Below are positions 1 through 64,000 of a stretch of DNA of 64,000 bases, one piece after another. The stretch spans positions 186,001 to 250,000 of the forward strand of contig JBCCPK010000004.1 of NCBI GenBank assembly GCA_039024915.1. Direction: 5' to 3'. The position numbers were made by a program, and so were the translations under genes. This DNA is from Pseudomonadota bacterium (GTDB lineage Bacteria > Pseudomonadota > Alphaproteobacteria > Rhizobiales > MH13). Position 1 is the stretch's first letter, and every line of letters begins with the position of its first letter. The notes beneath the pieces were generated by a model, which saw only the letters and a program-made list of their open reading frames with translations, was not told the DNA's origin and did no database searches.

Positions 1-461
1 GCGATCTGCGCCGTCGCTTCAGGGGTGCCGTCCAGACTTTCGGGATCCTGCGCTGCGTCAACAACTGTTACGATACCGCCCACCAGATAACGCAGCGATA
101 GATAGGGATGTGTCGCAAACGCACCAAGGATGGGGGTTGGGTCGGCCAGCCCGGTTGTCTCGATGATGAGTTGGCGGAACGGCTCGATACGCCCATTGTC
201 GCGTGCGCGCAAAAGGTCCTCAAGGGTTTGCACCAGCGGCCCCTGAAGGGTGCAGCATAAGCAGCCCGAGTTGAGCTCTTTGATGAGAAGACCTTCGCCG
301 TGACCTGCGCTTTGAGCTTCCAGAAACAAACCATCGAGGCCGACGTCACCAAACTCGTTGACGATCACCATAGAGCCCGCCAGGGCCTCGGCATGCATCA
401 AGGTATTGAGGAACGTGGTCTTTCCGGCACCGAGAAAGCCGGAAAGCACCACGACCGGCAT
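1..461 (-). CDS. CobW/G3E-family P-loop GTPase (3' end beyond window)
   Basis: G3E-family GTPases of the CobW type insert or traffic metals (cobalt, zinc, nickel). Reading leftward, the protein opens with the Walker A motif LSGFLGAGKTT. It then has the family's metal-binding CxCC signature (NSGCLCCTLQGP) and an IIETTGLADP stretch typical of CobW. About 153 residues are visible and the gene runs off the left edge, so the C-terminal CobW_C domain is not seen. ATG at 461 is the first ATG; the frame stays open upstream and a TTG at 479 would add six residues. No clear ribosome site was found for either. It lies just downstream of the D,D-carboxypeptidase on the same strand. The metal served is unknown. 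Confidence 0.88.
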   Translation of the reverse strand, partial: MPVVVLSGFLGAGKTTFLNTLMHAEALAGSMVIVNEFGDVGLDGLFLEAQSAGHGEGLLIKELNSGCLCCTLQGPLVQTLEDLLRARDNGRIEPFRQLIIETTGLADPTPILGAFATHPYLSLRYLVGGIVTVVDAAQDPESLDGTPEATAQI

Positions 462-535
462 GCGATCGGGGCGTTTCAACTCGGTGCTGATGGGAGCGGT
501 TGTCGATGCGGGCAGGTTATTGATCGAACTCGATG

Positions 536-1999
536 CTAGTAGGGGCGCGGTATCGGCGCGGGCACGGCTCGCGGAATGGCGCGCCCGATATTTGTCCCTG
601 TGGTCTGCGGCGTTGCCGAAGCCGCGACCGGTGGCTGGAGAATGACCACGGGTCCTTGGGCGCTTGGCGCGACCTGTCCCGGCGCGGCCTGCACAGCTGC
701 GGGCGGTTGTGCTGCAGCGAGGCCGACAGCCGGACGAGCAACGGGGCTCGGTACAACCCAGCGGCCACGTCTTGCGACCCCAGGACCAGTTGCGCCGCCA
801 AGAGCAAGCGCAATGGGGCGAGGCTCCCGGATCACCGGGCCGAGCAGGACGTCGAGGACATTGATTTCTTCTTCCGGTTGACCCTCGGCTGCATCAGTTA
901 CTTGTCCAGGCAGGACGACCGCGCTGGCATCGCTCGATGCGAACGCATTCCCAGATGCGCTTTGCGGTGCGTAGGCCGGTGAAGCCGTTCCATAGGCCGA
1001 AGCCAGTTCTTCAAACGTTGGCCGTACGCGGGGCCGCTGACATACGATCGGGCGCATCCGCGTTGCATCGGTTCGGACCTGTCCGCTTGGCCGCAGATCA
1101 GCCAACGCGCGGCCCGACGAGCCGAAAAGCCCCCCAGCTCGGCGGAAGCCTTCATCGAGATTGTTGGCCGTCACGACGGCACGCTCGAGCCCCGAGCGCG
1201 CGCCAAGCGTGACGGTAATCAGGGTGCGGCCACCACGCCGCGCGCCTGCAACCAGGTTGAAACCGGAGTCGCAGATGTAGCCGGTCTTGAAGCCAAACGC
1301 TCCGCGATAGCGCTGCAGCAGAATGTTGGAGTTCACCCAGTTTGCGCGGCCCAAGGTCACCGCCGGCATCGAATAGAAGTCTTTGCGGTTGGGGAAGTCG
1401 CGCAACAAGGCGAGCGTCAATACAGCCAGATCGTAGGCCGTTGTAACCTGTCCGCGGCTCGGAAGCCCGTGAGGGTTGGTGAAGGTTGTGCGCCGCATTC
1501 CCAACGTTTGGGCATAGCGGTTCATTTCCGCGATGAACGCTGGCTCGGACCCCGCGACGCTTTCGGCGAGCGCGACCGCGATATCGTTCGCGCTCTTGAC
1601 CATCAGCACCCGTAGTGCGGTTTCGACGGTCAGCGTTTGACCAACCGCTAGGCCAGCCTTTGAGGGCGGTTGGTTCGCAGCATTCTGCGAGATGCGAACC
1701 GGTGACTGCATTGTCACCCGCCCTTCTTGCACGGCGCGGAAAACCACATAAGCGGTCATCATCTTCGTCGTGGAGGCAGGGTACCACGCATCAAAGGGGC
1801 GGTTGGAAGACAGGACGTTGCCCGAATTCACGTCAACTGTGATGGAAGGCCCCGTGTATGGGCCCAGGCCCGAAACTTGGGCGAGCGAGCTGCTTGCTCC
1901 AGCAATAACTGTGCAGGCTGCGAGCACGAACAACGCTAGCGCGCGCAGTGAGGCTATGGGGCGAAGGGGCAAAAGACAGGCGAGGCGAGCGGATGGCAC
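536..1999 (-). CDS. D-alanyl-D-alanine carboxypeptidase (peptidase S11)
   Basis: Periplasmic penicillin-binding protein that trims the terminal D-Ala from peptidoglycan stem peptides. With a GTG start at 1999 the protein has a signal peptide (hydrophobic ALALFVLAACTVIAGA, cleavage near SSLAQ). The three active-site motifs follow in order: SxxK (STTK, about residue 76), SxN (SAN, about 136) and KTG (FKTGY, about 238). The last 200 residues are rich in Pro, Ala and Gln, with no SPOR or PBP5 C-terminal domain I can name. The frame is open back to an ATG at 2146, but that would put about 50 charged residues before the signal peptide, so the GTG is preferred. The CobW-type gene follows directly. 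Confidence 0.88.
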   Translation of the reverse strand: MPSARLACLLPLRPIASLRALALFVLAACTVIAGASSSLAQVSGLGPYTGPSITVDVNSGNVLSSNRPFDAWYPASTTKMMTAYVVFRAVQEGRVTMQSPVRISQNAANQPPSKAGLAVGQTLTVETALRVLMVKSANDIAVALAESVAGSEPAFIAEMNRYAQTLGMRRTTFTNPHGLPSRGQVTTAYDLAVLTLALLRDFPNRKDFYSMPAVTLGRANWVNSNILLQRYRGAFGFKTGYICDSGFNLVAGARRGGRTLITVTLGARSGLERAVVTANNLDEGFRRAGGLFGSSGRALADLRPSGQVRTDATRMRPIVCQRPRVRPTFEELASAYGTASPAYAPQSASGNAFASSDASAVVLPGQVTDAAEGQPEEEINVLDVLLGPVIREPRPIALALGGATGPGVARRGRWVVPSPVARPAVGLAAAQPPAAVQAAPGQVAPSAQGPVVILQPPVAASATPQTTGTNIGRAIPRAVPAPIPRPY

Positions 2000-2269
2000 G
2001 GCGGACTGTATCTCGTTGTATGGCGATTGAAGTGCGCGGTCGATTTGATTGACGCGCCAGTATTCATAACCCGTTTGGCCAGACGATGGCAAAGGCTGGA
2101 TTATTTTAATGGTCAACCATGCGAGCGGGCTCTGTTCGCGAGGCATGCTTACGGGGTTGTCCTTAGGTTGATCGACGTATTAACACTGGGGCAAGCGAAC
2201 CGACCGCGATCAAGCAAGAATTGTCGGACAAGGTGCGCAGCAAGCGCACGGGAGAATTTAAGGGAGAGC
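2000..2269. promoter_or_regulatory. divergent intergenic region
   Basis: About 270 bases separate the carboxypeptidase (leftward) from the TAXI receptor (rightward). It must carry promoters for both. I see the receptor's ribosome site (AGGGAG just before 2270) but no confident -35/-10 pair or operator. An alternative upstream ATG at 2146 for the carboxypeptidase lies inside it. Confidence 0.4.
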
Positions 2270-3319
2270 ATGATGATCACATCCAAACCAAGCCGCCGTT
2301 CCGTTCTGGGCGCCGGGGCCTTGGCAGCTGCACTGACCGTGAGCGGCTTTGCTGTTTCGACGGCCAGTAGCCAGGACGCGCAGGACTATCTTTTGGCGAC
2401 CGCGTCGACCGGCGGCACCTATTACCCGGTCGGCGTGGCGCTCTCGACGCTGATCAAGGTCAAGCTGCAGCCGTCCATGGGCATCAATGTGTCGGCGATC
2501 AACTCGGCGGGTTCTGGGGAAAACGTTGCGTTGCTGCGCGATGATGAAGCGCAGTTCGCAATCGTTCAGGGCCTATTCGGCGCCTATGCTGCAACCGGTA
2601 CCGGTCCGCTGGCCGAAGCGGGTGTGCAGGAGAACCTGCGCTCGATCACAATGCTGTGGCCGAACGTTGAGCACTTCATCATTCGCTCGGAGAATGTCGA
2701 CACTGGCACCGTTAGTGACGTTGAGGCGCTCGCAGGCGAGCCAATGTCGATGGGCCGGCAAAACTCCGGCACCATCGGCTCGAACCGGACGGTTCTGTCG
2801 GGGCTTGGCATGGACATGGAAGACATGTTCGAGCTGGTCTTTATGGGCTACGGCCCGTCAGCCGATGCGTTGCAGAACGGTCAGGTTGTCGGCATGTCGA
2901 CCCCGGCCGGTGCGCCCGTTGGTGCCGTTTCCCGTGCGTTTGCTGCGATGGGCGACGACATCACCCTGCTCGAGTTCACCGATGAACAGATGGCGGCGGC
3001 TAACGGTGATTTCGATGAGCTGTGGACCCGCTACGTCATTCCTGCCGGGACGTATCCAGGTGTCGATGAAGACGTGAACACGATCGCGCAGCCTAACTTC
3101 CTGATGGTGCGCGAGGATGTGCCCGAGGAGACGATCTACCAGATCACCAAGACGATCTATGAGAATCTCGGTTTCCTTCAGGGCATCCACCCTGCGACGA
3201 ACGCCATGAGCCTCGATGCGGCGATTGCCGGTTTGCCTTTGCCGCTGCATCCCGGAGCCATCCGCTACTATGAAGAGGCGGGCCTCACCATTCCGGACCG
3301 CCTGAAACCGGGGATGTGA
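2270..3319 (+). CDS. TRAP transporter solute receptor, TAXI family
   Basis: Periplasmic solute-binding protein of a TAXI-type tripartite (TRAP) transporter, delivering an organic solute to the fused permease encoded next. The N-terminus has a twin-arginine-like signal (SRRSVLGAG followed by a hydrophobic run and a cleavage site near STASSQ). The mature protein starts with the TAXI hallmark ATASTGGTYYPVG and continues with typical EP...R-like ligand-loop sequence (GTIGSNRTVLSGLGM). Length is 349 residues, normal for the family. The start at 2270 follows an AGGGAG ribosome site, with a second ATG directly after it. The upstream open frame to 2027 is ignored. A strong terminator lies between it and the permease, which would give excess receptor over permease. 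The ligand cannot be told from sequence. Confidence 0.92.
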   Translation: MMITSKPSRRSVLGAGALAAALTVSGFAVSTASSQDAQDYLLATASTGGTYYPVGVALSTLIKVKLQPSMGINVSAINSAGSGENVALLRDDEAQFAIVQGLFGAYAATGTGPLAEAGVQENLRSITMLWPNVEHFIIRSENVDTGTVSDVEALAGEPMSMGRQNSGTIGSNRTVLSGLGMDMEDMFELVFMGYGPSADALQNGQVVGMSTPAGAPVGAVSRAFAAMGDDITLLEFTDEQMAAANGDFDELWTRYVIPAGTYPGVDEDVNTIAQPNFLMVREDVPEETIYQITKTIYENLGFLQGIHPATNAMSLDAAIAGLPLPLHPGAIRYYEEAGLTIPDRLKPGM

Positions 3320-3344
3320 TCGCTTCGATCAGGCAGACAATCCG

Positions 3345-3378
3345 CCCCGCGCCGGCCACACCGGCGCGGGGTTTTTTT
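3345..3378 (+). terminator. rho-independent terminator between TAXI receptor and permease
   Basis: A perfect 11-bp GC stem (CCCCGCGCCGG, 3345-3355, with CCGGCGCGGGG, 3361-3371) and a 5-base CCACA loop are followed by seven T residues. It sits 25 bases after the receptor stop and 42 bases before the permease start. It probably acts as a leaky attenuator that sets a high receptor-to-permease ratio. Confidence 0.9.
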
Positions 3379-3419
3379 GACAAGCATGCCATGATGATGG
3401 CGCGTTGAAGGCGGAGCCA

Positions 3420-5552
3420 ATGGCGGACGTGCAATCGAGCAAAGCAGCTCCTGAAGACGAGGATTACGTCGAGGATACGATGCGGCCGCTCGACAGCGGT
3501 CTGTTGGCATGGATTTTCTCGGGGCTCGCGCTCGCGGTTTCGATCTTTCACCTGTATGCGAACTTCCAAGGCACTCTGTCGACCTTCTGGTTGACGGGTA
3601 TCCATTTCGCCGGCTTCGCCATGTTGGCCAGCCTGCGTTATCCGATGATCCGGACGCGGTCCCCTAAGGCAAAGCAACTCGTGCTTGCGATCGATATCGC
3701 GTTTGGCGTGATCGTATCGGTCTCAACGCTTTTGCTCATCGCATCCGAAAACGCGATATACGCGCGTGGCGTAACGCTTGCCCCGCAGGAATGGGTTTGG
3801 GCCATCATCGTGATCATCGGTGCGGTTGAACTGACCCGCCGCGCCACCGGCCTCATCATCCCCATCCTGATCTTGCTGGCCCTCAGCTACCCGGCCTTTT
3901 GGGGCCAGTATCTCGACAATGTGTTCCGCTTCGGTGGGCTCTCGGTCGAGACCATCGTGTTCCGTACCATCTTCACCGATGAGGGCATGTTTGGGACGAT
4001 CGCCAACATTTCGGCGACGTTCGTGTTCCTATTCATCCTGTTCGGTGCATTTCTGGTCCGTTCAGGCGCCGGCGAGTTCATCATCGATCTGGCGCGCGCG
4101 GTTGCCGGCAAGCTGATCGGCGGACCGGGCTATGTCGCCGTTTTTTCGTCGGGCCTGACCGGAACGATTTCCGGCTCGGCAGTCGCCAACACCGTATCGA
4201 CCGGCGTGATCACGATACCCTTGATGAGGCGGTCGGGTTTCCCGCCAAAGTTTGCTGCCGGTGTCGAAGCGGCGTCGTCCACCGGTGGCCAGTTGATGCC
4301 GCCGATCATGGGCGCGGGTGCTTTCGTGATGGCGAGTTACACCCAGATTCCCTACCTCGACATCGTAGCCGTCAGTTTCCTACCGGCGATCGTTTACTTC
4401 CTGTCGGTCGGCTTCTTCGTGCGCATTGAAGCCAAGAAGCTGAACATGCAGATCGCCGACGAGGATGCCCCTTCGGCGTGGGACGTCCTTAAGCGTGGCG
4501 GTCCCGCCTTTCTGATCCCGGTCGCGACGCTGATCGGTCTACTCATCTACGGCTTTACGCCGGTTTATGCCGCCATCTGGGCGATTGCGTCGGTCATCGT
4601 CTCAAGCTGGCTGACGCCCAACAAAATGGGGCCGAAGGCGATCCTCGAAGCGCTCATTCTTGGCGCCAAAAACATGATCATGACCGGCGTCCTGCTGGTG
4701 GCCGTGGGAGCAATGGTCAACGTCATCGCCATGACGGGGATCGGCAACACCTTTTCCCTGATGATCGCCGACTGGGCGGGCGGAAACCTCTTGATCGCCA
4801 TCGCGCTGATCGCGTTGGCGTCACTCGTATTGGGGATGGGTTTGCCGGTGACGGCAGCCTATATCGTGCTCGCGACGCTGTCCGCGCCCGCGTTACACGC
4901 GTTGATCCAGAATGCGCATCTCACCCAAGCGCTGATCGATGGGACGATCCCCGAAATCGCGCGCATGAGCTTCATGCTGGCCGATCCGAACCTACCCGCG
5001 CTGCTGGCGGAACCGATGGCGCCCGAAGCGGCGCGGGCGGTTGTGCAGGATATGCCGCAGGAACTGTTGAACGTGGTGTACCCGCAGGTGCACGACCCGG
5101 CGTTGATCACCACCGCGCTTCTGTCGGCGCATATGATCATCTTCTGGCTGTCGCAGGATTCGAATGTCACGCCGCCCGTCTGTCTGACCGCTTTTGCGGC
5201 GGCGGCCATTGCCAAAACCAAGCCAATGGCGACCGGCGTTATGAGCTGGAAGCTCGCCAAGGGGCTTTACTTGATGCCGGTCCTGTTCGCGTACACGAAT
5301 TTTCTGGGCGGCGATTTCCTTGAGAGCATCTTCATCTTCATGGCTGCCACGCTCGGCGTCTATGCGCTCGGCGCGGCTATCGAAGGGCATATGGAGTATC
5401 CGCTCAACTGGCCTCTGCGTATACTCACCGCCGTTTCAGGCGTCGCGCTGATGTGGCCGAACACGCCTCTCTTAGAGACAGCAGGGGCGTTGGTCGTGCT
5501 GGGCATCTTGGCGTGGAGTATCAAGAAGGATCGGGAGCGGCAGGGGGCGTGA
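3420..5552 (+). CDS. TRAP transporter fused permease (4TM/12TM, DctQM-type)
   Basis: Integral membrane permease in which the small DctQ-like and large DctM-like subunits are fused, as is usual for TAXI systems. After a short acidic cytoplasmic N-terminus there are about 16 hydrophobic segments. The conserved DctM core includes GPGYVAVFSSGLTGTISGSAVANT and GGQLMPPIMGAGAFVMA. Later conserved blocks include GMGLPVTAAYIVLA and SQDSNVTPPVCLTAFAAAA. ATG at 3420 is chosen because a GGCGGAG ribosome site precedes it at proper spacing; a TTG at 3405 is the alternative. Length is about 710 residues. The last 115 bases, including the stop, are repeated at 6596-6710, suggesting the gene's 3' end was an insertion target. 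Confidence 0.93.
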   Translation: MADVQSSKAAPEDEDYVEDTMRPLDSGLLAWIFSGLALAVSIFHLYANFQGTLSTFWLTGIHFAGFAMLASLRYPMIRTRSPKAKQLVLAIDIAFGVIVSVSTLLLIASENAIYARGVTLAPQEWVWAIIVIIGAVELTRRATGLIIPILILLALSYPAFWGQYLDNVFRFGGLSVETIVFRTIFTDEGMFGTIANISATFVFLFILFGAFLVRSGAGEFIIDLARAVAGKLIGGPGYVAVFSSGLTGTISGSAVANTVSTGVITIPLMRRSGFPPKFAAGVEAASSTGGQLMPPIMGAGAFVMASYTQIPYLDIVAVSFLPAIVYFLSVGFFVRIEAKKLNMQIADEDAPSAWDVLKRGGPAFLIPVATLIGLLIYGFTPVYAAIWAIASVIVSSWLTPNKMGPKAILEALILGAKNMIMTGVLLVAVGAMVNVIAMTGIGNTFSLMIADWAGGNLLIAIALIALASLVLGMGLPVTAAYIVLATLSAPALHALIQNAHLTQALIDGTIPEIARMSFMLADPNLPALLAEPMAPEAARAVVQDMPQELLNVVYPQVHDPALITTALLSAHMIIFWLSQDSNVTPPVCLTAFAAAAIAKTKPMATGVMSWKLAKGLYLMPVLFAYTNFLGGDFLESIFIFMAATLGVYALGAAIEGHMEYPLNWPLRILTAVSGVALMWPNTPLLETAGALVVLGILAWSIKKDRERQGA
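5438..5552 (+). repeat. 115-bp direct repeat, proximal copy (3' end of TRAP permease)
   Basis: The last 115 bases of the permease coding sequence recur in the same orientation at 6596-6710. By eye the two copies differ at a single base close to the stop codon (CAGGGGGCG versus CAGGGCGCG). The sequences flanking the copies do not match. The pair brackets 1043 bases of different composition. Confidence 0.95.
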
Positions 5553-5561
5553 GTTCGCGCC

Positions 5562-6308
5562 TTAATTTCTGCCATGTCTTCGCTGAATTATCTCTTCGAG
5601 GGTTGGCTCTGGATAGTCAGAGCGCTCAGCTTCTTCTGGATAGAGAGAGCGCTCAGATCCTAAAGAGAAGAACACGTTGTTCGCTGCTCGGTCTAATTCT
5701 TCACGCGTGAGAAGCGCTGCACCTCCATCTTGATTTTTGTTTCGAGCGTAATCAAAAAGACTGGTCGCAAGTGCATAGAGTAAGATAGCATCATAACAGT
5801 ATTGATTTATAAGGTACTCGTTTAATTCTCTATCAAATGACTCTAGACGAGAATTTTGTATCTGATAATGTGATATAATCTGATAAGTTATTTCTGCCTC
5901 GGAGTTGTCAATGTACTCAAGTGCTAACTTGAGGGTAGTCATTTCATCTTGCGGACTATCAGGTAGATCGACCTGATCATGCAATAAATAATCCACACTA
6001 TCCGTTGCATACCGACAAATGGCGCTGAGCGCGTCCGGCATTTGCGCTCTCGCGGCAAGCTTCTTCCTTAGCAACAAGCTTTTATGGCGCTCTCGTTCAT
6101 CGGCGCGCTGGCCGTTCATGACCCTAATTGTCGAAAGCGCTGCAGCTAGCGCAATCATGGCAGCAATAAGTGTTTGCCACTCGTGGACATTCTTCCAGAA
6201 GTCTGACCAACCATACCGAACTAGCAAGGCCCAAAGGCCAGTGGAGCCACCAAAAAGGCCTCCAATAATCAACACCTCGGCCCATACTGGAAGTTCGTTT
6301 TTCTTCAT
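5562..6308 (-). CDS. hypothetical membrane-anchored protein, AT-rich
   Basis: I do not recognise the family. The 248-residue protein has two N-terminal hydrophobic segments (roughly residues 9-28 and 44-62, the second reading LIAAMIALAAALSTIR), then a charged cytoplasmic-looking region with no motif I can name. The base composition is clearly more AT-rich than any neighbour, and codon use (many TTT, AAT, ATA) is foreign to the window. It lies alone between the two 115-bp repeats, facing away from the permease, so it was probably acquired with the inserted segment. Inference only: such small two-TM proteins are common cargo of mobile islands, sometimes as defence or immunity genes, but nothing here proves that. 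Confidence 0.7.
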   Translation of the reverse strand: MKKNELPVWAEVLIIGGLFGGSTGLWALLVRYGWSDFWKNVHEWQTLIAAMIALAAALSTIRVMNGQRADERERHKSLLLRKKLAARAQMPDALSAICRYATDSVDYLLHDQVDLPDSPQDEMTTLKLALEYIDNSEAEITYQIISHYQIQNSRLESFDRELNEYLINQYCYDAILLYALATSLFDYARNKNQDGGAALLTREELDRAANNVFFSLGSERSLYPEEAERSDYPEPTLEEIIQRRHGRN

Positions 6309-6368
6309 GGGTTCAAGTTGCCGATTCGCCTGTTGTTGTCGAGAATTAGCAGGAAACTTTGGACTTAC

Positions 6369-6597
6369 TCAATTTTCCTCGTATCTGCGCAACTCCATCT
6401 GCACAGCATCTGACAAACCCCCATACTGCTCGGCATTCGTATCCCCGAACGCTTCGTCCCGGTCGCTTGCGACGTCGTCATAAGCAATCGGCGCGGCGAA
6501 CTGGCTTTCGGTGAAGTCGATGCGCTCGCCATTGATGCGGTTGTAGAAGTGCCAATCCTCAGGAATCCGGGTCTTGAGAATCTCGCCGCCACCTAAG
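6369..6597 (-). pseudogene. 5'-truncated YunG-like gene (C-terminal fragment)
   Basis: The frame ending at 6369 encodes about 70 residues (GGEILKTRIPEDWHFYNR...FTESQF...RDEAFGDTNAEQY). It is clearly homologous to the C-terminal half of the intact protein at 10116-10487 (GGTILKTRIPDGWHFYNR...). The match stops exactly at the start of the distal 115-bp repeat (6596), so the 5' half, including the conserved GQCGVTAL segment, is missing. There is no internal stop or frameshift. It is best explained as a gene cut by the recombination event that made the repeat. Confidence 0.82.
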
Positions 6598-6710
6598 GCG
6601 TCGCGCTGATGTGGCCGAACACGCCTCTCTTAGAGACAGCAGGGGCGTTGGTCGTGCTGGGCATCTTGGCGTGGAGTATCAAGAAGGATCGGGAGCGGCA
6701 GGGCGCGTGA
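6596..6710 (+). repeat. 115-bp direct repeat, distal copy (orphan TRAP permease 3' end)
   Basis: A second copy of the final 115 bases of the permease, still ending in the in-frame TGA but not attached to a coding sequence. It abuts the truncated YunG-like fragment. Either this copy is the displaced native 3' end after an element integrated and restored the gene, or it is a duplication junction. Confidence 0.95.
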
Positions 6711-6789
6711 TGCCTGCTTAAGTCGTCTTCGTGAGGACGGTGTTGGTAATCCGGATAAGCGGGTGAATTTTGGTAGCGTTGGGATGGCC

Positions 6790-6807
6790 TGCGGGACGTA
6801 TCCCGCA
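6790..6807. other. small perfect hairpin
   Basis: TGCGGGA and TCCCGCA (7 bp) flank a 4-base loop CGTA. It lies between the orphan repeat and the stop codon of the haloperoxidase gene. No T-run follows on either strand, so it is not a classic terminator, though it could protect the 3' end of the haloperoxidase mRNA. Confidence 0.5.
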
Positions 6808-6821
6808 AGCCAAATGCATAT

Positions 6822-8588
6822 TCAGCGTGCGCCGATCCGGACTTGCTCGCCGTCGAACGTTGTCAGGCTCAGCACAAAGTCATCCGTAGGATAGCACAGA
6901 GCCTGTTCTTCAAGCATGCCAATGGCGATTTCCTCGCCCATGCGCAGGCTGTCGTAATAGTCACTGTAATAGTGCACACCGGCCATGTTGCGCCCGATGG
7001 ATATGTTCGCGGCAAGCTTGTTCAACTCGCCTTCAAGCGTCAGCGGGCACCCTTCGCCGATCTTCTTCATGGAAAGCTTGTTCCCATATTTGTCCGGCTC
7101 GTAATAGACGGCATGCGAGACCTTGGGGAAGAATCCGACCTTGCCGTCTGAATTGATGCCAAGCACAGTACCAGTATCGAAGAAGGCCTTTACGATCGTC
7201 GTGCAAGCGCCAGCGACGGTCGCATGTCCCGCACCATAAGTCGGGTGCATGGGCGAGCCTTCCTCGAAGGCCATAGGTAACAGGAAGTTGCCATTTGGCA
7301 GGTTCTTGTCCGGCCCGTTGAGCTTGCTGATATGTTCAAGCGTGGGAGCGAGGTCCCTGCACATACCGTTCAGGCAACCGCATAGACCGGGGAATGCCTC
7401 TTCGAGCTCTTGGGCCCGCGCGATCCGGCCCGCCAAGCTCTCCGGCCTCAAGCGAAGGTGGTTGTTGAACTTCTGGTAGCGCACCGCTTTCAAGGCTCGG
7501 GTGGCGACTTCGGTCACCAGCGTCAGAATGTGTGGTCCGCCCCAAAGCGCAAAACCACCTGCGTTCTGCGTCACGCCATCGGAGTTGCCGGGAGTGTACA
7601 TGGGCCGCCCGCCAGAGAGTTTGGCAAAACTCTGATCGAACGGCGTTCCCATACCCAAGAGAATGAGCGTTGCATTCAGATAGGCCTGGTAAAGCGCATC
7701 GACATGCACGTAAGTCGCAAGGTCGCGCGGCGTGCAGATGAACCGGGTGTCGCAGCTCAGGTTCTGGCCAATGCCGCCATTGCGGACCTCGTAGCCGTCC
7801 TGCACGTCAAGCCAGCTGTTCCAGGTCGTCATGTAGTCATCGCCCTCAGCGGCAACGCGCACGCGTTGGTCGATGACCTGCGGACCGTATGAAATGTAGC
7901 CGTCCTCAACGTCGTGGCAGTCATTGCCGTTGCCGATCCAGAGGAACTGCGAGACGTAAGGGCCCTTCTCGACGCCCGGCGAAGAGCCGCGGAATGCCGT
8001 TTGGCGGTCGAGTTGCCCCGCATCGTTGACGGTCCTCGGGCGCCCTTTAAAGCCCTCGGTGCTGACATTGTGCATGTACGCCATGGCGTTCATTCGGTCG
8101 ATGGAGGCGTCCAGTTCTGCGTCTTTCAGGCCGCCGCCAGTGTCGAAGCTTGTCAGCGGTACATCGCGCAGCAGGGCCAGTTCGTAGACTTCGGCCATTT
8201 CGAACGTCAGCTCATCGCTGCATAGTTCAGGCGCCGGGTCCATCGTAACGGCCTGCGCATCCGGACCTTCGAGATCGAAAACGACACCAGCGGTGGGTGC
8301 TTCCCACTTCCGGCGCATGTGCTCAGTTGGAACGAAGACACGCGATGTAAACGGCTCGGCGAAGCCCTCATCAATGCAGGTCCTGAACGCTTTGAAGTGA
8401 CTTGGGTCCTTGACGACGCCGAGGCCTTCATCATGCTTCAGCCCTTTGGTGAAGCTCATGAGGTAATTGGCGTAGCCGTATCGTTCCTCGTCGGCGTTCG
8501 CTTTGTGAACGGGATGGGGCCTATGGCGCGCCATTTCGGCGGCCTCGACCCTAACGCGGTAGGCGGATTGTGCTCTATCAAGTTTCAT
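6822..8588 (-). CDS. vanadium-dependent haloperoxidase, algal bromoperoxidase type
   Basis: Vanadate enzyme that oxidises halides with hydrogen peroxide, giving hypohalite and halogenated organics. The 588-residue protein resembles red-algal and cyanobacterial bromoperoxidases over its whole length. Vanadate-site residues with the expected spacing are Lys373 (RYQK), Arg381 (RLRPE), Gly454-His455 (GAGHA), Arg533 and catalytic His539 (GRNMAGVH). The position that is Ser in characterised enzymes (SGH) is Ala453 here. No signal peptide is visible. ATG at 8588 is chosen because GAGG precedes it at normal spacing; the open frame upstream to 8636 lacks a good start. It is a single-gene unit with two palindromes upstream that may control it. 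The family call is firm; the natural halide and substrate are unknown. Confidence 0.93.
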   Translation of the reverse strand: MKLDRAQSAYRVRVEAAEMARHRPHPVHKANADEERYGYANYLMSFTKGLKHDEGLGVVKDPSHFKAFRTCIDEGFAEPFTSRVFVPTEHMRRKWEAPTAGVVFDLEGPDAQAVTMDPAPELCSDELTFEMAEVYELALLRDVPLTSFDTGGGLKDAELDASIDRMNAMAYMHNVSTEGFKGRPRTVNDAGQLDRQTAFRGSSPGVEKGPYVSQFLWIGNGNDCHDVEDGYISYGPQVIDQRVRVAAEGDDYMTTWNSWLDVQDGYEVRNGGIGQNLSCDTRFICTPRDLATYVHVDALYQAYLNATLILLGMGTPFDQSFAKLSGGRPMYTPGNSDGVTQNAGGFALWGGPHILTLVTEVATRALKAVRYQKFNNHLRLRPESLAGRIARAQELEEAFPGLCGCLNGMCRDLAPTLEHISKLNGPDKNLPNGNFLLPMAFEEGSPMHPTYGAGHATVAGACTTIVKAFFDTGTVLGINSDGKVGFFPKVSHAVYYEPDKYGNKLSMKKIGEGCPLTLEGELNKLAANISIGRNMAGVHYYSDYYDSLRMGEEIAIGMLEEQALCYPTDDFVLSLTTFDGEQVRIGAR

Positions 8589-8664
8589 GGTTTTGCCCTC
8601 GAAAGTGTTGGTTTGGATAGTTCTACAGACGGGCAAATGCTGAGGGTTTGAGTTTCAGTAATAT

Positions 8665-8678
8665 GTGATTAAAATCAC
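8665..8678. promoter_or_regulatory. CRP/FNR-type palindrome upstream of haloperoxidase
   Basis: GTGAT-TAAA-ATCAC is a perfect 14-bp palindrome with the spacing of CRP/FNR-family sites (FNR consensus TTGAT-N4-ATCAA). It is about 80 bases before the haloperoxidase ATG in an AT-rich stretch. Inferred activator or oxygen-responsive site. Confidence 0.5.
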
Positions 8679-8717
8679 GCTATACTTTTTATTTATCCAA
8701 CTATATAATACATAAAG

Positions 8718-8735
8718 AAATACAATACTGTATTT
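8718..8735. promoter_or_regulatory. 18-bp palindrome AAATACA-ATAC-TGTATTT
   Basis: A perfect 7-bp inverted repeat with a 4-base spacer, 130 bases upstream of the haloperoxidase start, in the 330-base AT-rich gap (8589-8916) between that gene and the acidic protein gene. It looks like a dimeric repressor or activator site; the regulator is unknown. Confidence 0.45.
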
Positions 8736-8916
8736 TACGTTCACATCATATCCGATGTGCCCGTTGCGATACTTTTGCAATTGCACCCTGATGCCTCGTG
8801 GCGTGCACCGCTGGCTGCTTTGTTCTTTCACTGCGGTTCCACCACCAAACGGCGAGCTAGCATCGCCCGTCTAAGGAACGTGACAGGGCTTGCGTGCCTG
8901 GGTTTGTGGGTCGGGG

Positions 8917-9930
8917 TCAGCTAAACAGGTCATCGCCGGGGTTGGTCGGCTGGATGAGCGGATCGGCCAGCGTGTAGGGATCGTAGTCGCTGGGCAGCTC
9001 GGTTTCATTCTTCGTCTTGTCGGGATCGTGAAGCTTGAACGGGTCCGACAGGCCATTGGCGGTGTCGAGTGGGTCGCCGCTTTGGTCGTCTTCGCTCTCG
9101 CCAAAGGTCCGCATCAACGGGTTTGAACCATTCATCAACTCCCATAGCGCGTCCTCAACCTGTTGGCTGGTCATCTCCGGCTGGTCGTCCTCATAGGGGT
9201 TGTCGACCTTGGCCTTCTTCACGTCGAGCGGCCCGATGAGGACAATGTCCTTCAGAAGCCCCTGGTCGCGGTCCTCCTTGCCGACTGAGTAGATGTAGAA
9301 CGTCTTCGTGACTTTGGTGCTGTCCTGTGGGTCGGTGATGTCGATCTGCTCATAATCATACGGTTTGCCGCTTGCCTTGGCATCTCTTGCCTTCTGGGTC
9401 TCGATGAAGGTCGTTTTGGTATCGCTGTTTGTTTTCACGAACGTGCCATCGGGATAGGTGGTGCTGGTCTCCTTGCCGTCCTTGCTGACGGTGACGGTGC
9501 GCCCGTCGGGGTAGACGGTTGTTTTCGATCCATCGTCGTTGACTGTGGTCACAGGCTTCGGCGGGTTCTTGTTGCTGTTTGAAGTGCTGTTGCCGCCGCC
9601 GGTCGACACCATGGATCCATCAACGCCGGAAAGATCGGGCGCCGCATCGGGGTCTGCAGCACCGGGCAGGCGGCCGTTGATGACGTCATCGGGCGTCGAG
9701 CCTTGAGGCGTACCCAGACCTTTAAGCCCGGTCCCGAGATCGGGCATCTGACCACCGTCACCAAAGCTGCCAAACAGCTCCTGCATAAGCTCATCACCGG
9801 CAAGCCCCGCATTTTTGTCTGGCTGGTCAGGGGTCGTGGAGCCTTGCGGCACAGGCGTCAGAAGTCCCTGATCAATATCGGCTTCTGGGCGGTCGAAGTA
9901 AAAGTGGTCTTTGTCGAAACGGACGATCAC
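8917..9930 (-). CDS. acidic Asp/Gly/Thr-rich protein of unknown function
   Basis: No family recognised. The 337-residue protein is strongly acidic, rich in Asp, Gly, Pro and Thr, and without a signal peptide or membrane segment. Two imperfect repeats around residues 125-170 read TTVYPDGRTVTVSKDGKET and STTYPDGTFVKTNSD, resembling short beta-strand repeats (YPDG). A more ordered segment follows (about 185-230, KTFYIYSVGKEDRDQG), then a disordered acidic tail. It is the last gene of the leftward LysR-dddL-yunG series, after a 185-base gap. The composition is like secreted or surface proteins, but the export route is not evident. Confidence 0.7.
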   Translation of the reverse strand: MIVRFDKDHFYFDRPEADIDQGLLTPVPQGSTTPDQPDKNAGLAGDELMQELFGSFGDGGQMPDLGTGLKGLGTPQGSTPDDVINGRLPGAADPDAAPDLSGVDGSMVSTGGGNSTSNSNKNPPKPVTTVNDDGSKTTVYPDGRTVTVSKDGKETSTTYPDGTFVKTNSDTKTTFIETQKARDAKASGKPYDYEQIDITDPQDSTKVTKTFYIYSVGKEDRDQGLLKDIVLIGPLDVKKAKVDNPYEDDQPEMTSQQVEDALWELMNGSNPLMRTFGESEDDQSGDPLDTANGLSDPFKLHDPDKTKNETELPSDYDPYTLADPLIQPTNPGDDLFS

Positions 9931-10115
9931 GGCTGGCTCCTCACTTCATTTGGTGGGAGCGGGACAAACACCAAGAAAGGCCACAACCGATGTGGCCGAT
10001 GTCACAGTCTGTTCATTGTTTAGCCGAAGAAGTATGGGCCGCCTGTCCGCTTACGTTCACGGTCAGCGGATCGCTTGGTACGCCCTAGGTCGTCCCAACC
10101 AGCGCAGCTTTAGCG

Positions 10116-10487
10116 TTAGGATCGGATGTATCTTCTCACCGCCTCAGACAGAACGCTGTATTGCGAGGCATTGGTATCTGCGAACGCCTCGTCCCTATTG
10201 CTCAGCTCATCGTCATAGTGGATTGCGGCCGGGAACTGGCTTTCCGTGAAATCATAGCGCTCGCCATCGATCCGGTTGTAAAAATGCCAGCCGTCGGGAA
10301 TGCGCGTTTTGAGAATAGTGCCACCAAAATGGTCGTTTGCGACAAGCGCAGTCACTCCGCACTGCCCTAGCGCCGGATTGTCAGCGCTCCAGCGTGAGCT
10401 TGTATTGATGCTCCAGCCGTCCGACAGCGCATCACGAAACGTTGCGAGGTCGGTTGGACGAGGGCGGCGAACGGACATCAGGCTCAT
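10116..10487 (-). CDS. YunG-like small protein
   Basis: A 123-residue protein resembling the YunG family (unknown function). Conserved features are a GQCGVTALV segment (Cys about residue 43), DHFGGTILKTRI, WHFYNRIDG and DFTESQF. The arrangement of an invariant Cys, a His and an acidic residue is reminiscent of small thiol-hydrolase folds, which is inference only. Its start overlaps the stop of the DMSP lyase gene by 4 bases, so the two are translationally coupled. A truncated paralogue lies at 6369-6597. Confidence 0.75.
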   Translation of the reverse strand: MSLMSVRRPRPTDLATFRDALSDGWSINTSSRWSADNPALGQCGVTALVANDHFGGTILKTRIPDGWHFYNRIDGERYDFTESQFPAAIHYDDELSNRDEAFADTNASQYSVLSEAVRRYIRS

Positions 10488-11203
10488 TTCCGCGAGAAAA
10501 TCATCTTTTGTTGGGCCAGCTTGTCTTTTGGTCCGACCCAGGCATAGGCCATCAAGGCCGGCTCCTTGTGGGAAACCGTTATGCGGTGGCGCTGCCCGGG
10601 CGGGTTAAAGATCAGTGAGCCAGGGGCGTAAACGCCTTGATGGTTTTCCGATACAGCGCCTGAAAGGCAAATGTAGCTTTCCGTTATGCCGTCATGGGCA
10701 TGGGCGGGATAGGTGCAGTTGGGTGCAAACAAAACAAGCCCGAGGATCACCTCTTCCGAGAGGACTGGCCCCGCTGGGCCGCACAGTTCAGCGTAAGCGT
10801 ATCGGTCCTTGAGGCCGCGCGGGACCTTCTCATAGCCGTACTGCCAGTCGATTCCGCCGACGATCGCCTCAACCGATCGCAGCAAGTTGACATGTCGCTC
10901 ACCCATTCCTTCATCAATCGCACGCCGCAAGTGTCCCACGACCGGCTTGGTGATGCCGCGGCCTGGTTTGAGCGTGGCGTTCGCCCCCATGACACGACTG
11001 ATCGCCTCGCGGACCGCGCGTTGGTGGGCGCGGATCTGGTTGCTGCCGCCCGACGAAAGGTAACGGTATATCTCGTAGAACTCCCGCAGGAGGTAAATCC
11101 AGTTTGGATCGTCGCTCAGGCGCCAGCTCGACTCAGGTTGAGGCTGGGCGACCGCATCTGGGTAATCGGGTGTCTCGAGCATGACATGGCACTCCGGCAT
11201 CAT
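10484..11203 (-). CDS. dddL: dimethylsulfoniopropionate lyase, cupin type (DddL/DddQ family)
   Basis: Cleaves DMSP to dimethyl sulfide and acrylate. The C-terminal cupin holds the metal-binding signature PAHAHDGITESY (His168, His170, Glu175, Tyr177) and the second motif APGSLIFNPPGQRHRIT (His206). It also has the family block SGAVSEN. The helical N-terminal half (WIYLLREFYEIYRY...) and the total of 239 residues fit DddL better than the shorter DddQ. The start at 11203 has GGAGACCG in front; the first of two tandem ATGs is used. It lies between a LysR regulator and a YunG-like gene on the same strand, suggesting DMSP-responsive control. DddL versus DddQ is a judgement from length and remembered sequence. 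Confidence 0.82.
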   Translation of the reverse strand: MMPECHVMLETPDYPDAVAQPQPESSWRLSDDPNWIYLLREFYEIYRYLSSGGSNQIRAHQRAVREAISRVMGANATLKPGRGITKPVVGHLRRAIDEGMGERHVNLLRSVEAIVGGIDWQYGYEKVPRGLKDRYAYAELCGPAGPVLSEEVILGLVLFAPNCTYPAHAHDGITESYICLSGAVSENHQGVYAPGSLIFNPPGQRHRITVSHKEPALMAYAWVGPKDKLAQQKMIFSRK

Positions 11204-11283
11204 CGGTCTCCGGAGATAGGCCGCAGGCACCTATCGGACCAGAGCTAAATTCGGCAAGCGTTCTGAATTTCTTCCAAAAGTTG

Positions 11284-12156
11284 CTAATCACTTCTCAGCG
11301 GCTTCTGACCGGTCAGCAGCGCACGATTGTCCTGATACAAGGTGACAACGCGCTCGATCACCTGGCGTATATGGGCGAGGTGTCGATCATCGGCATGCAT
11401 CACCAGGTGCTGCTCTTCGCGTAACTCGTCAATGATCGGACCCGCGCGCGAAAGCCCAGGATCGCTGTCGCCAATGAAGCAGGGCATGACACCGATGCCT
11501 GCTCCTGCCCGCACCAATTGGTAGATTGTTGCCACCGAGTTGGCGACCACACGGATCGGGTGTCCTTGTTCGTGGACCCACCTTGCCGCGGCATAGCGCG
11601 CCATCGCTGGGTCCATGGCGACCCATTCAAGGAGCTCGGGTTGCCCGGCACTCCAGCTCCGGTAGGGAGCAAAGCGGATATCGGACAGTTTTCGGCTTGC
11701 CAGATTTCCCGCCTGTGCAGATCGACTACGAATACCCAGTTCAACCTCCCTATGGCCGATATCGAGAACTTGTTCGGTCGTCACAAAACTGAGCTTGAAG
11801 GGGTCCTCCGGCTGGTTCAACCGCGCAAAGCGGTCGGCGAGGAACAGTGCTGTTCCCGTTCCAGCCGACAACCGCACCGCCGGCTTGTCCGCGCCCGCCA
11901 AAAGATGCTGCAGCAGCGGTTGAGCGGCTGTATGCATCGCACGAACCTTGGCAAACACCGTTTCGCCCTCGCGGGTGAGTGAGTAGCCGGTTTGCGTGCG
12001 TTCAAATAACGTTCGCCCGCACGCCTGTTCAAGTGCCACCATTCGCCGGCCAACGGTCGCCGGGCTGAGGCCGAGACGCCTTGCTGCCCCTGATAGCCCG
12101 CCAGTCTCGGCGACTTGGAAAAACAGTCGCAGATCATCCCAGTTCACATTTTTCAT
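11284..12156 (-). CDS. LysR-family transcriptional regulator
   Basis: 290 residues. The N-terminal winged helix-turn-helix (WDDLRLFFQVAETGGLSGAARRLGLSPATVGRRM, residues 5-40) is followed by a shortened LysR substrate-binding domain (RLSAGTG... through AGAGIGVMPCFIGD). It is 80 bases upstream of the DMSP lyase gene on the same strand and divergent from the amidohydrolase side, so either or both may be targets. The gap on its 5' side holds an 18-bp palindrome. Confidence 0.9.
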   Translation of the reverse strand: MKNVNWDDLRLFFQVAETGGLSGAARRLGLSPATVGRRMVALEQACGRTLFERTQTGYSLTREGETVFAKVRAMHTAAQPLLQHLLAGADKPAVRLSAGTGTALFLADRFARLNQPEDPFKLSFVTTEQVLDIGHREVELGIRSRSAQAGNLASRKLSDIRFAPYRSWSAGQPELLEWVAMDPAMARYAAARWVHEQGHPIRVVANSVATIYQLVRAGAGIGVMPCFIGDSDPGLSRAGPIIDELREEQHLVMHADDRHLAHIRQVIERVVTLYQDNRALLTGQKPLRSD

Positions 12157-12213
12157 ATTTGAAAAACTTGGTTAGGTTCCGTCCGTAGATTTGCGTCAAA
12201 TAGCCTTTTACCT

Positions 12214-12231
12214 TTTCGTTTTCAAACGAAA
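12214..12231. promoter_or_regulatory. 18-bp palindrome TTTCGTTT-TC-AAACGAAA
   Basis: A perfect 8-bp inverted repeat directly before the ribosome site of the short rightward frame at 12243 and 60 bases from the LysR start. It could be an operator (position suits the LysR regulator) or an RNA hairpin covering the leader. Confidence 0.45.
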
Positions 12232-12242
12232 GAGGTGAGATC

Positions 12243-12437
12243 ATGATGCCGATCATTCCCCCGCTGAAACCTGAGACACTCGATGAAGAGGCGTTCTACG
12301 AACTTGGTCAGACCGTGCCGCGCGTGCCTAAATTCCTGATGCAAATGTGGCGACTGTTGACCGAGCGGTCGCCGTCTGTCGGGCGCATGGCGGAGCGTCA
12401 TGACTACCAATCTGGCAGGCCGTGCGTGCCGCATTGA
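12243..12437 (+). pseudogene. short 64-codon frame, possible remnant of a decarboxylase-like gene
   Basis: A good ribosome site (GAGGTGAG) precedes ATG at 12243. The first 40 residues (IPPLKPETLDEEAFYELGQ...VPKFLMQMWR) look like the N-terminus of a carboxymuconolactone decarboxylase/alkylhydroperoxidase-like protein, often found next to LysR genes. The frame then degenerates and stops after 64 codons, with no continuation in other frames. It is best read as a truncated gene, though a genuine small protein is possible. Family assignment is weak. Confidence 0.4.
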
Positions 12438-12489
12438 TGTTACCACGAGGCGGGGTATGGTGGCGTGGAGTTTGCCATTGGAGATCCCT

Positions 12490-13656
12490 ATGCCTGTCAA
12501 CAACCGTATTGCCGACCGCTTGGGGTCCATTGCAGGTTGGCGACGGGAGCTGCACCAAAACCCCGAAATCATGTACGACTTGCCGCAGACCATGGCCTAC
12601 GTCGCAGACAAGTTGCGCCAGTTTGGATGTGATGAAGTCGTTGAGGGGTTGGGGCAGACGGGCGTGGTCGGCGTTATCGGCGGGCAAAAGGGAAACGGAC
12701 CGACGCTTGGTTTGCGTTCGGATATGGATGCGCTGCCCATCCTGGAGGAAACCGGTCTCCCTCATGCTTCCCAGACCGATGGGAAGATGCACGCTTGTGG
12801 GCATGACGGACACATGGCCATGTTGCTGGGCGCTGCCGAACATCTGTGTGAGACACGGGGCTTTGCCGGCACGGTTGTCGTTATCTTTCAGCCCGCTGAG
12901 GAAGGCGGGGCAGGGGCTAAGGCGATGATGGATGATGGTCTGTTTGAGCGCTTTGGGATCGAAGAGGTGTATGGCATGCACAACATGCCTGGCATCCCGG
13001 TGGGCAACTTTGCTGTTCGCGCCGGCCCGCTCATGGCGGCTACGGATATCTTTTCCCTGACCGTCACGGGCAAGGGTGGACATGCCGCGCGCCCGCATAC
13101 GGGGATCGATCCGATCGTTGCATGCGCGCAAATCGTGACAGGTTTGCAAACCATCGCTTCGCGTAACGCCGACCCGCTGGAAAGCATCGTGGTCTCCGTA
13201 ACAACGATCCACGCCGGGAAGGCTGATAATGTCATTGCCGAGCGCGCAACGATGACCGGTACAGTGCGCACACTTATTCCTGAAATGCGCGATCTGGCCG
13301 AGCGCCGCATTGGTGAGATTGCTAGTGGGATCGCCGAAGCCATGGGCGCGCGCGCCGAGCTGTCCTACGAGCGTAATTACCCGGTTGTCGTGAACCATGA
13401 GGCCGAGACCGATTTTGTTGCGTCTGTCGCGGAGCGCGTGGTGGGCAAACACAAGGTCAATCGTGATACGCCGCCCATGATGGGGGGCGAAGACTTCGCC
13501 TTTATGTTGGAAGAGCTGCCGGGTGCATTCATTTTCACCGGTAATGGCGAAGACAGTGCGAACCTGCATTCGGCGTTTTATGATTTCAATGACAACGTCA
13601 TACCCGTCGGTGCGAGCTACTGGGTTGAACTTGTTGAAAGTCGCCTTGCAGGCTGA
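12490..13656 (+). CDS. M20-family amidohydrolase (HipO/AmaB-like)
   Basis: Metal-dependent amidohydrolase of peptidase family M20D (hippurate hydrolase/N-acyl amino acid deacylase type). It has the metal and catalytic motifs RSDMDALPI, MHACGHDGHMA, FQPAEEGGAGA and GMHNMPG. The dimerisation domain begins at GKGGHAARPHTGIDP, and the C-terminal ligand motif is MGGEDFAFM. It has 388 residues, standard length. ATG at 12490 is chosen because GGAG lies six bases upstream; the open frame back to 12400 has no ribosome site and no family similarity. It is not obviously an allantoate amidohydrolase (AllC); the acyl substrate cannot be predicted. Confidence 0.88.
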   Translation: MPVNNRIADRLGSIAGWRRELHQNPEIMYDLPQTMAYVADKLRQFGCDEVVEGLGQTGVVGVIGGQKGNGPTLGLRSDMDALPILEETGLPHASQTDGKMHACGHDGHMAMLLGAAEHLCETRGFAGTVVVIFQPAEEGGAGAKAMMDDGLFERFGIEEVYGMHNMPGIPVGNFAVRAGPLMAATDIFSLTVTGKGGHAARPHTGIDPIVACAQIVTGLQTIASRNADPLESIVVSVTTIHAGKADNVIAERATMTGTVRTLIPEMRDLAERRIGEIASGIAEAMGARAELSYERNYPVVVNHEAETDFVASVAERVVGKHKVNRDTPPMMGGEDFAFMLEELPGAFIFTGNGEDSANLHSAFYDFNDNVIPVGASYWVELVESRLAG

Positions 13657-13763
13657 AAAGCGGTTTGGCTCGCAGGAGCCTTGCAGGCGGTGTTTCGTCC
13701 AAGAAGTACCGTTGGCGAAAGGGCGATGATGACGTGCTGGTGTATCATCGCTAGACAGCGGCG

Positions 13764-14531
13764 ATGGACCTGCTGATCCCTTATCTGCCTGAAGGCCTTC
13801 CTATCGTTTCCGCTGGCATCCTTGTCGTCGCGGCCTTTTTCACCTCTGCGATGACGGCGGCGTTCGGGATCGGTGGTGGGGTGGCCCTTTTGGCACTGAT
13901 GGCCAATATCGTGCCAGTGGCGGTCCTCATTCCGGTCCATGGCGTCATTCAGCTTGGTTCCAACGCTGGGCGAGCGCTGGTGTTGCGTCAGCACATTGTG
14001 TGGCCGCTGCTCGCTTATTTCGCGATCGGTGCCCTTGTTGGCGCACTTATTGGCGGCCAACTGGTGGTCGCGTTGCCCGATAATCTTTTGAGGGTTTGCG
14101 TTGGGCTATTTGTCCTGCTCTCAATTTGGGGGCCAAAGCCCAAGGCGGCTTCTGGGGGGCCGTTTGCTCTCACGATTGCTGGCGGCTTTGCTACGTTCCT
14201 GACAATGTTTGTCGGGGCGACAGGTCCATTTGTGGCGGCCGTCCTTGCGCCACGCCTCGACGATCGGCGTCTATACACCGGGACGCACGCCGCCGCGATG
14301 GTCATGCAGCACGGGCTGAAAGTGGTTGTATTTGGTTACCTCGGGTTCGCGTTCGGCGCATGGGTACCGCTTATGGTTGCGATGATTGCAGCTGGTTTTC
14401 TCGGCACGCTGGCTGGAACACGGCTCCTACACGCCTTGCCTGAAACTCTCTTCCGGACTGTGTTCAAGTGGGTGCTGACAGCGCTTGCGATACAGTTGAT
14501 TGCTTCAGCTGGCTGGAACTGGTTGCGTTAA
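13764..14531 (+). CDS. TauE/SafE-family membrane permease
   Basis: Eight-helix permease of the TauE/SafE (sulfite/organosulfonate exporter) family, 255 residues. Hydrophobic segments cover nearly the whole length, with the family's first half AAFGIGGGVALLALMA and second-half repeat FVGATGPFVAAVLAP. No sulfur-metabolism gene lies beside it, so the exported anion is unknown. It is possibly linked to the amidohydrolase upstream (107-base gap). No strong ribosome site is visible at this start. Confidence 0.85.
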   Translation: MDLLIPYLPEGLPIVSAGILVVAAFFTSAMTAAFGIGGGVALLALMANIVPVAVLIPVHGVIQLGSNAGRALVLRQHIVWPLLAYFAIGALVGALIGGQLVVALPDNLLRVCVGLFVLLSIWGPKPKAASGGPFALTIAGGFATFLTMFVGATGPFVAAVLAPRLDDRRLYTGTHAAAMVMQHGLKVVVFGYLGFAFGAWVPLMVAMIAAGFLGTLAGTRLLHALPETLFRTVFKWVLTALAIQLIASAGWNWLR

Positions 14532-14540
14532 GCGCAATTA

Positions 14541-14574
14541 CGTGCGGGGACCGCCTTGCGGCGACCCCGACACG
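14541..14574 (+). terminator. long interrupted hairpin between convergent genes
   Basis: CGTG, GGGG and CCGC on the left pair with GCGG, CCCC and CACG on the right across small bulges and a CTT loop. It sits 10 bases after the TauE/SafE stop and upstream of the convergent small gene's stop. No T-run, so a terminator role is only likely, not shown. Confidence 0.35.
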
Positions 14575-14603
14575 TTGTGTGCATGTGCGGTTCGTTAATT
14601 GGT

Positions 14604-14846
14604 TTAGTTGGATAACGGCTCCGTCGGCTGCACCTTTTTTGGCTGCCCACGGTAACTGTTATTGGGCAGTGGTGCATCTCGTAAGGCGGCATTGTTGGGC
14701 GAAAACAGTGCGCCGGAGATGAACGTGGATGCGGTTGCCCCGCTCGTGAACGCTGTTTGCGTTGGATTGACCGACGCGTTTGCGGGGACTGAGAGCGCTG
14801 GGGAAAGTGAGGCCAAAACCGCTACAGTGATCAGAGAAGTCTTCAT
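14604..14846 (-). CDS. small secreted protein, unknown function
   Basis: An 80-residue protein with a clear Sec signal (MKTSLITVAVLASLSPALS, cleavage near ANA). The mature part has about 55 residues rich in Ser, Thr, Asn and Pro and ends QPKKVQPTEPLSN. There are no cysteines and no recognised domain. A strong ribosome site (AGGAGA) precedes the start. It is the second gene after a hairpin that follows a similar small secreted protein, so the two are probably co-transcribed. Confidence 0.65.
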   Translation of the reverse strand: MKTSLITVAVLASLSPALSVPANASVNPTQTAFTSGATASTFISGALFSPNNAALRDAPLPNNSYRGQPKKVQPTEPLSN

Positions 14847-14873
14847 GGCCGATCTCCTGCCTTTCAGGGAACA

Positions 14874-14911
14874 GGCTCGGCGAGCGCAAGGAGGAAAACA
14901 CTCGCCGAGCC
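14874..14911 (-). terminator. 11-bp perfect hairpin between two small secreted protein genes
   Basis: GGCTCGGCGAG (14874-14884) pairs perfectly with CTCGCCGAGCC (14901-14911) across a 16-base loop. It begins 8 bases after the stop of the 14920 gene and precedes the ribosome site of the 14846 gene. No T-run follows. It is probably an mRNA stabiliser or processing element rather than a full terminator. Confidence 0.5.
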
Positions 14912-14919
14912 AGTTGGTG

Positions 14920-15183
14920 TTAGCCGATCACACGGACCGAACGAATGAGCTTGTCATCGTCATTGATGTTCACGCGAACCGTGTCGCCAATCTGGGCGTT
15001 GGGCAGCGAGAACAGGCCTTGGCTGTCATCAAGCATGTGGCCCGTTGAGAGCGTCACGCCGCTGCCATCGACAGAGACGACCGATGCGTCAAAAGAGAAA
15101 TTGTTGGTTGCCGAAGCAAAAGCCGGAGAAGCGGCACCAAAAGCGAGAGCAACTGCAGTTGCGGTCAAAGCGAGAGTTTTCAT
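14920..15183 (-). CDS. small secreted protein, unknown function
   Basis: An 87-residue protein with a typical signal peptide (MKTLALTATAVALAFGAASPAFA). The mature region of about 63 residues alternates hydrophobic and polar residues (SFDASVVSVDGSGVTLSTGH, IGDTVRVNINDDDK), suggesting a small OB- or beta-barrel-like fold. AAGGACT precedes the start. It is first in a two-gene unit with the 14604 gene. Function unknown. Confidence 0.7.
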   Translation of the reverse strand: MKTLALTATAVALAFGAASPAFASATNNFSFDASVVSVDGSGVTLSTGHMLDDSQGLFSLPNAQIGDTVRVNINDDDKLIRSVRVIG

Positions 15184-15606
15184 TGTTTTAGTCCTTTATG
15201 GTTTTGATGAAGAAAGTAACTTTCTTCTGTTTGGTTGATCGAGCGTTTGTTGCTCGTTCGATGAATTTGAAATTATCGTTTGCTGGAAAATACGCAATCC
15301 ACGGAACCGTAACGTCGCGTCACGCGGTTGTGAGGGATTTGCGAGAGGCCGGTGAACGTCACCGCTGATCATGCTGCTGGATACGAACAGACACCCGGAA
15401 TCGCAGACGCCTTTCGCCCACACGGTTCCTCACGAGGCGATCGCTTAGGTTCGCTTTTTGCGGCTAAAAGAAATTGCAAAAGCCGCAGCGCGAGCCGCTG
15501 AAGGCGCTCATAGCGGGGCCTGAAGTCGCGTGCGCGTGATCAAAAAACGCAAAATTTGCGCTTTCTTGGTTAGGTCGGTCAGGTAATTCATCCACTTTTT
15601 GCCGCT
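15184..15606. other. intergenic region between urease genes and small secreted genes
   Basis: About 420 bases hold the promoter side of the small secreted gene pair (15184 upward, leftward transcription) and, at 15542-15561, the likely end of the urease transcript. A 75-codon leftward frame at 15196-15423 has no ribosome site or recognisable features and is not called. Confidence 0.4.
15542..15561 (-). terminator. terminator after ureG
   Basis: On the minus strand CGCAA-ATT-TTGCG is followed by TTTTTT, about 45 bases downstream of the ureG stop. The stem is short, but the T-run and position fit the end of the urease operon. Confidence 0.55.
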
Positions 15607-16230
15607 TCAGGCAGCACGCAGTCCGCCAACGTCCAACAGAAACGATATGATTGGCTCGACGCCCTTGCCCGCGCGCAGGTCGGTGAAAACGTGGGCACGT
15701 CCCGCCCGCGCAGCAGTGGCATCCGCACGCATACGGTCAAGGTCAGCTCCAACATGAGGCGCCAGATCGGCCTTATTGATGATCAGTATATCCGAGCGTG
15801 TGATGGCGGGGCCACCTTTCCTAGGGATGTCTTCGCCCTGGCAGACGGAAATGACGTACAGGCTGAGATCTGCGAGGTCCGGCGAGAAAGTCGCGGCGAG
15901 GTTGTCGCCACCTGACTCGATGAAGACAATGTCGAGATCGGGATGGCGCGTGCACAAGCGATCAATTGCGCGCAAGTTTATCGATGCGTCTTCGCGGATC
16001 GCCGTGTGCGGGCAGCCGCCGGTCTCCACACCCATAATGCGATCTGAGGTGAGAGCTTGCATCCGCACCAGCGCTTCAGCGTCTTCCTTGGTGTAAATGT
16101 CGTTGGTAACAACGCCGACGGAGTAGCGATCGCGCAGTGCGCCGCAAAGAGCTGCTGTGAGGGTCGTCTTACCCGAGCCGACAGGGCCGCCTATTCCGAC
16201 ACGAAGGGGACCGTTCATCAGCTGTGCCAC
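15607..16230 (-). CDS. ureG: urease accessory GTPase UreG
   Basis: GTPase that drives nickel insertion into urease as part of the UreDFG complex. Walker [11 protein letters not shown] lies at residues 13-22, and the metal motif CPH is seen in [34 protein letters not shown] and the guanine motif NKAD ([12 protein letters not shown]) follow. At 207 residues it has normal length, without the His-rich N-terminal tail seen in some UreG proteins; that tail is on UreE here. The start overlaps the end of the membrane protein gene. Last gene of the operon. Confidence 0.97.
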
Positions 16231-16670
16231 GCCTCACCTGGGCCAGCCACCAACAGCGTAAACAGCCCAACGCCAATGGCGGTTATCAGCGGCGAATAAA
16301 GCCGTGCATTGAGCCGGGCGAAAGGTTGTTGCGCGTGTCTATTGGTGACCGCCGGCAGGTAACCTGCCACCCCACGGCCAAGGAAGACCAAGGTAAGCAC
16401 CACCATCCCAAGGCCGACAAACCAATCGGGTAAGGGCAGAGCCAGAGGACCAACCCAGACGAGGGGCCATAGAGCGGCTAGCGCGATCAGGCCTGAGACC
16501 ACCGCCGTTAGTGACTGGTCCGGCATCGCGTCAACACCATTCTGACCGAACACCGTGTGGCTCAGGGAAGTCTCGTCCGTGCCCGGCCATTTTCCGCCCA
16601 GCGCCCAATGCAAGTGTAACAGAGCAATGGCCATGAGCAGCAGTGCAATGACGTTCGCCAAGGCAATCAT
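16218..16670 (-). CDS. DUF3995-type four-helix membrane protein
   Basis: A 150-residue integral membrane protein with four hydrophobic segments, beginning with the DUF3995-like [13 protein letters not shown]. Function unknown. It lies inside the urease operon between ureF and ureG, overlapping both (4 and 13 bases), a recurrent but unexplained association. It contains two His close to the first helix but no clear metal site. It could assist nickel or urea handling; that is inference from position only. Confidence 0.8.
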
Positions 16671-17311
16671 GACAGAAAAATCCTCGGTTCCAGCGTTTCA
16701 TGTTGTCCGCTTGTGATGTCCGCTATGAAAGCCGATCCCCCCAGATCGTCAAGGGTCGACTGTTCTGCCCTTTCAGCGACCACCAGAACCGTTGTTTCCA
16801 GTCGGGCGAGCAGCTGCGCCGCGCCTGTTTGGCCGGTCACGGAAAGCCTGATCGCTGCCTGCAGCTGATTGGAAATCTGGGTTTGCAGGGACGCGGTCAG
16901 GGCCTCCAATAGGGGGATTTTGGCCCGTGCGCTGATGGCTCCAATCGCTACCGGAAGTGGCGCCTCACGCGGGGCGTCGCATATCGCCCACGGCTCCGCA
17001 GCGTGCAGGAACGCAGCGCCCTGGTCCACCGTTTCGCGGTGCCGCTCAGCTGTGGGTGCCAGCGCGCGCGCGAGAGCGGACAGTGAAGGGAGTTTGGACC
17101 CATTGGTACGATAAGCCGCGGCCAGGAGTACGGCATCATTCCACATGCTTCCCGAAGTCAGGATGGTCCTAAGCCACTCTTGCAGTGTCTGTTGGTCATG
17201 AACGCGACCATCGGCGACCGCCTGTTCGAGGCCGACAGAGTAGGCGAAGCCGCCGGTTGGAAACACCGGCGAAAGCCATGCCATCAATCGAGCCAGAGAC
17301 AGGGTGCTCAT
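16667..17311 (-). CDS. ureF: urease accessory protein UreF
   Basis: Scaffold of the UreDFG maturation complex that gates the GTPase UreG. Recognised from LMAWLSPVFPTGGFAYSVGLEQAVADG at the N-terminus, the all-helical composition, QTQISNQLQAAIRLSVTGQTGAAQLLARLE near the C-terminus and a length of 214 residues. It overlaps the genes on both sides by 4 bases. Confidence 0.95.
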   Translation of the reverse strand: MSTLSLARLMAWLSPVFPTGGFAYSVGLEQAVADGRVHDQQTLQEWLRTILTSGSMWNDAVLLAAAYRTNGSKLPSLSALARALAPTAERHRETVDQGAAFLHAAEPWAICDAPREAPLPVAIGAISARAKIPLLEALTASLQTQISNQLQAAIRLSVTGQTGAAQLLARLETTVLVVAERAEQSTLDDLGGSAFIADITSGQHETLEPRIFLS

Positions 17312-17778
17312 TTTCCACCCAGCAGTCGGGCATCGACCGCGCCGCTCGCCTGATTGATGGTGACCGCCAAAGACCGCGGCTGGAAGGTATCGGTTGTCGC
17401 ATTAAAGACCTGAACATCCATGGTCAGGCGCAAGCCGGTTGTGGGGTTGTAGTCCGACGTCATGTCCTCGAACAAAACGCCAGCAAAACCCGAGGACCCG
17501 TCGGCCGATACAACTTTGCATTGCCGGCCACCAAGCTCGTCGAGCGGCGGCGACAGTATGACCAGATGCAGCGCCCCGGCTGCTGGTTCGATCGTATCGG
17601 TGAGCGTAATGCGCACATCGCCGTTAGCGAAGGTTCGGCTGAAAACGTCCCAAGGCTCTACAATGGCTTGCGCCGAAGCTCGCCAGTCGCATTCCGCGAC
17701 CGTCACAGCCTGAGCTGGTGTAGTAAGGAAGGCTGTCAAAGCGGCCGTGACCGCGACCCTAATCGTGGTTGTGATCAT
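17308..17778 (-). CDS. secreted protein of unknown function in the urease operon
   Basis: A 156-residue protein with a signal peptide (VAVTAALTAFLTTPAQA) and a mature domain of mostly beta character (CDWRASAQAIVEPWDVF...VRLTMDVQVFNATTDTFQPRSLAV). Two cysteines are present. I know no function. The start is chosen at 17778 because it gives a normal signal peptide; further in-frame ATGs up to 17862 lie within ureE. The start region overlaps the DNA encoding the His-rich UreE tail in another frame. A periplasmic partner for urea or nickel uptake is conceivable but unproven. Confidence 0.7.
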   Translation of the reverse strand: MITTTIRVAVTAALTAFLTTPAQAVTVAECDWRASAQAIVEPWDVFSRTFANGDVRITLTDTIEPAAGALHLVILSPPLDELGGRQCKVVSADGSSGFAGVLFEDMTSDYNPTTGLRLTMDVQVFNATTDTFQPRSLAVTINQASGAVDARLLGGK

Positions 17779-18313
17779 GGTCGTCATGGTGGTGGTGGTT
17801 TGCATGTGCATCACCATAAGCGCCACCTTCGGGATTGAAAGGGGCTTCGATCTCAGCAACACCCGCCCCCAAGCCTTCGAGCATCGCCTTGATCACGGCA
17901 TCGCGGCGTATACGGATGCGTTTGGCGGAGATATCAGCAGCCAGGTGCCGGTTCCCAATTTGCCAGGCTAGGCTCAGCAGATGGCGCTCGTCATGTCCCG
18001 TGATCTCGTAGAGTGGCTCCGGTGATGCGCGCACTTCGATGACCCGGCCATCGGAAAGCAGGAGCCCCTCGCCATGCTGAAGAAGACGTGCGTCCGGTAG
18101 GTCTAGCAGGAAGGTTATGCCGCCGTCGGACTGCATGCGAAACCGGCGGCGATGTCGGTCAATCTGATCAAGCGTGATGTGGTCGGCCGCGCTGTGTGTA
18201 TGCCCCAGGACTTGGCGACAGGTTGGAAGTCGGTTTGTCTCGCTCACTTTTACTTCCCCTGAGTGCACATTGACCGTTGCGTCAGGATCGAGGGGCGGTT
18301 GGGCGCTGGTCAT
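17759..18313 (-). CDS. ureE: urease accessory nickel metallochaperone UreE
   Basis: Delivers nickel to the UreG-containing complex. The N-terminal domain (LPTCRQVLGHTHSAADHITLDQIDRHRRRF) and the C-terminal metal-binding domain (ITGHDERHLLSLAWQIGNRHLAADI, carrying the conserved GNRH) are both present. The C-terminus ends in a His/Asp tail (ANHHHHDDHDHNHD) typical of nickel-storing UreE. 184 residues. Its start overlaps the upstream hydrolase stop by 4 bases. Confidence 0.94.
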   Translation of the reverse strand: MTSAQPPLDPDATVNVHSGEVKVSETNRLPTCRQVLGHTHSAADHITLDQIDRHRRRFRMQSDGGITFLLDLPDARLLQHGEGLLLSDGRVIEVRASPEPLYEITGHDERHLLSLAWQIGNRHLAADISAKRIRIRRDAVIKAMLEGLGAGVAEIEAPFNPEGGAYGDAHANHHHHDDHDHNHD

Positions 18314-19425
18314 CGACCAAGAACGGCATCGAGGGGTGCCAACACAATCTGTCGTGCGCCTCGAACAACGTTTACGGTTCCCGGTACTTCATCCGCGCCC
18401 GCTACCTGGTCATCTTCCAGCTGTTCACCAAGCTGGGGTGCATTGCGCACAAACTGAATAAGAGACGGGGAACTCAAACCGACGGAGTGATTGAGCTGGT
18501 CGCCAGCGTCCGAGATCTGCGTCAGGTCGATGATTGTGACATTGAAGTCCGATACATCATCGACCGTTCCGATGTTACCCAAGCGCTGTGATTGCCGTGA
18601 AACGGTTGCTGAAAGTCTCAGAGCTCGATCATTTTGTGACGTGAAAATGATGAACGGATTGGGCAGTGGATCGATGCGCCTCGCTTGCGCTTGAAAAACC
18701 TGCACGTCAATGTCTGGTGACATCAAGACGACGCCGCCTATGCCTCTGAGCGTCACGCGGTCTTGGTCAATTGATAGCGATCGGAGCGTCTCCATTGTGA
18801 GGTACGAGCCCATGGAGTGAGCGAGAACGATAATTCTCTCATCGGTAGTTTGCACCAGAAGCTGCAGAAAACGCTCGAACGATTCCCGCGCCGCGAGAAC
18901 GCTGTCTCGATCGTAGACGTATCCGGTGACCGACTCGAGTGAAGGCCATGCGTAGTGAACGGCAAGCCCCGGGACGTCGAAGTCGTAGCGAATCTGCGCA
19001 GCGCGGTAGAGGCTCTGGGCAAAAGTATTGTTGTAGCCGTGAACGTAAACGACCAATTCGCGCTGTCCTGGTGGGCGGTTAGCCTGCGCCTGCCGGAGTG
19101 CGGCTTGGAAGTCAGAACCGCCTGAAAAGTTCTCCGTACCCGCTACCAGAAAGTGCCTGCGGCTGTCCGGCGCGTTTTCAGCGAACGGCACAGATCCCGG
19201 CTGACGGTCTTGTGGCACTGAGACATCGAAGCGGGCAAAACTCAGCTCGGAGGAGCGCTCGCTTGAAAAGCCTTGATCGGTTCGTTTTCGAGACGTGGCC
19301 AGGAAAACGGGCTCGATATCTGTGGCTGATTGGCTCGCTGGGAGGCTTACGATTTCTGGACGCCCTGCGCAGCTCGCTAATGCAATCGCCGCGAAGACTA
19401 TGATCAGCCGATGCCACATACGCAC
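18310..19425 (-). CDS. lipoprotein alpha/beta hydrolase (DUF900-type) in the urease operon
   Basis: A 371-residue protein with a lipoprotein signal (AIALASCAG, lipobox Cys about 19). The DUF900-type alpha/beta-hydrolase domain shows VYVHGYNNTFAQS (oxyanion region), the nucleophile elbow LAHSMGS (Ser), and a likely Asp in MSPDIDVQVF or IFTSQNDRALRLS. Family members have no settled substrate. It sits between ureC (155-base gap) and ureE (4-base overlap), where an unrelated secreted hydrolase is unusual. It may be recruited for amide or ester release outside the cell, which is inference. Confidence 0.82.
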   Translation of the reverse strand: MRMWHRLIIVFAAIALASCAGRPEIVSLPASQSATDIEPVFLATSRKRTDQGFSSERSSELSFARFDVSVPQDRQPGSVPFAENAPDSRRHFLVAGTENFSGGSDFQAALRQAQANRPPGQRELVVYVHGYNNTFAQSLYRAAQIRYDFDVPGLAVHYAWPSLESVTGYVYDRDSVLAARESFERFLQLLVQTTDERIIVLAHSMGSYLTMETLRSLSIDQDRVTLRGIGGVVLMSPDIDVQVFQAQARRIDPLPNPFIIFTSQNDRALRLSATVSRQSQRLGNIGTVDDVSDFNVTIIDLTQISDAGDQLNHSVGLSSPSLIQFVRNAPQLGEQLEDDQVAGADEVPGTVNVVRGARQIVLAPLDAVLGR

Positions 19426-19580
19426 GATCCATGATGCACACTAAGATATAATGCTTAGGCAAACCTACCGGTGCCCACAAGTATGGCCCATACCGTATGC
19501 GGTGGGGCTTATAATGGGGTCCCAAACGCCTTGCCGCAGCGCCATCACTTTTCGTATCGAGCGTACCCGTTCGGGCAGCC

Positions 19581-21293
<1,713 letters not shown>

Positions 21294-21336
21294 GAAGGTT
21301 TCCTTTATTCGCAGGAGTGGAGCGCCACGCGTGTCG

Positions 21337-21687
21337 CTATCCGCTCAGTCCCGGGATCCGCGGACCTTTTCGTGACAGGCGCTGGGCGTTGCGCCGTGTT
21401 TTCGCCTTGGCTGGTTTCACGGCTTCGAGCATCACCGCGGCCGGGTTTGCCCCCTGCCACATGGCCAAAGAGGCCTGCGCAGCGCCCTTTGCGAAGGCCA
21501 ATTGCTTCTCGCGCACCATCATCTCGTTTTCATTGTCAGACCTATGCCACCAACCCGCGGCGCCCATCGTGCGCATGGCGATGACGGACGACGCCTCCAT
21601 CCCCATCCGCCACATGGCGAAGTTGAGATCGACCAGCGACCCGGCCGTCTTGCTCGCCCGTGTGGCGGCGCGTCTTGCAGTACTCAT
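21337..21687 (-). CDS. small conserved alphaproteobacterial protein between ureB and ureC
   Basis: A 116-residue, mostly helical basic protein ([26 protein letters not shown]...[18 protein letters not shown]...[16 protein letters not shown]). It resembles small alphaproteobacterial proteins sometimes annotated as antifreeze or phasin-like; that label is unreliable. No signal peptide. It is placed between ureB and ureC on the same strand, with gaps of 29 and 43 bases. The helix-rich amphipathic pattern suits a phasin-like or scaffolding role. Function unknown. Confidence 0.7.
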
Positions 21688-21716
21688 GGAATAACAATCC
21701 TGTCCGTCGGTGTGTT

Positions 21717-22022
21717 TCAGAGTTTGCCCATCACATCTTGGCGAAACCCGTAGACCTCGCGTTTGCCGCCAAGGGGCACAAGCGTGACGTCGCGTTCCTG
21801 GCCCGGTTCAAACCGAACCGCCGTGCCCGCAGCAATGTCGAGCCTCATGCCGCGGGCTACATCCCGGTCGAACGCGAGAGCCGGATTGGTCTCGAAGAAA
21901 TGATAATGCGAGCCGACTTGGACTGGCCGATCGCCCGTGTTCGCGACTTTAAGCGTTACCGCAGCCTGACCATGGTTAAGCGTAATGTCCGGGCCATCCG
22001 TGATCACTTCACCGGGGATCAT
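21717..22022 (-). CDS. ureB: urease beta subunit UreB
   Basis: Structural subunit of the urease trimer. 101 residues with [16 protein letters not shown] at the N-terminus, [18 protein letters not shown] in the middle and [19 protein letters not shown] near the end, all diagnostic. Its start overlaps the preceding small membrane protein gene by 14 bases. Confidence 0.97.
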
Positions 22023-22251
22023 CGATGCTATCCTTTCCCAACAGAGGTGTTGCGCCGCGTGGGCGGCTGTCCCGGTCAGAGAATCGGGACGTCGGAAACC
22101 CTGGCGCGTCGATTTCGTCAGGTGGAAGCGTTCTGCGCCAAGGCCTGCCGGTCAACACCCGGAATCCGATGAACCCCATGACCACCACAAGCGCGATGCC
22201 AATCGCGAGAAGGTCAAAGCTGGCCAACGGGTGGTAGGTGTTGAGGTTCAT
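22009..22251 (-). CDS. small single-pass membrane protein in the urease operon
   Basis: An 80-residue protein with one N-terminal transmembrane helix ([22 protein letters not shown]) and a charged Arg/Pro/Asp-rich tail. No known family. ATG at 22251 is chosen; a GTG at 22290 is possible but would overlap the DUF1272 gene. It ends inside ureB. Such small orphan genes are interspersed through this urease operon. Confidence 0.55.
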
Positions 22252-22258
22252 GTCGTGC

Positions 22259-22516
22259 TTAAGCTGCGCGCCTTGCGACGCAATCCTCACGCTTGCCGAT
22301 CACCCGCGTCGTTGATGGCGGGTGCTTGGCAAGTTGTGCAGCGGGGCGAATTGGCCGCGGCACAAAATTACCGCCGCAGTTGGGGCAGATTCCGCCAAGC
22401 ACCTCTTCCACGCAGTCACTGCAAAATGTGCACTCGTAGGTGCAGATCATAGCATCCGTGGCTTGTGGCGGTAGGTCCTTGTCGCAGCACTCGCAATTGG
22501 GCTTGAGGATCAGCAT
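22259..22516 (-). CDS. DUF1272 family cysteine-rich protein
   Basis: An 85-residue zinc-ribbon-like protein: CECCDKDLPP, CTYECTFCSDCVEE and CPNCGG give ten Cys in pairs, typical of DUF1272, followed by the conserved PRPIRPAAQL. It probably binds one or two zinc ions. It lies between ureA (10 bases) and ureB. The family has no established function. Confidence 0.85.
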   Translation of the reverse strand: MLILKPNCECCDKDLPPQATDAMICTYECTFCSDCVEEVLGGICPNCGGNFVPRPIRPAAQLAKHPPSTTRVIGKREDCVARRAA

Positions 22517-22526
22517 GTCTTATCTC

Positions 22527-22829
22527 CTATCGGATAGGCTCGTGCACAGTGACAAGCTTCGTGCCGTCTGGAAACGTCGCTTCGACCTGCACATCATGGA
22601 TCATCTCGGCAACGCCTTCCATGACATCGGCTCGGCTGATGACGTGTGCCCCCGCTTCCATAAGGTCTGCAACTGCTTGCCCATCGCGCGCGCCCTCGAC
22701 GACGAAGTCCGTGATCAAAGCGATCGCCTCGGGGTGGTTGAGCTTGACCCCTCGTTCCAACCTGCGACGTGCAACGTTGGCGGCCATGGCAACCAGCAGT
22801 TTATCTTTCTCGCGCGGCGTGAGTTGCAT
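22527..22829 (-). CDS. ureA: urease gamma subunit UreA
   Basis: 100 residues with the invariant N-terminus [23 protein letters not shown], the [11 protein letters not shown] block and VTVHEPIR at the end. Small structural subunit of urease. It follows ureD by 36 bases. Confidence 0.97.
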
Positions 22830-22865
22830 TACAGGGTCCTTGAACGGTGCAGGTTCGGAGGCTTT

Positions 22866-23804
22866 TCAGAGCGACCAGATTTTTGGAACGGCGGGTGCCG
22901 CTTGATTGGTTGCGCCATGCGCCAGGTGATTGATCAGCGGGATCAGGGCCGCGCGCAAATCATACCCACCGGTTGCGGCTACGCGTGCGATAAGTTTTGA
23001 CTGTCCGCCAACTTGCCAACATGAGACACTGGCGACCGTATTTTTCGCAGCGCCCATAAGGTCTCGGGCTCCTTCCAGTTTCGCCTCGGCATGGTTGCCG
23101 AACAAGGCTACCGTTGCAAGGGCCGTCATCGCCGGTAGGCTCGCAACCCTGTCCAAATGTTCAGCAATATCCCCCATAAGTCGCACGTTTTCTGCGTGGA
23201 TTAGCTCGCCATTATGGAGGATTCGCCAGCGGTCTACCCATGTACCCTGTTTGAGCGCCTCGCCCATCGCCGTCCGACCGAAAATGATCGGCTCGACCAG
23301 CAGAAGCGATGAACGATCGTGTAGATCAGCTGTAATGGTCCGATGAAGATGCGCGCGATCAAACAGGATCGTTTCCTGCGGAAGCCACTGCAATCGGGCG
23401 CCTTGAGCCACAGTCAACTTGATATCGACGGTGGCTGCTCCGTCATCGGATTTGTAGACTTTTTCGCACGCCTGCGTCGTGACCGTCACCCGCGTATCTG
23501 GCCCTGCAACGAGGTCCCATGACAGCTCGTCACCGCCCGTCACGCCGCCTGCGGTGTTGATCAAAACTGCTTCGAGGTCAGTGCGGCCGTGATGATCGGG
23601 GACGCGAATCCGAGCAGCTGCCTGTTGATAGAGCCGATCAAGACGACTTCGGCCGTCATGCCCCTGCTTGACAGTAAGGCCGCCTATGCCTTGTGTGCGC
23701 TGGAGCATGAGCCTGCTGCCGCTCTTAAGCGTGACCGGGCGGTTGTCGCCTTCGTGGCCACCGGACAGAGCTGGCACGGAAGGCGTCGTCAGGTGTTCGT
23801 TCAA
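22866..23804 (-). CDS. ureD: urease accessory protein UreD (UreH)
   Basis: Binds apo-urease and forms the nickel tunnel with UreF. Characteristic features are LINTAGGVTGGDEL, VTTQACEKVYKSDDG, WLPQETILFDRAHLHR and LVEPIIFGRTAMGE. 312 residues. Its ATG overlaps the puuD stop codon by 4 bases, so urease synthesis is coupled to urate hydroxylase. Confidence 0.95.
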   Translation of the reverse strand: MNEHLTTPSVPALSGGHEGDNRPVTLKSGSRLMLQRTQGIGGLTVKQGHDGRSRLDRLYQQAAARIRVPDHHGRTDLEAVLINTAGGVTGGDELSWDLVAGPDTRVTVTTQACEKVYKSDDGAATVDIKLTVAQGARLQWLPQETILFDRAHLHRTITADLHDRSSLLLVEPIIFGRTAMGEALKQGTWVDRWRILHNGELIHAENVRLMGDIAEHLDRVASLPAMTALATVALFGNHAEAKLEGARDLMGAAKNTVASVSCWQVGGQSKLIARVAATGGYDLRAALIPLINHLAHGATNQAAPAVPKIWSL

Positions 23805-25063
23805 CGTGCCGCCGTCTCGTCAGCGCGAATACCCTGCCGGCCCGCGCGATACCAAGCTACGATTTTCGCCCGCTCTTCGTCGGTTATGGCTGACATATTG
23901 CCCGGCGGCATCGCGTTCGAATAGCCCGCCTGCAAAGCAATGTCGTGTGCATGCTGCGCGACTTGCCATTCGGTCTCAAGCCGAACACCCTTCGGTGCCC
24001 AAAAGGTATCGAACCATGTCGGCTCCTGCGCGTGGCACATCGAGCAGCGCCCCAAAACAATTGTATGCACGTCTTCAAAACCCGGAGCTTCTGCAAAGCG
24101 CTGCTGCGCCGGGCTCATGGCCGTCTCGTCCTCCCAAGGATCGTGACCGTTCCACATCGGCGCCATGGACAGAACTGCAATCACCAGCATGGTGGCAGCG
24201 GAAGCGAACCAAGGCCATATGAGTTTCTGCTTGGTGGCGTGCATGGTGTTGAAGAAGTGGCGCACAAAGACACCGACCAGGAACACCAACGCAGCAATGA
24301 TCCAATTATAGTCGCTTGCAAAAGCCAGCGGGTAATGGATCGACAGCATCAGGAACAGCACCGGCAGGGTAAGGTAGTTGTTATGTGTGGAGCGCAGTTT
24401 TGCGATTTTGCCGTACTTTGCGTCGGGTACCTTGCCTGCTTTCAGGTCGGCAACGACGATCTTCTGGTTGGGAATGATCACCATCGCAACGTTCGCCGCC
24501 ATGATCGTGGCGGTGAAGGCGCCGAGATGTAAAAGCGCAGCGCGGCCCGAAAAAACCTGTGCGTAGAACCAGCTCATCCCAACTATGATGAGGAACAGCA
24601 CCCCCATCATGATGTTTGGATTGTCGCCAAGTTTCGAATCGCACAGTCGCGAATAGAGGATCCAACCAAGCACCAGTGAGGCGACCGAAATACCAATACC
24701 TTGCCAGGTCGCAAGGTCTCTAACATGGGGATCGATGAGGTAAAGATCGGCACCAAAATAGTAGACCAGTACCAGCAGAAGAAAGCCCGAAATCCAGGTC
24801 CAGTAGGCCTCCCATTTGAACCACACCAGATGCTCGGGCAGGTTATCTGGGGCCACCATATATTTGTTGATGTGATAGAAGCCGCCGCCGTGGACTTGCC
24901 ATTCTTCACCACCAACGCCTGATGGAAGGTGAGGGCCCTTGCGCAGACCCAGATCGAGCGCAATGAAATAAAAGCTCGATCCGATCCAAGCGATTGCCGT
25001 GATGACGTGCAGCCAGCGAACCACAAACTCGAGCCAGTCCGCCAACACAAAAAGATCGAACAT
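23801..25063 (-). CDS. puuD: membrane urate hydroxylase PuuD (urate oxidase with cytochrome c domain)
   Basis: Oxidises urate to 5-hydroxyisourate in the membrane, passing electrons to its own cytochrome c. The N-terminal part has about seven to nine hydrophobic helices, starting MFDLFVLADWLEFVVRWLHVITAIAWIGSSFYF, with several helix-embedded His. The C-terminal domain carries the haem motif CSMCH (LGRCSMCHAQEP) and a Met ligand in the SNAMPPGNMS region. ATG at 25063 is chosen because GAAGG lies seven bases upstream and family members start this way; an ATG at 25084 is the alternative. First gene of the puuD-urease operon, behind a sigma-54-like promoter. Confidence 0.93.
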   Translation of the reverse strand: MFDLFVLADWLEFVVRWLHVITAIAWIGSSFYFIALDLGLRKGPHLPSGVGGEEWQVHGGGFYHINKYMVAPDNLPEHLVWFKWEAYWTWISGFLLLVLVYYFGADLYLIDPHVRDLATWQGIGISVASLVLGWILYSRLCDSKLGDNPNIMMGVLFLIIVGMSWFYAQVFSGRAALLHLGAFTATIMAANVAMVIIPNQKIVVADLKAGKVPDAKYGKIAKLRSTHNNYLTLPVLFLMLSIHYPLAFASDYNWIIAALVFLVGVFVRHFFNTMHATKQKLIWPWFASAATMLVIAVLSMAPMWNGHDPWEDETAMSPAQQRFAEAPGFEDVHTIVLGRCSMCHAQEPTWFDTFWAPKGVRLETEWQVAQHAHDIALQAGYSNAMPPGNMSAITDEERAKIVAWYRAGRQGIRADETAAR

Positions 25064-25102
25064 CCAGATACCTTCACCCGACATGACGGTCGGGCATAGC
25101 TT

Positions 25103-25118
25103 TGCAAGTTACGCGCCA
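25103..25118 (-). promoter_or_regulatory. sigma-54 (-24/-12) promoter for puuD-urease operon
   Basis: On the minus strand the sequence reads TGGCGCG-TAAC-TTGCA, one mismatch from the RpoN consensus TGGCACR-N4-TTGCW, with both invariant GG and GC. The predicted transcription start is near 25092, about 29 bases before the preferred puuD ATG. The rest of the 280-base divergent gap (25064-25346) shows no other confident element; the phnD-like gene's promoter must also lie there. Confidence 0.65.
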
Positions 25119-25346
25119 GCAGGAAAGGGCTGAGCAAGAAAAGTCCGGTGAGACATGTTGCCCGTCTGAGCAAGCCACCACATACGGTGAGTGATTTGCC
25201 CTTTTGTAGCCAGAAAATGGGTGGTGAAACCGTTTCGGTTTGCTGACACCAAACTATGCGCGCTGGACGCGTGTCACAGGACTGTTACATTCCAGCCCTA
25301 ACGCATCCGAACATGCAAACAGAGATGCAAACAAGGGAGATGATCC

Positions 25347-26294
25347 ATGAAGCTGTTTTCAACGATGACGGCGCTTACGGCGCTTTTGCTGGTGGCACCG
25401 GCCAACGCATTTGAGCTGGGTGATCGCTACGTCGATAATGATGGCGACCTGATTGCCGACATCCCAACAGATGAAAGCGAATGGATCGACCCATCGACCT
25501 TGATTTTCGCCTACACGCCCGTCGAGGATCCGGCGGTTTATGCTGAAGTATGGCAGGGCTTTCTCGATCACCTAGCCGAAGCCACTGGCAAGAACGTTCA
25601 GTTTTTTCCTGTGCAGTCCAATGCTGCGCAGATTGAAGCGATGCGTGCCGGACGCCTTCACGTTGCAGGCTTCAATACAGGCTCTAATCCTCTCGCGGTT
25701 GCCTGCGCGGGTTATCGACCCTTTGCGATGATGGCTGGGTCTGATGGGTCTTTCGGTTATGAGATGGAAATCCTCACATTCCCGGACTCCGGTATCGGTG
25801 AGATCGAAGACATTCGCGGCGGGGAACTTGCTTTTACGTCCGAGACGTCCAACTCCGGCTTCAAAGCGCCTTCGGCCATCTTGATGTCCGAGTTTGAAAT
25901 GGAAGCGGGTGAGGATTTCACCCCGGTTTTCTCAGGCGCCCACGATAGCTCGATCTTAGGGGTCGCCAATCAAGACTATTCGGCCGCTGCGGTCGCAAAC
26001 TCGGTTCTCGCTCGGATGGTGGACCGCGAGGTGGTTAGCATGGATCAGCTCGTTTCCATCTACAAATCCCAGACGTTCCCGACCACAAGCTACGGCGTCG
26101 CCCATAACCTGACACCTGAGCTGCAGCAGGCGATCCAAGACGCTTTCTTCAGCTTCGAATGGGAAGGAACGGCTCTCGCCGAAGAGTTCAACCGGAACGG
26201 CGAAGACCAGTTCATTCCAATCACCTTCCAGAATGAGTGGTCCGTGATCCGAGCCATCGATGAGGCAAACGGCGTCTCCTACGACTGCAATTGA
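25347..26294 (+). CDS. PhnD-type ABC transporter substrate-binding protein
   Basis: Periplasmic receptor of the phosphonate/phosphite (PhnD) family, 315 residues. Signal peptide MKLFSTMTALTALLLVAPANA is followed by a short DNDGDLIAD stretch (30-38, calcium-loop-like). The domain then shows FAYTPVEDPAVYAEVW, QIEAMRAGRLHVAGFNTG, SETSNSGFKAPSA and FSGAHDSSI, typical of PhnD. First gene of a PhnD-C-E-E operon divergent from puuD. Family membership suggests phosphonates, yet the operon lies between urate hydroxylase and allantoin genes, so a purine or ureide ligand deserves consideration. Confidence 0.88.
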   Translation: MKLFSTMTALTALLLVAPANAFELGDRYVDNDGDLIADIPTDESEWIDPSTLIFAYTPVEDPAVYAEVWQGFLDHLAEATGKNVQFFPVQSNAAQIEAMRAGRLHVAGFNTGSNPLAVACAGYRPFAMMAGSDGSFGYEMEILTFPDSGIGEIEDIRGGELAFTSETSNSGFKAPSAILMSEFEMEAGEDFTPVFSGAHDSSILGVANQDYSAAAVANSVLARMVDREVVSMDQLVSIYKSQTFPTTSYGVAHNLTPELQQAIQDAFFSFEWEGTALAEEFNRNGEDQFIPITFQNEWSVIRAIDEANGVSYDCN

Positions 26295-26325
26295 TCGAAC
26301 TGGCTTCGAGCATTTGAGAACTCAG

Positions 26326-26355
26326 GCGGGCGGTCCACTGCCGCCCGCACTTTCT
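26326..26355 (+). terminator. attenuator hairpin after the binding-protein gene
   Basis: GCGGGCGG (26326-26333) pairs with CCGCCCGC (26341-26348) across a 7-base loop, followed by ACTTTCTT. It lies between the receptor and ATPase genes and probably reduces read-through, as is common for ABC operons. Confidence 0.6.
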
Positions 26356-26372
26356 TGACGAGACGTCCGCCA

Positions 26373-27194
26373 ATGCTGCACCTCGAAGGCCTTTCCAAGA
26401 CTTACAAGACGGGAGATGCCGCGCTTTCCGGCGCAACATTGGATGTGCCCAAGGGGCAGATTGTCGGGCTGATCGGTCCCTCGGGTGCGGGTAAATCGAC
26501 CCTGATTCGATGCATCAACAGGCTCGTTGAGCCAACATCCGGCAAGGTCCTGCTTGGGGATGTCGACCTGGTTGGTCTGAATAAGGCCCAGCTTCGCGAA
26601 CAACGGCGCCGGATTGGCATGATCTTCCAGGAGTATGCGCTGGTCGAGCGGCTGACAGTAATGGAAAACGTCCTGTCCGGGCGGCTTGGTTACGTACCGT
26701 TCTGGCGGAGCTTTATGAGAAAGTACCCGCCGGCGGACGTACAGAACGCTTATCGGCTGTTGGATCGTGTCGGGCTGATGCATCAGGCCGATAAGCGCGC
26801 TGACGCGCTTTCGGGCGGCCAACGCCAGCGGGTCGGCATCGCGCGGGCGTTGGCGCAGGAACCTGAACTGTTGCTGGTCGATGAGCCAACTGCCAGCCTT
26901 GATCCGAAAACATCGCGCCAGATCATGCGGCTTCTAACAGAGATTTGCGGTGAGCGAGACTTGCCTGCCATCGTCAACATTCATGACGTGCCGCTGGCCC
27001 AGCAGTTCATGCAACGCATCGTTGGCCTTAACGCGGGGACAATCGTCTTCGATGGCGCTCCGGAAGCGCTCACAGAGGAGGTGCTGACGCGCATCTACGG
27101 GGCAGAAGATTGGAACGCGATGCGCAAAGGCGAGGAGGAGCAACAGCATGCCGAAGCCGACGCACGCGACCGCATGGCAGCTCTCGCCAGATGA
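26373..27194 (+). CDS. PhnC-type ABC transporter ATP-binding protein
   Basis: Cytoplasmic ATPase of the phosphonate-type importer. It has Walker [19 protein letters not shown]-loop [12 protein letters not shown], signature [15 protein letters not shown], Walker [14 protein letters not shown] and the switch His ([11 protein letters not shown]). ATG at 26373 is chosen over an in-frame TTG further up. The stop overlaps the first permease start (ATGA). About 273 residues. Confidence 0.92.
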
Positions 27195-28006
27195 GCGTTC
27201 CGTCGACAACGACCTATCCCACGCGTTGGAAGCGGCCACCGCAAATCGTCAAGGATCGGCGTTGGCGCATAGGTCTTCAGCTCGCAATCCTAGTCTATCT
27301 TGTCCTTGCAGTTGGCTCCGTTGAGGTCGATTGGGCGAGGGTCTCCATTGGCCTTGAACGCGGACAGCGTTTCATCATGGGCTTCTTGCAGCCGGATTTC
27401 GCCAGCCGCTGGAATGATATCTACCGGGGGCTGGTCGAGAGCCTGACAATGACGCTGACGTCGACGGTTGTTGGCGTCATCATCTCCGTACCGATCGGCA
27501 TAGGAGCGGCGCGCAACCTCGCGCCCGCATGGGTCTATTACATCTGCAGAGGCATCATCGCCGTCAGTCGCGCGCTGCAGGAAATCATCATCGCCATCTT
27601 TCTTGTCGCGATGTTTGGTTTCGGGCCGTTTGCCGGTTTTTTAACGTTGTCTTTTGCCACGATCGGCTTCATCGCCAAGCTTCTCGCTGACGATATCGAA
27701 GAGATTGATGAGGGACAGGCGGAAGCGGTCCGTTCGACGGGCGCATCATGGTTGCAACTGATCAACTATGCGGTGCAACCGCAGGTCATGCCGCGGCTTA
27801 TCGGGCTCTCGCTCTACAGGCTCGATATCAATTTCAGGGAAAGCGCCGTCATCGGTATCGTCGGCGCGGGCGGTATCGGATCAACGCTCAACACCGCGAT
27901 CGATCGATATGAGTACGACAGCGCTGGCGCGATCCTTTTGATCATTATTGGGATCGTGATGGTCGCTGAATACAGCTCGAGCTATCTGCGAAAGTTCCTG
28001 CAATGA
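27191..28006 (+). CDS. PhnE-type ABC transporter permease 1
   Basis: Inner-membrane permease, 271 residues, five to six helices with the BPD_transp_1 cytoplasmic loop [32 protein letters not shown] and the family's [22 protein letters not shown]. It starts at 27191, overlapping the ATPase stop, rather than at the upstream ATG inside that gene. Partner of the second permease. Confidence 0.9.
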
Positions 28007-28815
28007 GCGAAATCAGCCATTACAGCGAAGTGTGGCATCACCGGACGCCCAAGGCGCGACTGGCGCTTTGGTTTGGATGGCTGGGCCTGGTTGCTCTGTT
28101 CGTCTGGTGCTGGGACCTGATGACCCAGAACACGATTTGGGCGTTTGTGCAGGACGCGCCGCGTCAGGCAGCTGACATTGGCAGTCGTATGATGCCGCCG
28201 CGATTGTCTTACTTGCCCGAGCTTCTCGTTCCGCTGTGGGATACGCTGACGATCGCAACGCTCGGTACGATCGGCGGCGTGATCATGGCCGTGCCGGTCG
28301 CCTTTCTGGCCGCACGCAACACATCGCCCTCAACGCTCTTTCTGCGGCCCATTGCATTGTTCATTATTGTAGCCTCGCGCTCGATTAATTCTCTGATCTG
28401 GGCGCTGTTGTTGGTCGCCATCATTGGACCGGGGATCCTGGCCGGCATTGTGGCGATCGCCCTGCGGTCCATCGGTTTTGTCGGGAAGCTACTTTATGAG
28501 GCAATCGAAGAAACCGACGCCAAGCAGATCGAAGCGGTCCAAGCCACCGGCGCTACGTCGCTGCAGACGCTGAACTACGGTATCGTTCCGCAAATCATGC
28601 CCGCTTTCTGGGGCATTTCGGTGTTTCGTTGGGATATCAATATTCGCGAAAGCACCATTTTGGGGCTTGTCGGCGCCGGGGGTATTGGCCTCAAGCTTCA
28701 AGCATCGCTCAACGTGCTCGCCTGGCCGCAGGTCACGATGATCCTCATCCTGATCCTCGGGACGGTCGTCCTCAGCGAATGGGTTTCGGCCAAAATGCGC
28801 TACGCGGTGATATGA
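28003..28815 (+). CDS. PhnE-type ABC transporter permease 2
   Basis: Second permease of the importer, 270 residues, with helices around LWFGWLGLVALFVWCWDL and TIATLGTIGGVIMAVPVAFLA. The coupling loop is EETDAKQIEAVQATGATSLQTLNYGIVPQIMP, followed by ILGLVGAGGIGLKLQASL. Overlaps permease 1 by 4 bases. Two PhnE paralogues in tandem are common in these operons and presumably form a heterodimer. Confidence 0.9.
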   Translation: MSEISHYSEVWHHRTPKARLALWFGWLGLVALFVWCWDLMTQNTIWAFVQDAPRQAADIGSRMMPPRLSYLPELLVPLWDTLTIATLGTIGGVIMAVPVAFLAARNTSPSTLFLRPIALFIIVASRSINSLIWALLLVAIIGPGILAGIVAIALRSIGFVGKLLYEAIEETDAKQIEAVQATGATSLQTLNYGIVPQIMPAFWGISVFRWDINIRESTILGLVGAGGIGLKLQASLNVLAWPQVTMILILILGTVVLSEWVSAKMRYAVI

Positions 28816-28837
28816 GCCGCTTGCAAAGACCTAAGCG

Positions 28838-29227
28838 TCAACTGCCCCTATAGGTCGAAAAGCCATACGGCGAAAGTAACAGCGGGACATGATAGTGGTC
28901 GTTCTCGCTCATTCCGAAGCGAAGGGGTACCTCATCCAGAAACAGTGGGTCACCGTGAGCGAGACCATTGTCTCGCAAATAATCGCCCGCGTGGAAAACC
29001 AGCTCATACTGCCCAGTTTTGAATCGATCGACAGGTAAGATCGGAGCATTGGTGCGACCGTCAGCGTTCGTCACAGCTTCCGCGATCTTTGCTCGGGCGG
29101 CTCCGGAGAGGTCAAACAGTTCGATTTTTAGCCCTTCAGCCGGACAACCGCGCGCCGTATCGAGAACATGGGTCGTTAGAAACCCAGAACTGGTCTGTCT
29201 TCCGCTTGCCCCATCAGTGCCGGCCAT
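28838..29227 (-). CDS. uraH: 5-hydroxyisourate hydrolase (transthyretin-like)
   Basis: Hydrolyses 5-hydroxyisourate, the product of PuuD, to OHCU. 129 residues with the family's LTTHVLDTARGCPAEGLKIEL start (catalytic His in THVLD), VTNADGRTNAP, HYHVPLLLSPYGFSTYRGS at the C-terminus; the YRGS tetrapeptide is diagnostic. ATG at 29227; the longer open frame above is not coding. It is divergent from the PuuE-OHCU decarboxylase gene with only 57 bases between, so both promoters share that gap. Confidence 0.95.
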   Translation of the reverse strand: MAGTDGASGRQTSSGFLTTHVLDTARGCPAEGLKIELFDLSGAARAKIAEAVTNADGRTNAPILPVDRFKTGQYELVFHAGDYLRDNGLAHGDPLFLDEVPLRFGMSENDHYHVPLLLSPYGFSTYRGS

Positions 29228-29284
29228 GGTTGAACTCTCCCCGTGCGCACGATCCACTTTAGCCGTGCTTGGGAGATGCCTGCA

Positions 29285-30754
29285 ATGAGCCCGCCCCGTT
29301 ATCCCCGGAACATGATCGGCTATGGCGCTCACCCCCCTGACCCTCAATGGCCGAACCCCGATGGTTCGGGTCCAGCTCGGATCGCGGTGCAGATCGTCCT
29401 GAACTACGAAGAAGGTGGGGAGAACGCGACCATCCACGGTGACGCGGGTTCGGAGGCGTTCCTGTCGGAGATTGTCGGTGCAGCCAGTTGGCCGGGCGAG
29501 CGCCATTGGAATATGGAGTCGATCTACGAGTACGGTGCGCGTGCAGGCTTTTGGCGTCTCCACCGCCTGTTCAGTCAGATGGATATCCCCTTGACGGTTT
29601 ATGGGGTTGCAACAGCGCTTGCGCGCTCGCCCGAACAGGTTGCTGCGATGAAGGCAGCGGATTGGGAGATCGCCAGCCACGGCCTGAAATGGATCGAATA
29701 CAAGGACTACAGCGTCGAAGACGAGGCGGCTCACATGGCCGAGGCTATAGCGCTGCATACCGAAGTGACTGGCGAGCGGCCGCTAGGCTGGTACACGGGA
29801 CGGTGCTCCATGCAGACGGTCTCCCTGGCAGCGCAAGAAGGCGGTTTCGCTTATGTTGCCGACAGCTATGCGGATGAACTCCCTTATTGGCATCATGAAG
29901 ACGATGGGAAAAGACAACTGATTGTCCCTTACACGCTTGATGCGAATGACATGCGCTTTGCAACGCCCCAAGGGTTTAATGCGGGTGATCAGTTTTTCAG
30001 CTATCTCAAGGACAGCTTCGACGTTCTGTACGAAGAAGGTACGCACGGGCAGGCCAAGATGATGAGCATCGGACTGCACTGCCGCCTCATTGGTAGGCCT
30101 GGCCGAATTGCAGCCCTTCGCCGGTTTCTGGAGTATGCGCAGGGCCACACCGGCGTTTGGTTCGCCCGCCGGATCGATATTGCGCGCCACTGGGCGCAGA
30201 AGTTCCCACCGCACGTTCGTGGAGCGAATGGATTTGAAGGGCCCAGACCGTCAAGTATGAAAAAGGAAGCGTTTGTGGAGGCGTTTGGCAGCATCTTTGA
30301 GCATTCGCCGTGGATCGCCAAGCGTGCGTATAAGCTGGAGTTAGGCGCGGCGCACGATACCGCTCTGGGACTGCACAACGCGCTCGCCCGCATTTTCCGC
30401 TCGGCCAGCGCCGAAGAAAGGCTTGGGGTTCTCACTGCTCACCCTGACCTTGCTGGCAAGCTTGCACAGGCTCAGCGGCTGACTGCGTCGTCAAAAGAGG
30501 AACAGGCGTCCGCTGGCCTAGACGCGTTGACGGATGGAGAGCGGGAAGCCTTTGAGACGCTAAACAGTCGGTACACGGCCAAGTTCGAGTTCCCTTTTAT
30601 TATTGCAGTCAAGGACAACACCAAAGCTTCCATTCTCCAGGCTTTCCATCGGCGCCTTGAGCACGATCTTGAAACGGAATTCGCCGAGGCCTGTCGGCAA
30701 GTTGAGCGGATAGCTCTCCTGCGTCTCGAAGCCCTACTAGGAGATACAGCGTGA
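29285..30754 (+). CDS. puuE: bifunctional allantoinase PuuE / OHCU decarboxylase
   Basis: Fusion enzyme for two steps of urate breakdown. Residues about 1-310 are the metal-independent polysaccharide-deacetylase-like allantoinase PuuE (YPRNMIGYGAHPPDPQWP, WEIASHGLKWIEY, GWYTGRCSMQT, SIGLHCRLIGRPGR). Residues about 325-489 are OHCU decarboxylase (FVEAFGSIFEHSPWIA, HPDLAGKLA, LNSRYTAKFEFPFIIAVK). ATG at 29285 follows GGAG at good spacing. The gene overlaps the next by GTGA. OHCU decarboxylase makes S-allantoin from the HIU hydrolase product, and PuuE opens it to allantoate. Confidence 0.95.
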   Translation: MSPPRYPRNMIGYGAHPPDPQWPNPDGSGPARIAVQIVLNYEEGGENATIHGDAGSEAFLSEIVGAASWPGERHWNMESIYEYGARAGFWRLHRLFSQMDIPLTVYGVATALARSPEQVAAMKAADWEIASHGLKWIEYKDYSVEDEAAHMAEAIALHTEVTGERPLGWYTGRCSMQTVSLAAQEGGFAYVADSYADELPYWHHEDDGKRQLIVPYTLDANDMRFATPQGFNAGDQFFSYLKDSFDVLYEEGTHGQAKMMSIGLHCRLIGRPGRIAALRRFLEYAQGHTGVWFARRIDIARHWAQKFPPHVRGANGFEGPRPSSMKKEAFVEAFGSIFEHSPWIAKRAYKLELGAAHDTALGLHNALARIFRSASAEERLGVLTAHPDLAGKLAQAQRLTASSKEEQASAGLDALTDGEREAFETLNSRYTAKFEFPFIIAVKDNTKASILQAFHRRLEHDLETEFAEACRQVERIALLRLEALLGDTA

Positions 30755-31653
30755 CCGACACGCCCAGCTACGGCGCGCAGCTTGGCGGACTTCCGCCCCA
30801 GAGCGCCTTGATGACACAGCGCGCCATCTTCACCGAAGCTTACGCGGTGATCCCCAAAGGCGTGATGAGCGACATCGTAGCAGCCCCGATACCGGGCTGG
30901 CGCAATACGCGCTCCTGGACCCTTGCCCGGCCGCTCTCAGGTTTTGCAGAAACGTTCGCGCACCTGATTGTCGAAGTCGCCCCTGGCGGCGGTTCGTCTC
31001 GACCTGAGCCGGACCCGCTGGCCGAAGCGGTGCTGTTTGTTACTGACGGATCGGTCCGGCTTTCGGTTACCGAGGTGGCAGGCCGTAGCAAGCCGGGCTT
31101 CACCGCAAACCACGGTGCAGAGTTTCAGCCAATCGATCGCGCATTGGTCGCTGGCGGTTATGCCTATTTGTCCCCGGGGTGCACGTGGACCATCGAAGGT
31201 CTCGGCGATATGCCCGCCACCGTCCACTGGATCCGAAAGGCTTATGAGACCGTCGACGGCCTTGTTCCGCCCATGCCCTTTGTCACATCCGACCAGCAGA
31301 CGCCGATCGACTGGATGCCCGATACCGATGATCGCTGGGGGACAACACGGTTTGTTGATGCGGACGACCTCGCGCACGATATGCACGTCAACATCGTGAC
31401 ACTTGAGCCGGGGGCCAGTATTCCATTTGAAGAGACCCACGTCATGGAACACGGACTTTTCGTTCTTGAGGGCAAGGGGGTCTACAAGCTCAATCAGGAT
31501 TGGGTCGAAGTTGAAGCTGGCGACTTCATGTGGCTGCGCGCCTTTTGCCCGCAGGCTTGCTACGCGGGCGGACCGGGAAGGTTCCGTTACCTGTTGTACA
31601 AGGACATGAACCGCCTCCCAAGGCTTGGTCGACCCGGAAGCTTTCTGCGTTGA
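30751..31653 (+). CDS. (S)-ureidoglycine aminohydrolase (bicupin)
   Basis: Manganese bicupin that releases ammonia from ureidoglycine to give ureidoglycolate. 300 residues; N-terminal cupin with EAVLFVTDGSVRLSV, C-terminal cupin with the metal motif around HVNIVTLEPGASIPFEETHVMEHGLFVLEGKGVYKLN and the conserved end FRYLLYKDMNR. It starts at a GTG overlapping the PuuE stop. Family call (UGHY/AllE type) is firm. Confidence 0.9.
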   Translation: MTDTPSYGAQLGGLPPQSALMTQRAIFTEAYAVIPKGVMSDIVAAPIPGWRNTRSWTLARPLSGFAETFAHLIVEVAPGGGSSRPEPDPLAEAVLFVTDGSVRLSVTEVAGRSKPGFTANHGAEFQPIDRALVAGGYAYLSPGCTWTIEGLGDMPATVHWIRKAYETVDGLVPPMPFVTSDQQTPIDWMPDTDDRWGTTRFVDADDLAHDMHVNIVTLEPGASIPFEETHVMEHGLFVLEGKGVYKLNQDWVEVEAGDFMWLRAFCPQACYAGGPGRFRYLLYKDMNRLPRLGRPGSFLR

Positions 31654-32150
31654 AGCAGGTTGTTGCGACACGATTGACGTCGGAAGCTTTCGCGCCTTTT
31701 GGTGATGTTCTGCGAACCGATGGCGAGCCGGACAGGATCATCAATCAGGGCCTCTGCGGGCGCTACCACGATCGAGCGCGCCTGGATTTCGGGGATGATG
31801 GCCGGGCTGGTATCAGCCTTTTCAAGGCGCAGCTTCGATCGCTACCCTACAGGCTCGAAATGGTTGAGCGTCACCCCGATGGCTCGCAAGCCTTCCTGCC
31901 GATGGATCACGAACCGTTTCTAGTGATCGTCGCTGCCGATTCAGGAGGCATACCAGGCGAACCGCAGGCCTTTATAACAGCCCCTGGTGACGCGGTGAAC
32001 TATCATCGGGGCACGTGGCACGGTGTTTTGACACCACTTGGTGGATCGGGACTTTTCGCTGTGGTGGATCGCATCGGACAAACACCAAACCTTGAGGAGC
32101 ATTGGTTTGACGAACCTTTCGAGGTGATCGTCCACGAAATGGGTGGCTAA
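31650..32150 (+). CDS. allA: ureidoglycolate lyase
   Basis: Splits ureidoglycolate into glyoxylate and urea, the urea feeding urease. 166 residues with FAPFGDVLR near the start, INQGLCGRYHDRA, the active-site MVERHPDGSQAFLPM and NYHRGTWHGVLTPLG, typical of AllA. The start is a TTG overlapping the stop of the aminohydrolase gene (TTGA); longer open frame upstream lies inside that gene. Confidence 0.9.
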   Translation: MKQVVATRLTSEAFAPFGDVLRTDGEPDRIINQGLCGRYHDRARLDFGDDGRAGISLFKAQLRSLPYRLEMVERHPDGSQAFLPMDHEPFLVIVAADSGGIPGEPQAFITAPGDAVNYHRGTWHGVLTPLGGSGLFAVVDRIGQTPNLEEHWFDEPFEVIVHEMGG

Positions 32151-32155
32151 ACAGC

Positions 32156-32449
32156 ATGCCTGACAAGCTCACCGTAGAAAACATCAACGTCCCGGGGCGA
32201 ACTGCTCGGGTCGATGCCGCCAAATATCATGCCATCCTGACCGCGCTCCTTGATGTCTTGCCCTATCATGAGCCCGGCATGGTTGTGAAAGACGCAATCG
32301 TTGCGCTGAAGCCAAAATTGCCAGAGACCCTGTTTCCCAGCGGTGCAACCGTGGGCTGGTGGCAAAAAACGGTTCAGCTGGATCTCGAGGCCAAGGGCTT
32401 GATCAGGCGGCTTCCAACAAAACCCATACAGATCATGCGGACCGGTTAG
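32156..32449 (+). CDS. DUF6958-like small protein
   Basis: A 97-residue protein with AKYHAILTALLDVLPYHEPG, LPETLFPSGATVGWWQKTVQLDLEAKGLIRRLPTKP. This resembles a small winged-helix-like domain family (DUF6958) of unknown function. It follows the ureidoglycolate lyase by 5 bases and converges on hxlR, overlapping its end by 17 bases. Whether it belongs to the purine operon functionally is unclear. Confidence 0.65.
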   Translation: MPDKLTVENINVPGRTARVDAAKYHAILTALLDVLPYHEPGMVVKDAIVALKPKLPETLFPSGATVGWWQKTVQLDLEAKGLIRRLPTKPIQIMRTG

Positions 32450-32825
32450 CTGCAGCCTCATCGAACAGGGCACGCGAGCGGGCTATATCCAGTCGGTTAT
32501 CAAGCGCCCACTCCGCGATTGGCCTCAGCGTTTCAAGCAGGGAGCGACCACGCTTGGTTAGGCTGTAGTCTACGCGAGGCGGAACTGAGGGTGTGACTTT
32601 GCGGTCAACCAGCCCATCGCGCTCCAGCTCGCGCAGCGTTTTGGTGAGCATGCGCTGAGATACATCCGGGATGTTGCGCTTCAGTTCAGAGAACCGGAGC
32701 GTGCGCGCCTCCAGCCCGGTTACAATCAGGATCGGCCATTTGCCACCGAGATGGTCCATGACATCCCGAACCGGGCAGATGTCGGGATTGTAGAAGGGGT
32801 GCTTCTCATCGATGCGCTCGTTCAT
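32433..32825 (-). CDS. HxlR-family transcriptional regulator
   Basis: A 130-residue winged-helix regulator. It has CPVRDVMDHLGGKWPILIV, LRFSELKRNIPDVSQRMLTKTLRELERDGLV and DYSLTKRGRSLLETL, the HxlR pattern with the N-terminal Cys kept (redox or electrophile sensor in relatives). Divergent from the metallo-beta-lactamase-fold gene, its likely target, with two inverted repeats in the shared gap. Confidence 0.9.
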   Translation of the reverse strand: MNERIDEKHPFYNPDICPVRDVMDHLGGKWPILIVTGLEARTLRFSELKRNIPDVSQRMLTKTLRELERDGLVDRKVTPSVPPRVDYSLTKRGRSLLETLRPIAEWALDNRLDIARSRALFDEAAANRSA

Positions 32826-32830
32826 CGGAC

Positions 32831-32915
32831 AACTTTTTGGCGGTTACAAAAATGTGCCTCCTTCTCAGAGGCAAAAAGTTCCTATTAGTAACTTGGTGCC
32901 TTGGAAAAACCAAGT
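32831..32915. promoter_or_regulatory. two inverted repeats in the hxlR/MBL divergent gap
   Basis: AACTTTTTG (32831-32839) is mirrored by CAAAAAGTT (32872-32880), and ACTTGGT (32891-32897) by ACCAAGT (32909-32915). Both are perfect. They lie between the divergent hxlR and metallo-beta-lactamase-fold genes and are good operator candidates for HxlR. Confidence 0.5.
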
Positions 32916-32945
32916 CTCAGTTTGAGCTTTTTGGAGATGTGATCG

Positions 32946-33830
32946 ATGTTTATTCTCAATAGACGGACTTTCATGGAGTTGACGGTGGGCACTGCGGTCA
33001 CTGCGTTGGCAGGGCCAGTATCGAGTTTTGCCGCCGGCCATGCTTCCGCCGACGTTTTCACCGCTGATCCTTTCGGCGGTCTGGTCGACTCAACGGTTGT
33101 GGCGGGTGAGGAGAAGCTGCTTCTGATTGACGCTCAGTTCACGGTACCCAACGCGGAGCGGCTTGCGGACGTTCTGGCGGCGACGGGTAAGGAACTCGAA
33201 ACGGTCTTCATCACGCACTACCATCCGGATCATCATCTTGGTCTGCCGGTCATAAAACAGCGCTTCCCCGATGCCCGCGTTGTAGCGCATGCGTCCATCC
33301 AACCATCTCTCGCGGGAGCGGCCGAAGCGATGCGTGCGGGCTCCGCAGGTGCTTTTCCGGAGGGCATGATCGCCGATAGTGTGATCATTCCAGAGGCACT
33401 GGAGGGTGATCATTTGATGCTCGAAGGGGAACGGTTCGATATCGTGGGTCCGATGCACGGCGATACGGATGTTCTAACACCAGTCCACTTACCGCAATTG
33501 GACACCCTGGTGGCGGCTGACTTGGTTTACCATGACACACACGTGTGGACCGCTGAGAATACCACCCCGGATCGTATCGCCAAATGGCGCGAGAGCCTGA
33601 CAGCCCTTGAGGGCCTTGGCGCAGGAACCGTCATTCCCGGCCACAGGACCGAGACCACAGTGAACGATGCGAGCGGGTTCGCCTTTATGCGAACCTATCT
33701 CGATCATTGGGAGGCAGCGTTGGCTGAAACGGGTTCGGCTGACGAGCTTAAGGCCTCAATGATTGAACGTGTGGGGGCATTGCCTGGAGAGTTCTTCCTC
33801 GACCGCGGTGTTGCTGCGGCGAAGGGTTGA
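32946..33830 (+). CDS. secreted metallo-beta-lactamase-fold hydrolase
   Basis: 294 residues. A twin-arginine-like signal (NRRTFMELTVGTAVTALAGP) precedes an MBL domain with the metal motif THYHPDHHLG (HxHxDH), a third His in GPMHGDTDV, an Asp in VAADLVYHD and a final His in IPGHRTETT. Probably periplasmic. Substrate unknown; divergent from hxlR, so perhaps detoxification of a small electrophile or lactone. Confidence 0.87.
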   Translation: MFILNRRTFMELTVGTAVTALAGPVSSFAAGHASADVFTADPFGGLVDSTVVAGEEKLLLIDAQFTVPNAERLADVLAATGKELETVFITHYHPDHHLGLPVIKQRFPDARVVAHASIQPSLAGAAEAMRAGSAGAFPEGMIADSVIIPEALEGDHLMLEGERFDIVGPMHGDTDVLTPVHLPQLDTLVAADLVYHDTHVWTAENTTPDRIAKWRESLTALEGLGAGTVIPGHRTETTVNDASGFAFMRTYLDHWEAALAETGSADELKASMIERVGALPGEFFLDRGVAAAKG

Positions 33831-33833
33831 TAT

Positions 33834-34421
33834 TTAACGGAACTGGTTGGCGCGGGTGTTGTCTTGCGCCAGCCTTGCCGTTTCCTCGATGCGCTTTGCA
33901 CGTGTTTCAGGTTTCTTGGCCTGCTTGATCCATTCAAGAATGCCCCGCTTTGGTGATCGCGGGAAGGCCCCCCAATGCCTTGCAGCATTTGGATAGCGGG
34001 CTAGCGCCTCGACGAGATCGGGTGGTAAAATTAGCGCTTCGACGTCGTCCAGGAACGTCCACTTCCCGTTCGCTTTGGCAGCATCGATCTTCGCAAGTCC
34101 TGCGGGCTGCATAAGCCCCGCAGACAGAAGTCTCTCGACGCGCCGTTTGTTGGTGCCCGACCAAGCTGACGTTACCTTACGCGGTGCCAGTAGCAGCATG
34201 GAGCGCCGATCGTCTTTTTTCCGCGTCAGCGAGTCCACCCACCCATAACACAGGCATTCTTCGACAACCGAGTCATAGTCAACATACCACTTGGCAACCG
34301 CTTTTTTGTAGGTGACGAGCCAGATGCTTTCCGGCTGACTGTGGTTCGTCTCGAACCATTGCCGCAACTGGGCGCGGCTCTTGATCTCAACCTGTTCAAG
34401 TTTTTCCGCCGCGCGCTTCAT
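33834..34421 (-). CDS. YdeI/OmpD-associated family protein
   Basis: 195 residues with RAQLRQWFETNHSQPESIWLVTYKK, LCYGWVDSLTRKKDDRRSMLLLAPRK, SAWSGTNKRRVERLL and the C-terminal FPRSPKRGILEWIKQAKKPETRAKRIEETARLA, matching YdeI/OmpD-associated proteins. No known enzymatic function. Last gene of the xdh-guaD operon, overlapping guaD by 4 bases. Confidence 0.87.
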   Translation of the reverse strand: MKRAAEKLEQVEIKSRAQLRQWFETNHSQPESIWLVTYKKAVAKWYVDYDSVVEECLCYGWVDSLTRKKDDRRSMLLLAPRKVTSAWSGTNKRRVERLLSAGLMQPAGLAKIDAAKANGKWTFLDDVEALILPPDLVEALARYPNAARHWGAFPRSPKRGILEWIKQAKKPETRAKRIEETARLAQDNTRANQFR

Positions 34422-35725
34422 GCGGACATCGGGAGGTCGCTCTTTAGTGGATGTCCTGCAACATAGGTCTCGACCACGGATCGGTCATCACCGATCGTCT
34501 GCAAAAGAAAGAGTTCCTCGGCAAGGCTTTCGATCCGCTCTTTCTTGATTGCAGATGCAGGCGTTGCTGCACTATCGAGGATAACCAAATCTGCGGCGCT
34601 GCCGGGTTTCAGCGTTCCAATTTCATGGTCCATGCTTAGCGCTTGTGCGTTGCCAAGTGTGATGGTTGCGAAGCTTGTGAACGGGTGCATGCGATTTCCA
34701 CGAAGCTGCGCGACCTTGTAGGCTTCGTCCATGGTTGTAAGCATCGAATAGCTGGTACCTCCGCCCACATCGGTGGCGTACGCAACGCGTACCCCAGCAG
34801 CTAAAGCTTCTTTGTGCCGGAACAGGCCGGAGCCAATGAAGAGGTTTGAGGTCGGGCAAGGGACGGCGATGGCGCCGGTTTCTGCCATCAACCCCATTTC
34901 CCTATCGTCGAGATGGAGACAATGGCCATACAGCGATCGGGGTGTCAGCAAGCCAAACCGGTGGTACACCGATGTGTAGTCGCGATCACTCGGAAACAGC
35001 TGGCGGACGCGTTCGATTTCTCCCACGCTCTCCGAAAGGTGAGACTGGATCAAGCAATCAGGGTGTGCACTGGCGAGGGCGCCAGCGGCCTCCAACTGCG
35101 CCTCGGTCGACGTAAGCGCAAACCGCGGGGTGATCGCATAGGTCGCGCGCCCACGCTTGTGCCAGCGGTTGATCAGCGCGTCTGTTTCATCATGGCTTTG
35201 CTGAGCGTTATCGGTCAGCCCCGTCGGAGCCTCGCGATCCATCATCACTTTCCCACCTGCCATCGCCATGCCCCGCTTGTCCGCGGCTTCAAAAAGCGCG
35301 TCGGCCGATCCCGGGTGAACCGTGCAGAAACTCAGCGCAGTTGTCGTACCGTTTCGTATCAGTTCGTCGAGAAACAGGTCGGCAATGCGCCGAGCGTGAT
35401 CGGGGTCGGCAAAGCGTTGCTCTTCGACAAAGGTGTAGCGGTTCAGCCATTCGAGCAGGCTACCCGCATACGAGCCGATAACCTGCATCTGCGGGTAGTG
35501 GATGTGCGGGTCAATGAAGCCGGGCAGCAGCAAGTGCGGGCGATGGTCCACAATGCGAGCTTTGGGAGCTTCTGCGCGAACACTCTCGAACGAGCCGCTG
35601 GCTGCAATGCGCCCATCTGCAATAAAGATGGCGCCGTCGCTTTCGTAGGTTAACGCGCCCGTATCATCTCCCGTTTGCGGAACTGTGTCGAACGTAAGCG
35701 TTCGCGCCCGCAGCAGCAGGCTCAT
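34418..35725 (-). CDS. guaD: guanine deaminase
   Basis: Zinc amidohydrolase converting guanine to xanthine. 435 residues; motifs LLPGFIDPHIHYPQM (metal HxH), GTTTALSFCTVHPGSAD, CLIQSHLSESVGEIE, SLYGHCLHLDDREM and ATDVGGGTSYSMLTTM (last Asp ligand), ending with GKLKPGSAADLVILD-type sequence. Overlaps xdhC and ydeI genes by 4 bases each. It supplies xanthine for the dehydrogenase encoded in the same operon. Confidence 0.95.
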   Translation of the reverse strand: MSLLLRARTLTFDTVPQTGDDTGALTYESDGAIFIADGRIAASGSFESVRAEAPKARIVDHRPHLLLPGFIDPHIHYPQMQVIGSYAGSLLEWLNRYTFVEEQRFADPDHARRIADLFLDELIRNGTTTALSFCTVHPGSADALFEAADKRGMAMAGGKVMMDREAPTGLTDNAQQSHDETDALINRWHKRGRATYAITPRFALTSTEAQLEAAGALASAHPDCLIQSHLSESVGEIERVRQLFPSDRDYTSVYHRFGLLTPRSLYGHCLHLDDREMGLMAETGAIAVPCPTSNLFIGSGLFRHKEALAAGVRVAYATDVGGGTSYSMLTTMDEAYKVAQLRGNRMHPFTSFATITLGNAQALSMDHEIGTLKPGSAADLVILDSAATPASAIKKERIESLAEELFLLQTIGDDRSVVETYVAGHPLKSDLPMSA

Positions 35726-36573
35726 CGTGATGGTTGTCCTGCATGTGCAGGCGAGGCGCTCATCTGCCAGCGCCCAGCACGCTCTGTTATTTCTGCTGCA
35801 ACCATCGCTGCGATGATGGCGGGACGTTTGTCACGGAGCTTGGACGCCCCGATTGGCATGGTCAGTGCGGAAAGTCGCTCGCGCGTACCCGTCTCGTTCT
35901 CAAGCCAAGACGCGAACGTTGCGCGCTTGGTCTTGGAACCGATCATTCCCACATAGCTCAAATCCTGACGGGCCAGGGCGACCTGAGCGATCAGGAAGTC
36001 GAGTGCGTGGTCATGCGTCATGATAACGATCGCGCTGCCGGGCTTTGCCGTCGCCACAAAAGTCTCGGGTATTGCGGTCAGATGGCTTTCTACATCCGGA
36101 TCTGCCAGTGCAATCTCGTCTTCACGCGTGTCGATCAATTTGGTCTCGAACGGCAGCGGTAGCGCGGCCCGTGCGAGGGCGCGTCCGACGTGGCCCGCTC
36201 CGAAAATCATCAGGTGTGGCTGTGCCTGTCGCTCGGCATCCAATTGAGCAATCAAAGCCGTGAGCATAGAGGGTGTCATCTGAGCCAACTCAATGCCGAC
36301 ATGCCCGCCGCAGCACTGCCCAATGGCAGGGCCTAGAGGGACAGACATGGCCCGTTGGCTCTGCCCAGCTGCTAGCATCTCCCGCGCGGCCTCAATCGCC
36401 ATAAACTCAAGTTGGCCACCACCAATCGTACCAATCGCCTGGTTGGCGGTAACGACCATCTGCGTACCCTTGATGCGGGGCGCCGAGCCCTTCGCCTCGC
36501 TGACCGTGATCAGGATGGAGGGCTGACGTCCGGCCAATGAGCGCAAGTCGCCGGAGTGAGTTAGATCGAGCAT
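35722..36573 (-). CDS. xdhC: xanthine dehydrogenase accessory protein XdhC
   Basis: Binds molybdenum cofactor, promotes its sulfuration and inserts it into XdhB. 283 residues with ILITVSEAKGSAPRIKGTQMVV at the start, GTIGGGQLEFMAIEAAR, PLGPAIGQCCGGHVGIE (paired Cys), the Rossmann segment LMIFGAGHVGRALARAALPL and YVGMIGSKTKRATF. All family markers present. Confidence 0.95.
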   Translation of the reverse strand: MLDLTHSGDLRSLAGRQPSILITVSEAKGSAPRIKGTQMVVTANQAIGTIGGGQLEFMAIEAAREMLAAGQSQRAMSVPLGPAIGQCCGGHVGIELAQMTPSMLTALIAQLDAERQAQPHLMIFGAGHVGRALARAALPLPFETKLIDTREDEIALADPDVESHLTAIPETFVATAKPGSAIVIMTHDHALDFLIAQVALARQDLSYVGMIGSKTKRATFASWLENETGTRERLSALTMPIGASKLRDKRPAIIAAMVAAEITERAGRWQMSASPAHAGQPSR

Positions 36574-36615
36574 CGTGCCTCGAACTGGCTGTAGGTTGGA
36601 TCGCGGTTGAGCCCG

Positions 36616-39009
36616 CTAGGCGAGTGCCTTCATCCTTTCGACAGCCATCAGGATGCGCTCAGGGGTGCAGGGTGTGTCAAGCCTTGGGCAAACCGCATAG
36701 TTACCAACAGAAGCGACGGCCATCGATAGCGCTTCCACGACGCTCGCCGCGAGCATGAAGGGTGGCTCGCCGACGGCCTTTGAGCGCCGGATGGTTTTCT
36801 CGCGATTGACCGACCAATCCACAAGGTGCGTCCTGAAGACTGCGGGGCGATCGGACGCGAGCGGAATTTTGTAGGTGGATGGCGCGTGGGTGCGCAGTTG
36901 GCCCTTGTTGTCCCACCAAAGCTCCTCAGTGGTAAGCCAGCCCATCCCCTGGACAAATGCACCCTCAACCTGGCCGACATCGATGGCCGGATTGAGAGAC
37001 TTACCCACATCATGCAGGAGGTCCGTTCGATCGACATGATATTCACCTGTGAGGGTATCGATTGAGACTTCCGATACCGCGGCGCCGTAAGCGAAGTAGT
37101 AAAACGGGCGGCCCTTACCCTTCTCCCTGTCCCAGTGAATTTCTGGCGTTTTGTAGAAACCTGCAGCCGACAGATGGATGCGCTTGAGATAGGCCCTGTC
37201 GATGAGCTCTGGAAACGGTATTTGCTGATTGCCGACGCGGACTGCATTCGGTTCAAACGCGACCTGATTCCGGTCGACCTGAAACTCCTCGCAGGCAAAT
37301 TCGATCAGGCGATCTTTAATCTGATTGGCAGCGTTGTCGGCAGCCATCCCGTTGAGATCGGAGCCAGACGATGCGGCCGTCGCCGATGTGTTGGGTACCT
37401 TGTCGGTAGTCGTCGCTGTGATTTTCACATGGTCGAGATCGATCTGGAAAACATCAGCGACAACTTGCGCGACCTTGGTGTTCAGTCCTTGGCCCATTTC
37501 GGTGCCGCCATGGTTGAGATGGACCGACCCATCCCGATAGACGTGAACAAGGGCACCAGCCTGATTGTACCAGGTTGCGGTGAACGAGATACCGAACTTG
37601 ACTGGCGTCAACGCGATGCCCTTCTTGATGATCGGGCTTTCCGCGTTGAACGCATGGATGGACTTGCGGCGCGCCTGATAATCCGAGCGCTCTTCAAGCT
37701 CATCGACGATCCGATGGATGATATTATCTGTGACCGTCTGGTGGTACGGCGTGACGCGGCGACCGGTATCGGTGCCCTCGGCGTCATAGAAATTGCGCCG
37801 CCGGACTTCGAGCGGATCAAGTCCCAGCTTATAGGCGATTTCCTCTACAATGCGCTCGGCGACGATCAAGCCCTGCGGACCGCCAAACCCCCTGAACGCG
37901 GTGTTGGAGACCGTGTTGGTCTTCAGCGGCTGAGACTGCAACAGGACGTTTGGGTAGTGGTAGCAGTTATCGGCGTGAAACAGCGCGCGATCGGTAACCG
38001 GGCCCGAAAGATCGGCTGAGAAGCCGCATCGCGCTGCGAAAGTGGCCTCCACGGCTGTGATCTGACCGGTATCATCATAACCAACATCGTAATCAACGAC
38101 GAAGTCGTGCCGCTTTCCCGTTGTGATCATGTCGTCGTCGCGATCGGGGCGTATCTTGACGGCGCGCCGATGCTTGCGGGCGGCAACTGCAGCAAGGGCC
38201 GCGTATTGGTTCGACTGGGTCTCTTTGCCGCCAAACCCGCCACCCATCCGGCGCACATTGACGGTAACCGCCGCCGATGGGACGCCCAGTACATGGGCGA
38301 CCATATGTTGAACTTCACTGGGATGCTGGGTTGAGGACGTGACCGTCATATCATCGTCTTCACCGGGGACGGCGAGCGCGATGTGGCCTTCGAGATACAT
38401 ATGGTCCTGGCCACCGATCTCGTAGCGACCTTGCAGGCGGTTTTTCGCATCCTTGAGCGCGCCGAAGGCATCACCGCGTTTGAGTGTCAGCGGTTTGGTT
38501 ACAAGGCCCAGGTCTAGCGCGCGCGCCTCCTCAATGGTCCTTGCGAAGGGCTTTTCGCTGTAGGTGATCTTGGCCTTCTGTGCAGCTGCGCGCGCGGCGT
38601 CCCGGCTGGCCGCGATAACCGCGAAAATCGGCTGGCCGAAGAAAGCGACTTCGCGCTCTGCGAGCACAGGCTCATCGTGTAGGTGCGTTGGGGAAATGTC
38701 GTTCGACGCGGGCATATCCTGCGCGGTCAGGACACCGACGACGCCTGGAGCGCTCCTCACCGACGACAGGTCCATGGTTTCAATCGAACCGCAAGCGATT
38801 GTGGAGAGCCCCAGATAAGCATGGAGTGCGCCGACGGGCAGCGAGATGTCGTCACAATAGACAGCCTCGCCTGTGACGTGCTTCGGACCGGAGTCATGTT
38901 TGGTGCTTTGATGCACCCCACCCTTGATTGAGGGTCCGGGCTCAATCCCAGCATCAATGTGCTTGACAGCTTTGGAAACCGTCGGTGGTTGGGTGAATTG
39001 CTTGTTCAA
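36616..39009 (-). CDS. xdhB: xanthine dehydrogenase molybdopterin-binding subunit XdhB
   Basis: Large catalytic subunit oxidising hypoxanthine/xanthine to urate. 797 residues; GEAVYCDDI, VRRMGGGFGGKETQ, FRGFGGPQGLIVAERIVEEIA and HGGTEMGQGLNTKVAQV (Moco loop) are visible. ATAASSGSDLNGMAA and VGQVEGAFVQGMGWLTTEEL follow, with catalytic Glu in KAVGEPPFMLAASV. Translationally coupled to xdhA by a 4-base overlap. Confidence 0.96.
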   Translation of the reverse strand: MNKQFTQPPTVSKAVKHIDAGIEPGPSIKGGVHQSTKHDSGPKHVTGEAVYCDDISLPVGALHAYLGLSTIACGSIETMDLSSVRSAPGVVGVLTAQDMPASNDISPTHLHDEPVLAEREVAFFGQPIFAVIAASRDAARAAAQKAKITYSEKPFARTIEEARALDLGLVTKPLTLKRGDAFGALKDAKNRLQGRYEIGGQDHMYLEGHIALAVPGEDDDMTVTSSTQHPSEVQHMVAHVLGVPSAAVTVNVRRMGGGFGGKETQSNQYAALAAVAARKHRRAVKIRPDRDDDMITTGKRHDFVVDYDVGYDDTGQITAVEATFAARCGFSADLSGPVTDRALFHADNCYHYPNVLLQSQPLKTNTVSNTAFRGFGGPQGLIVAERIVEEIAYKLGLDPLEVRRRNFYDAEGTDTGRRVTPYHQTVTDNIIHRIVDELEERSDYQARRKSIHAFNAESPIIKKGIALTPVKFGISFTATWYNQAGALVHVYRDGSVHLNHGGTEMGQGLNTKVAQVVADVFQIDLDHVKITATTTDKVPNTSATAASSGSDLNGMAADNAANQIKDRLIEFACEEFQVDRNQVAFEPNAVRVGNQQIPFPELIDRAYLKRIHLSAAGFYKTPEIHWDREKGKGRPFYYFAYGAAVSEVSIDTLTGEYHVDRTDLLHDVGKSLNPAIDVGQVEGAFVQGMGWLTTEELWWDNKGQLRTHAPSTYKIPLASDRPAVFRTHLVDWSVNREKTIRRSKAVGEPPFMLAASVVEALSMAVASVGNYAVCPRLDTPCTPERILMAVERMKALA

Positions 39010-40502
39010 GCCGCTACCTCCGTCGCGTCCGAAAGGCGTCGTTTGAGGCGAACCGGCTGATCCGTATCAGCGTGTTCCAGATAAAAGCGGGTCAAGAGGT
39101 TCTGCGCGCTCAAAAGCCTATAGTCCGACGTCCCGCGCCAATCGCTCAGCGGTTGGTAGTCTTCCGCGAAGAGGGGCCTTGCAGCGTCGATGGTCTGACA
39201 AGACCATTGCTTGCCGGTCAGGGCAGCTTCGACTGCCTTTGCACGTTTGGGCGTACCTGCCATTCCGCCAAAAGCGATCCGGCATGCGGAAATGGTTTGA
39301 CCATCAAGTCGCACATGAAACGCACCGCACAGTGCCGAAATATCTTCGTCGCGGCGCTTGGAGATTTTATAGGCAGCGTTCAGCGAGCTGCTTTCTGGCC
39401 TGGGTATGCGTACCGCCTCGACATATTCTCCCGGGCGACGGTCTTGCTTGCCGTAGCTGATGAAAAAGTCCTCGAGTGGAAGATGCCGAACACCCTCGGT
39501 CGAGCGCAACACCACCGTGGCCCCGAGTGCTATGAATGCAGGCGGGCTGTCTCCTATCGGTGAGCCGTTTGCAATGTTGCCGCCGATCGTCCCCATATTG
39601 CGGACCTGCGGACCACCGATCCTCCACCATAACTCATCAAGGTGGGGCAGGTGCTCTTGCAACACAGGTATGAAGGCCGAATAACTAACCCCCGCTCCAA
39701 GTGTGATTTCGGTGTCTGACACTTTGATGGTTTGCAGCGCATCAATGTTCCCGATGAACGCAGCTGGGCTGATCGAGCGGTAGTCCTTGTTGACCCAAAG
39801 GCCGACGTCGGTTGCTCCTGCAACAATCGTCGTTCCCGGGAACGACGCTAGCAGCGTCGATAGCTGTGCCGGTGTTTTTGGAACAAACAATCGCTCCTCA
39901 CCATTTGGCGCATCCGATACAACCTCAACCAGAGTGTCGTCTTGCCAATCCGACAGGAGTTGCGTGACGCGATCACGCTCCTTCATGAGAATGTCGTTTG
40001 CCGGCGTGTCATAATCAGAAATCGCTTTTGCTGCCTTGATGATCGGCTCATAGCCCGTGCAGCGACACAGGTTGCCTTGCAGCGCCGTTTCGATCTGCGC
40101 TGTCGTGGGACGCGGCTCTTCCATCCAAAGTGCGTAGAGGCTCATCACGATTCCTGGCGTGCAAAAACCGCATTGGGATCCATGATGGTCGACCATGGCT
40201 TGTTGGACGGGATGCAACCGCCCACCGCGTGCCAAGTGTTCAATCGTCACGACGTGACAGCTATCGAGCGAGCCGACAAACCGGATGCAGGCATTGAGGC
40301 TCTGGTAGGTGAGCGTGCCCGCTATCAGCCTGCCGACGAGTACCGTGCAGGCGCCGCAGTCACCCTCATTGCACCCTTCTTTGGTGCCGGTCATTGAACG
40401 TTGCAGGCGCACCAAGTCCAAAAGGGTCTCGCCGGGGCGAACATCATCGCGCTCGACAACCTCATCGTTCAGCAAGAACCGAATTGCAGGCCGCGTCGCC
40501 AT
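39006..40502 (-). CDS. xdhA: xanthine dehydrogenase small subunit XdhA (2Fe-2S and FAD)
   Basis: Electron-transfer subunit, 498 residues from ATG at 40502. The N-terminal plant-type ferredoxin (GCNEGDCGACTVLVG) and second 2Fe-2S domain (SQCGFCTPGIVMSLYAL, GNLCRCTGYEPIIKAA) come first. The FAD domain follows (IVAGATDVGLWVNK, MGTIGGNIANGSPIGDSPPAFIALGA) and a CO-dehydrogenase flavoprotein C-terminal domain. The frame is open to 40640 but conserved sequence begins at the chosen ATG. First gene of xdhABC-guaD-ydeI. Confidence 0.95.
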   Translation of the reverse strand: MATRPAIRFLLNDEVVERDDVRPGETLLDLVRLQRSMTGTKEGCNEGDCGACTVLVGRLIAGTLTYQSLNACIRFVGSLDSCHVVTIEHLARGGRLHPVQQAMVDHHGSQCGFCTPGIVMSLYALWMEEPRPTTAQIETALQGNLCRCTGYEPIIKAAKAISDYDTPANDILMKERDRVTQLLSDWQDDTLVEVVSDAPNGEERLFVPKTPAQLSTLLASFPGTTIVAGATDVGLWVNKDYRSISPAAFIGNIDALQTIKVSDTEITLGAGVSYSAFIPVLQEHLPHLDELWWRIGGPQVRNMGTIGGNIANGSPIGDSPPAFIALGATVVLRSTEGVRHLPLEDFFISYGKQDRRPGEYVEAVRIPRPESSSLNAAYKISKRRDEDISALCGAFHVRLDGQTISACRIAFGGMAGTPKRAKAVEAALTGKQWSCQTIDAARPLFAEDYQPLSDWRGTSDYRLLSAQNLLTRFYLEHADTDQPVRLKRRLSDATEVAA

Positions 40503-40953
40503 CCCACTCTCATGTAAGGTTTTTCCCGAGTGTTTTATATAAGCTTCAATGCAGGCTTCTGCGCAAGCAATAAGCGTGAGGAAAGAATGGGCGATTCTGC
40601 CGCGGCAAGCGGCAGGTCTCTGACTGGTCACCGGTCGCAAGACGCTGTTTCATTGCAGCAATCGGATGGACCTTCCTTATGGGCGTCTTCCGCGCGCGGT
40701 TTGTAAGTGCTTGGTGGTTGCTTTGTGAGCGGTCTGTCAAAAGGCGGTGCCAATGCAAACCGCGCCGTGTTGAAAGGCGTCAAACCAAGTCAGCGATGAG
40801 GGCGCTTAGGGACGGAATACCGATCGATCGTCGCACCTGTCGACGAAAGTTGCTGAATTTTTCGGCATATCGCCTAATTCTTGGGGTCCTGCAGTCCCGG
40901 TCGCCGGTCGGAGATGGCGCCACCCTGGCCTGTTTCCTTCAGGCCGATAGCGC
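40503..40953. other. divergent intergenic region between xdhA and the guanidine operon
   Basis: About 450 bases without a supported gene. It must contain the xdhA promoter on the minus strand; I found no convincing sigma-70 or sigma-54 match there. A 112-codon rightward frame (40679-41017) overlaps the sigma-54 promoter and riboswitch and has no coding features. NtrC sites would be expected here but none was recognised by eye. Confidence 0.4.
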
Positions 40954-40969
40954 TGGCACACGGCTTGCT
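40954..40969 (+). promoter_or_regulatory. sigma-54 (-24/-12) promoter of the guanidine operon
   Basis: TGGCACA-CGGC-TTGCT matches the RpoN consensus TGGCACR-N4-TTGCW at every defined base. The expected transcription start, about 12 bases after the -12 GC, is 40980-40981, exactly the first base of the riboswitch P1 stem. This implies nitrogen control (NtrC-type activator) over the operon. Confidence 0.85.
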
Positions 40970-40980
40970 AACTCACAGTC

Positions 40981-41100
40981 GTGCAGCGGACATCTAGGGT
41001 TCCGGTTTTCTCAGTGAAGAGAAAGCGCTGGTCCGAGAGATGTCACCTGACCAAGATAGTCAGGTACACGGCGGGGCAAAATCCCGGGAGACATCTGCAC
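40981..41100 (+). ncRNA. guanidine-I riboswitch (ykkC class)
   Basis: All conserved blocks of the ykkC guanidine-I aptamer are present in order: CTAGGGTTCCG (from 40993), CTGGTCCGAGAGATG, the ACACGGCGGG segment, and CAAAATCCCGGGAGA. P1 is closed by GTGCAG (40981-40986) with CTGCAC (41095-41100). The expression platform probably includes the hairpin AGGTTTGCGC/GCGCAAGCCT at 41100-41119. Ligand binding would turn on the downstream uptake and hydrolysis genes. Class assigned by recognising the conserved sequence, which is highly specific. Confidence 0.95.
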
Positions 41101-41201
41101 AGGTTTGCGCGCGCAAGCCTCCTCCCGGTCAGCGTGCTCAAAACTCATTCATGTGCGGCAACACACAAGCCGAAACGAGCGAGCAGAGAAGCGAGACTTC
41201 A

Positions 41202-42275
41202 ATGATCAGGACATCAAAAACACTAGCGGCCGCCGCCTTGGTTGGTTCCGCGGCTCTTATGACGAGCGGGGCTGGCGCTCCGGCCAGTGCGCAGGAGCGG
41301 ACCAGCTTCAGCGTATGCTGGTCAATCTATGTTGGCTGGATGCCCTGGGGGTACCTCGAAGACTCCGGTATCATGGACAAGTGGGCGGAGAAGTACGGTA
41401 TCGATGTCGAGATCGTTCAAATCAACGACTATGTCGAGTCAATCAACCAGTATACTGCCGGGCAATATGATGGTTGCTCGATGACCAATATGGACGCTTT
41501 GTCCATTCCCGCCGGTGGCGGCGTCGACACCACAGCGCTGATCGTCGGAGACTTCTCCAACGGAAATGACGGTATTGTCCTCAAGGATGGCGACAGCGTT
41601 GAGGCTCTTGCCGGCCAGGATGTCAATCTGGTCGAGCTGTCGGTTTCCCACTACCTTTTGGCACGCGCGCTCGACGGGGTTGGCCTCTCCGAACGTGATC
41701 TGACGGTCGTCAACACCTCCGACGCGGACATGATCGCCGCCTACGCGACTGACGACGTCACATCGGTTGTTACCTGGAACCCTCTCCTTTCACAGATCGA
41801 GGCGACACCGGGCTCCACCAAGGTTTTCGATAGCTCCGACATTCCAGGCGAGATCATCGACATCATGATGGTCAACACCGAGACACTGGCCGCCAACCCC
41901 GACTTCGGCAAAGCGCTCGTGGGTGCGTGGTACGAAGTTATGGGGCTGATGGAAGCTGGCGATACTGAAGTGCTGGAGGCGCTTGCCTCTGCGTCGGGGA
42001 CCGATCTCGCCGGTTATCAAGCCCAGCTCGATACGACGACGATGTTTTACGATCCAGCCGATGCAGTGGCGTTCACCAGTGCACCTGAGCTGCCGACGAC
42101 CATGCAGTTCGTGGCAGAGTTTCTTTTTGATAAAGGGATTTTGGGCGAGGGTGCACCATCACCTGAATTTGTAGGCGTCAGCTTTCCTGATGGCTCGATT
42201 TACGGGGACGAAAACAATGTGAAACTGCGGTTTGACACGACGTTCATGCAGATGGCGGCCGATGGCGCACTGTGA
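41202..42275 (+). CDS. ABC transporter substrate-binding protein, urea-carboxylase-region type (putative guanidine receptor)
   Basis: Periplasmic receptor of the NMT1/nitrate-taurine-like class, closest to the family linked to urea/guanidine carboxylase loci. 357 residues; signal peptide ending GAPASAQ, then FSVCWSIYVGWMPWGYLEDSG, INDYVESINQYTAGQYDGCSMTNMDAL, GGVDTTALIVGDFSNGNDGIV and VVTWNPLLSQI, all characteristic. ATG at 41202 follows the riboswitch leader; the longer open frame from 41040 starts inside the aptamer and is rejected. Control by a guanidine riboswitch makes guanidine the probable ligand. Confidence 0.9.
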   Translation: MIRTSKTLAAAALVGSAALMTSGAGAPASAQERTSFSVCWSIYVGWMPWGYLEDSGIMDKWAEKYGIDVEIVQINDYVESINQYTAGQYDGCSMTNMDALSIPAGGGVDTTALIVGDFSNGNDGIVLKDGDSVEALAGQDVNLVELSVSHYLLARALDGVGLSERDLTVVNTSDADMIAAYATDDVTSVVTWNPLLSQIEATPGSTKVFDSSDIPGEIIDIMMVNTETLAANPDFGKALVGAWYEVMGLMEAGDTEVLEALASASGTDLAGYQAQLDTTTMFYDPADAVAFTSAPELPTTMQFVAEFLFDKGILGEGAPSPEFVGVSFPDGSIYGDENNVKLRFDTTFMQMAADGAL

Positions 42276-42339
42276 GCTCCGCCATTGACGGCACTTTGTA
42301 GGGTTTGACGGGCGCTGCGGCGTCCGTCACGCCTACACC

Positions 42340-43161
42340 ATGCGCCTGATCAACCGCTTTCCCAGCCGGGCCACCGGTCTTGCCCTTGCTGCGATCCCCT
42401 TTGCGGCAACCATCGTCGCTTATGCGGTGGCAAGCCACTATCGACGGCTGGAAAACCCCGCCGATAAGCTTCTGCCATCACTCGAGCAGATGGGGGCAAC
42501 GTTCTGGCGTATGGCCACGGAACCGGATCGCCGAACCGGAGATCTGCTGCTTTGGGTCGATACGTTCGACAGCTTGGTGCGCCTGGGTTTTGGGATCGGT
42601 CTCGCCACCATCTTTGCGCTCGTCATCGGGATGCTGATCGGCTTCCTGCCGCACATTCGCGCAGCGCTTTCACCCTATATCGCCGCGATATCACTCATCC
42701 CACCGATTACCATCCTGCCAATTCTCTTCCTCATGGTCGGGCTTGGTGAGGCGTCAAAGATACTGCTGGTTGCGCTTGGAACCGCGCCCGTCATGACCCG
42801 ATCCATCGCGCAAGCCGTTATGGACATACCCAAAGAGCTGGTCATCAAGGCCCAAACGCTGGGCGCAACGACGTGGCAGATGATGGTACGCCTGGTGCTA
42901 CCGCAGGTTCTTCCCAAGCTTATCACCGCGCTTCGGCTTGGTCTTGTGCCCGGATGGATATTCCTGATTTCCGCTGAAGCGATCGCGTCGACATCCGGTC
43001 TTGGCTACCGAATCTTCTTGGTACGGCGCTTTCTCGCGATGGACGTGATCCTGCCCTACGTCGCCTGGATAACGCTTTTGGCCTATGTCATCGACCAGCT
43101 TTTGTTGGCCCTTTCGAAACGGACGTTCCGTTGGGCGCATTTGCAAGGTGAAAGCCTGTGA
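42340..43161 (+). CDS. ABC transporter permease (putative guanidine importer)
   Basis: 273-residue permease with about six helices and the coupling loop DIPKELVIKAQTLGATTWQMMVRLVLPQVLPKLITALRLG, followed by ISAEAIASTSGLGYRIFLVRRFLAMDVILPY. Belongs with the nitrate/taurine-type permeases seen at urea carboxylase loci. Overlaps the ATPase start by 4 bases. Confidence 0.9.
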   Translation: MRLINRFPSRATGLALAAIPFAATIVAYAVASHYRRLENPADKLLPSLEQMGATFWRMATEPDRRTGDLLLWVDTFDSLVRLGFGIGLATIFALVIGMLIGFLPHIRAALSPYIAAISLIPPITILPILFLMVGLGEASKILLVALGTAPVMTRSIAQAVMDIPKELVIKAQTLGATTWQMMVRLVLPQVLPKLITALRLGLVPGWIFLISAEAIASTSGLGYRIFLVRRFLAMDVILPYVAWITLLAYVIDQLLLALSKRTFRWAHLQGESL

Positions 43162-43967
43162 GCGCCCTGCCAAAGATCAAGGTTCGCAATCTCACCAAGT
43201 CCTATGGTGATACGATCGTTCTGGAGCGGATCAACCTCGATATCGCTGAGGGCTCGTTCTGCACCATTGTCGGCGCTTCGGGCTGCGGAAAGTCAACCTT
43301 CTTGCGCATGTTGCTCTCGCAGGAACACCCATCGGGTGGGCAGATCCTTCTAAACGACGCGCCGCTGCCCCGGGAGCCGACACCGGATCGCGGGATCGTC
43401 TTCCAAAAGTACTCCGTGTTCCCGCACCTCAGCGTAGAAGACAATCTGATCTTGGCTGATGAGTTTGACGGGGGCGGGCCCGCGGCAAGGCGTTTTGGAA
43501 GCGCTCGCACGCTCGCGCGCGAAAAAGTCACCGAAACGCTCCGGAAAATTGGCCTTGAAGCCGCCCGCAAACGCTACCCAGCGCAGCTATCCGGCGGCAT
43601 GCAACAGCGGCTGGCGATTGCCCAGGCCCTCCTAAAGAAGCCTGATGTACTGCTCCTTGACGAGCCATTCGGCGCGCTCGACCCGGGCATCCGTCTTGAT
43701 ATGCACGAGCTGCTTCTTGAGCTTTGGACAGAGCGCAAGATGACGGTTTTCATGGTGACTCATGACATTCAGGAGGCCTTCAAGCTCGGCACTCGTCTGC
43801 TTGTTTTCGACAAGACCCGACACGATCCGCACCAGCCCGAGCGTTACGGTGCGACGATAACCTACGACCTGCCTTTGGAAAGTGATGCCAAACATGCGTT
43901 GCTTGATGACGGGCACTTGATTTCCAAACGTCCCGAACATGGAGGCAACCATGCGCCTGCCCAATGA
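43158..43967 (+). CDS. ABC transporter ATP-binding protein (putative guanidine importer)
   Basis: 269 residues from a GTG. Walker A GASGCGKSTFLRML, Q-loop FQKYSVFPHLSV, signature LSGGMQQRLAIAQAL, Walker B VLLLDEPFGALDPG and switch VTHDIQEAFKLGTRLLVF are present. Nitrate/taurine-type subfamily with a longer C-terminal tail. Its last codons overlap the guanidine hydrolase gene, which starts within it. Confidence 0.92.
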   Translation: MSALPKIKVRNLTKSYGDTIVLERINLDIAEGSFCTIVGASGCGKSTFLRMLLSQEHPSGGQILLNDAPLPREPTPDRGIVFQKYSVFPHLSVEDNLILADEFDGGGPAARRFGSARTLAREKVTETLRKIGLEAARKRYPAQLSGGMQQRLAIAQALLKKPDVLLLDEPFGALDPGIRLDMHELLLELWTERKMTVFMVTHDIQEAFKLGTRLLVFDKTRHDPHQPERYGATITYDLPLESDAKHALLDDGHLISKRPEHGGNHAPAQ

Positions 43968-45213
43968 CCTTCGACCCGAGCGGATACGGCGCCAAGCGGG
44001 CCTTGCCGAGCAATCGGAGCATGAACTTTACCACCATCCGGATTTTGACAAGCTCAACATGCGCGGTTGGAAGGCTGCCGAGAAAGAGGGCGAACTGCCT
44101 TCCGCTGCTTGGCAGCAAGAGCGGGCTTGGGCACTGCGCATGGGGCTTACCGGATCGGACAGTCTCGACGATAAATCGATACCCACGTTTGCTCGCGGCG
44201 AGCTTCCTCATTATGCGGGAATCAACACCTTCCTGAAAGCGCCCTACATCGAAGATGCGACGAAGGTTGGCGCCTATGATGCGGCGATTATCGGCATCCC
44301 GTTCGACGGTGGCACAACCTACCGCCCCGGAACGCGCTTCGGACCACAAGGCGTTCGTAAGATTTCCGCGCTGTACACACCGTATAACTATGAAATGGGC
44401 ATCGATCTTCGCGAGCAAATGACCCTTTGCGATGTCGGAGACGTCTTCACCATTCCCGCCAACATCGAAAAGACTTTCGATCAGATTTCTCGCGCCGTCA
44501 GCCATGTGACCTCCTCCGGTGCCCTGCCGATCATGATCGGTGGCGATCATTCCATCGGCTTTCCCTGCGTGCGCGGCATCGCGCAATGCACGTCCAAGCG
44601 TATAGGCATCGTCCACTTTGATCGGCACATCGACATCCAGGAGAAGGATCTCGACGAGCGTATGCATACCACTCCATGGTTTCATGCCACAGATCTTGCG
44701 AACGTACCGGCAGTGAACCTGGTGCAGGTTGGCATTGGCGGCTGGCAGGTGCCGCGCGAAGGCGTTGAGGAAGCCCGCAAGCGCAACACCAATATTTTCA
44801 CGATGCGCGACATTGAGGAGATGGGTCTCGCCGAGACCGCGGCGCGTGCGCTGGAGCTTGCCTGGAAGGATGCCGACGCGGTTTATATTTCCTTCGATAT
44901 AGACAGCGTGGACTGCGGCTTCGTCCCGGGCACCGGATGGCCAGAGCCCGGCGGGTTCTTACCGCGAGAAGCCCTGGAGCTGGTCTCGCTGGTTGCAAAA
45001 GAAGGCATTTGCGGGCTTGAGGTTGTCGAGGTTTCGCCGCCTTACGATACCTCTGACATCACAGCACTTCTGGCTACGCGCGTGATTGTCGATGTCCTCG
45101 GAACGTTGGTTAGCCATGGCAAAATGGGTTCGCACAAATCCATTATAGACAAGCCGGTCACCATTCCGCACGGGCCTGATGTCGGCTCGCAAGGCTGGGA
45201 GCTGAAGCCGTGA
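43951..45213 (+). CDS. gdmH: guanidine hydrolase, GdmH-like (ureohydrolase superfamily)
   Basis: Agmatinase/arginase-fold enzyme expected to hydrolyse guanidine to urea and ammonia with a dinickel centre. 420 residues; metal ligands His200 (GGDHS), Asp224, His226, Asp228 (FDRHID), Asp316 and Asp318 (SFDIDSVD). The motif FDRHID with QEKDLDERMHTTPWFHATD just after it, the long N-terminal extension, and VPGTGWPEPGGFLPREAL and VVEVSPPYDTSDIT match the cyanobacterial guanidine hydrolase group. Ordinary agmatinases have DAHxD instead. ATG at 43951 follows GGAGG by five bases and is preferred over 43939. Riboswitch control supports the substrate. Confidence 0.9.
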   Translation: MRLPNDLRPERIRRQAGLAEQSEHELYHHPDFDKLNMRGWKAAEKEGELPSAAWQQERAWALRMGLTGSDSLDDKSIPTFARGELPHYAGINTFLKAPYIEDATKVGAYDAAIIGIPFDGGTTYRPGTRFGPQGVRKISALYTPYNYEMGIDLREQMTLCDVGDVFTIPANIEKTFDQISRAVSHVTSSGALPIMIGGDHSIGFPCVRGIAQCTSKRIGIVHFDRHIDIQEKDLDERMHTTPWFHATDLANVPAVNLVQVGIGGWQVPREGVEEARKRNTNIFTMRDIEEMGLAETAARALELAWKDADAVYISFDIDSVDCGFVPGTGWPEPGGFLPREALELVSLVAKEGICGLEVVEVSPPYDTSDITALLATRVIVDVLGTLVSHGKMGSHKSIIDKPVTIPHGPDVGSQGWELKP

Positions 45214-45662
45214 ACAAAGACCATATCCATGCGCATCTGCATGATCATGATCACGCGCACACACCGGGACACAATCACAGCCACGATCACATGCACTCGC
45301 ATGTTCATGTCGATTCAAAAAAGGAGCGGCAGGATCGGCTAAACGCGTTGGCTGCCTCCTTTATAGACGGCTTCCGAAATGCAGACGATAAGCCGGCGTT
45401 CTTGGAACTCGCGGGAATTCCGACGAGCCGAACGGGCGCCGACGGGTTAAAAATGCATCTCGTTGACGCAACCGTTGAAGCGAAATGGCAGCTCGGAACG
45501 GCCTCACCCGCCTTCGGGTCTCGCGAATTGGTATACTTGCCCTATCCGGCATCGATGGTTGGTGAGCGTGAGACCATGACATTTACATATGTGTCGCTGA
45601 CACAGCGCGAAGACGTCGATCTGTTTGTCCTGTTCGAACAGCGAAATGAACGTGCCGGTTAA
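45210..45662 (+). CDS. histidine-rich protein, putative nickel carrier for guanidine hydrolase
   Basis: 150 residues from a GTG overlapping the gdmH stop by 4 bases, so production is coupled. Residues 5-33 contain 14 histidines in alternating H-x-H spacing, a metal-binding tail like those of UreE, HypB or SlyD. The remaining 115 residues (KKERQDRLNALAASFIDGFRNADDKPAFLELAGIP...) form a small domain that I do not recognise; it is not HypA, HypB or UreE. No signal peptide. Cyanobacterial GdmH needs HypA/HypB-like helpers; none is present in this operon, so this protein is a plausible substitute. Function is inferred. Confidence 0.8.
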   Translation: MNKDHIHAHLHDHDHAHTPGHNHSHDHMHSHVHVDSKKERQDRLNALAASFIDGFRNADDKPAFLELAGIPTSRTGADGLKMHLVDATVEAKWQLGTASPAFGSRELVYLPYPASMVGERETMTFTYVSLTQREDVDLFVLFEQRNERAG

Positions 45663-45865
45663 GTCGTACGAATCGAGCACGTGACAATGCGCTGACCTCT
45701 TCAGTCTTTTCGCTGTGAACGAATTCAAACCGGGCCGACCGACCAAGCTGCCGCCTTGATACGCGTTGGTCACCTGTACTCTCTACGCATCAATCAAGTG
45801 TTACGGGGGGTCGAAAAACCTGGCGCCCCCTAATTGCGCTTCATTGTCCGTTCATGCAGTTGGCA

Positions 45866-45942
45866 TGGTGACCCCGGCGCGATTCGAACGCGCGACCTCC
45901 GGATTAGGAATCCGCCGCTCTATCCAGCTGAGCTACGGGGCC
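45866..45942 (-). tRNA. tRNA-Arg (anticodon CCT)
   Basis: On the minus strand a 77-base cloverleaf starts GGCCCCGTAGCTCAGC. The anticodon loop ATTCCTAAT (anticodon CCT) and the T-arm GGTTCGAATC-type segment (GCGTTCGAATCGC) follow. It ends GGGGTCACCA with CCA encoded. The acceptor stem pairs fully with one G-U. Reads the AGG codon. Confidence 0.96.
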
Positions 45943-46181
45943 GTTCGATGAGCCAATAAACGTTTCGCTTGTTTTAGCCCAGCCCCTTACCTTGCTCTTG
46001 GCTCAATCCGAAACAATCGCCCGTTTGAGCGTCTTGGGTCGTGCGTTCACCGCAAGCAGTTGTTCAGGCGTTCTAGGCCCGTCCATAGGAACGCAGGCAA
46101 GGGTCAAAAGCTTGAGCCGTCCTCAGTCGCTGGCAGTACGACACGCGAGAGCCCGCGGGGTCGGATCCCTTTCGGGTTGGC

Positions 46182-47708
46182 TTAGGCGGCCACTCGCTGC
46201 GCGTAAGGCTCGAGGTCTTTGCCGTCGTCGCCAAGATCGGCCGCAATTCGCTCGATCTCGGTTTGAACAGCCACAAATGCTGCGGCCACTGCCGGATCGA
46301 AGTGATTGCCTGCTCCGTCCCCGATGACTGCAGCGGCTTCCTCGTGCGAACGCCCAGTCTTGTAGACCCTTGGGCTTCTAACCGCATCGTAGACGTCGGC
46401 CACCGCCATAATCCGTGCGCTTAAAGGAATGTTCTCTCCTGCGAGTCCCGCTGGATACCCAAGGCCATCCCATCGCTCATGATGATGCTCCGCGATTTCA
46501 ATCGCGGTCGCAAGGAAGGCAGAGCCTCCAAGGGTGTGATTGGCTTGGCGAAGCGCGTCCGCGCCAATCGACGTATGGGTTTTCATCACATCAAACTCAG
46601 CAGCATCCAAGCGACCGGGTTTCTGAAGTATCGCGTCGGGCACACCGACCTTGCCAATATCGTGGAGTGGAGCAGCTTTCACGATCCGGTCTAAAGCGTC
46701 TGGTGACAGGTCTGACCCGCGGCTTGTGGTCTGCGACAGGTGCTCCGCGAGCATTCTGACGTACATCTGAGTGCGAATAAGGTGATGCCCCGTCTCGCTG
46801 TCGCGTTTTGCCGCCAGTGCAACGAGGGCTTGGATAATGGCGGACTTGTTTCTTTCAACTTCGGTGATGGACTGACCAAGCCGGGCAATCATTGTGTTGG
46901 TCAGGTAGGCCAGTCGCCCGAATTCGTCGTTTGAGGTGATCGCAACCCGTGAAGACAGGTCACCGCTCTCAACTGCCGTAAGCGCTGATGTTTCCTCCGA
47001 TAAGGAGAATGCAATCTTACGCGAATATTGCTTGACGACGATCATGATGTAGCTGCCGAGAATGCCGACGACGACAGCGGTGTCCAAGAGCACCAAAAGC
47101 TGGATACTGGAGACGTCGAGTCCGCTGCTTCGAACCCAGACGAGGTCCTTCAGAGCGACCAGCACCCCGATGACGGCCATCACAACGACATTGAGGGCCG
47201 AAAAGAGCATAAACTTTGTTTGGTAGGGAAGGAATTGATCTGCCAAGGGGAAATCCATTCCCTGCGCCCTGAGTTGGCATGCGATTCCAAGGTCGCGCCG
47301 CAGAGCCATGTCGAGCGATATGTACAGCCCCAAGACTGCAAACCCGACAAGAACTTTGCCGCCGCTGCCGATGGGATAGCCGAAAGCGATGGAATTGAAG
47401 ATCGCAACAGCGGTGCCCAGAAGAACAAACAGTCCCCAATCCCACATAAACAGGCGTTCGACGCGGGAGGTGATGGCGGTCCTGGCCTCGAAACGTTTTG
47501 CGACGCCTTGCGCTAGCCAATGCAGGGCGACCGCCACTATCGCCGGGGCGGAAATCTCGCCCAGGCTAAGGTCGTCCAGGAACGGGCAGACCTGGTATCC
47601 ATACATGACGTAGATCGCGACGAACGCCGTGTAGTGCAGCGCAAGCCGATGATCTCCTGGCTTGTCTTTTGAGAGTGCCGCGGTCATCGTTTGTCTGTCG
47701 CAATCCAA
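46182..47708 (-). CDS. membrane HD-GYP domain phosphodiesterase
   Basis: 508 residues. The N-terminal half has about six transmembrane segments (e.g. LFMWDWGLFVLLGTAVAIF, VLVGFAVLGLYISL, FSALNVVVMAVIGVLVAL). A HAMP-like linker follows (SALTAVESGDLSSRVAITSNDEFGRLAYLTNTM). The C-terminal HD-GYP domain carries HDIGKVGVPDAIL and HHERWDGLGYPAGLAGENIPLSARIMAVADVYDA, with the metal ligands and GYP triad intact, so cyclic-di-GMP hydrolysis is likely. The membrane part presumably senses an unknown signal. Confidence 0.9.
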   Translation of the reverse strand: MDCDRQTMTAALSKDKPGDHRLALHYTAFVAIYVMYGYQVCPFLDDLSLGEISAPAIVAVALHWLAQGVAKRFEARTAITSRVERLFMWDWGLFVLLGTAVAIFNSIAFGYPIGSGGKVLVGFAVLGLYISLDMALRRDLGIACQLRAQGMDFPLADQFLPYQTKFMLFSALNVVVMAVIGVLVALKDLVWVRSSGLDVSSIQLLVLLDTAVVVGILGSYIMIVVKQYSRKIAFSLSEETSALTAVESGDLSSRVAITSNDEFGRLAYLTNTMIARLGQSITEVERNKSAIIQALVALAAKRDSETGHHLIRTQMYVRMLAEHLSQTTSRGSDLSPDALDRIVKAAPLHDIGKVGVPDAILQKPGRLDAAEFDVMKTHTSIGADALRQANHTLGGSAFLATAIEIAEHHHERWDGLGYPAGLAGENIPLSARIMAVADVYDAVRSPRVYKTGRSHEEAAAVIGDGAGNHFDPAVAAAFVAVQTEIERIAADLGDDGKDLEPYAQRVAA

Positions 47709-48134
47709 ACTGGCAACTGGTCGAGGCTGAACGCGGATTTCTAGCTGGCCTGAGTAAACTGACGGTTAGCTCTCTCCAGCTGGTGCTGTCTTGCTTTCCA
47801 TTTGCCTAACGATGCGGTTGCCCAGAGGTTTGATGGCCCCAGCGGTAAGGCCTTGAGCGCAAAGCGTGCTGCGCATGGGCGGTCGCTGACCCTGCGGCAG
47901 TTTGGGGCCGTTGCGCTTTGAAGCGTTTAGTCGGATAACTCCTACTGAATTGAAAAGGTGGTTGTGCATCAGAGATTTGCGCGCCGGACCGAAGTCTTCG
48001 GGCCTTAGGGTCGGCGCGAGATGCGCCTTCACTCCTAAGTCACTATGAGAGCCGTGCTGAATGGTTGATGGGTCACGCTCACTCTTACCCGGGTTTGCCT
48101 TCGGCGATCGTCGAGGACCAAAAGGTTTCGCTCG
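47709..48134. other. divergent intergenic region
   Basis: About 425 bases between the HD-GYP gene and the cyclase gene. An 88-codon leftward frame (47766-48032) has atypical composition, no ribosome site and no recognisable domain, and is not called. The promoters of both genes should lie here; no specific motif stands out. Confidence 0.35.
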
Positions 48135-49892
48135 ATGAGTTATGCTAGCGATCCGGCGACCTCAGCCGTGCTTTACGCAGACGTGCACGGTTACAGCCAA
48201 CTTATGGGCAAGAACGAGGCTGAGACCTCGCACCGGGTCGCGCGCGCTCTGACGCTTATCCGAACCTTGATCGGCGACTATCAGGGTCAGGTCCGCAATG
48301 TTGCTGGCGATGGTGTTCTCGCCCTGTTTGCAGATGCTGCTCAGTCGATCCGTTTCGCCGTGGAGGTCCAGCGCGAATTCCGCAAGGACGCAGTCTGGAA
48401 CTCCGCCGCTGATCCCATCGCGTTCCGCATCGGTATCAATCAGGGCAGTGTGCGCGAGGACGAGTTCGGTCTGCGCGGGCACAGCATCAATGTTGCTGCA
48501 CGCATCCAACAGCTTGCCGAGCCAGGTGGTATCTGCGTTTCACACACCGTTCGACAGGTTGCCCAGGAGACCGATGGCCTGTTCTTCCGATCGATGGGAA
48601 GTCCGGTGATGAAGAACATCGATGAGCCCATCGAGGTCTTTGCCGTTGAAGAGGTGGTGCGGGAAAGGAAAGCCTCGTCTGCCTTTTGGCTGCCAGAAGA
48701 TGTGATGGGCGTAGAGCAGTTTGCGCATGGCTCCATAGCGGTTCTCCAGATCGAAAATTTGAGCGGAGAGCCGAACATCACGCACCTGTGTAACGGTGTG
48801 ACAGGTGACATCATCGCCAATCTGACCCGGTTTCGCGACTTGCATGTTATCGCGCAGCGATCGTCCGCAGTTTTTCAAGGCCAGAGCGTTGCGCCCGAAG
48901 ACATCGGCAAACGATTGGGCGTGCGCTATCTGGCTGCGGGCGGTTTCCAGAAGGTGGGGAATCGGGTGCGCATTCAGATCGAGCTGATCGAAGCGACATC
49001 GGGTCGCTCAATCTGGTCGGAGCGTTACAATGGTGATCTGGCTGATGTTTTCGCGTTTCAGGATGAGGTCACCTCAACCATCGCCTCCCGGCTTTCGATT
49101 GAAGTTAGTGCTGCGGAGTCGCAGCGGCAAAAGGCAACAGCCCCGTCGAGCCTTCAGGCGTATGGGCTGATTTTACGTGGCCAGGATCTGCACCACCGGT
49201 TGATCCGCGAATCCAACCTGCACGCGCGCCGCCTGTTCGAACAGGCCTGCGAAGTCGATCCGAATTACGCGCGCTCCTATGTTGGCATCTCGCGGACGCT
49301 TAACAATGCCTGGCGCTTTAACTGGGCGGACAACACGCAAGCTTCCCTTGAGCAGGCGATCGAAAAAGCGGCGATGGCGATTCGCCTCGATCCCGGTGAC
49401 GCAAGGGGCTACGCAGCGCTTGGGAACGCGCATCTGTACAAACGCCAATACGAACAGTCGATTGATGCTTACGAGGCAGCTATCGAATTCAACCCGAACG
49501 ACGCAGATGTGCTCGCAGAAATGGGTCACTCTGTTTGCGTCAATGGTGAAACTGATCGAGCGGTCGCGCTGATCAAACGGGCGATGAGCCTCAATCCTTA
49601 CTGCCCTGACTGGTATCTTTGGCATCTGGGCGAAGCCTACTTTGACCAGAGCGACTATGAGCAGGCCATCCGAACCTTAAGCCGCATGCAGGACAAGACG
49701 GAAGCGTACAGGATGCTCACAGCCAGTCATGCCCATCTGGGCGACATGGACGAAGCCAAGAGCTGCGCCCGGCGGGTTCTGGCGACCCACCCGGAGTTCA
49801 CGATCGATCACTGGGCAAACGTGCCACCTGATCGCAACCCCGAGCCGCGCGAGCGGCTTATCGATGGGCTGCATAAGGCCGGGTTGAAGTGA
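48135..49892 (+). CDS. class III nucleotide cyclase-TolB-like-TPR protein
   Basis: 585 residues in three parts. The class III cyclase domain spans about 10-170, with metal Asp in LYADVHGYS, NVAGDGVLALF and the catalytic SINVAARIQQL. A TolB/FlgO-like segment follows (about 190-330, GSIAVLQIENLSGEPNITHLCNGVTGDIIANLTRF...). The C-terminus has several TPR repeats (AAMAIRLDPGDARGYAALGNAHLYKRQYEQSIDAYEAAIEFNPNDADVLAEMG). This architecture is abundant in rhizobia. The product is probably cAMP; the key residues look intact. Confidence 0.9.
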   Translation: MSYASDPATSAVLYADVHGYSQLMGKNEAETSHRVARALTLIRTLIGDYQGQVRNVAGDGVLALFADAAQSIRFAVEVQREFRKDAVWNSAADPIAFRIGINQGSVREDEFGLRGHSINVAARIQQLAEPGGICVSHTVRQVAQETDGLFFRSMGSPVMKNIDEPIEVFAVEEVVRERKASSAFWLPEDVMGVEQFAHGSIAVLQIENLSGEPNITHLCNGVTGDIIANLTRFRDLHVIAQRSSAVFQGQSVAPEDIGKRLGVRYLAAGGFQKVGNRVRIQIELIEATSGRSIWSERYNGDLADVFAFQDEVTSTIASRLSIEVSAAESQRQKATAPSSLQAYGLILRGQDLHHRLIRESNLHARRLFEQACEVDPNYARSYVGISRTLNNAWRFNWADNTQASLEQAIEKAAMAIRLDPGDARGYAALGNAHLYKRQYEQSIDAYEAAIEFNPNDADVLAEMGHSVCVNGETDRAVALIKRAMSLNPYCPDWYLWHLGEAYFDQSDYEQAIRTLSRMQDKTEAYRMLTASHAHLGDMDEAKSCARRVLATHPEFTIDHWANVPPDRNPEPRERLIDGLHKAGLK

Positions 49893-50344
49893 ACGGTGGG
49901 GCCAAACCGGCCTACGACTTGCGTGCCGCCGATGCCGGCGATTACCCCTTTTGCGAACGCCTGTATATCGCTTCCATGCAGCCATTGTTGTCCGCGCTGG
50001 ACGCGTGGGATCATGGCAAGGCGGTCAGGGCGCTTACGGAGTATTTCAAACCTGAGGAAGTTCAGATTGTCCGCATGGAAAAAGAGGACGCAGGTTGGAT
50101 CCAGATTTCCGAGAGTGAGCAGGCGCTTCATCTCGACCAGATTTATCTGCGTGAGAAATTTCGTGGTCGAGGGGTTGGCACCCATCTGATTGCACAGACA
50201 GCCGACCATGCGCGCAGCGTCGGAAAATGCGTCAAGCTATCGCTTATCCGCGGAAATAGAGCAGCCACATTATACCAACGCTTGGGGTTCAAGCAGGAAA
50301 GTGAAGACCGGACGAAGTACCATATGGTTTTGGCAACCAATTAG
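49889..50344 (+). CDS. GNAT-family N-acetyltransferase
   Basis: 151 residues from a GTG overlapping the cyclase stop by 4 bases. GNAT core visible: LHLDQIYLREKFRGRGVGTHLIAQTADHARS (acetyl-CoA loop RGRGVG) and LSLIRGNRAATLYQRLGFKQ. Substrate unknown; coupling to the cyclase is notable since cAMP-controlled acetylation is known in other bacteria, but there is no cNMP domain here. Confidence 0.87.
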   Translation: MNGGAKPAYDLRAADAGDYPFCERLYIASMQPLLSALDAWDHGKAVRALTEYFKPEEVQIVRMEKEDAGWIQISESEQALHLDQIYLREKFRGRGVGTHLIAQTADHARSVGKCVKLSLIRGNRAATLYQRLGFKQESEDRTKYHMVLATN

Positions 50345-50371
50345 GTTGGCCGTCACCGTTGCGTAACGCGA

Positions 50372-50698
50372 TCAAAGCGTCCGTTTGACTTCAAAGGCCT
50401 TCCCTTGAACCCGCTCTGGACCGGTTTTTTTGGGTTTGGCTGTCACGGAATAGAAGCCGGACGCTGCCGAATCGATGGTCACCTCGCAGGTCGCGACGCG
50501 CAACGCGATCGCTTTGCCTGCGCCGCATTGGACCTTGCCGGCGCCGCTACCGTCAGCAGCGAAGGAAATCGTTACTGGCTCGCCCACTTCAAGGTCCGGG
50601 CCGGACTGAATCTCCACGAGGAACTCCCCTTCCGGGATTGTCATGCTTTGGCCGAAGACGACATCAACGATGCCCGGGGTAACCTGCAAGTCTGCCAT
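50372..50698 (-). CDS. small beta-rich protein in the YcaO-TfuA locus
   Basis: A 108-residue protein with no recognised family: MADLQVTPGIVDVVFGQSM, IPEGEFLVEIQSGPDLEVGEPVTISF, then two Cys (VQCGAGKAIALRVATCEV) and ITVDS-like strands, ending PERVQGKAFEVKRTL. No signal peptide or membrane segment. It is the last gene of the leftward series behind the repeat protein (77-base gap). It could be a carrier, immunity or second substrate protein of the YcaO locus; nothing in it settles this. Confidence 0.6.
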   Translation of the reverse strand: MADLQVTPGIVDVVFGQSMTIPEGEFLVEIQSGPDLEVGEPVTISFAADGSGAGKVQCGAGKAIALRVATCEVTIDSAASGFYSVTAKPKKTGPERVQGKAFEVKRTL

Positions 50699-50775
50699 CT
50701 GTGTTCACTCCTGAGGGGACGCACCGCTGTGTGCGGAGTCGCGTACAAGCGCGGTGCTCCTGCCAACGTGGCGCG

Positions 50776-51405
50776 TTAATCGCTGTTTCCGCCGAAAGCC
50801 TTGCCGCCGCTATAGGCCTTTCCACCGCTGTACGCCTTGCCTCCGCTGTACGCTTTACCGCCGCTGTAGGCTTTGCCACCGCTGTATCCGGCTGCGGCAT
50901 GAAGTTCGGCCTCAAGCACAATTTTGTCGAGCGGGCCTGCTTCGGGGTCCATGCGTACCAGAAAGTCGCCGCGATCGTAGGACCAAACCATGAGATCGTC
51001 ACTGAAGGATGCTGAGTTAACCGCCGTGCCTGAGCGATCGACACTTGGTGTCGATCGGGCGATCCGCATCTTTTCCGAACTCTCATCGCTTGGTAGCGGT
51101 CCTTCTGCGGGTGTACCTGGGCCGTGAACGCTGAAGATCTGCGGGCGGGGAAAATCGAAGTACTGGCCTTCGTAAGCGAAGCCGTAGATGCGCGCAAAGC
51201 GCATGGCCTTTGCTTCGTTGTCCGCGTCCGCGAATGACTGGTCGATAAGCTGATTATTGGCGCCAAAGCGAGGTGGTGGGCCGCTTCCAACGCCGCTAGG
51301 CGCGCCGCTGACCTTTCGGGGGTCGTTCGGGAGCTTGTACTCCATGTCATCCATCACCCGCCCAAACAGCAGGATCGTTGATGTGCCGAACAAAGTCTCG
51401 GCCAT
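50776..51405 (-). CDS. protein with C-terminal YSGGKA repeats, candidate YcaO-TfuA substrate
   Basis: 209 residues. The first 165 form a globular-looking region (MAETLFGTSTILLFGRVMDDM...FDFPRPQIFSVHGPG...DDLMVWSYDRGDFLVRMDPEAGPLDKIVLEAELHAAAG), unknown to me. The C-terminus is five perfect YSGGKA hexapeptides followed by FGGNSD. Excellent ribosome site (GGAGG). The gene lies downstream of the metallopeptidase, TfuA and YcaO genes on the same strand. A leader-like domain followed by tandem identical Gly-containing units is the layout of multi-core RiPP precursors (compare the thiovarsolin precursor, also with YcaO-TfuA). The modification itself is inferred. Confidence 0.75.
   Translation of the reverse strand: MAETLFGTSTILLFGRVMDDMEYKLPNDPRKVSGAPSGVGSGPPPRFGANNQLIDQSFADADNEAKAMRFARIYGFAYEGQYFDFPRPQIFSVHGPGTPAEGPLPSDESSEKMRIARSTPSVDRSGTAVNSASFSDDLMVWSYDRGDFLVRMDPEAGPLDKIVLEAELHAAAGYSGGKAYSGGKAYSGGKAYSGGKAYSGGKAFGGNSD
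50797..50886 (-). repeat. five 18-bp tandem repeats encoding YSGGKA
   Basis: Five in-frame 18-base units give identical hexapeptides, but the DNA copies differ at several third codon positions (Gly as GGC, GGA, GGT; Lys as AAG, AAA; Tyr as TAT, TAC). Protein identity with synonymous drift means the peptide repeat is kept by selection rather than being a recent slippage product. Confidence 0.92.
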
Positions 51406-51519
51406 GAGCCCTCCTCAAGACCGCTGGTCTTGCCTCAATTGACGTATCGGTAGCCAGTTGATCACGGTCTTGGACAGAAATCCAGTTGCCGACTAAATGA
51501 TCTTCCCTTTAGCGGGGTG

Positions 51520-52926
51520 TCATTTGGTAGCGCGCGCGCTTGGTGGGGCGCCGCGCGCTATGGCCATGCGTTTGCTGTAGGGCAAGTGTCCGCAGCGATG
51601 GCTTGGGACCTCATCATCGGGCGTTGCCGTGCGGGCCGAGAAAGCGTGGCTTGCAGCGTCGGGCTCCTCAAGCCGCGGTCCGGCCCGCACCTTTCCGATG
51701 CCGCGCGCCAGCATGTTCACCGCGATCAGCCGTTGAAAACGCCCACCATTGATTTCCTGATCAGTGTCCATGAGGGCCTCAAACACATCGGCATAATCGA
51801 GATGATCCGAGTTGAGCCGAGACCAGGTCCCGGCAAGTGCAAACCCCATATAGTCCCGCGCCGTCGCCAATGCTTCAGCAAACCCTTGAGGGTTTCTTGC
51901 AAACGCTTCATCGAACAGCGGCTGAATGACAGCATGATAGTTGGGGTCGTCTTCCAGGCGGTCAGACAGGTCCTCGGCCTGCGCCGAGATCAGACCCTTA
52001 CGCAGCAGGTGCTCATGGAACACATCGACCCAGATATCGAACAGTGCGCCTGTGAGCGGTTGGGCCAGCTTGTGCTCCTTGTCCCAGCCGTCCACAAAAT
52101 CATACAATGTCAGTGGGTTGGAGGCGAGGCGGAGTTGCCCGAGATCGGAAACCTCACCGAAGCGGTTAAGCCTGTTGTAGGTGTAAAGGTTGCCTCGGGT
52201 GGCCTGCAAGAGTCCGGTCATCGCGGTTTCGAAATGCAACAGCGTGACCAGCGACACCATATCGGCTGCCGACTCGTGAAAACCGAAATACTCGCCGTGA
52301 AAATCCCATGTCGCGGGCATGCCGATCTCCGAGTAGATGATCAGATGGCCGACTTCGTGGGAGATGACATCGAAGCTGAGACCGAATTGGACCAGGTCGC
52401 CACCCTTCGGCGTGTACTCACCTAACTCGATAGAACCAAACCCCGCATAAGCGTTATCAAGGCTGCGCAGAAAAAGGATCTCCAGCCGGTCATAGTGATG
52501 GCTGAAATGCCAGTCGATGCGGCGGCCGAAATAGCGTTCCCAAACATCGAGCGTGAACCGTGTCGAGCCGAACGCATGGGCATGCTGAAACTGCGGGCTG
52601 TCGAAAGGCAAGTGATCGAAATGCCCGTCAGCATCGGGCATGGCCTCGGGCAAAATCGGACCCTTCCAGGGCGGTTTGTAGTGATACTGGCCGCCGGCAG
52701 GGCTCGGATAGAAGCCGTAGGGGTCCTGCTTGCCGATCGGATCGATCACGTACATCCGTTCGTCTGCCGGGCCTGGCATAAGGCTGCCAGCTGGCGATGA
52801 CACCGACACGACCTCCCACTCCCCTTCGCCTTGCGGACTTGGCAGCTGAGGGTAAAGGCGGAACCTCGTCCCGGTGCGTTCCATAGTTGGTGGTCTGGGT
52901 CGCTGCGCTCGCATTGGGTTGATCAT
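51520..52926 (-). CDS. HExxH zinc metallopeptidase in the YcaO-TfuA locus
   Basis: 468 residues without signal peptide. Zinc-binding HEVGH lies at 190-194 (SFDVISHEVGHLIIYSE) with a downstream Glu in HESAADMVSLV (218), the gluzincin arrangement, so a thermolysin-like catalytic domain of unusual type. The N-terminal 130 residues (YVIDPIGKQDPYGFYPSPAGGQYHYKPPWKG) and the C-terminal region are unfamiliar. It is co-directional with tfuA (41-base gap) and the repeat protein gene (114-base gap). In a RiPP setting it could release core peptides or remove a leader; substrate is inferred only. The start is uncertain (ATGs at 52926, 52914, 52884). Confidence 0.82.
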   Translation of the reverse strand: MINPMRAQRPRPPTMERTGTRFRLYPQLPSPQGEGEWEVVSVSSPAGSLMPGPADERMYVIDPIGKQDPYGFYPSPAGGQYHYKPPWKGPILPEAMPDADGHFDHLPFDSPQFQHAHAFGSTRFTLDVWERYFGRRIDWHFSHHYDRLEILFLRSLDNAYAGFGSIELGEYTPKGGDLVQFGLSFDVISHEVGHLIIYSEIGMPATWDFHGEYFGFHESAADMVSLVTLLHFETAMTGLLQATRGNLYTYNRLNRFGEVSDLGQLRLASNPLTLYDFVDGWDKEHKLAQPLTGALFDIWVDVFHEHLLRKGLISAQAEDLSDRLEDDPNYHAVIQPLFDEAFARNPQGFAEALATARDYMGFALAGTWSRLNSDHLDYADVFEALMDTDQEINGGRFQRLIAVNMLARGIGKVRAGPRLEEPDAASHAFSARTATPDDEVPSHRCGHLPYSKRMAIARGAPPSARATK

Positions 52927-52967
52927 GGAAGAAGCGTAGGCGGGAAAGCAAGCATCGCCAAGCCGCT

Positions 52968-54308
52968 TTAGCGATCCTGTTCGCCAGTGGATCGCAGGTA
53001 AGCAAACTCCGACGCGATGACATCGTCGAGTGCGCGAGGTGACGAGCAGTCCAGTGCTTCGGCGAAGGAACTGTAATCATCCGGGTAGGGCCGCCCAAGA
53101 ATGTTGGCAAACCACCATTGGCGCAATTCAAGTGGGCTGCGGTCGTGTTGGTTTGTTCGCGTGGCCGGTGCAGCGGCGCGTTTCGCGCGGGCCCTGGCCA
53201 GAAGGGCAGCGTAGTCGCCATCAAGCCGCAACTGATCGACCAGACAACGCGCGAGCGCGTTACCGCCATTGTTTGCGAGTTGCGTCAGGCGAGCTTCCCG
53301 TTCAACGAGCGCCTCGAGATCGCTTTCAGAGAGACCGTTATCCGCAAGCCACCTATCCAGCGAAGCGCGTGAGAACAGCCCGCGCTCGGTACGAAAAGCT
53401 GCTGCTGCTTCAACCAAAGCAGATCGCTCAACAGGCTTCATTCGTTTGCCGACGTCGACAGTGGCGAGATGCGCCGCCAATGCACGCCGCTTCACTGACA
53501 GATACAGCTCCGGTCTAAGCCGCAGCTCGTCTAGGACGTCTGCGTCTTCCGCTCTCAGCGCTGTTTCGCTTTCGTCGAAGGTGCGGACCGCTTTCTCCCA
53601 CATCACCGTGTGCTCAAAAGCAAAGGCGGGAGCTTCCGCTGTCTCGTCCCGTTCGACAAACGCCATCATGGCATTCAGCATCGCGAGCGCGTCTTCGCGC
53701 TTTGGGTCAATGCCGCCCGTTGGCAACCAATCCTTGAGCGCGCGCGCCTCGCTCGCGCCGATCGAGTTTTCGGCCTCTTCCACCACTGCCGCCCAGCGCC
53801 TCTGGCCAAACGGTAGCCGCTTTGCGTGCTCGATCAGGCGCTCGCTATCGCTGGTGGACAGGAGCCGAAATGACGCGGCGGCCTGGAGCGTTTCTCGGAT
53901 GCCGACCATGGCGTTGGACAATGCAGGATAACCCAGTTCCGCAGGCCCATACTGAACCGCGACCTCGTCATCGTCTTCGAGCGCTCCATCACGGTAGGCC
54001 TCAAAGATGCGTCCGACGCCACGCATGCCGAATGGATGCAGCTCTGCCGCCCTCAGCGCCCCCATGCTCGCCGCACCAAACACGGCGACACCCTGCGAAA
54101 GCGCCCATAGAATTTCCTTATGCCAAACCGATGGCACGCCCTCAAAGAAACCATCGATAAGCCCGATTGCCTTGGGGCCCAATTTTGCGGCGCGATAAAC
54201 GTCACCGAGGGCGGCTGGTGGCCAGACGTGCGCGTCACATACCGCCCGCGCCGCATCGGCAGAGATCGTCGGCCCTGCGAAGACGATTATCGTGGTGGCA
54301 CGCGTCAC
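52968..54308 (-). CDS. tfuA: TfuA-like protein (YcaO partner)
   Basis: 446 residues. The N-terminal TfuA core reads FAGPTISADAARAVCDAHVWPPAALGDVYRAAKLGPKAIGLIDGFFEGVPSVWHKEILWALSQGVAVFGAASMGALRAAEL. A long helical extension of unknown role follows. TfuA proteins act with YcaO enzymes to install backbone thioamides, probably as the sulfur-delivery partner. The ATG overlaps the YcaO stop by 4 bases, the usual pairing. Confidence 0.93.
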   Translation of the reverse strand: MTRATTIIVFAGPTISADAARAVCDAHVWPPAALGDVYRAAKLGPKAIGLIDGFFEGVPSVWHKEILWALSQGVAVFGAASMGALRAAELHPFGMRGVGRIFEAYRDGALEDDDEVAVQYGPAELGYPALSNAMVGIRETLQAAASFRLLSTSDSERLIEHAKRLPFGQRRWAAVVEEAENSIGASEARALKDWLPTGGIDPKREDALAMLNAMMAFVERDETAEAPAFAFEHTVMWEKAVRTFDESETALRAEDADVLDELRLRPELYLSVKRRALAAHLATVDVGKRMKPVERSALVEAAAAFRTERGLFSRASLDRWLADNGLSESDLEALVEREARLTQLANNGGNALARCLVDQLRLDGDYAALLARARAKRAAAPATRTNQHDRSPLELRQWWFANILGRPYPDDYSSFAEALDCSSPRALDDVIASEFAYLRSTGEQDR

Positions 54309-55573
54309 GGCATCCGCGCCCGCCGCGCGCGGCTACGCGTGCCCGGGGTGTATTCGTCATGGTCGTCCGGCCCCTCAAGGCCGGGCACGACCACCCTTAC
54401 GACCGCAATGCCAAGTTGCGGCTGCGTGAGGTCCACCCGCAAGATCTGTGGCACGCCCGCTGCATGCAGCCTCTCCGCCATCCACCTGATGTCCTCGCCG
54501 AGGGTTTCAAACATTTGCGATGGCACACTCGAAACGGGCAGTGGCTCTTGCGGCCAGACATCAAGCATTGGCCGAGCCCAATCAAGCTTCGCGCGTATGC
54601 CTGCTTCGCTGTACTCCTCCGCCTCCAGATCGTCACGCGCGCCTGTGATGTAGTTGGTGCGTACCTGCACCGCCTCCGTCAGCGCGCGCAGCAAAGCGAT
54701 GTCGCGTTGCGGGTGGGTGCCGGCCCCTGCGCCGGAGTGCGCGACGGCGAGATGCTGATCCGCAACGAGGCAGAAGAAGCTGGCAACCCCGACATCGCTG
54801 GTCATGGACCACGCGCCGACCTGCATGTCGGCGGCTGCGAGCGCGTCGAGCACTTGACGGCAGGCTGGATCATCGACGGTTTCAAGGTCGATACGGGTGG
54901 CGATCCGCGCGGCGTCTGGCAGTTGGTTCCATAACGTATTGGCGTCGCGCTCGATCAATTCCGCAAGCGCGTGCGCAGTTGCCTCGTGCAGATGATTGCC
55001 TGAAGCAAGACCGTTGGTGCTGGCGACGAAGCAGCCACTGCCAGGCGGCATGGGAAGCGTGTAGTCGGTGTGTATCAGTTCGTATGGCACATAGACCCGC
55101 GCGCCGCTGCCCAGTTCTTCGCTCTCAATCCAAAGCAGCGGTAGATCATCGGTGTAGCGCCCATCCTTCGGCTGGGGGAGGCTGGCAGGGTCCGCAACGC
55201 CGACGGCGTGGGGCCCAGCGGACATCAGATCGCGGTAGCTTGCGTAACGCAGGGGCAGGCTGATGCGCTCGGCGTGGTAGCTTTCGATTGCTTCCATAAC
55301 GCCTGACGCTTTGGCCGCAGCGAGGTCGACCCCTTTGCCTTGCGAGACCGACAGGGAACGGGAATTAGGACGCATGACCGTGACAACCGGCACACCGATG
55401 CGGTCGAGCCCGGTGACGTTGGCAATGCGGGTAATGCCCATGGCGCTTAGGTGGGGTGTGACCCGGCGCAGCGTTTCTTCAGGCGGCAGGGTACGGTGTG
55501 TGCCAGCCGTGTAGGCCTTGCGGTCCGACGCCGGATCTTGATCCGCAACTGCCATCCACCCTCGCTTTCTCAT
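54305..55573 (-). CDS. YcaO-family cyclodehydratase/thioamide synthase
   Basis: ATP-dependent enzyme that activates peptide amides. 422 residues with TGLDRIGVPVVTVMRPNSRSLSVSQGKGVDLAAAKASGVMEAIESYHAERI (ATP/Mg site Glu residues), ASGNHLHEATAHALAELIERDA and LLRALTEAVQVRTNYITGARDD, then a Pro-rich-less tail ending RARRARMP. Pairing with TfuA points to thioamidation rather than azoline formation. The first ATG (55573) overlaps the stop of a small upstream frame; an internal ATG at 55555 is possible. Confidence 0.93.
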   Translation of the reverse strand: MRKRGWMAVADQDPASDRKAYTAGTHRTLPPEETLRRVTPHLSAMGITRIANVTGLDRIGVPVVTVMRPNSRSLSVSQGKGVDLAAAKASGVMEAIESYHAERISLPLRYASYRDLMSAGPHAVGVADPASLPQPKDGRYTDDLPLLWIESEELGSGARVYVPYELIHTDYTLPMPPGSGCFVASTNGLASGNHLHEATAHALAELIERDANTLWNQLPDAARIATRIDLETVDDPACRQVLDALAAADMQVGAWSMTSDVGVASFFCLVADQHLAVAHSGAGAGTHPQRDIALLRALTEAVQVRTNYITGARDDLEAEEYSEAGIRAKLDWARPMLDVWPQEPLPVSSVPSQMFETLGEDIRWMAERLHAAGVPQILRVDLTQPQLGIAVVRVVVPGLEGPDDHDEYTPGTRSRARRARMP

Positions 55574-55725
55574 TGATCTGGATCGTCATCCAATCCCGTC
55601 AGCACACCAGCAGTTGCGCGCGAGCGCAAGCCGACCGAGTGCTGCAATAGGCGTTCTGAGACTATCTCCAGAGGCACCGAAGAGGCTGACAGACAGAAGG
55701 TCCGGCCCCGGCAATGGGAAGCCAT
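55570..55725 (-). CDS. possible 51-residue peptide upstream of ycaO
   Basis: A short frame starting at 55725 (MASHCRGRTFCLSASSVPLE...) ends in a TGA overlapping the ycaO ATG by 4 bases, suggesting translational coupling. It fills the 175-base gap between the ABC permease and ycaO. It has Cys and Ser residues near the N-terminus but no repeat or recognised leader, and only a weak ribosome site. Either a precursor or leader peptide, or a chance frame. Confidence 0.3.
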   Translation of the reverse strand: MASHCRGRTFCLSASSVPLEIVSERLLQHSVGLRSRATAGVLTGLDDDPDQ

Positions 55726-55748
55726 TGCCGCCTGCAAACGGGTAAATG

Positions 55749-56513
55749 TCAGCTTTTCAGGCGCCAGCCGGTCTTGAAGATCCACCAGATCGCAAGCAGG
55801 CAGGCACCGGTGAAGGCAGCAATTGCAAGCATCGATAAGCCGATCGGCACATCGCCTTCCCCGAAGAAGCTCCAGCGAAAGGCCGAAATCAGATACACAA
55901 CTGGGTTGAACAAAGAGATTGTCTGCCAGATCGGGGGCAGCATCGAAATCGAATAGAAGCTGCCGCCCAAGAAGACGAGCGGGGTGATGATCAAAAGCGG
56001 GACGATCTGCAGCTGTTCGAAGTTTTCCGCCCAGATCCCGATAATGAAACCAAAAAGCGCGAACGCGAACGAGATGATCACCAAGAGCATCAACATGGCA
56101 AGCGGATGGGCGATGTCGAGCGGCACGAACAGCGTTGATGTTGCCAGGATGATGACACCGATGATCAACGACTTAACCGCAGCAGCACCGACATAGCCCA
56201 TGACCACCTCGGCGACGCCGACTGGGGCTGATAGCAGTTCGAAAATTGACCCGAGGAACTTTGGGAAATGGATCGCAAATGAGGCGTTTGAAATCGCTTG
56301 AGTCATGACCGTGAGCATGATCAGGCCGGGAACGATAAACGATCCGTAGCTGACGCCCTCCACCCGCTCGATGCTGCTTCCAATCGCGGCACCGAAGACA
56401 ACGAAGTACAGCGATGTCGAAATCACAGGTGATACCAGCGATTGCATCGCGGTGCGAAAGGCGCGGGCCATCTCGAAGCTGAAGATTGCCCGCACGGCGT
56501 ACCAGTTGATCAT
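55749..56513 (-). CDS. ABC-2 type transporter permease (YadH/NodJ-like)
   Basis: 254 residues, six transmembrane helices, N-terminal [45 protein letters not shown] and the exporter pattern [43 protein letters not shown]. This is the permease of a two-gene exporter widely conserved in alphaproteobacteria. It lies directly upstream of ycaO on the same strand and could export the locus product, but the pair also occurs as a housekeeping exporter. Confidence 0.9.
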
Positions 56514-57520
56514 GTCGGTGCCAATTCCGGTTCTGTAGCGTTGCTCGCCGCCCCAACATCACGCTCAACCAACTCAACGAAAATCTCCTCGAGTGAGGAT
56601 TGGGCCGTCCTGACATCGCGCACAGATAGGCCAGCTTGTGAGATGTCGCGCAGCAGGCTGGCAATACCGGTCCGTTCGGCGCGCGTATCGAAGCGATATG
56701 TGACCGTATCTCCGTCGTCGGACAGTTCGAGCGCATAGGGCTTGAGCGCTTCGGGGACGGTTTCTAGCCGCGTGTCTAATTCAATCGTCATTGATCGCTT
56801 TCCCATGGACTGCATGAGGGTCTGCTTATCCTCGGTCAGAAGAATTCGGCCCTTGGAGATGATGGCGATGCGATCGGCCATCGCTTCCGCTTCTTCGATG
56901 TAGTGCGTGGTCAGAATCATCGTCACACCCTCGTCGCGCAGTTCGTCCACGACGCGCCACATATCTTTGCGCAGCTCCACGTCCACGCCTGCGGTTGGTT
57001 CATCGAGGAACAGAACGTCTGGTTCGTGGGCCAGGGCTTTCGCAATCAGGACACGACGTTTCATGCCGCCAGAAAGCTCTTTGACGGTGTTATCCTTTTT
57101 GTCCCAAAGGCTCAGCCGTTTGAGAATGCTTTCAATGTGCTGGGGGTTTGCAGGCAGTCCGAACAGGCCGCGCGAGAAACGGACCGCGTCCCAGACCTTC
57201 TGGAACGGTTCAAGATTGATCTCCTGCGGAACCAAGCCGATGATCCGGCGCGTTTTCCCTGGCGCCTTGAGCGTATCGTGACCTGCGACGGTAATCGTGC
57301 CAGAGCTTGGCGTGGTGATGCCGCAAATCGTGGAGATCAAAGTTGTCTTTCCGGCCCCGTTAGGGCCCAATAGCGCGAGTATCTCACCGCTGCGGACGGT
57401 GAGGTCGACGGACTTCAGTGCCTCGAATCCGTCGCTGTAACGCTTTGAGAGACCGTCGATGATAATCATCGCCGCCCCGCTTTTGGCTTCTTCGGCGTGG
57501 TTATCGTCTGTATTGGTCAT
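56510..57520 (-). CDS. ABC exporter ATP-binding protein (YadG/NodI-like)
   Basis: About 336 residues. A short acidic N-terminus precedes [24 protein letters not shown], Walker [18 protein letters not shown]-loop LVPQEINLE, signature [15 protein letters not shown], Walker [17 protein letters not shown] and switch [15 protein letters not shown]-terminal DUF4162-like domain follows. Overlaps the permease by 4 bases. The start may be the ATG at 57520 or a GTG at 57535. Confidence 0.9.
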
Positions 57521-57715
57521 ATCGGCTGCATTCACAGAGGGGTGTGTCGTGCTGGATAGCGGCGTTGGTGCGTGCTGCGCATGTATAGCATCTCGGCGCG
57601 CTGGAAACCCATCTTGTGCCGAAAGGCATCGGTCCTAGTCCGATTGGTGCCGCGATAGTGAAGGGGCAAACCAGTATGTGGGTCACGCATGGGCGCTGCA
57701 AACAGGGGCAACCGA

Positions 57716-58657
57716 ATGCACAGTGCTAGGTCGCGTGCAACTGATGACCATGGCGTCACTCGACGATGGTTGACCGGTCTGATGATGAGCAGCGCGGGCT
57801 TGGGTTACACACTGACCGCTCGTCTAGGTGCCGCCGCGGCTGAATTGTCCTATACCGCAGCGTCCGCAGCCACCCTTCCCGCCGATGCCGCTATGTCCGA
57901 CAGCCTGCCAAGCCCTGACTGGTCAAGCCTCGAAGAAGGGCCACAGGTTGAAATCTCAAAGGTTGTTGATGGCGATACGGTCGAACTGTCGCGTGGGCCA
58001 GACGTTCGGCTTGTGGGTACACAAGCTCCAAAGCTCCCGCTTGGGCGTGCCCATGTGGCTGAATGGCCACTAGCCAAGGAGGCCAAGGCAGCGCTTGAGG
58101 CGATCATTGGAAGCGTGGGGCCAGAAGCAACGCTGTTCTTCGGTGGGCGCAAGAGGGACCGTCACAACCGGCATCTTGCCCATGTTCGCTTATCCGATGG
58201 CACATGGCTCCAAGGGGCAATGGTCTTGCAAGGCTTAGCGCGCGTTTACACGTTTGCCGACAATCGGTCACTCATCCCCGAACTTTTGCTGCGAGAGATG
58301 GCGGCACGAGCGCAGGGCATGGCCATGTGGTCCGAGCCATATTATGCGGTGCGGGACGCGAGCGATGTGCGTGATCTGCTTGCGCGTCTTAACCGGTTTG
58401 AATTGGTCGAAGGGGTCGTGCGCAATGTCGCCGCCCATCGCGACGTCTGGTACATCAATTTCGGACAGACTTGGCGCGAAGACTTCACGATTACCGTTGA
58501 TCGCGTGCATGATACGGTGTTTGAAGACAGCGGATTCGATTTGGCGAGCCTGCAAGGGCAGGCGATCCGGGTCCGCGGTTGGATAAAGGAAGATGGCGGG
58601 CCACTGGTCCGGGTCGACCACCCGGAGGCAATTGAGCGGCTCACAGGATCGTCATAA
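57716..58657 (+). CDS. secreted staphylococcal-nuclease-fold protein lacking catalytic acids
   Basis: 313 residues with an N-terminal hydrophobic export segment (LTGLMMSSAGLGYTLTA...GAAAAEL) and an SNase-like domain from about 78 (VEISKVVDGDTVELSRGPDVRLVGTQAP). The calcium/nucleotide Asp residues (D85, D87) and Arg98, Arg152 are kept. The positions equivalent to Asp40 and Glu43 of staphylococcal nuclease are Gln103 and Lys106, so hydrolysis is doubtful. A second C-terminal region (VEGVVRNVAAHRDVWYINFGQTWREDFTI) is OB-like. ATG at 57716 has GGGG ahead of it; an earlier ATG at 57689 lacks a ribosome site. Confidence 0.8.
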   Translation: MHSARSRATDDHGVTRRWLTGLMMSSAGLGYTLTARLGAAAAELSYTAASAATLPADAAMSDSLPSPDWSSLEEGPQVEISKVVDGDTVELSRGPDVRLVGTQAPKLPLGRAHVAEWPLAKEAKAALEAIIGSVGPEATLFFGGRKRDRHNRHLAHVRLSDGTWLQGAMVLQGLARVYTFADNRSLIPELLLREMAARAQGMAMWSEPYYAVRDASDVRDLLARLNRFELVEGVVRNVAAHRDVWYINFGQTWREDFTITVDRVHDTVFEDSGFDLASLQGQAIRVRGWIKEDGGPLVRVDHPEAIERLTGSS

Positions 58658-58730
58658 GTTCCTGCTAAGTCATCGCTTCCGCGCCCAGGATGCGCAGAAA
58701 ACCGCCAAAACACAGTGCGATTGAAGGACC

Positions 58731-60197
58731 GTGCAAGAAAAGCTGTCCGCCTTAGTCCGTTGCGCGTTGCTTGCGTTGAGCGTGCCCCTGCTCGCCGGCT
58801 GCTTGTCGGTGAACGGAGAGGATCCGCTCATTCCGCTGGTTGCAGCGACCCCGGAACCCGGACCCGCAGCAACGCTGGCGGCCGAAGAGGCTATCGGTGC
58901 GCGCGAACATCCGCGTATCATCGAAGCGTTCGGCGGCATCTACGAAGATCCTCAGCTCGAGACACGCCTTGTCGCCATGCTCCGGCGCGTCATTGCATCA
59001 TCGGACGCACCGGGTCGTGTGTATCGCTTGACCTTGTTGGATTCGGCGTCGGTCAATGCTTTTGCGCTGCCTGGTGGCTATCTCTACGTCACCCGTGGCT
59101 TGCTCGCCTTGGCAAACGATGAAGCGGAGGTTGCAGCCGTTGTTGCGCATGAGATTGGACACGTGACGATGCGGCATGCGATCGCCCGCGAACGGGAGGT
59201 CCGAACCGCCGCTGTCATTGATCGCGTCCTTACGGATGTTCTGTCCGACCCATCGGCTGCCCAGCTTGCACAACTCGCAAACGGCGTGTCGCTTGCACAG
59301 TTCTCCCAAAACCAAGAGTTGGAAGCTGATCAAGTCGGTGTGAGAACCATAGGCCGTGCGGGCTATGATCCGTTCGCAGCGGCCCGTTTCCTGTCCACGA
59401 TGGAACGCTTCAACGCGCTGGACGCTCTTCCCGGCGAAAGGGGCAGACCAAGTTTCCTGTCTAGTCACCCCTCAACGCCTGAGCGCATTCAGGCTGCGAC
59501 CCGTCTGGCTCGGCAATTTGGAGCCCCAGGCATCGGTGATCGCGAGCGGGAACGCTACCTAACCGCGATTGATGGTATTGTCTTCGGTGAACCAGCCGAC
59601 GAGGGCGTCGTGCGCGGTCGCCGGTTCCTCCATTCCGGGCTGCAAATAGCCTTCGAAGCACCTGCAGGCTTTGTTCTGGATAACACGCCACAAGCGGTGC
59701 TTGGCGCACATCGGGATGGACGTGCGCTGCGTTTCGATGCAGTCCGGCTAAGAAGCGGACAAAGTTTGGAGGCTTACCTCAATTCGGGCTGGATTGAGGG
59801 GTTGGACCGTCGCACCATTTCCACGGGACAGACCAACGGACTTGAGGTCGCGACCGCCGATGCATCGGCAGGAGGCTGGAACTTCAAGGTTGCAGCGATC
59901 CGGTTTGGTGATCAGGTCTATCGCTTCATCTTCGCCAGCCGTTCGGGCGGTAGCAGTTTCGAAGCTTTGGCTCGGACGACCGTCGACTCGTTCCGTCCTC
60001 TGAGTGCTGCCGAGGTTGCAGCCATAGAGCCCCTGCGCATCGATGTCGTGACTGCTCGTTCCGGCGATACGGTGGCCTCCCTCGCGCGTCGTATGGCGAC
60101 AGGGGGAGATGCCGAGGCGCTGCTGCGGGTCATCAACGACCTGAGCGACAACGAGCGCATCAGGCCTGGTGACCGGGTCAAACTCATTGTCGATTGA
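58731..60197 (+). CDS. M48-family lipoprotein metalloprotease with LysM-like C-terminus
   Basis: 488 residues from a GTG. Lipobox LLAGC at about 22 anchors it to a membrane. The M48 domain has LPGGYLYVTRGLL, VAAVVAHEIGHVTMRHAI (HEIGH) and ELEADQVGVRTIGRAGYDP (third ligand Glu). The middle region is like other BepA/YfgC-type proteases, and the C-terminus (VVTARSGDTVASLARRM...RIRPGDRVKLIVD) is LysM-like, probably binding peptidoglycan. Role in envelope protein quality control is inferred from the family. Confidence 0.88.
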   Translation: MQEKLSALVRCALLALSVPLLAGCLSVNGEDPLIPLVAATPEPGPAATLAAEEAIGAREHPRIIEAFGGIYEDPQLETRLVAMLRRVIASSDAPGRVYRLTLLDSASVNAFALPGGYLYVTRGLLALANDEAEVAAVVAHEIGHVTMRHAIAREREVRTAAVIDRVLTDVLSDPSAAQLAQLANGVSLAQFSQNQELEADQVGVRTIGRAGYDPFAAARFLSTMERFNALDALPGERGRPSFLSSHPSTPERIQAATRLARQFGAPGIGDRERERYLTAIDGIVFGEPADEGVVRGRRFLHSGLQIAFEAPAGFVLDNTPQAVLGAHRDGRALRFDAVRLRSGQSLEAYLNSGWIEGLDRRTISTGQTNGLEVATADASAGGWNFKVAAIRFGDQVYRFIFASRSGGSSFEALARTTVDSFRPLSAAEVAAIEPLRIDVVTARSGDTVASLARRMATGGDAEALLRVINDLSDNERIRPGDRVKLIVD

Positions 60198-60267
60198 TGG
60201 TTTGAAAATTCGGCGCAGCCAGCGCGGATGGCTCTCGTACTTTTCGTGCGAGCTTGAATGCAGAAAT

Positions 60268-61131
60268 CTAGATGTAAGACGATACGCTGTGCTGGTCGAG
60301 CAATGACGCCTTGATTTTCTCAAGCGCACGGCTTTCGAGCTGGCGCACGCGTTCCTTCGATATGCCAAGCTTCTCACCAAGCGCCTCGAGCGTTGCGCCG
60401 TCTTCGCTGAGGCGCCGCTCACGCACGATACGCAGTTCGCGTTCGTTGAGAACTTCCAGCGCTTGGTTCAACCAATGATTGCGTCGTTCAGTGTCGATGG
60501 AGTTGCTAATCAACTCATCTGGGAGAGGCGCCGTATCCGGCAGAAAGTCTTGGCGATCTGCTTTGCCGCCATCGTCACCATCCACCAAGGGAGCGTTCAG
60601 CGAGGTATCGGCTCCCGACAATCGCGCGTCCATGGTCGCCACGTCATTGACCGATACGCCAATCGCGCTGGCCACTTGCTGGTGCATCTCGGATGGAGAA
60701 ACAGTGCCATCCTGGGTTATCCGCGCGCGCAGGCGGCGCAGATTAAAAAACAAAGCTTTCTGAGCAGATGACGTGCCGCCCCGAACGATCGACCAGTTGC
60801 GCAGGATGAAATCTTGGATAGATGCGCGGATCCACCACGTAGCGTAGGTCGAGAAACGAACTTCCCGCGCCGGTTCAAAACGGGCAGCGGCTTCAAGAAG
60901 ACCAACATGGCCCTCTTGGATGAGGTCGCTCATCGGCAGCCCAAAATGGCGAAAGCGTGCAGCTATCGCGATCACGAGGCGCATATGCGCTTGCGTCAGC
61001 TTATGAAGCGCATCCTGGTCCTGTCGCTCTTTCCAAAGAACTGCGAGTTCATGCTCTTCATCACGCTCGAGATAGGGCGCTTGCATGGCTTTCTTGACGA
61101 AGTCGCGCCGGGGTGCATTCGAGTCGGTCAT
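60268..61131 (-). CDS. rpoH: RpoH-type (sigma-32 family) RNA polymerase sigma factor
   Basis: 287 residues. Region 2: LTQAHMRLVIAIAARFRHFGLPMSDLIQEGHVGLLEAAARFEP and FSTYATWWIRASIQDFILRNWSIVR. An RpoH-box-like segment follows (QKALFFNLRRLRARI), then region 4 ERELRIVRERRLSEDGATLEALGEKLGISKERVRQLESRALEKIKASL. Alphaproteobacteria usually carry two RpoH proteins; this divergent form looks like RpoH2, which serves oxidative stress. ATG at 61131 has AAGG ahead; the longer open frame to 61257 is not conserved. Confidence 0.92.
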   Translation of the reverse strand: MTDSNAPRRDFVKKAMQAPYLERDEEHELAVLWKERQDQDALHKLTQAHMRLVIAIAARFRHFGLPMSDLIQEGHVGLLEAAARFEPAREVRFSTYATWWIRASIQDFILRNWSIVRGGTSSAQKALFFNLRRLRARITQDGTVSPSEMHQQVASAIGVSVNDVATMDARLSGADTSLNAPLVDGDDGGKADRQDFLPDTAPLPDELISNSIDTERRNHWLNQALEVLNERELRIVRERRLSEDGATLEALGEKLGISKERVRQLESRALEKIKASLLDQHSVSSYI

Positions 61132-61432
61132 CGCAGTCGCCTTCACCTGTGCGGACTGCACACACTGTCTGGATTGACCAGCTGAACAGGCGCAGACCGA
61201 GCCGACGCCCCTGAAAATCACCTGTACGCAAAGGTTTAGGCGCTTCAGGATTGCCAATACCCGATTTACGGCCTCTTAACGCTGCCAGATCAGAAAATAG
61301 TCGTAGATCATCTGCAGACGCTCACTTGTCGGCTCCAGGGCGATAGCCCTGCTATGCCTTAATCGTCTGATCTACCGAGCATTTTCACGGGTCTTTGACC
61401 GTTTGATCAAAGCGTAAAAAGTGCAGCTGATC
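61132..61432. other. intergenic region upstream of rpoH
   Basis: About 300 bases upstream of the rpoH-type gene on the minus strand. It must carry the rpoH promoter; I see no confident EcfG (GGAAC) or sigma-32 (CTTGAA) element and no hairpin. Confidence 0.35.
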
Positions 61433-62467
61433 TCAAGCCGCGTGGATGTCGGAAACCGCTTTTGCCATCTGCTTCAGATTGTCGGGCAGTTCGGCCTCAA
61501 GATGATCTCGCATGTAAACCAGCAGCGCTCGCTCAGCGTCATCGAACTGGCCGTTTCGCCCAATGCGGTCGCTTAGCCAAGTCGCTTCGTCATCAGTCAC
61601 GCGATGCATTAACTGCGTGCCAGCTGCGTCAAGAGCGTTGCGCTGCGCCCAAGCCTCCCGTTCGGTGTAGCTGTCGCGGATGGCGCGGAGCCCGCCACTG
61701 AGCATTGCGCCGAAGAAGCGACCGGCAGACACAGATGTATCCTCGGCCCAGCTGGTGAGGCGAAGGGCCTCCTCCCGCGCAATTGGCCGGTACCCGACAT
61801 GCTGCATCAGGTGCGCGGCGATAGCTTTTACGAAGAGTTCGTCCCACGAAGCCACGTTGTTTTGGCCAACCGTTAGATCGTGAAGATCGAACAAAAAGTC
61901 AGCCTCGGTTCGGCTTACGCCAATCGAGCTATCCCCGCCGCCAGCGTAAATGAAGTCTCTGATGAGTTCGACATCTGATGCTTTCATGACCGGGGTAGGC
62001 CGCTGCGCAACCATGGCCTTGATTTGATCCGCAACGAAGGCCGTCATCGAGGTCGGGTAGTCTCGGGCGCGTTGGGCGAGACCAACAAGTGCATGAAGCT
62101 CGATGGAGCGCGCTAATCTTCCATCACGCTGGATAAGAGACCTCAGAAAGGTCATTTCCTCGTCTGTCAGGTAACCCTCTGGCTCTTCCTCATTGAGAAA
62201 ATAGTCGGCGCAGATCTCGGTGAACAGTGCGGGCCAGCCTGCGTCACCTTGTGGAGCACGTTCGGCCAGCTGAAACAGGAGCTCGATCTCTTTGCGATCG
62301 ATGATCCCGTCAGGAAAAATCGTACGCCGGAGCTCCAGCATGTCGCTGGACGATATGCGGCCATCATCAGCTAGTGTCTGCAATTTGGCGTGAGCGGCGG
62401 CGCGTTCCTCCGGGGTGGCAACGTGATGCGGCACGAGGGTCTCCTGATATGAGCTGCGTGGCTTCAA
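61433..62467 (-). CDS. TerB-like/EF-hand-like conserved hypothetical protein
   Basis: 344 residues, all-helical and acidic. Three similar segments recur: about 32-60 (DDGRISSSDMLELRRTIFPDGIIDRKEIELLFQLAERA), 185-200 (SSIGVSRTEADFLFDLHDLT) and 297-325 (LSDRIGRNGQFDDAERALLVYMRD). Each resembles the TerB/EF-hand-like helical unit with DGxI/FD turns. No signal peptide. Function unknown; conserved in alphaproteobacteria near carD. Confidence 0.75.
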   Translation of the reverse strand: MKPRSSYQETLVPHHVATPEERAAAHAKLQTLADDGRISSSDMLELRRTIFPDGIIDRKEIELLFQLAERAPQGDAGWPALFTEICADYFLNEEEPEGYLTDEEMTFLRSLIQRDGRLARSIELHALVGLAQRARDYPTSMTAFVADQIKAMVAQRPTPVMKASDVELIRDFIYAGGGDSSIGVSRTEADFLFDLHDLTVGQNNVASWDELFVKAIAAHLMQHVGYRPIAREEALRLTSWAEDTSVSAGRFFGAMLSGGLRAIRDSYTEREAWAQRNALDAAGTQLMHRVTDDEATWLSDRIGRNGQFDDAERALLVYMRDHLEAELPDNLKQMAKAVSDIHAA

Positions 62468-62499
62468 GATCGGCGGGACCGTACATGTGTGGGATTAAA

Positions 62500-62531
62500 G
62501 AAACGAAAAAGGCCGGCTCACATGGCCGGCC
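62500..62531 (-). terminator. rho-independent terminator after carD
   Basis: On the minus strand GGCCGGC (62531-62525) and GCCGGCC (62517-62511) form a 7-bp stem with a 7-base loop, followed by TTTTTCGTTT. It lies about 30 bases after the carD stop and separates it from the TerB-like gene. Confidence 0.85.
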
Positions 62532-62561
62532 TTCGTCAACACACTGAGCTGTGAAAGATGC

Positions 62562-63143
62562 TTATGCTGCGGCGCTCTGGCCTTCTTCACCGGCTTCATC
62601 ATCCGGCTCAGCCGCCTTGATGCGGCTGGGGCTCTTGGCGAGGGTCTGCTCTATGAGGCGCACCGCTTCGGTCTCGGTCATGCCATTAACGGCCGCAATT
62701 TCTCGCGCCATACGATCCAGAGCGGCTTCGTAAAGCTGCCGCTCAGAATAGGACTGCTCCGGCTGGCTTTCGGCGCGGTAGAGATCCCGGACAACTTCGG
62801 CGATCTGAATAAGGTCGCCTGAATTGATCTTCGCTTCGTATTCTTGCGCGCGACGGCTCCACATTGCCCGCTTGATCCGCGCTCGACCCTTGATGGTCTT
62901 GAGCGATTTCTCAACGAGGCCATCTTCGGCGAGTTTGCGCATACCCACGCTTTCCACCTTGGCGACAGGAACACGAAGCGTCATCTTGTCCTTATCGAAG
63001 GTGATCACGAACAGTTCGAGAGTAAGACCCGCAATCTCCTGGCTTTCGATCGCAACAATGCGCCCGACGCCATGAGCTGGATAAACGACCTGTTCATTGA
63101 CTTTGAAACCCTGTTTCTGCGTGGTTTTTTTTGCAGTCGCCAT
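62562..63143 (-). CDS. carD: CarD-family transcriptional regulator
   Basis: 193 residues. The N-terminal RNA polymerase-interacting Tudor-like domain (FKVNEQVVYPAHGVGRIVAIESQEIAGLTLELFVITFDKDKMTLRVPVAKVESVGMRKL) is followed by the helical DNA-binding domain (RARIKRAMWSRRAQEYEAKINSGDLIQIAEVVRDLYR, SYSERQLYEAALDRMAREIAAV). Stabilises open complexes at many promoters. ATG at 63143 is used (AGGAG upstream, loosely spaced); the open frame to 63221 is not conserved. Confidence 0.95.
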   Translation of the reverse strand: MATAKKTTQKQGFKVNEQVVYPAHGVGRIVAIESQEIAGLTLELFVITFDKDKMTLRVPVAKVESVGMRKLAEDGLVEKSLKTIKGRARIKRAMWSRRAQEYEAKINSGDLIQIAEVVRDLYRAESQPEQSYSERQLYEAALDRMAREIAAVNGMTETEAVRLIEQTLAKSPSRIKAAEPDDEAGEEGQSAAA

Positions 63144-63544
63144 ACGCTGACATACTCCTGTTGGGCCAGCCGGGTGAGGCTTGGCCGTTGATTGCGAGCT
63201 CCGCAAATTATCTTTGCCCACTTACAGCGGTCTGAAGCCTTTCCAATCGCCTTGAATCAATTTCTTCAGGCTAAAGGCGCACGAAAAACCGCCCGGCAAC
63301 AACCATACGGTCGATCCAGAACGGATATCGAATTGTTCAGATAAACTGGTGCACCAAGGCGAAAGGCCAAATGATATTTCTTGGAACGTATGCACTACAT
63401 AGCGCGAAAAGCGGGAAAAATCAATTCCCTGTAAGCTGATGGTTAATGCCGAGCGGGCTGAAATCACCCAGCAATCTGCATTTTCGGGGCGAGCCAATGA
63501 CAGCTGAACAAGGGGTAGCAATCCGCCTGATGGCCGCTAAGCAG
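63144..63544. other. intergenic region between fdxA and carD
   Basis: About 400 bases, mildly AT-rich at 63260-63430. A 99-codon leftward frame (63222-63521) has no ribosome site, no conserved features and unusual composition, so it is left out. The carD promoter should be here; none was pinpointed. Confidence 0.35.
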
Positions 63545-63880
63545 TCAGTCCCCTTCTCCAGCTTCGGCGGAGAACAACTCTAGCTTTCCGGCCTTGCCAT
63601 CAAATTCCTCCGCCTCGGGCAGCTGGTCTTTCTTCATCGTCAAGTTAGGCCACTCGTCGGCGTATTTTGCGTTGAGTTCCAGCCAACTTTCCAGTCCCGG
63701 CTCGGTATCGGGCTTTATAGCGTCAGCTGGACATTCAGGCTCACAAACCCCGCAGTCGATGCACTCGTCCGGGTGAATAACAAGCATGTTTTCACCCTCG
63801 TAGAAGCAATCGACCGGACACACCTCGACGCAGTCGGTATACTTGCACTTAATGCAGTTTTCCGTGACGACGTAGGTCAT
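63545..63880 (-). CDS. fdxA: 7Fe-8S ferredoxin FdxA
   Basis: 111-residue dicluster ferredoxin: [27 protein letters not shown] carries the [3Fe-4S] and shared ligands and [20 protein letters not shown] the [4Fe-4S] ligands. A C-terminal acidic extension ([19 protein letters not shown]...) is typical of the FdxA/ferredoxin II type. AGGAG upstream of the start. Conserved neighbour of carD in this group. Beyond it (63881-64000) no gene could be identified before the window ends. Confidence 0.96.
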
Positions 63881-64000
63881 GTGGATTTAGGCTCCTTGCT
63901 GCACATTAAGCGCACCCTGCTGGTGTCAAATTCTTCATACGGTTTGTCTTGTCAAGGCGCAGTGGGGTCGCGCTTGGCACACTATTCCGCCTGTCTTTTC

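Follow-up and report, generated by a model that had tools for sequence, protein, structure and literature searches.

A guanidine-I riboswitch operon with a GdmH-type guanidinase and a putative nickel-delivery protein in an alphaproteobacterium

Background

In Synechocystis, a guanidinase, nickel-delivery proteins and an ABC transporter are placed under a guanidine-I riboswitch, as described in the available parts of two reports (PMC8390497; PMC12186494). A related nickel ureohydrolase, metformin hydrolase, is activated by HypA and HypB and has hupE in its operon according to the accessible sections of PMC11399263. The guanidinases of comammox Nitrospira have no nickel-chaperone genes nearby, as far as the available text of PMC11410670 goes, and their nickel loading is called unclear there; the absence of such genes counts against the nickel-delivery reading proposed below. 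The same portion of that paper presents the N. inopinata guanidinase as a homohexamer that is active without a partner of the kind described here.

The locus analysed here lies in a window of 64,000 nucleotides (the whole stretch of DNA under analysis) from an alphaproteobacterial genome that is 97.63% complete. It resembles the Synechocystis and Nitrospira systems in its riboswitch and enzyme and ends with a gene for a histidine-rich protein, called ACC in the following (Table 1).

Results

A covariance-model search, proposed earlier as a check on the complete ykkC guanidine-I aptamer claimed in the preliminary description, bears the aptamer out: the match to the guanidine-I family spans the full length of the model (positions 1-107 of 107) and reaches 83.2 bits, where the gathering score is 63. 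About 30 bases past the aptamer the leader contains CTCCCGG, which is complementary to the CCGGGAG at the aptamer's 3' end. Among 15 riboswitches from close relatives, 8 carry a like complement at +27 to +31. This pairing is a possible expression platform and serves as a lead only. No intrinsic terminator was found on the plus strand of the leader, and its folding energy is unremarkable (z -1.73).

The riboswitch is followed by genes for a receptor, a permease, an ATPase, a hydrolase and ACC. The receptor matches the ABC_peri_uca model TIGR03427 with 550.7 bits against a cut-off of 333.9 and, together with the permease and ATPase matches, agrees with the transporter of urea-carboxylase-region type described before; its substrate is probably guanidine. 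Receptor and permease are separated by 64 bases, while the coordinates give overlaps of 4 bases between permease and ATPase, 17 between ATPase and hydrolase and 4 between hydrolase and ACC, so that the short overlaps reported for the last two genes are found as stated. The hydrolase has an alternative upstream ATG start at 43939. A tRNA gene lies beside the operon, which may have been inserted there; three genomes of the same genus are without gdmH, but only one of them has a match to the gene that follows the tRNA.

Table 1. Features of the guanidine operon and the urease cluster (window positions)
Feature	Position	Strand	Basis
Guanidine-I riboswitch aptamer	40983..41092	+	RF00442 covariance model
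Leader 3' of the aptamer, candidate expression platform	41093..41201	+	complement to the 3' end of the aptamer
ABC substrate-binding protein (receptor), probably for guanidine	41202..42275	+	TIGR03427
ABC permease	42340..43161	+	PF00528, 71.7 bits
ABC ATPase	43158..43967	+	PF00005, 115.4 bits
gdmH-type guanidinase	43951..45213	+	PF00491, 262.5 bits; closest solved relatives; active-site residues
ACC, histidine-rich, putative nickel-delivery protein for GdmH	45210..45662	+	conservation, models, gdmH association
Urease cluster: UreG, UreF, UreE, alpha subunit, UreD	15607..23804	-	PF02492, PF01730, PF05194/PF02814, PF00449, PF01774

The hydrolase belongs to the arginase family. Among solved structures the characterised guanidinases of Synechocystis and N. 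inopinata come closest to it (7esr/7oi1, E 3.2e-162, and 9fek, E 1.3e-157), with guanidinobutyrase far behind (E 6.7e-51). Identity to the N. inopinata enzyme is 60.7% over 359 positions. The metal ligands H200, D224, H226, D228, D316 and D318 are kept, as are H239, E360 and the guanidine-specificity residues T123 and W330, so that all ten metal and substrate residues are present. The two specificity residues correspond to T97/W305 in Synechocystis and T105/W313 in N. inopinata in the available text of PMC11410670. By class and residues the hydrolase is thus assigned as a GdmH-type guanidinase, in line with the GdmH-like ureohydrolase of the preliminary description; its substrate should be guanidine and its activity should depend on nickel.

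Two of the 41 GdmH-like genes in the sampled genomes of the order (in G367 and G396, with 57 and 54% identity) were left out of the guanidinase count, which leaves 39. Both have Ser in place of the diagnostic Trp and lack the riboswitch and ACC.

ACC is 150 amino acids long, with a histidine-rich N-terminus at about residues 1-35, a GHN motif at residues 20-22 and a conserved core at 36-150. GHN is almost invariant among the members, a histidine-rich start with HN occurs in 121 of 124, and most of the conserved positions sit in the core and not in the tail. No Pfam family was found in ACC at E<=1, including the HypA domain PF01155, the CobW/HypB/UreG GTPase domain and the UreE_N and UreE_C domains, although the same search recognises the true UreE within the window. 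All NCBIfam matches are under their cut-offs, among them a weak one to HypB_prefix_1, a model of the histidine-rich HypB prefix (E 0.11, 13.9 bits, cut-off 30). When 108 ACC cores were compared with Pfam, three families were matched by one member each (E 0.04-0.05), and a profile of these cores gave nothing at E<=10 against PDB chains; the sequence itself has a single PDB match at E<=10, the histidine-rich PA4063 (E 0.11). Two models of ACC have a mean pLDDT of 85.2 for the whole protein and 92.1 for the core. With these models the best Foldseek matches in the PDB have E 0.21 and 0.24 and the best VIA-align Z scores are 2.5 and 2.7, with COMMD and tudor domains among the weak rows. These results demonstrate no relation to a solved structure, nor do they demonstrate that the fold is new. 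Database records name the relatives 'hypothetical protein', and no description was found in Pfam, in NCBIfam or in the literature covered. ACC is apparently an undescribed family of histidine-rich proteins. The preliminary description spoke of a 'new type of accessory protein' in its title and gave no argument for it; the words fit a protein that has no family match and accompanies gdmH in relatives.

Of the sampled genomes of the order, 39 have a close guanidinase, and in every one of them ACC lies downstream of gdmH. The same holds for 7/7 such genomes of the phylum sample and for 7/7 alphaproteobacterial plasmid records with gdmH. The enzyme search left 80 named loci, and in 79 of these ACC follows gdmH directly; at the sole exception the contig stops at the gdmH stop codon. 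The layout is therefore the common alphaproteobacterial form and is not peculiar to the source genome. The earlier interpretation is supported as to the riboswitch, the uptake operon, the identity of GdmH and the presence of an accessory protein in place of HypA/HypB helpers, but the organisation is not the distinct one that it had proposed. In two loci (L046 and L051) gdmH, ACC and the riboswitch are kept while the operon's ABC genes are not nearby. ACC was found beside gdmH only, in searches of 397 genomes with the protein and 398 with the profile. Among the 40 genomes matched by the ACC protein, three (G250, G107 and G138) had partial matches in short stretches near the histidine-rich end; the core profile gave no match in them at E<=1e-8 and they were dropped. 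Distances of GdmH and ACC are correlated at 0.876, the best of ten operon-protein pairs. A common history is usual for genes within an operon, so this is no proof of interaction.

The source genome has no match to HypA (PF01155) and nothing over the cut-off for HypB (TIGR00073), the best match being far under it and in the window's own ureG. Nor was a urea carboxylase over the cut-off found there (TIGR02712 matches span the profile ends only), or any match to DUF1989 (PF09347, carboxyguanidine deiminase). At this completeness, both the missing HypA/HypB helpers and the missing carboxylase branch of the preliminary description are upheld. HypA is present in just 10 of the 39 ACC genomes of the order, HypB is over its cut-off in 9, and neither was found beside gdmH in the 39. 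In 14 of 124 loci ACC is followed by a gene of the HupE/UreJ nickel-permease family, whose start lies 30-198 bases past the core. The urease genes lie about 20 kb from the guanidine operon, separate from it, and are likely to provide the next step for urea.

Discussion

We consider it likely that this is a guanidine-induced nitrogen-assimilation operon whose last gene encodes a dedicated nickel-delivery protein for GdmH in place of HypA/HypB. Guanidine would bind the leader riboswitch and permit expression, the ABC transporter would import guanidine, the GdmH-type enzyme would convert it to urea and ammonia, and the separate urease would release the rest of the nitrogen. The histidine-rich N-terminus of ACC with its GHN motif would bind nickel and the folded core would dock on GdmH and deliver the metal to the active site. 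ACC would thereby replace, without a GTPase of its own, the HypA/HypB-type chaperones of metformin hydrolase and of the cyanobacterial guanidinase, the latter being named GhaA and GhaB in Synechocystis. ACC is probably a nickel metallochaperone in this sense because of its association with gdmH, its divergence in step with GdmH, the HupE/UreJ neighbours, the histidine-rich HN start and the scarcity of HypA/HypB; the activation of metformin hydrolase by HypA/HypB, with hupE in the operon, also speaks for it. Against nickel delivery count the 110 of 124 loci, including the window, where HupE/UreJ is absent next to ACC, members with only 6-7 histidines ahead of the core, and three actinobacterial guanidinase genes that have the Thr and Trp and are without ACC.

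Histidine-rich proteins that bind metals for storage are known, and ACC might be a general buffer or store for nickel or other metals that protects the cell or urease too and is no specific chaperone of GdmH. Urease is indeed a second nickel enzyme within the window, and metals other than nickel can bind a histidine-rich tail, which also counts against nickel delivery. This is nevertheless quite improbable, since ACC, in the 397 genomes searched with the protein and the 398 searched with the profile, occurs beside gdmH only, stands under the guanidine riboswitch and diverges in step with GdmH. It is unlikely, though less so, that ACC supports the guanidinase structurally or regulates it (as a stabiliser, an assembly factor or a non-catalytic subunit), with the tail in a secondary role. 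Conservation mostly in the core, few histidines in some members and the strong distance correlation speak for such a partner, as does metformin hydrolase, which requires a second, homologous subunit in the available sections of PMC11399263. However, the near-invariant GHN and the histidine-rich start of nearly all members are set against it, together with the HupE/UreJ genes adjoining ACC in some loci and, in the accessible text of PMC11410670, guanidinases that are active without a partner.

The enzyme might also be an agmatinase or a guanidino-acid hydrolase and the operon one for another guanidino compound; the NCBIfam models nearest to it are agmatinases, all under their cut-offs, and its relatives are recorded as 'agmatinase family protein'. 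With two guanidinases far ahead of guanidinobutyrase, the diagnostic Thr and Trp kept and a guanidine-I riboswitch upstream, there is very little chance of this.

For the nickel-delivery protein proposed here, a wider view has somewhat better than an even chance: ACC would found an undescribed, GTPase-free family of nickel metallochaperones, with a GHN-bearing histidine-rich tail and a conserved alpha/beta core. Such a family would have had a single origin, together with the alphaproteobacterial guanidinases, would have assumed the loading task of HypA/HypB and would in some cases work with a HupE nickel importer of its own. The new part is ACC, the arrangement of riboswitch, transporter and guanidinase being already published for Synechocystis in the available parts of PMC8390497 and PMC12186494. 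ACC is a single-gene candidate for supplying nickel to a guanidinase without HypA/HypB. Scores of genomes link it to one enzyme, and since several of these belong to cultured strains, the question of nickel loading becomes testable by co-expression. Recombinant guanidine hydrolases could also be loaded in a simple way with its help. Guanidine use is further suggested by the survey for many alphaproteobacteria, namely Oricola, Roseibium, Sinorhizobium fredii and roseobacters.

Comparison with known systems

The operon of Synechocystis GdmH (Sll1077) has the same guanidine-I riboswitch, ABC transporter and homologous guanidinase, but its nickel-delivery proteins are of HypA/HypB type in the available parts of PMC8390497 and PMC12186494, whereas here there is one unrelated histidine-rich protein. 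The comammox Nitrospira locus likewise combines a guanidine-I riboswitch and a homologous guanidinase with no HypA/HypB nearby, and differs in having an APC-family permease in place of an ABC transporter (accessible text of PMC11410670). The metformin hydrolase (MefH) operon also joins a nickel ureohydrolase gene to nickel-delivery genes; it has two homologous subunits and HypA and HypB as activators, with no mention of ACC in the available sections of PMC11399263. Guanidine carboxylase operons share the TIGR03427-type receptor but use ATP-dependent carboxylation, while hydrolysis is expected here, in a genome without carboxylase over the cut-off or DUF1989. Finally, ACC would share its proposed role with the HypA, HypB and UreE chaperones and has a histidine-rich N-terminus as in some HypB proteins (a weak match), but unlike them it matches no HypA, HypB GTPase or UreE domain.

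Organisation of the operon

The guanidine operon ends with a gene for a histidine-rich protein of 150 residues (ACC), which we consider likely to be a dedicated nickel-delivery protein for the guanidinase (GdmH) encoded just before it. The preliminary description had claimed a complete guanidine-I aptamer followed by a receptor, a permease, an ATPase, a GdmH-like ureohydrolase and a histidine-rich protein; the covariance model covers the entire aptamer above its gathering score, and the profile matches agree with the gene order (Table). A tRNA gene adjoins the operon end and gdmH is absent in three same-genus genomes; an insertion at this tRNA gene may have brought the operon into the genome.

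Features in the window and divergent genes of relatives
Feature	Position	Strand	Remarks
UreG gene (top HypB match)	15634-16191 (source genome G000:C4:201634-202191)		
Urease cluster: UreG, UreF, UreE, alpha subunit, UreD	15.6-23.8 kb		then urate oxidase
Two genes 5' of operon	36616-40640	-	presumably xanthine dehydrogenase subunits
Guanidine-I riboswitch	40983-41092	+	Rfam Guanidine-I, full length, 83.2 bits (gathering score 63)
ABC substrate-binding protein	41202-42275	+	TIGR03427, 550.7 bits (cut-off 333.9)
Permease	42340-43161	+	PF00528
ATPase	43158-43967	+	PF00005
Arginase-family hydrolase (gdmH)	43951-45213	+	PF00491, 262.5 bits
ACC, His-rich, 150 residues	45210-45662	+	Pfam: no family at E<=1
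tRNA gene	45869-45942	-	directly 3' of operon
Divergent GdmH-like ureohydrolases	L204:6992-8281, L205:4110-5372	-	Ser for diagnostic Trp; without guanidine-I riboswitch or ACC

The gene pair 5' of the operon, which from its own sequence we take to encode xanthine dehydrogenase subunits, is clustered with the urease and urate oxidase genes (15607-40640, reverse strand), and the operon thus borders a purine/urea nitrogen-scavenging region. The Rfam 5_ureB_sRNA model matches antisense to the urease alpha-subunit gene (20852-21140, forward strand, 102.9 bits); because it also matches antisense to ureC in Rubrobacter indicoceani, this is probably conserved coding sequence and not an sRNA.

In the source genome (97.63% complete) no urea carboxylase scores above the curated cut-off, the matches covering just part of the profile at either end, and there is no match to the DUF1989 protein, so that guanidine would be hydrolysed to urea, which would then pass to urease. 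The same genome has no HypA match, and its top HypB match, the window's own ureG, scores 77.3 bits (cut-off 121.2). The absence of a carboxylase branch and of HypA/HypB-like helpers, proposed from the window, therefore holds across this genome.

The guanidinase

Among solved structures, the closest relatives of the hydrolase are the guanidinases of Synechocystis (7esr/7oi1, E 3.2e-162) and N. inopinata (9fek, E 1.3e-157; 60.7% identity, 218/359), followed by guanidinobutyrase at E 6.7e-51. The PDB names the former entries 'probable agmatinase 2' and 'putative agmatinase 2'; available excerpts of PMC11410670 identify them as guanidinases and link four residues to guanidine hydrolysis. In the alignment the hydrolase keeps these four and all six metal ligands (T123, H200, D224, H226, D228, H239, D316, D318, W330 and E360, numbered from the start at 43951). 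Guanidine as substrate and nickel dependence are inferred; the predicted GdmH-like assignment stands.

Eight of these ten residues show no variation across 131 related sequences. The diagnostic Thr is present in 130, the remaining row being cut short, and the diagnostic Trp in 128, the exceptions being Embleya, which has Thr there, and two divergent genes with Ser in the genomes G367 and G396. These two genes may encode a sister enzyme that acts on a different substrate.

Occurrence of gdmH with ACC

Of 397 genomes searched in the order, 41 have the enzyme at E<=1e-120; identity is 71-100% in 39 of them and 57 and 54% in the other two, which hold the divergent genes. ACC lies downstream of gdmH on the same strand in all 39; the protein query found 37, and the ACC profile added G351 and G357. 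Neither ACC nor a riboswitch occurs at the two divergent loci. Because the plain ACC search overlooked two true members, a diverged ACC gene standing alone at some other place in the order may have escaped. Seven of 398 phylum genomes have the enzyme, and the ACC profile returns the same seven. Among the best 80 of 576 confirmed enzyme matches ACC is downstream in 79 named loci, the exception (L175) being a contig that ends at the gdmH stop; the order, phylum and named-locus sets overlap in genomes and are not independent. Judged by their titles, all 80 records but L142 are alphaproteobacterial; L142 is a MAG with the label Anaerolineae, which may reflect misbinning or transfer. At a further locus (L047:5981-7495, forward strand) the N-terminal part of gdmH is missing from the open frame while ACC is intact, and neither riboswitch nor transporter was found nearby; decay of the locus or an error in the assembly is the probable cause.

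In the plasmid collection the enzyme is encoded in eleven records. ACC adjoins it in all seven alphaproteobacterial records and was not found beside it in the four actinobacterial ones, three of which (two Rubrobacter, Nonomuraea) keep Thr and Trp. The R. indicoceani plasmid (L198:5798-8777, forward strand) has a riboswitch, a Thr/Trp guanidinase and then a sodium:solute symporter, with urease genes near but no ABC genes and no ACC; the symporter is a different uptake solution.

The Rfam model detects the riboswitch in 15 of 21 loci searched; the misses are two contig ends (L032, L037), the two divergent genes, and R. radiotolerans and Nonomuraea, where it was not found in the stretch searched. 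A custom model of 15 rows, made from about these 15 sequences and including the window's, finds it in 77 of the 80 named loci (best 80 of 576; one match cut by a contig end) and in 33 of 40 others; ten of the 33 and at least four of the 77 are training loci of the model. The contigs of the three named misses (L126, L142, L172) end 0.9-1.4 kb upstream of gdmH; the other seven misses are four contig-end cuts, L047 with its broken gdmH, and the two divergent genes. The complement of the aptamer's 3' CCGGGAG sits 27-31 bases downstream in 8 of 15 riboswitches, all closely related to the window's, and was not found in the other seven. Pairing of the two stretches would be in competition with the aptamer, the behaviour expected of an expression platform, and is a lead; the window leader has no U-tract at the candidate platform.

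ACC and its proposed role with nickel

That ACC should serve GdmH is suggested by this association, by loci without the transporter, by correlated distances and by a tree branch. Two loci (L046, L051) have riboswitch, gdmH and ACC with no ABC genes of the operon's kind adjoining; there ACC goes with the enzyme and not with the transporter. Over 101 loci with all five proteins (identical GdmH removed), the ten protein pairs were compared by distance; GdmH and ACC correlate most strongly (Pearson 0.876, Spearman 0.849; next values 0.831 and 0.719), even though ACC is the fastest-diverging operon protein (mean p-distance 0.53 versus 0.216 for GdmH). Shared operon history adds to all of these correlations. 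The ACC-bearing guanidinases form one side of a branch with 100/99 support in a 49-row tree of the window, 40 random ACC loci from those long enough and eight rows without ACC; the outgroup branches are long and their order unsure.

In the open frame before the ACC core, read over at most 60 residues, the median His count is 17 (124 loci), and HN is present there in 121, the stretch being short, cut or out of frame in L142, L174 and L203. QWQ follows GHN in 29 loci, a second ACC type; of the 95 without QWQ, 92 are anchored at HN, with G before it in 81 and H after it in 88. In some members no more than 6-7 His precede the core, a hint of a defined site and not of a bulk tail. Few cores contain Cys (13 of 124).

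A HupE/UreJ protein follows the ACC core on the same strand after 30-198 bases in 14 of 124 loci (in L051, PF04955, 185.1 bits), and none follows in the other 110, the window included. It also follows ACC in four further S. fredii plasmids; five large Sinorhizobium fredii plasmids (L102, L220-L223) carry receptor, permease, ATPase, gdmH, ACC and a HupE-family gene consecutively. Because at least two of the five are typed conjugative and come from legume-nodulating rhizobia, the ability to use guanidine may be of importance in the rhizosphere.

HypA occurs in 11 of the 41 enzyme-bearing order genomes (10 of the 39 with ACC; two matches partial) and HypB over cut-off in 10 (9 of the 39), on another contig than gdmH or more than 250 kb away. 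The Hyp system is thus missing from most ACC genomes, and those having one still keep ACC.

Comparison with known systems

In Pfam and NCBIfam ACC has no match to HypA, to the HypB GTPase or to a UreE domain; on its His stretch NCBIfam gives, all under cut-off, the HypB prefix (E 0.11), a nickel/cobalt efflux transporter (0.12) and DmeF (0.24). The high-confidence model of the core shows two helices, a beta sheet and a closing helix, and the structure-search matches include no clearly similar solved structure. GhaA and GhaB, names that two papers use, are the nickel-delivery proteins of the Synechocystis guanidinase. No description of ACC was found in the literature covered, which did not include the likeliest source, Funck et al. 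2022.

The riboswitch, the class of importer and the enzyme all belong to known kinds; ACC is a candidate new nickel-delivery family. According to available excerpts, activation of metformin hydrolase depends on HypA and HypB, encoded upstream with hupE downstream (PMC11399263), and comammox guanidinase is without chaperone genes, its nickel-loading mechanism being called unclear (PMC11410670). In Synechocystis, as far as the accessible text of PMC8390497 and PMC12186494 goes, the guanidinase is accompanied by nickel-delivery proteins and an ABC transporter, whereas the window combines an ABC transporter with ACC.
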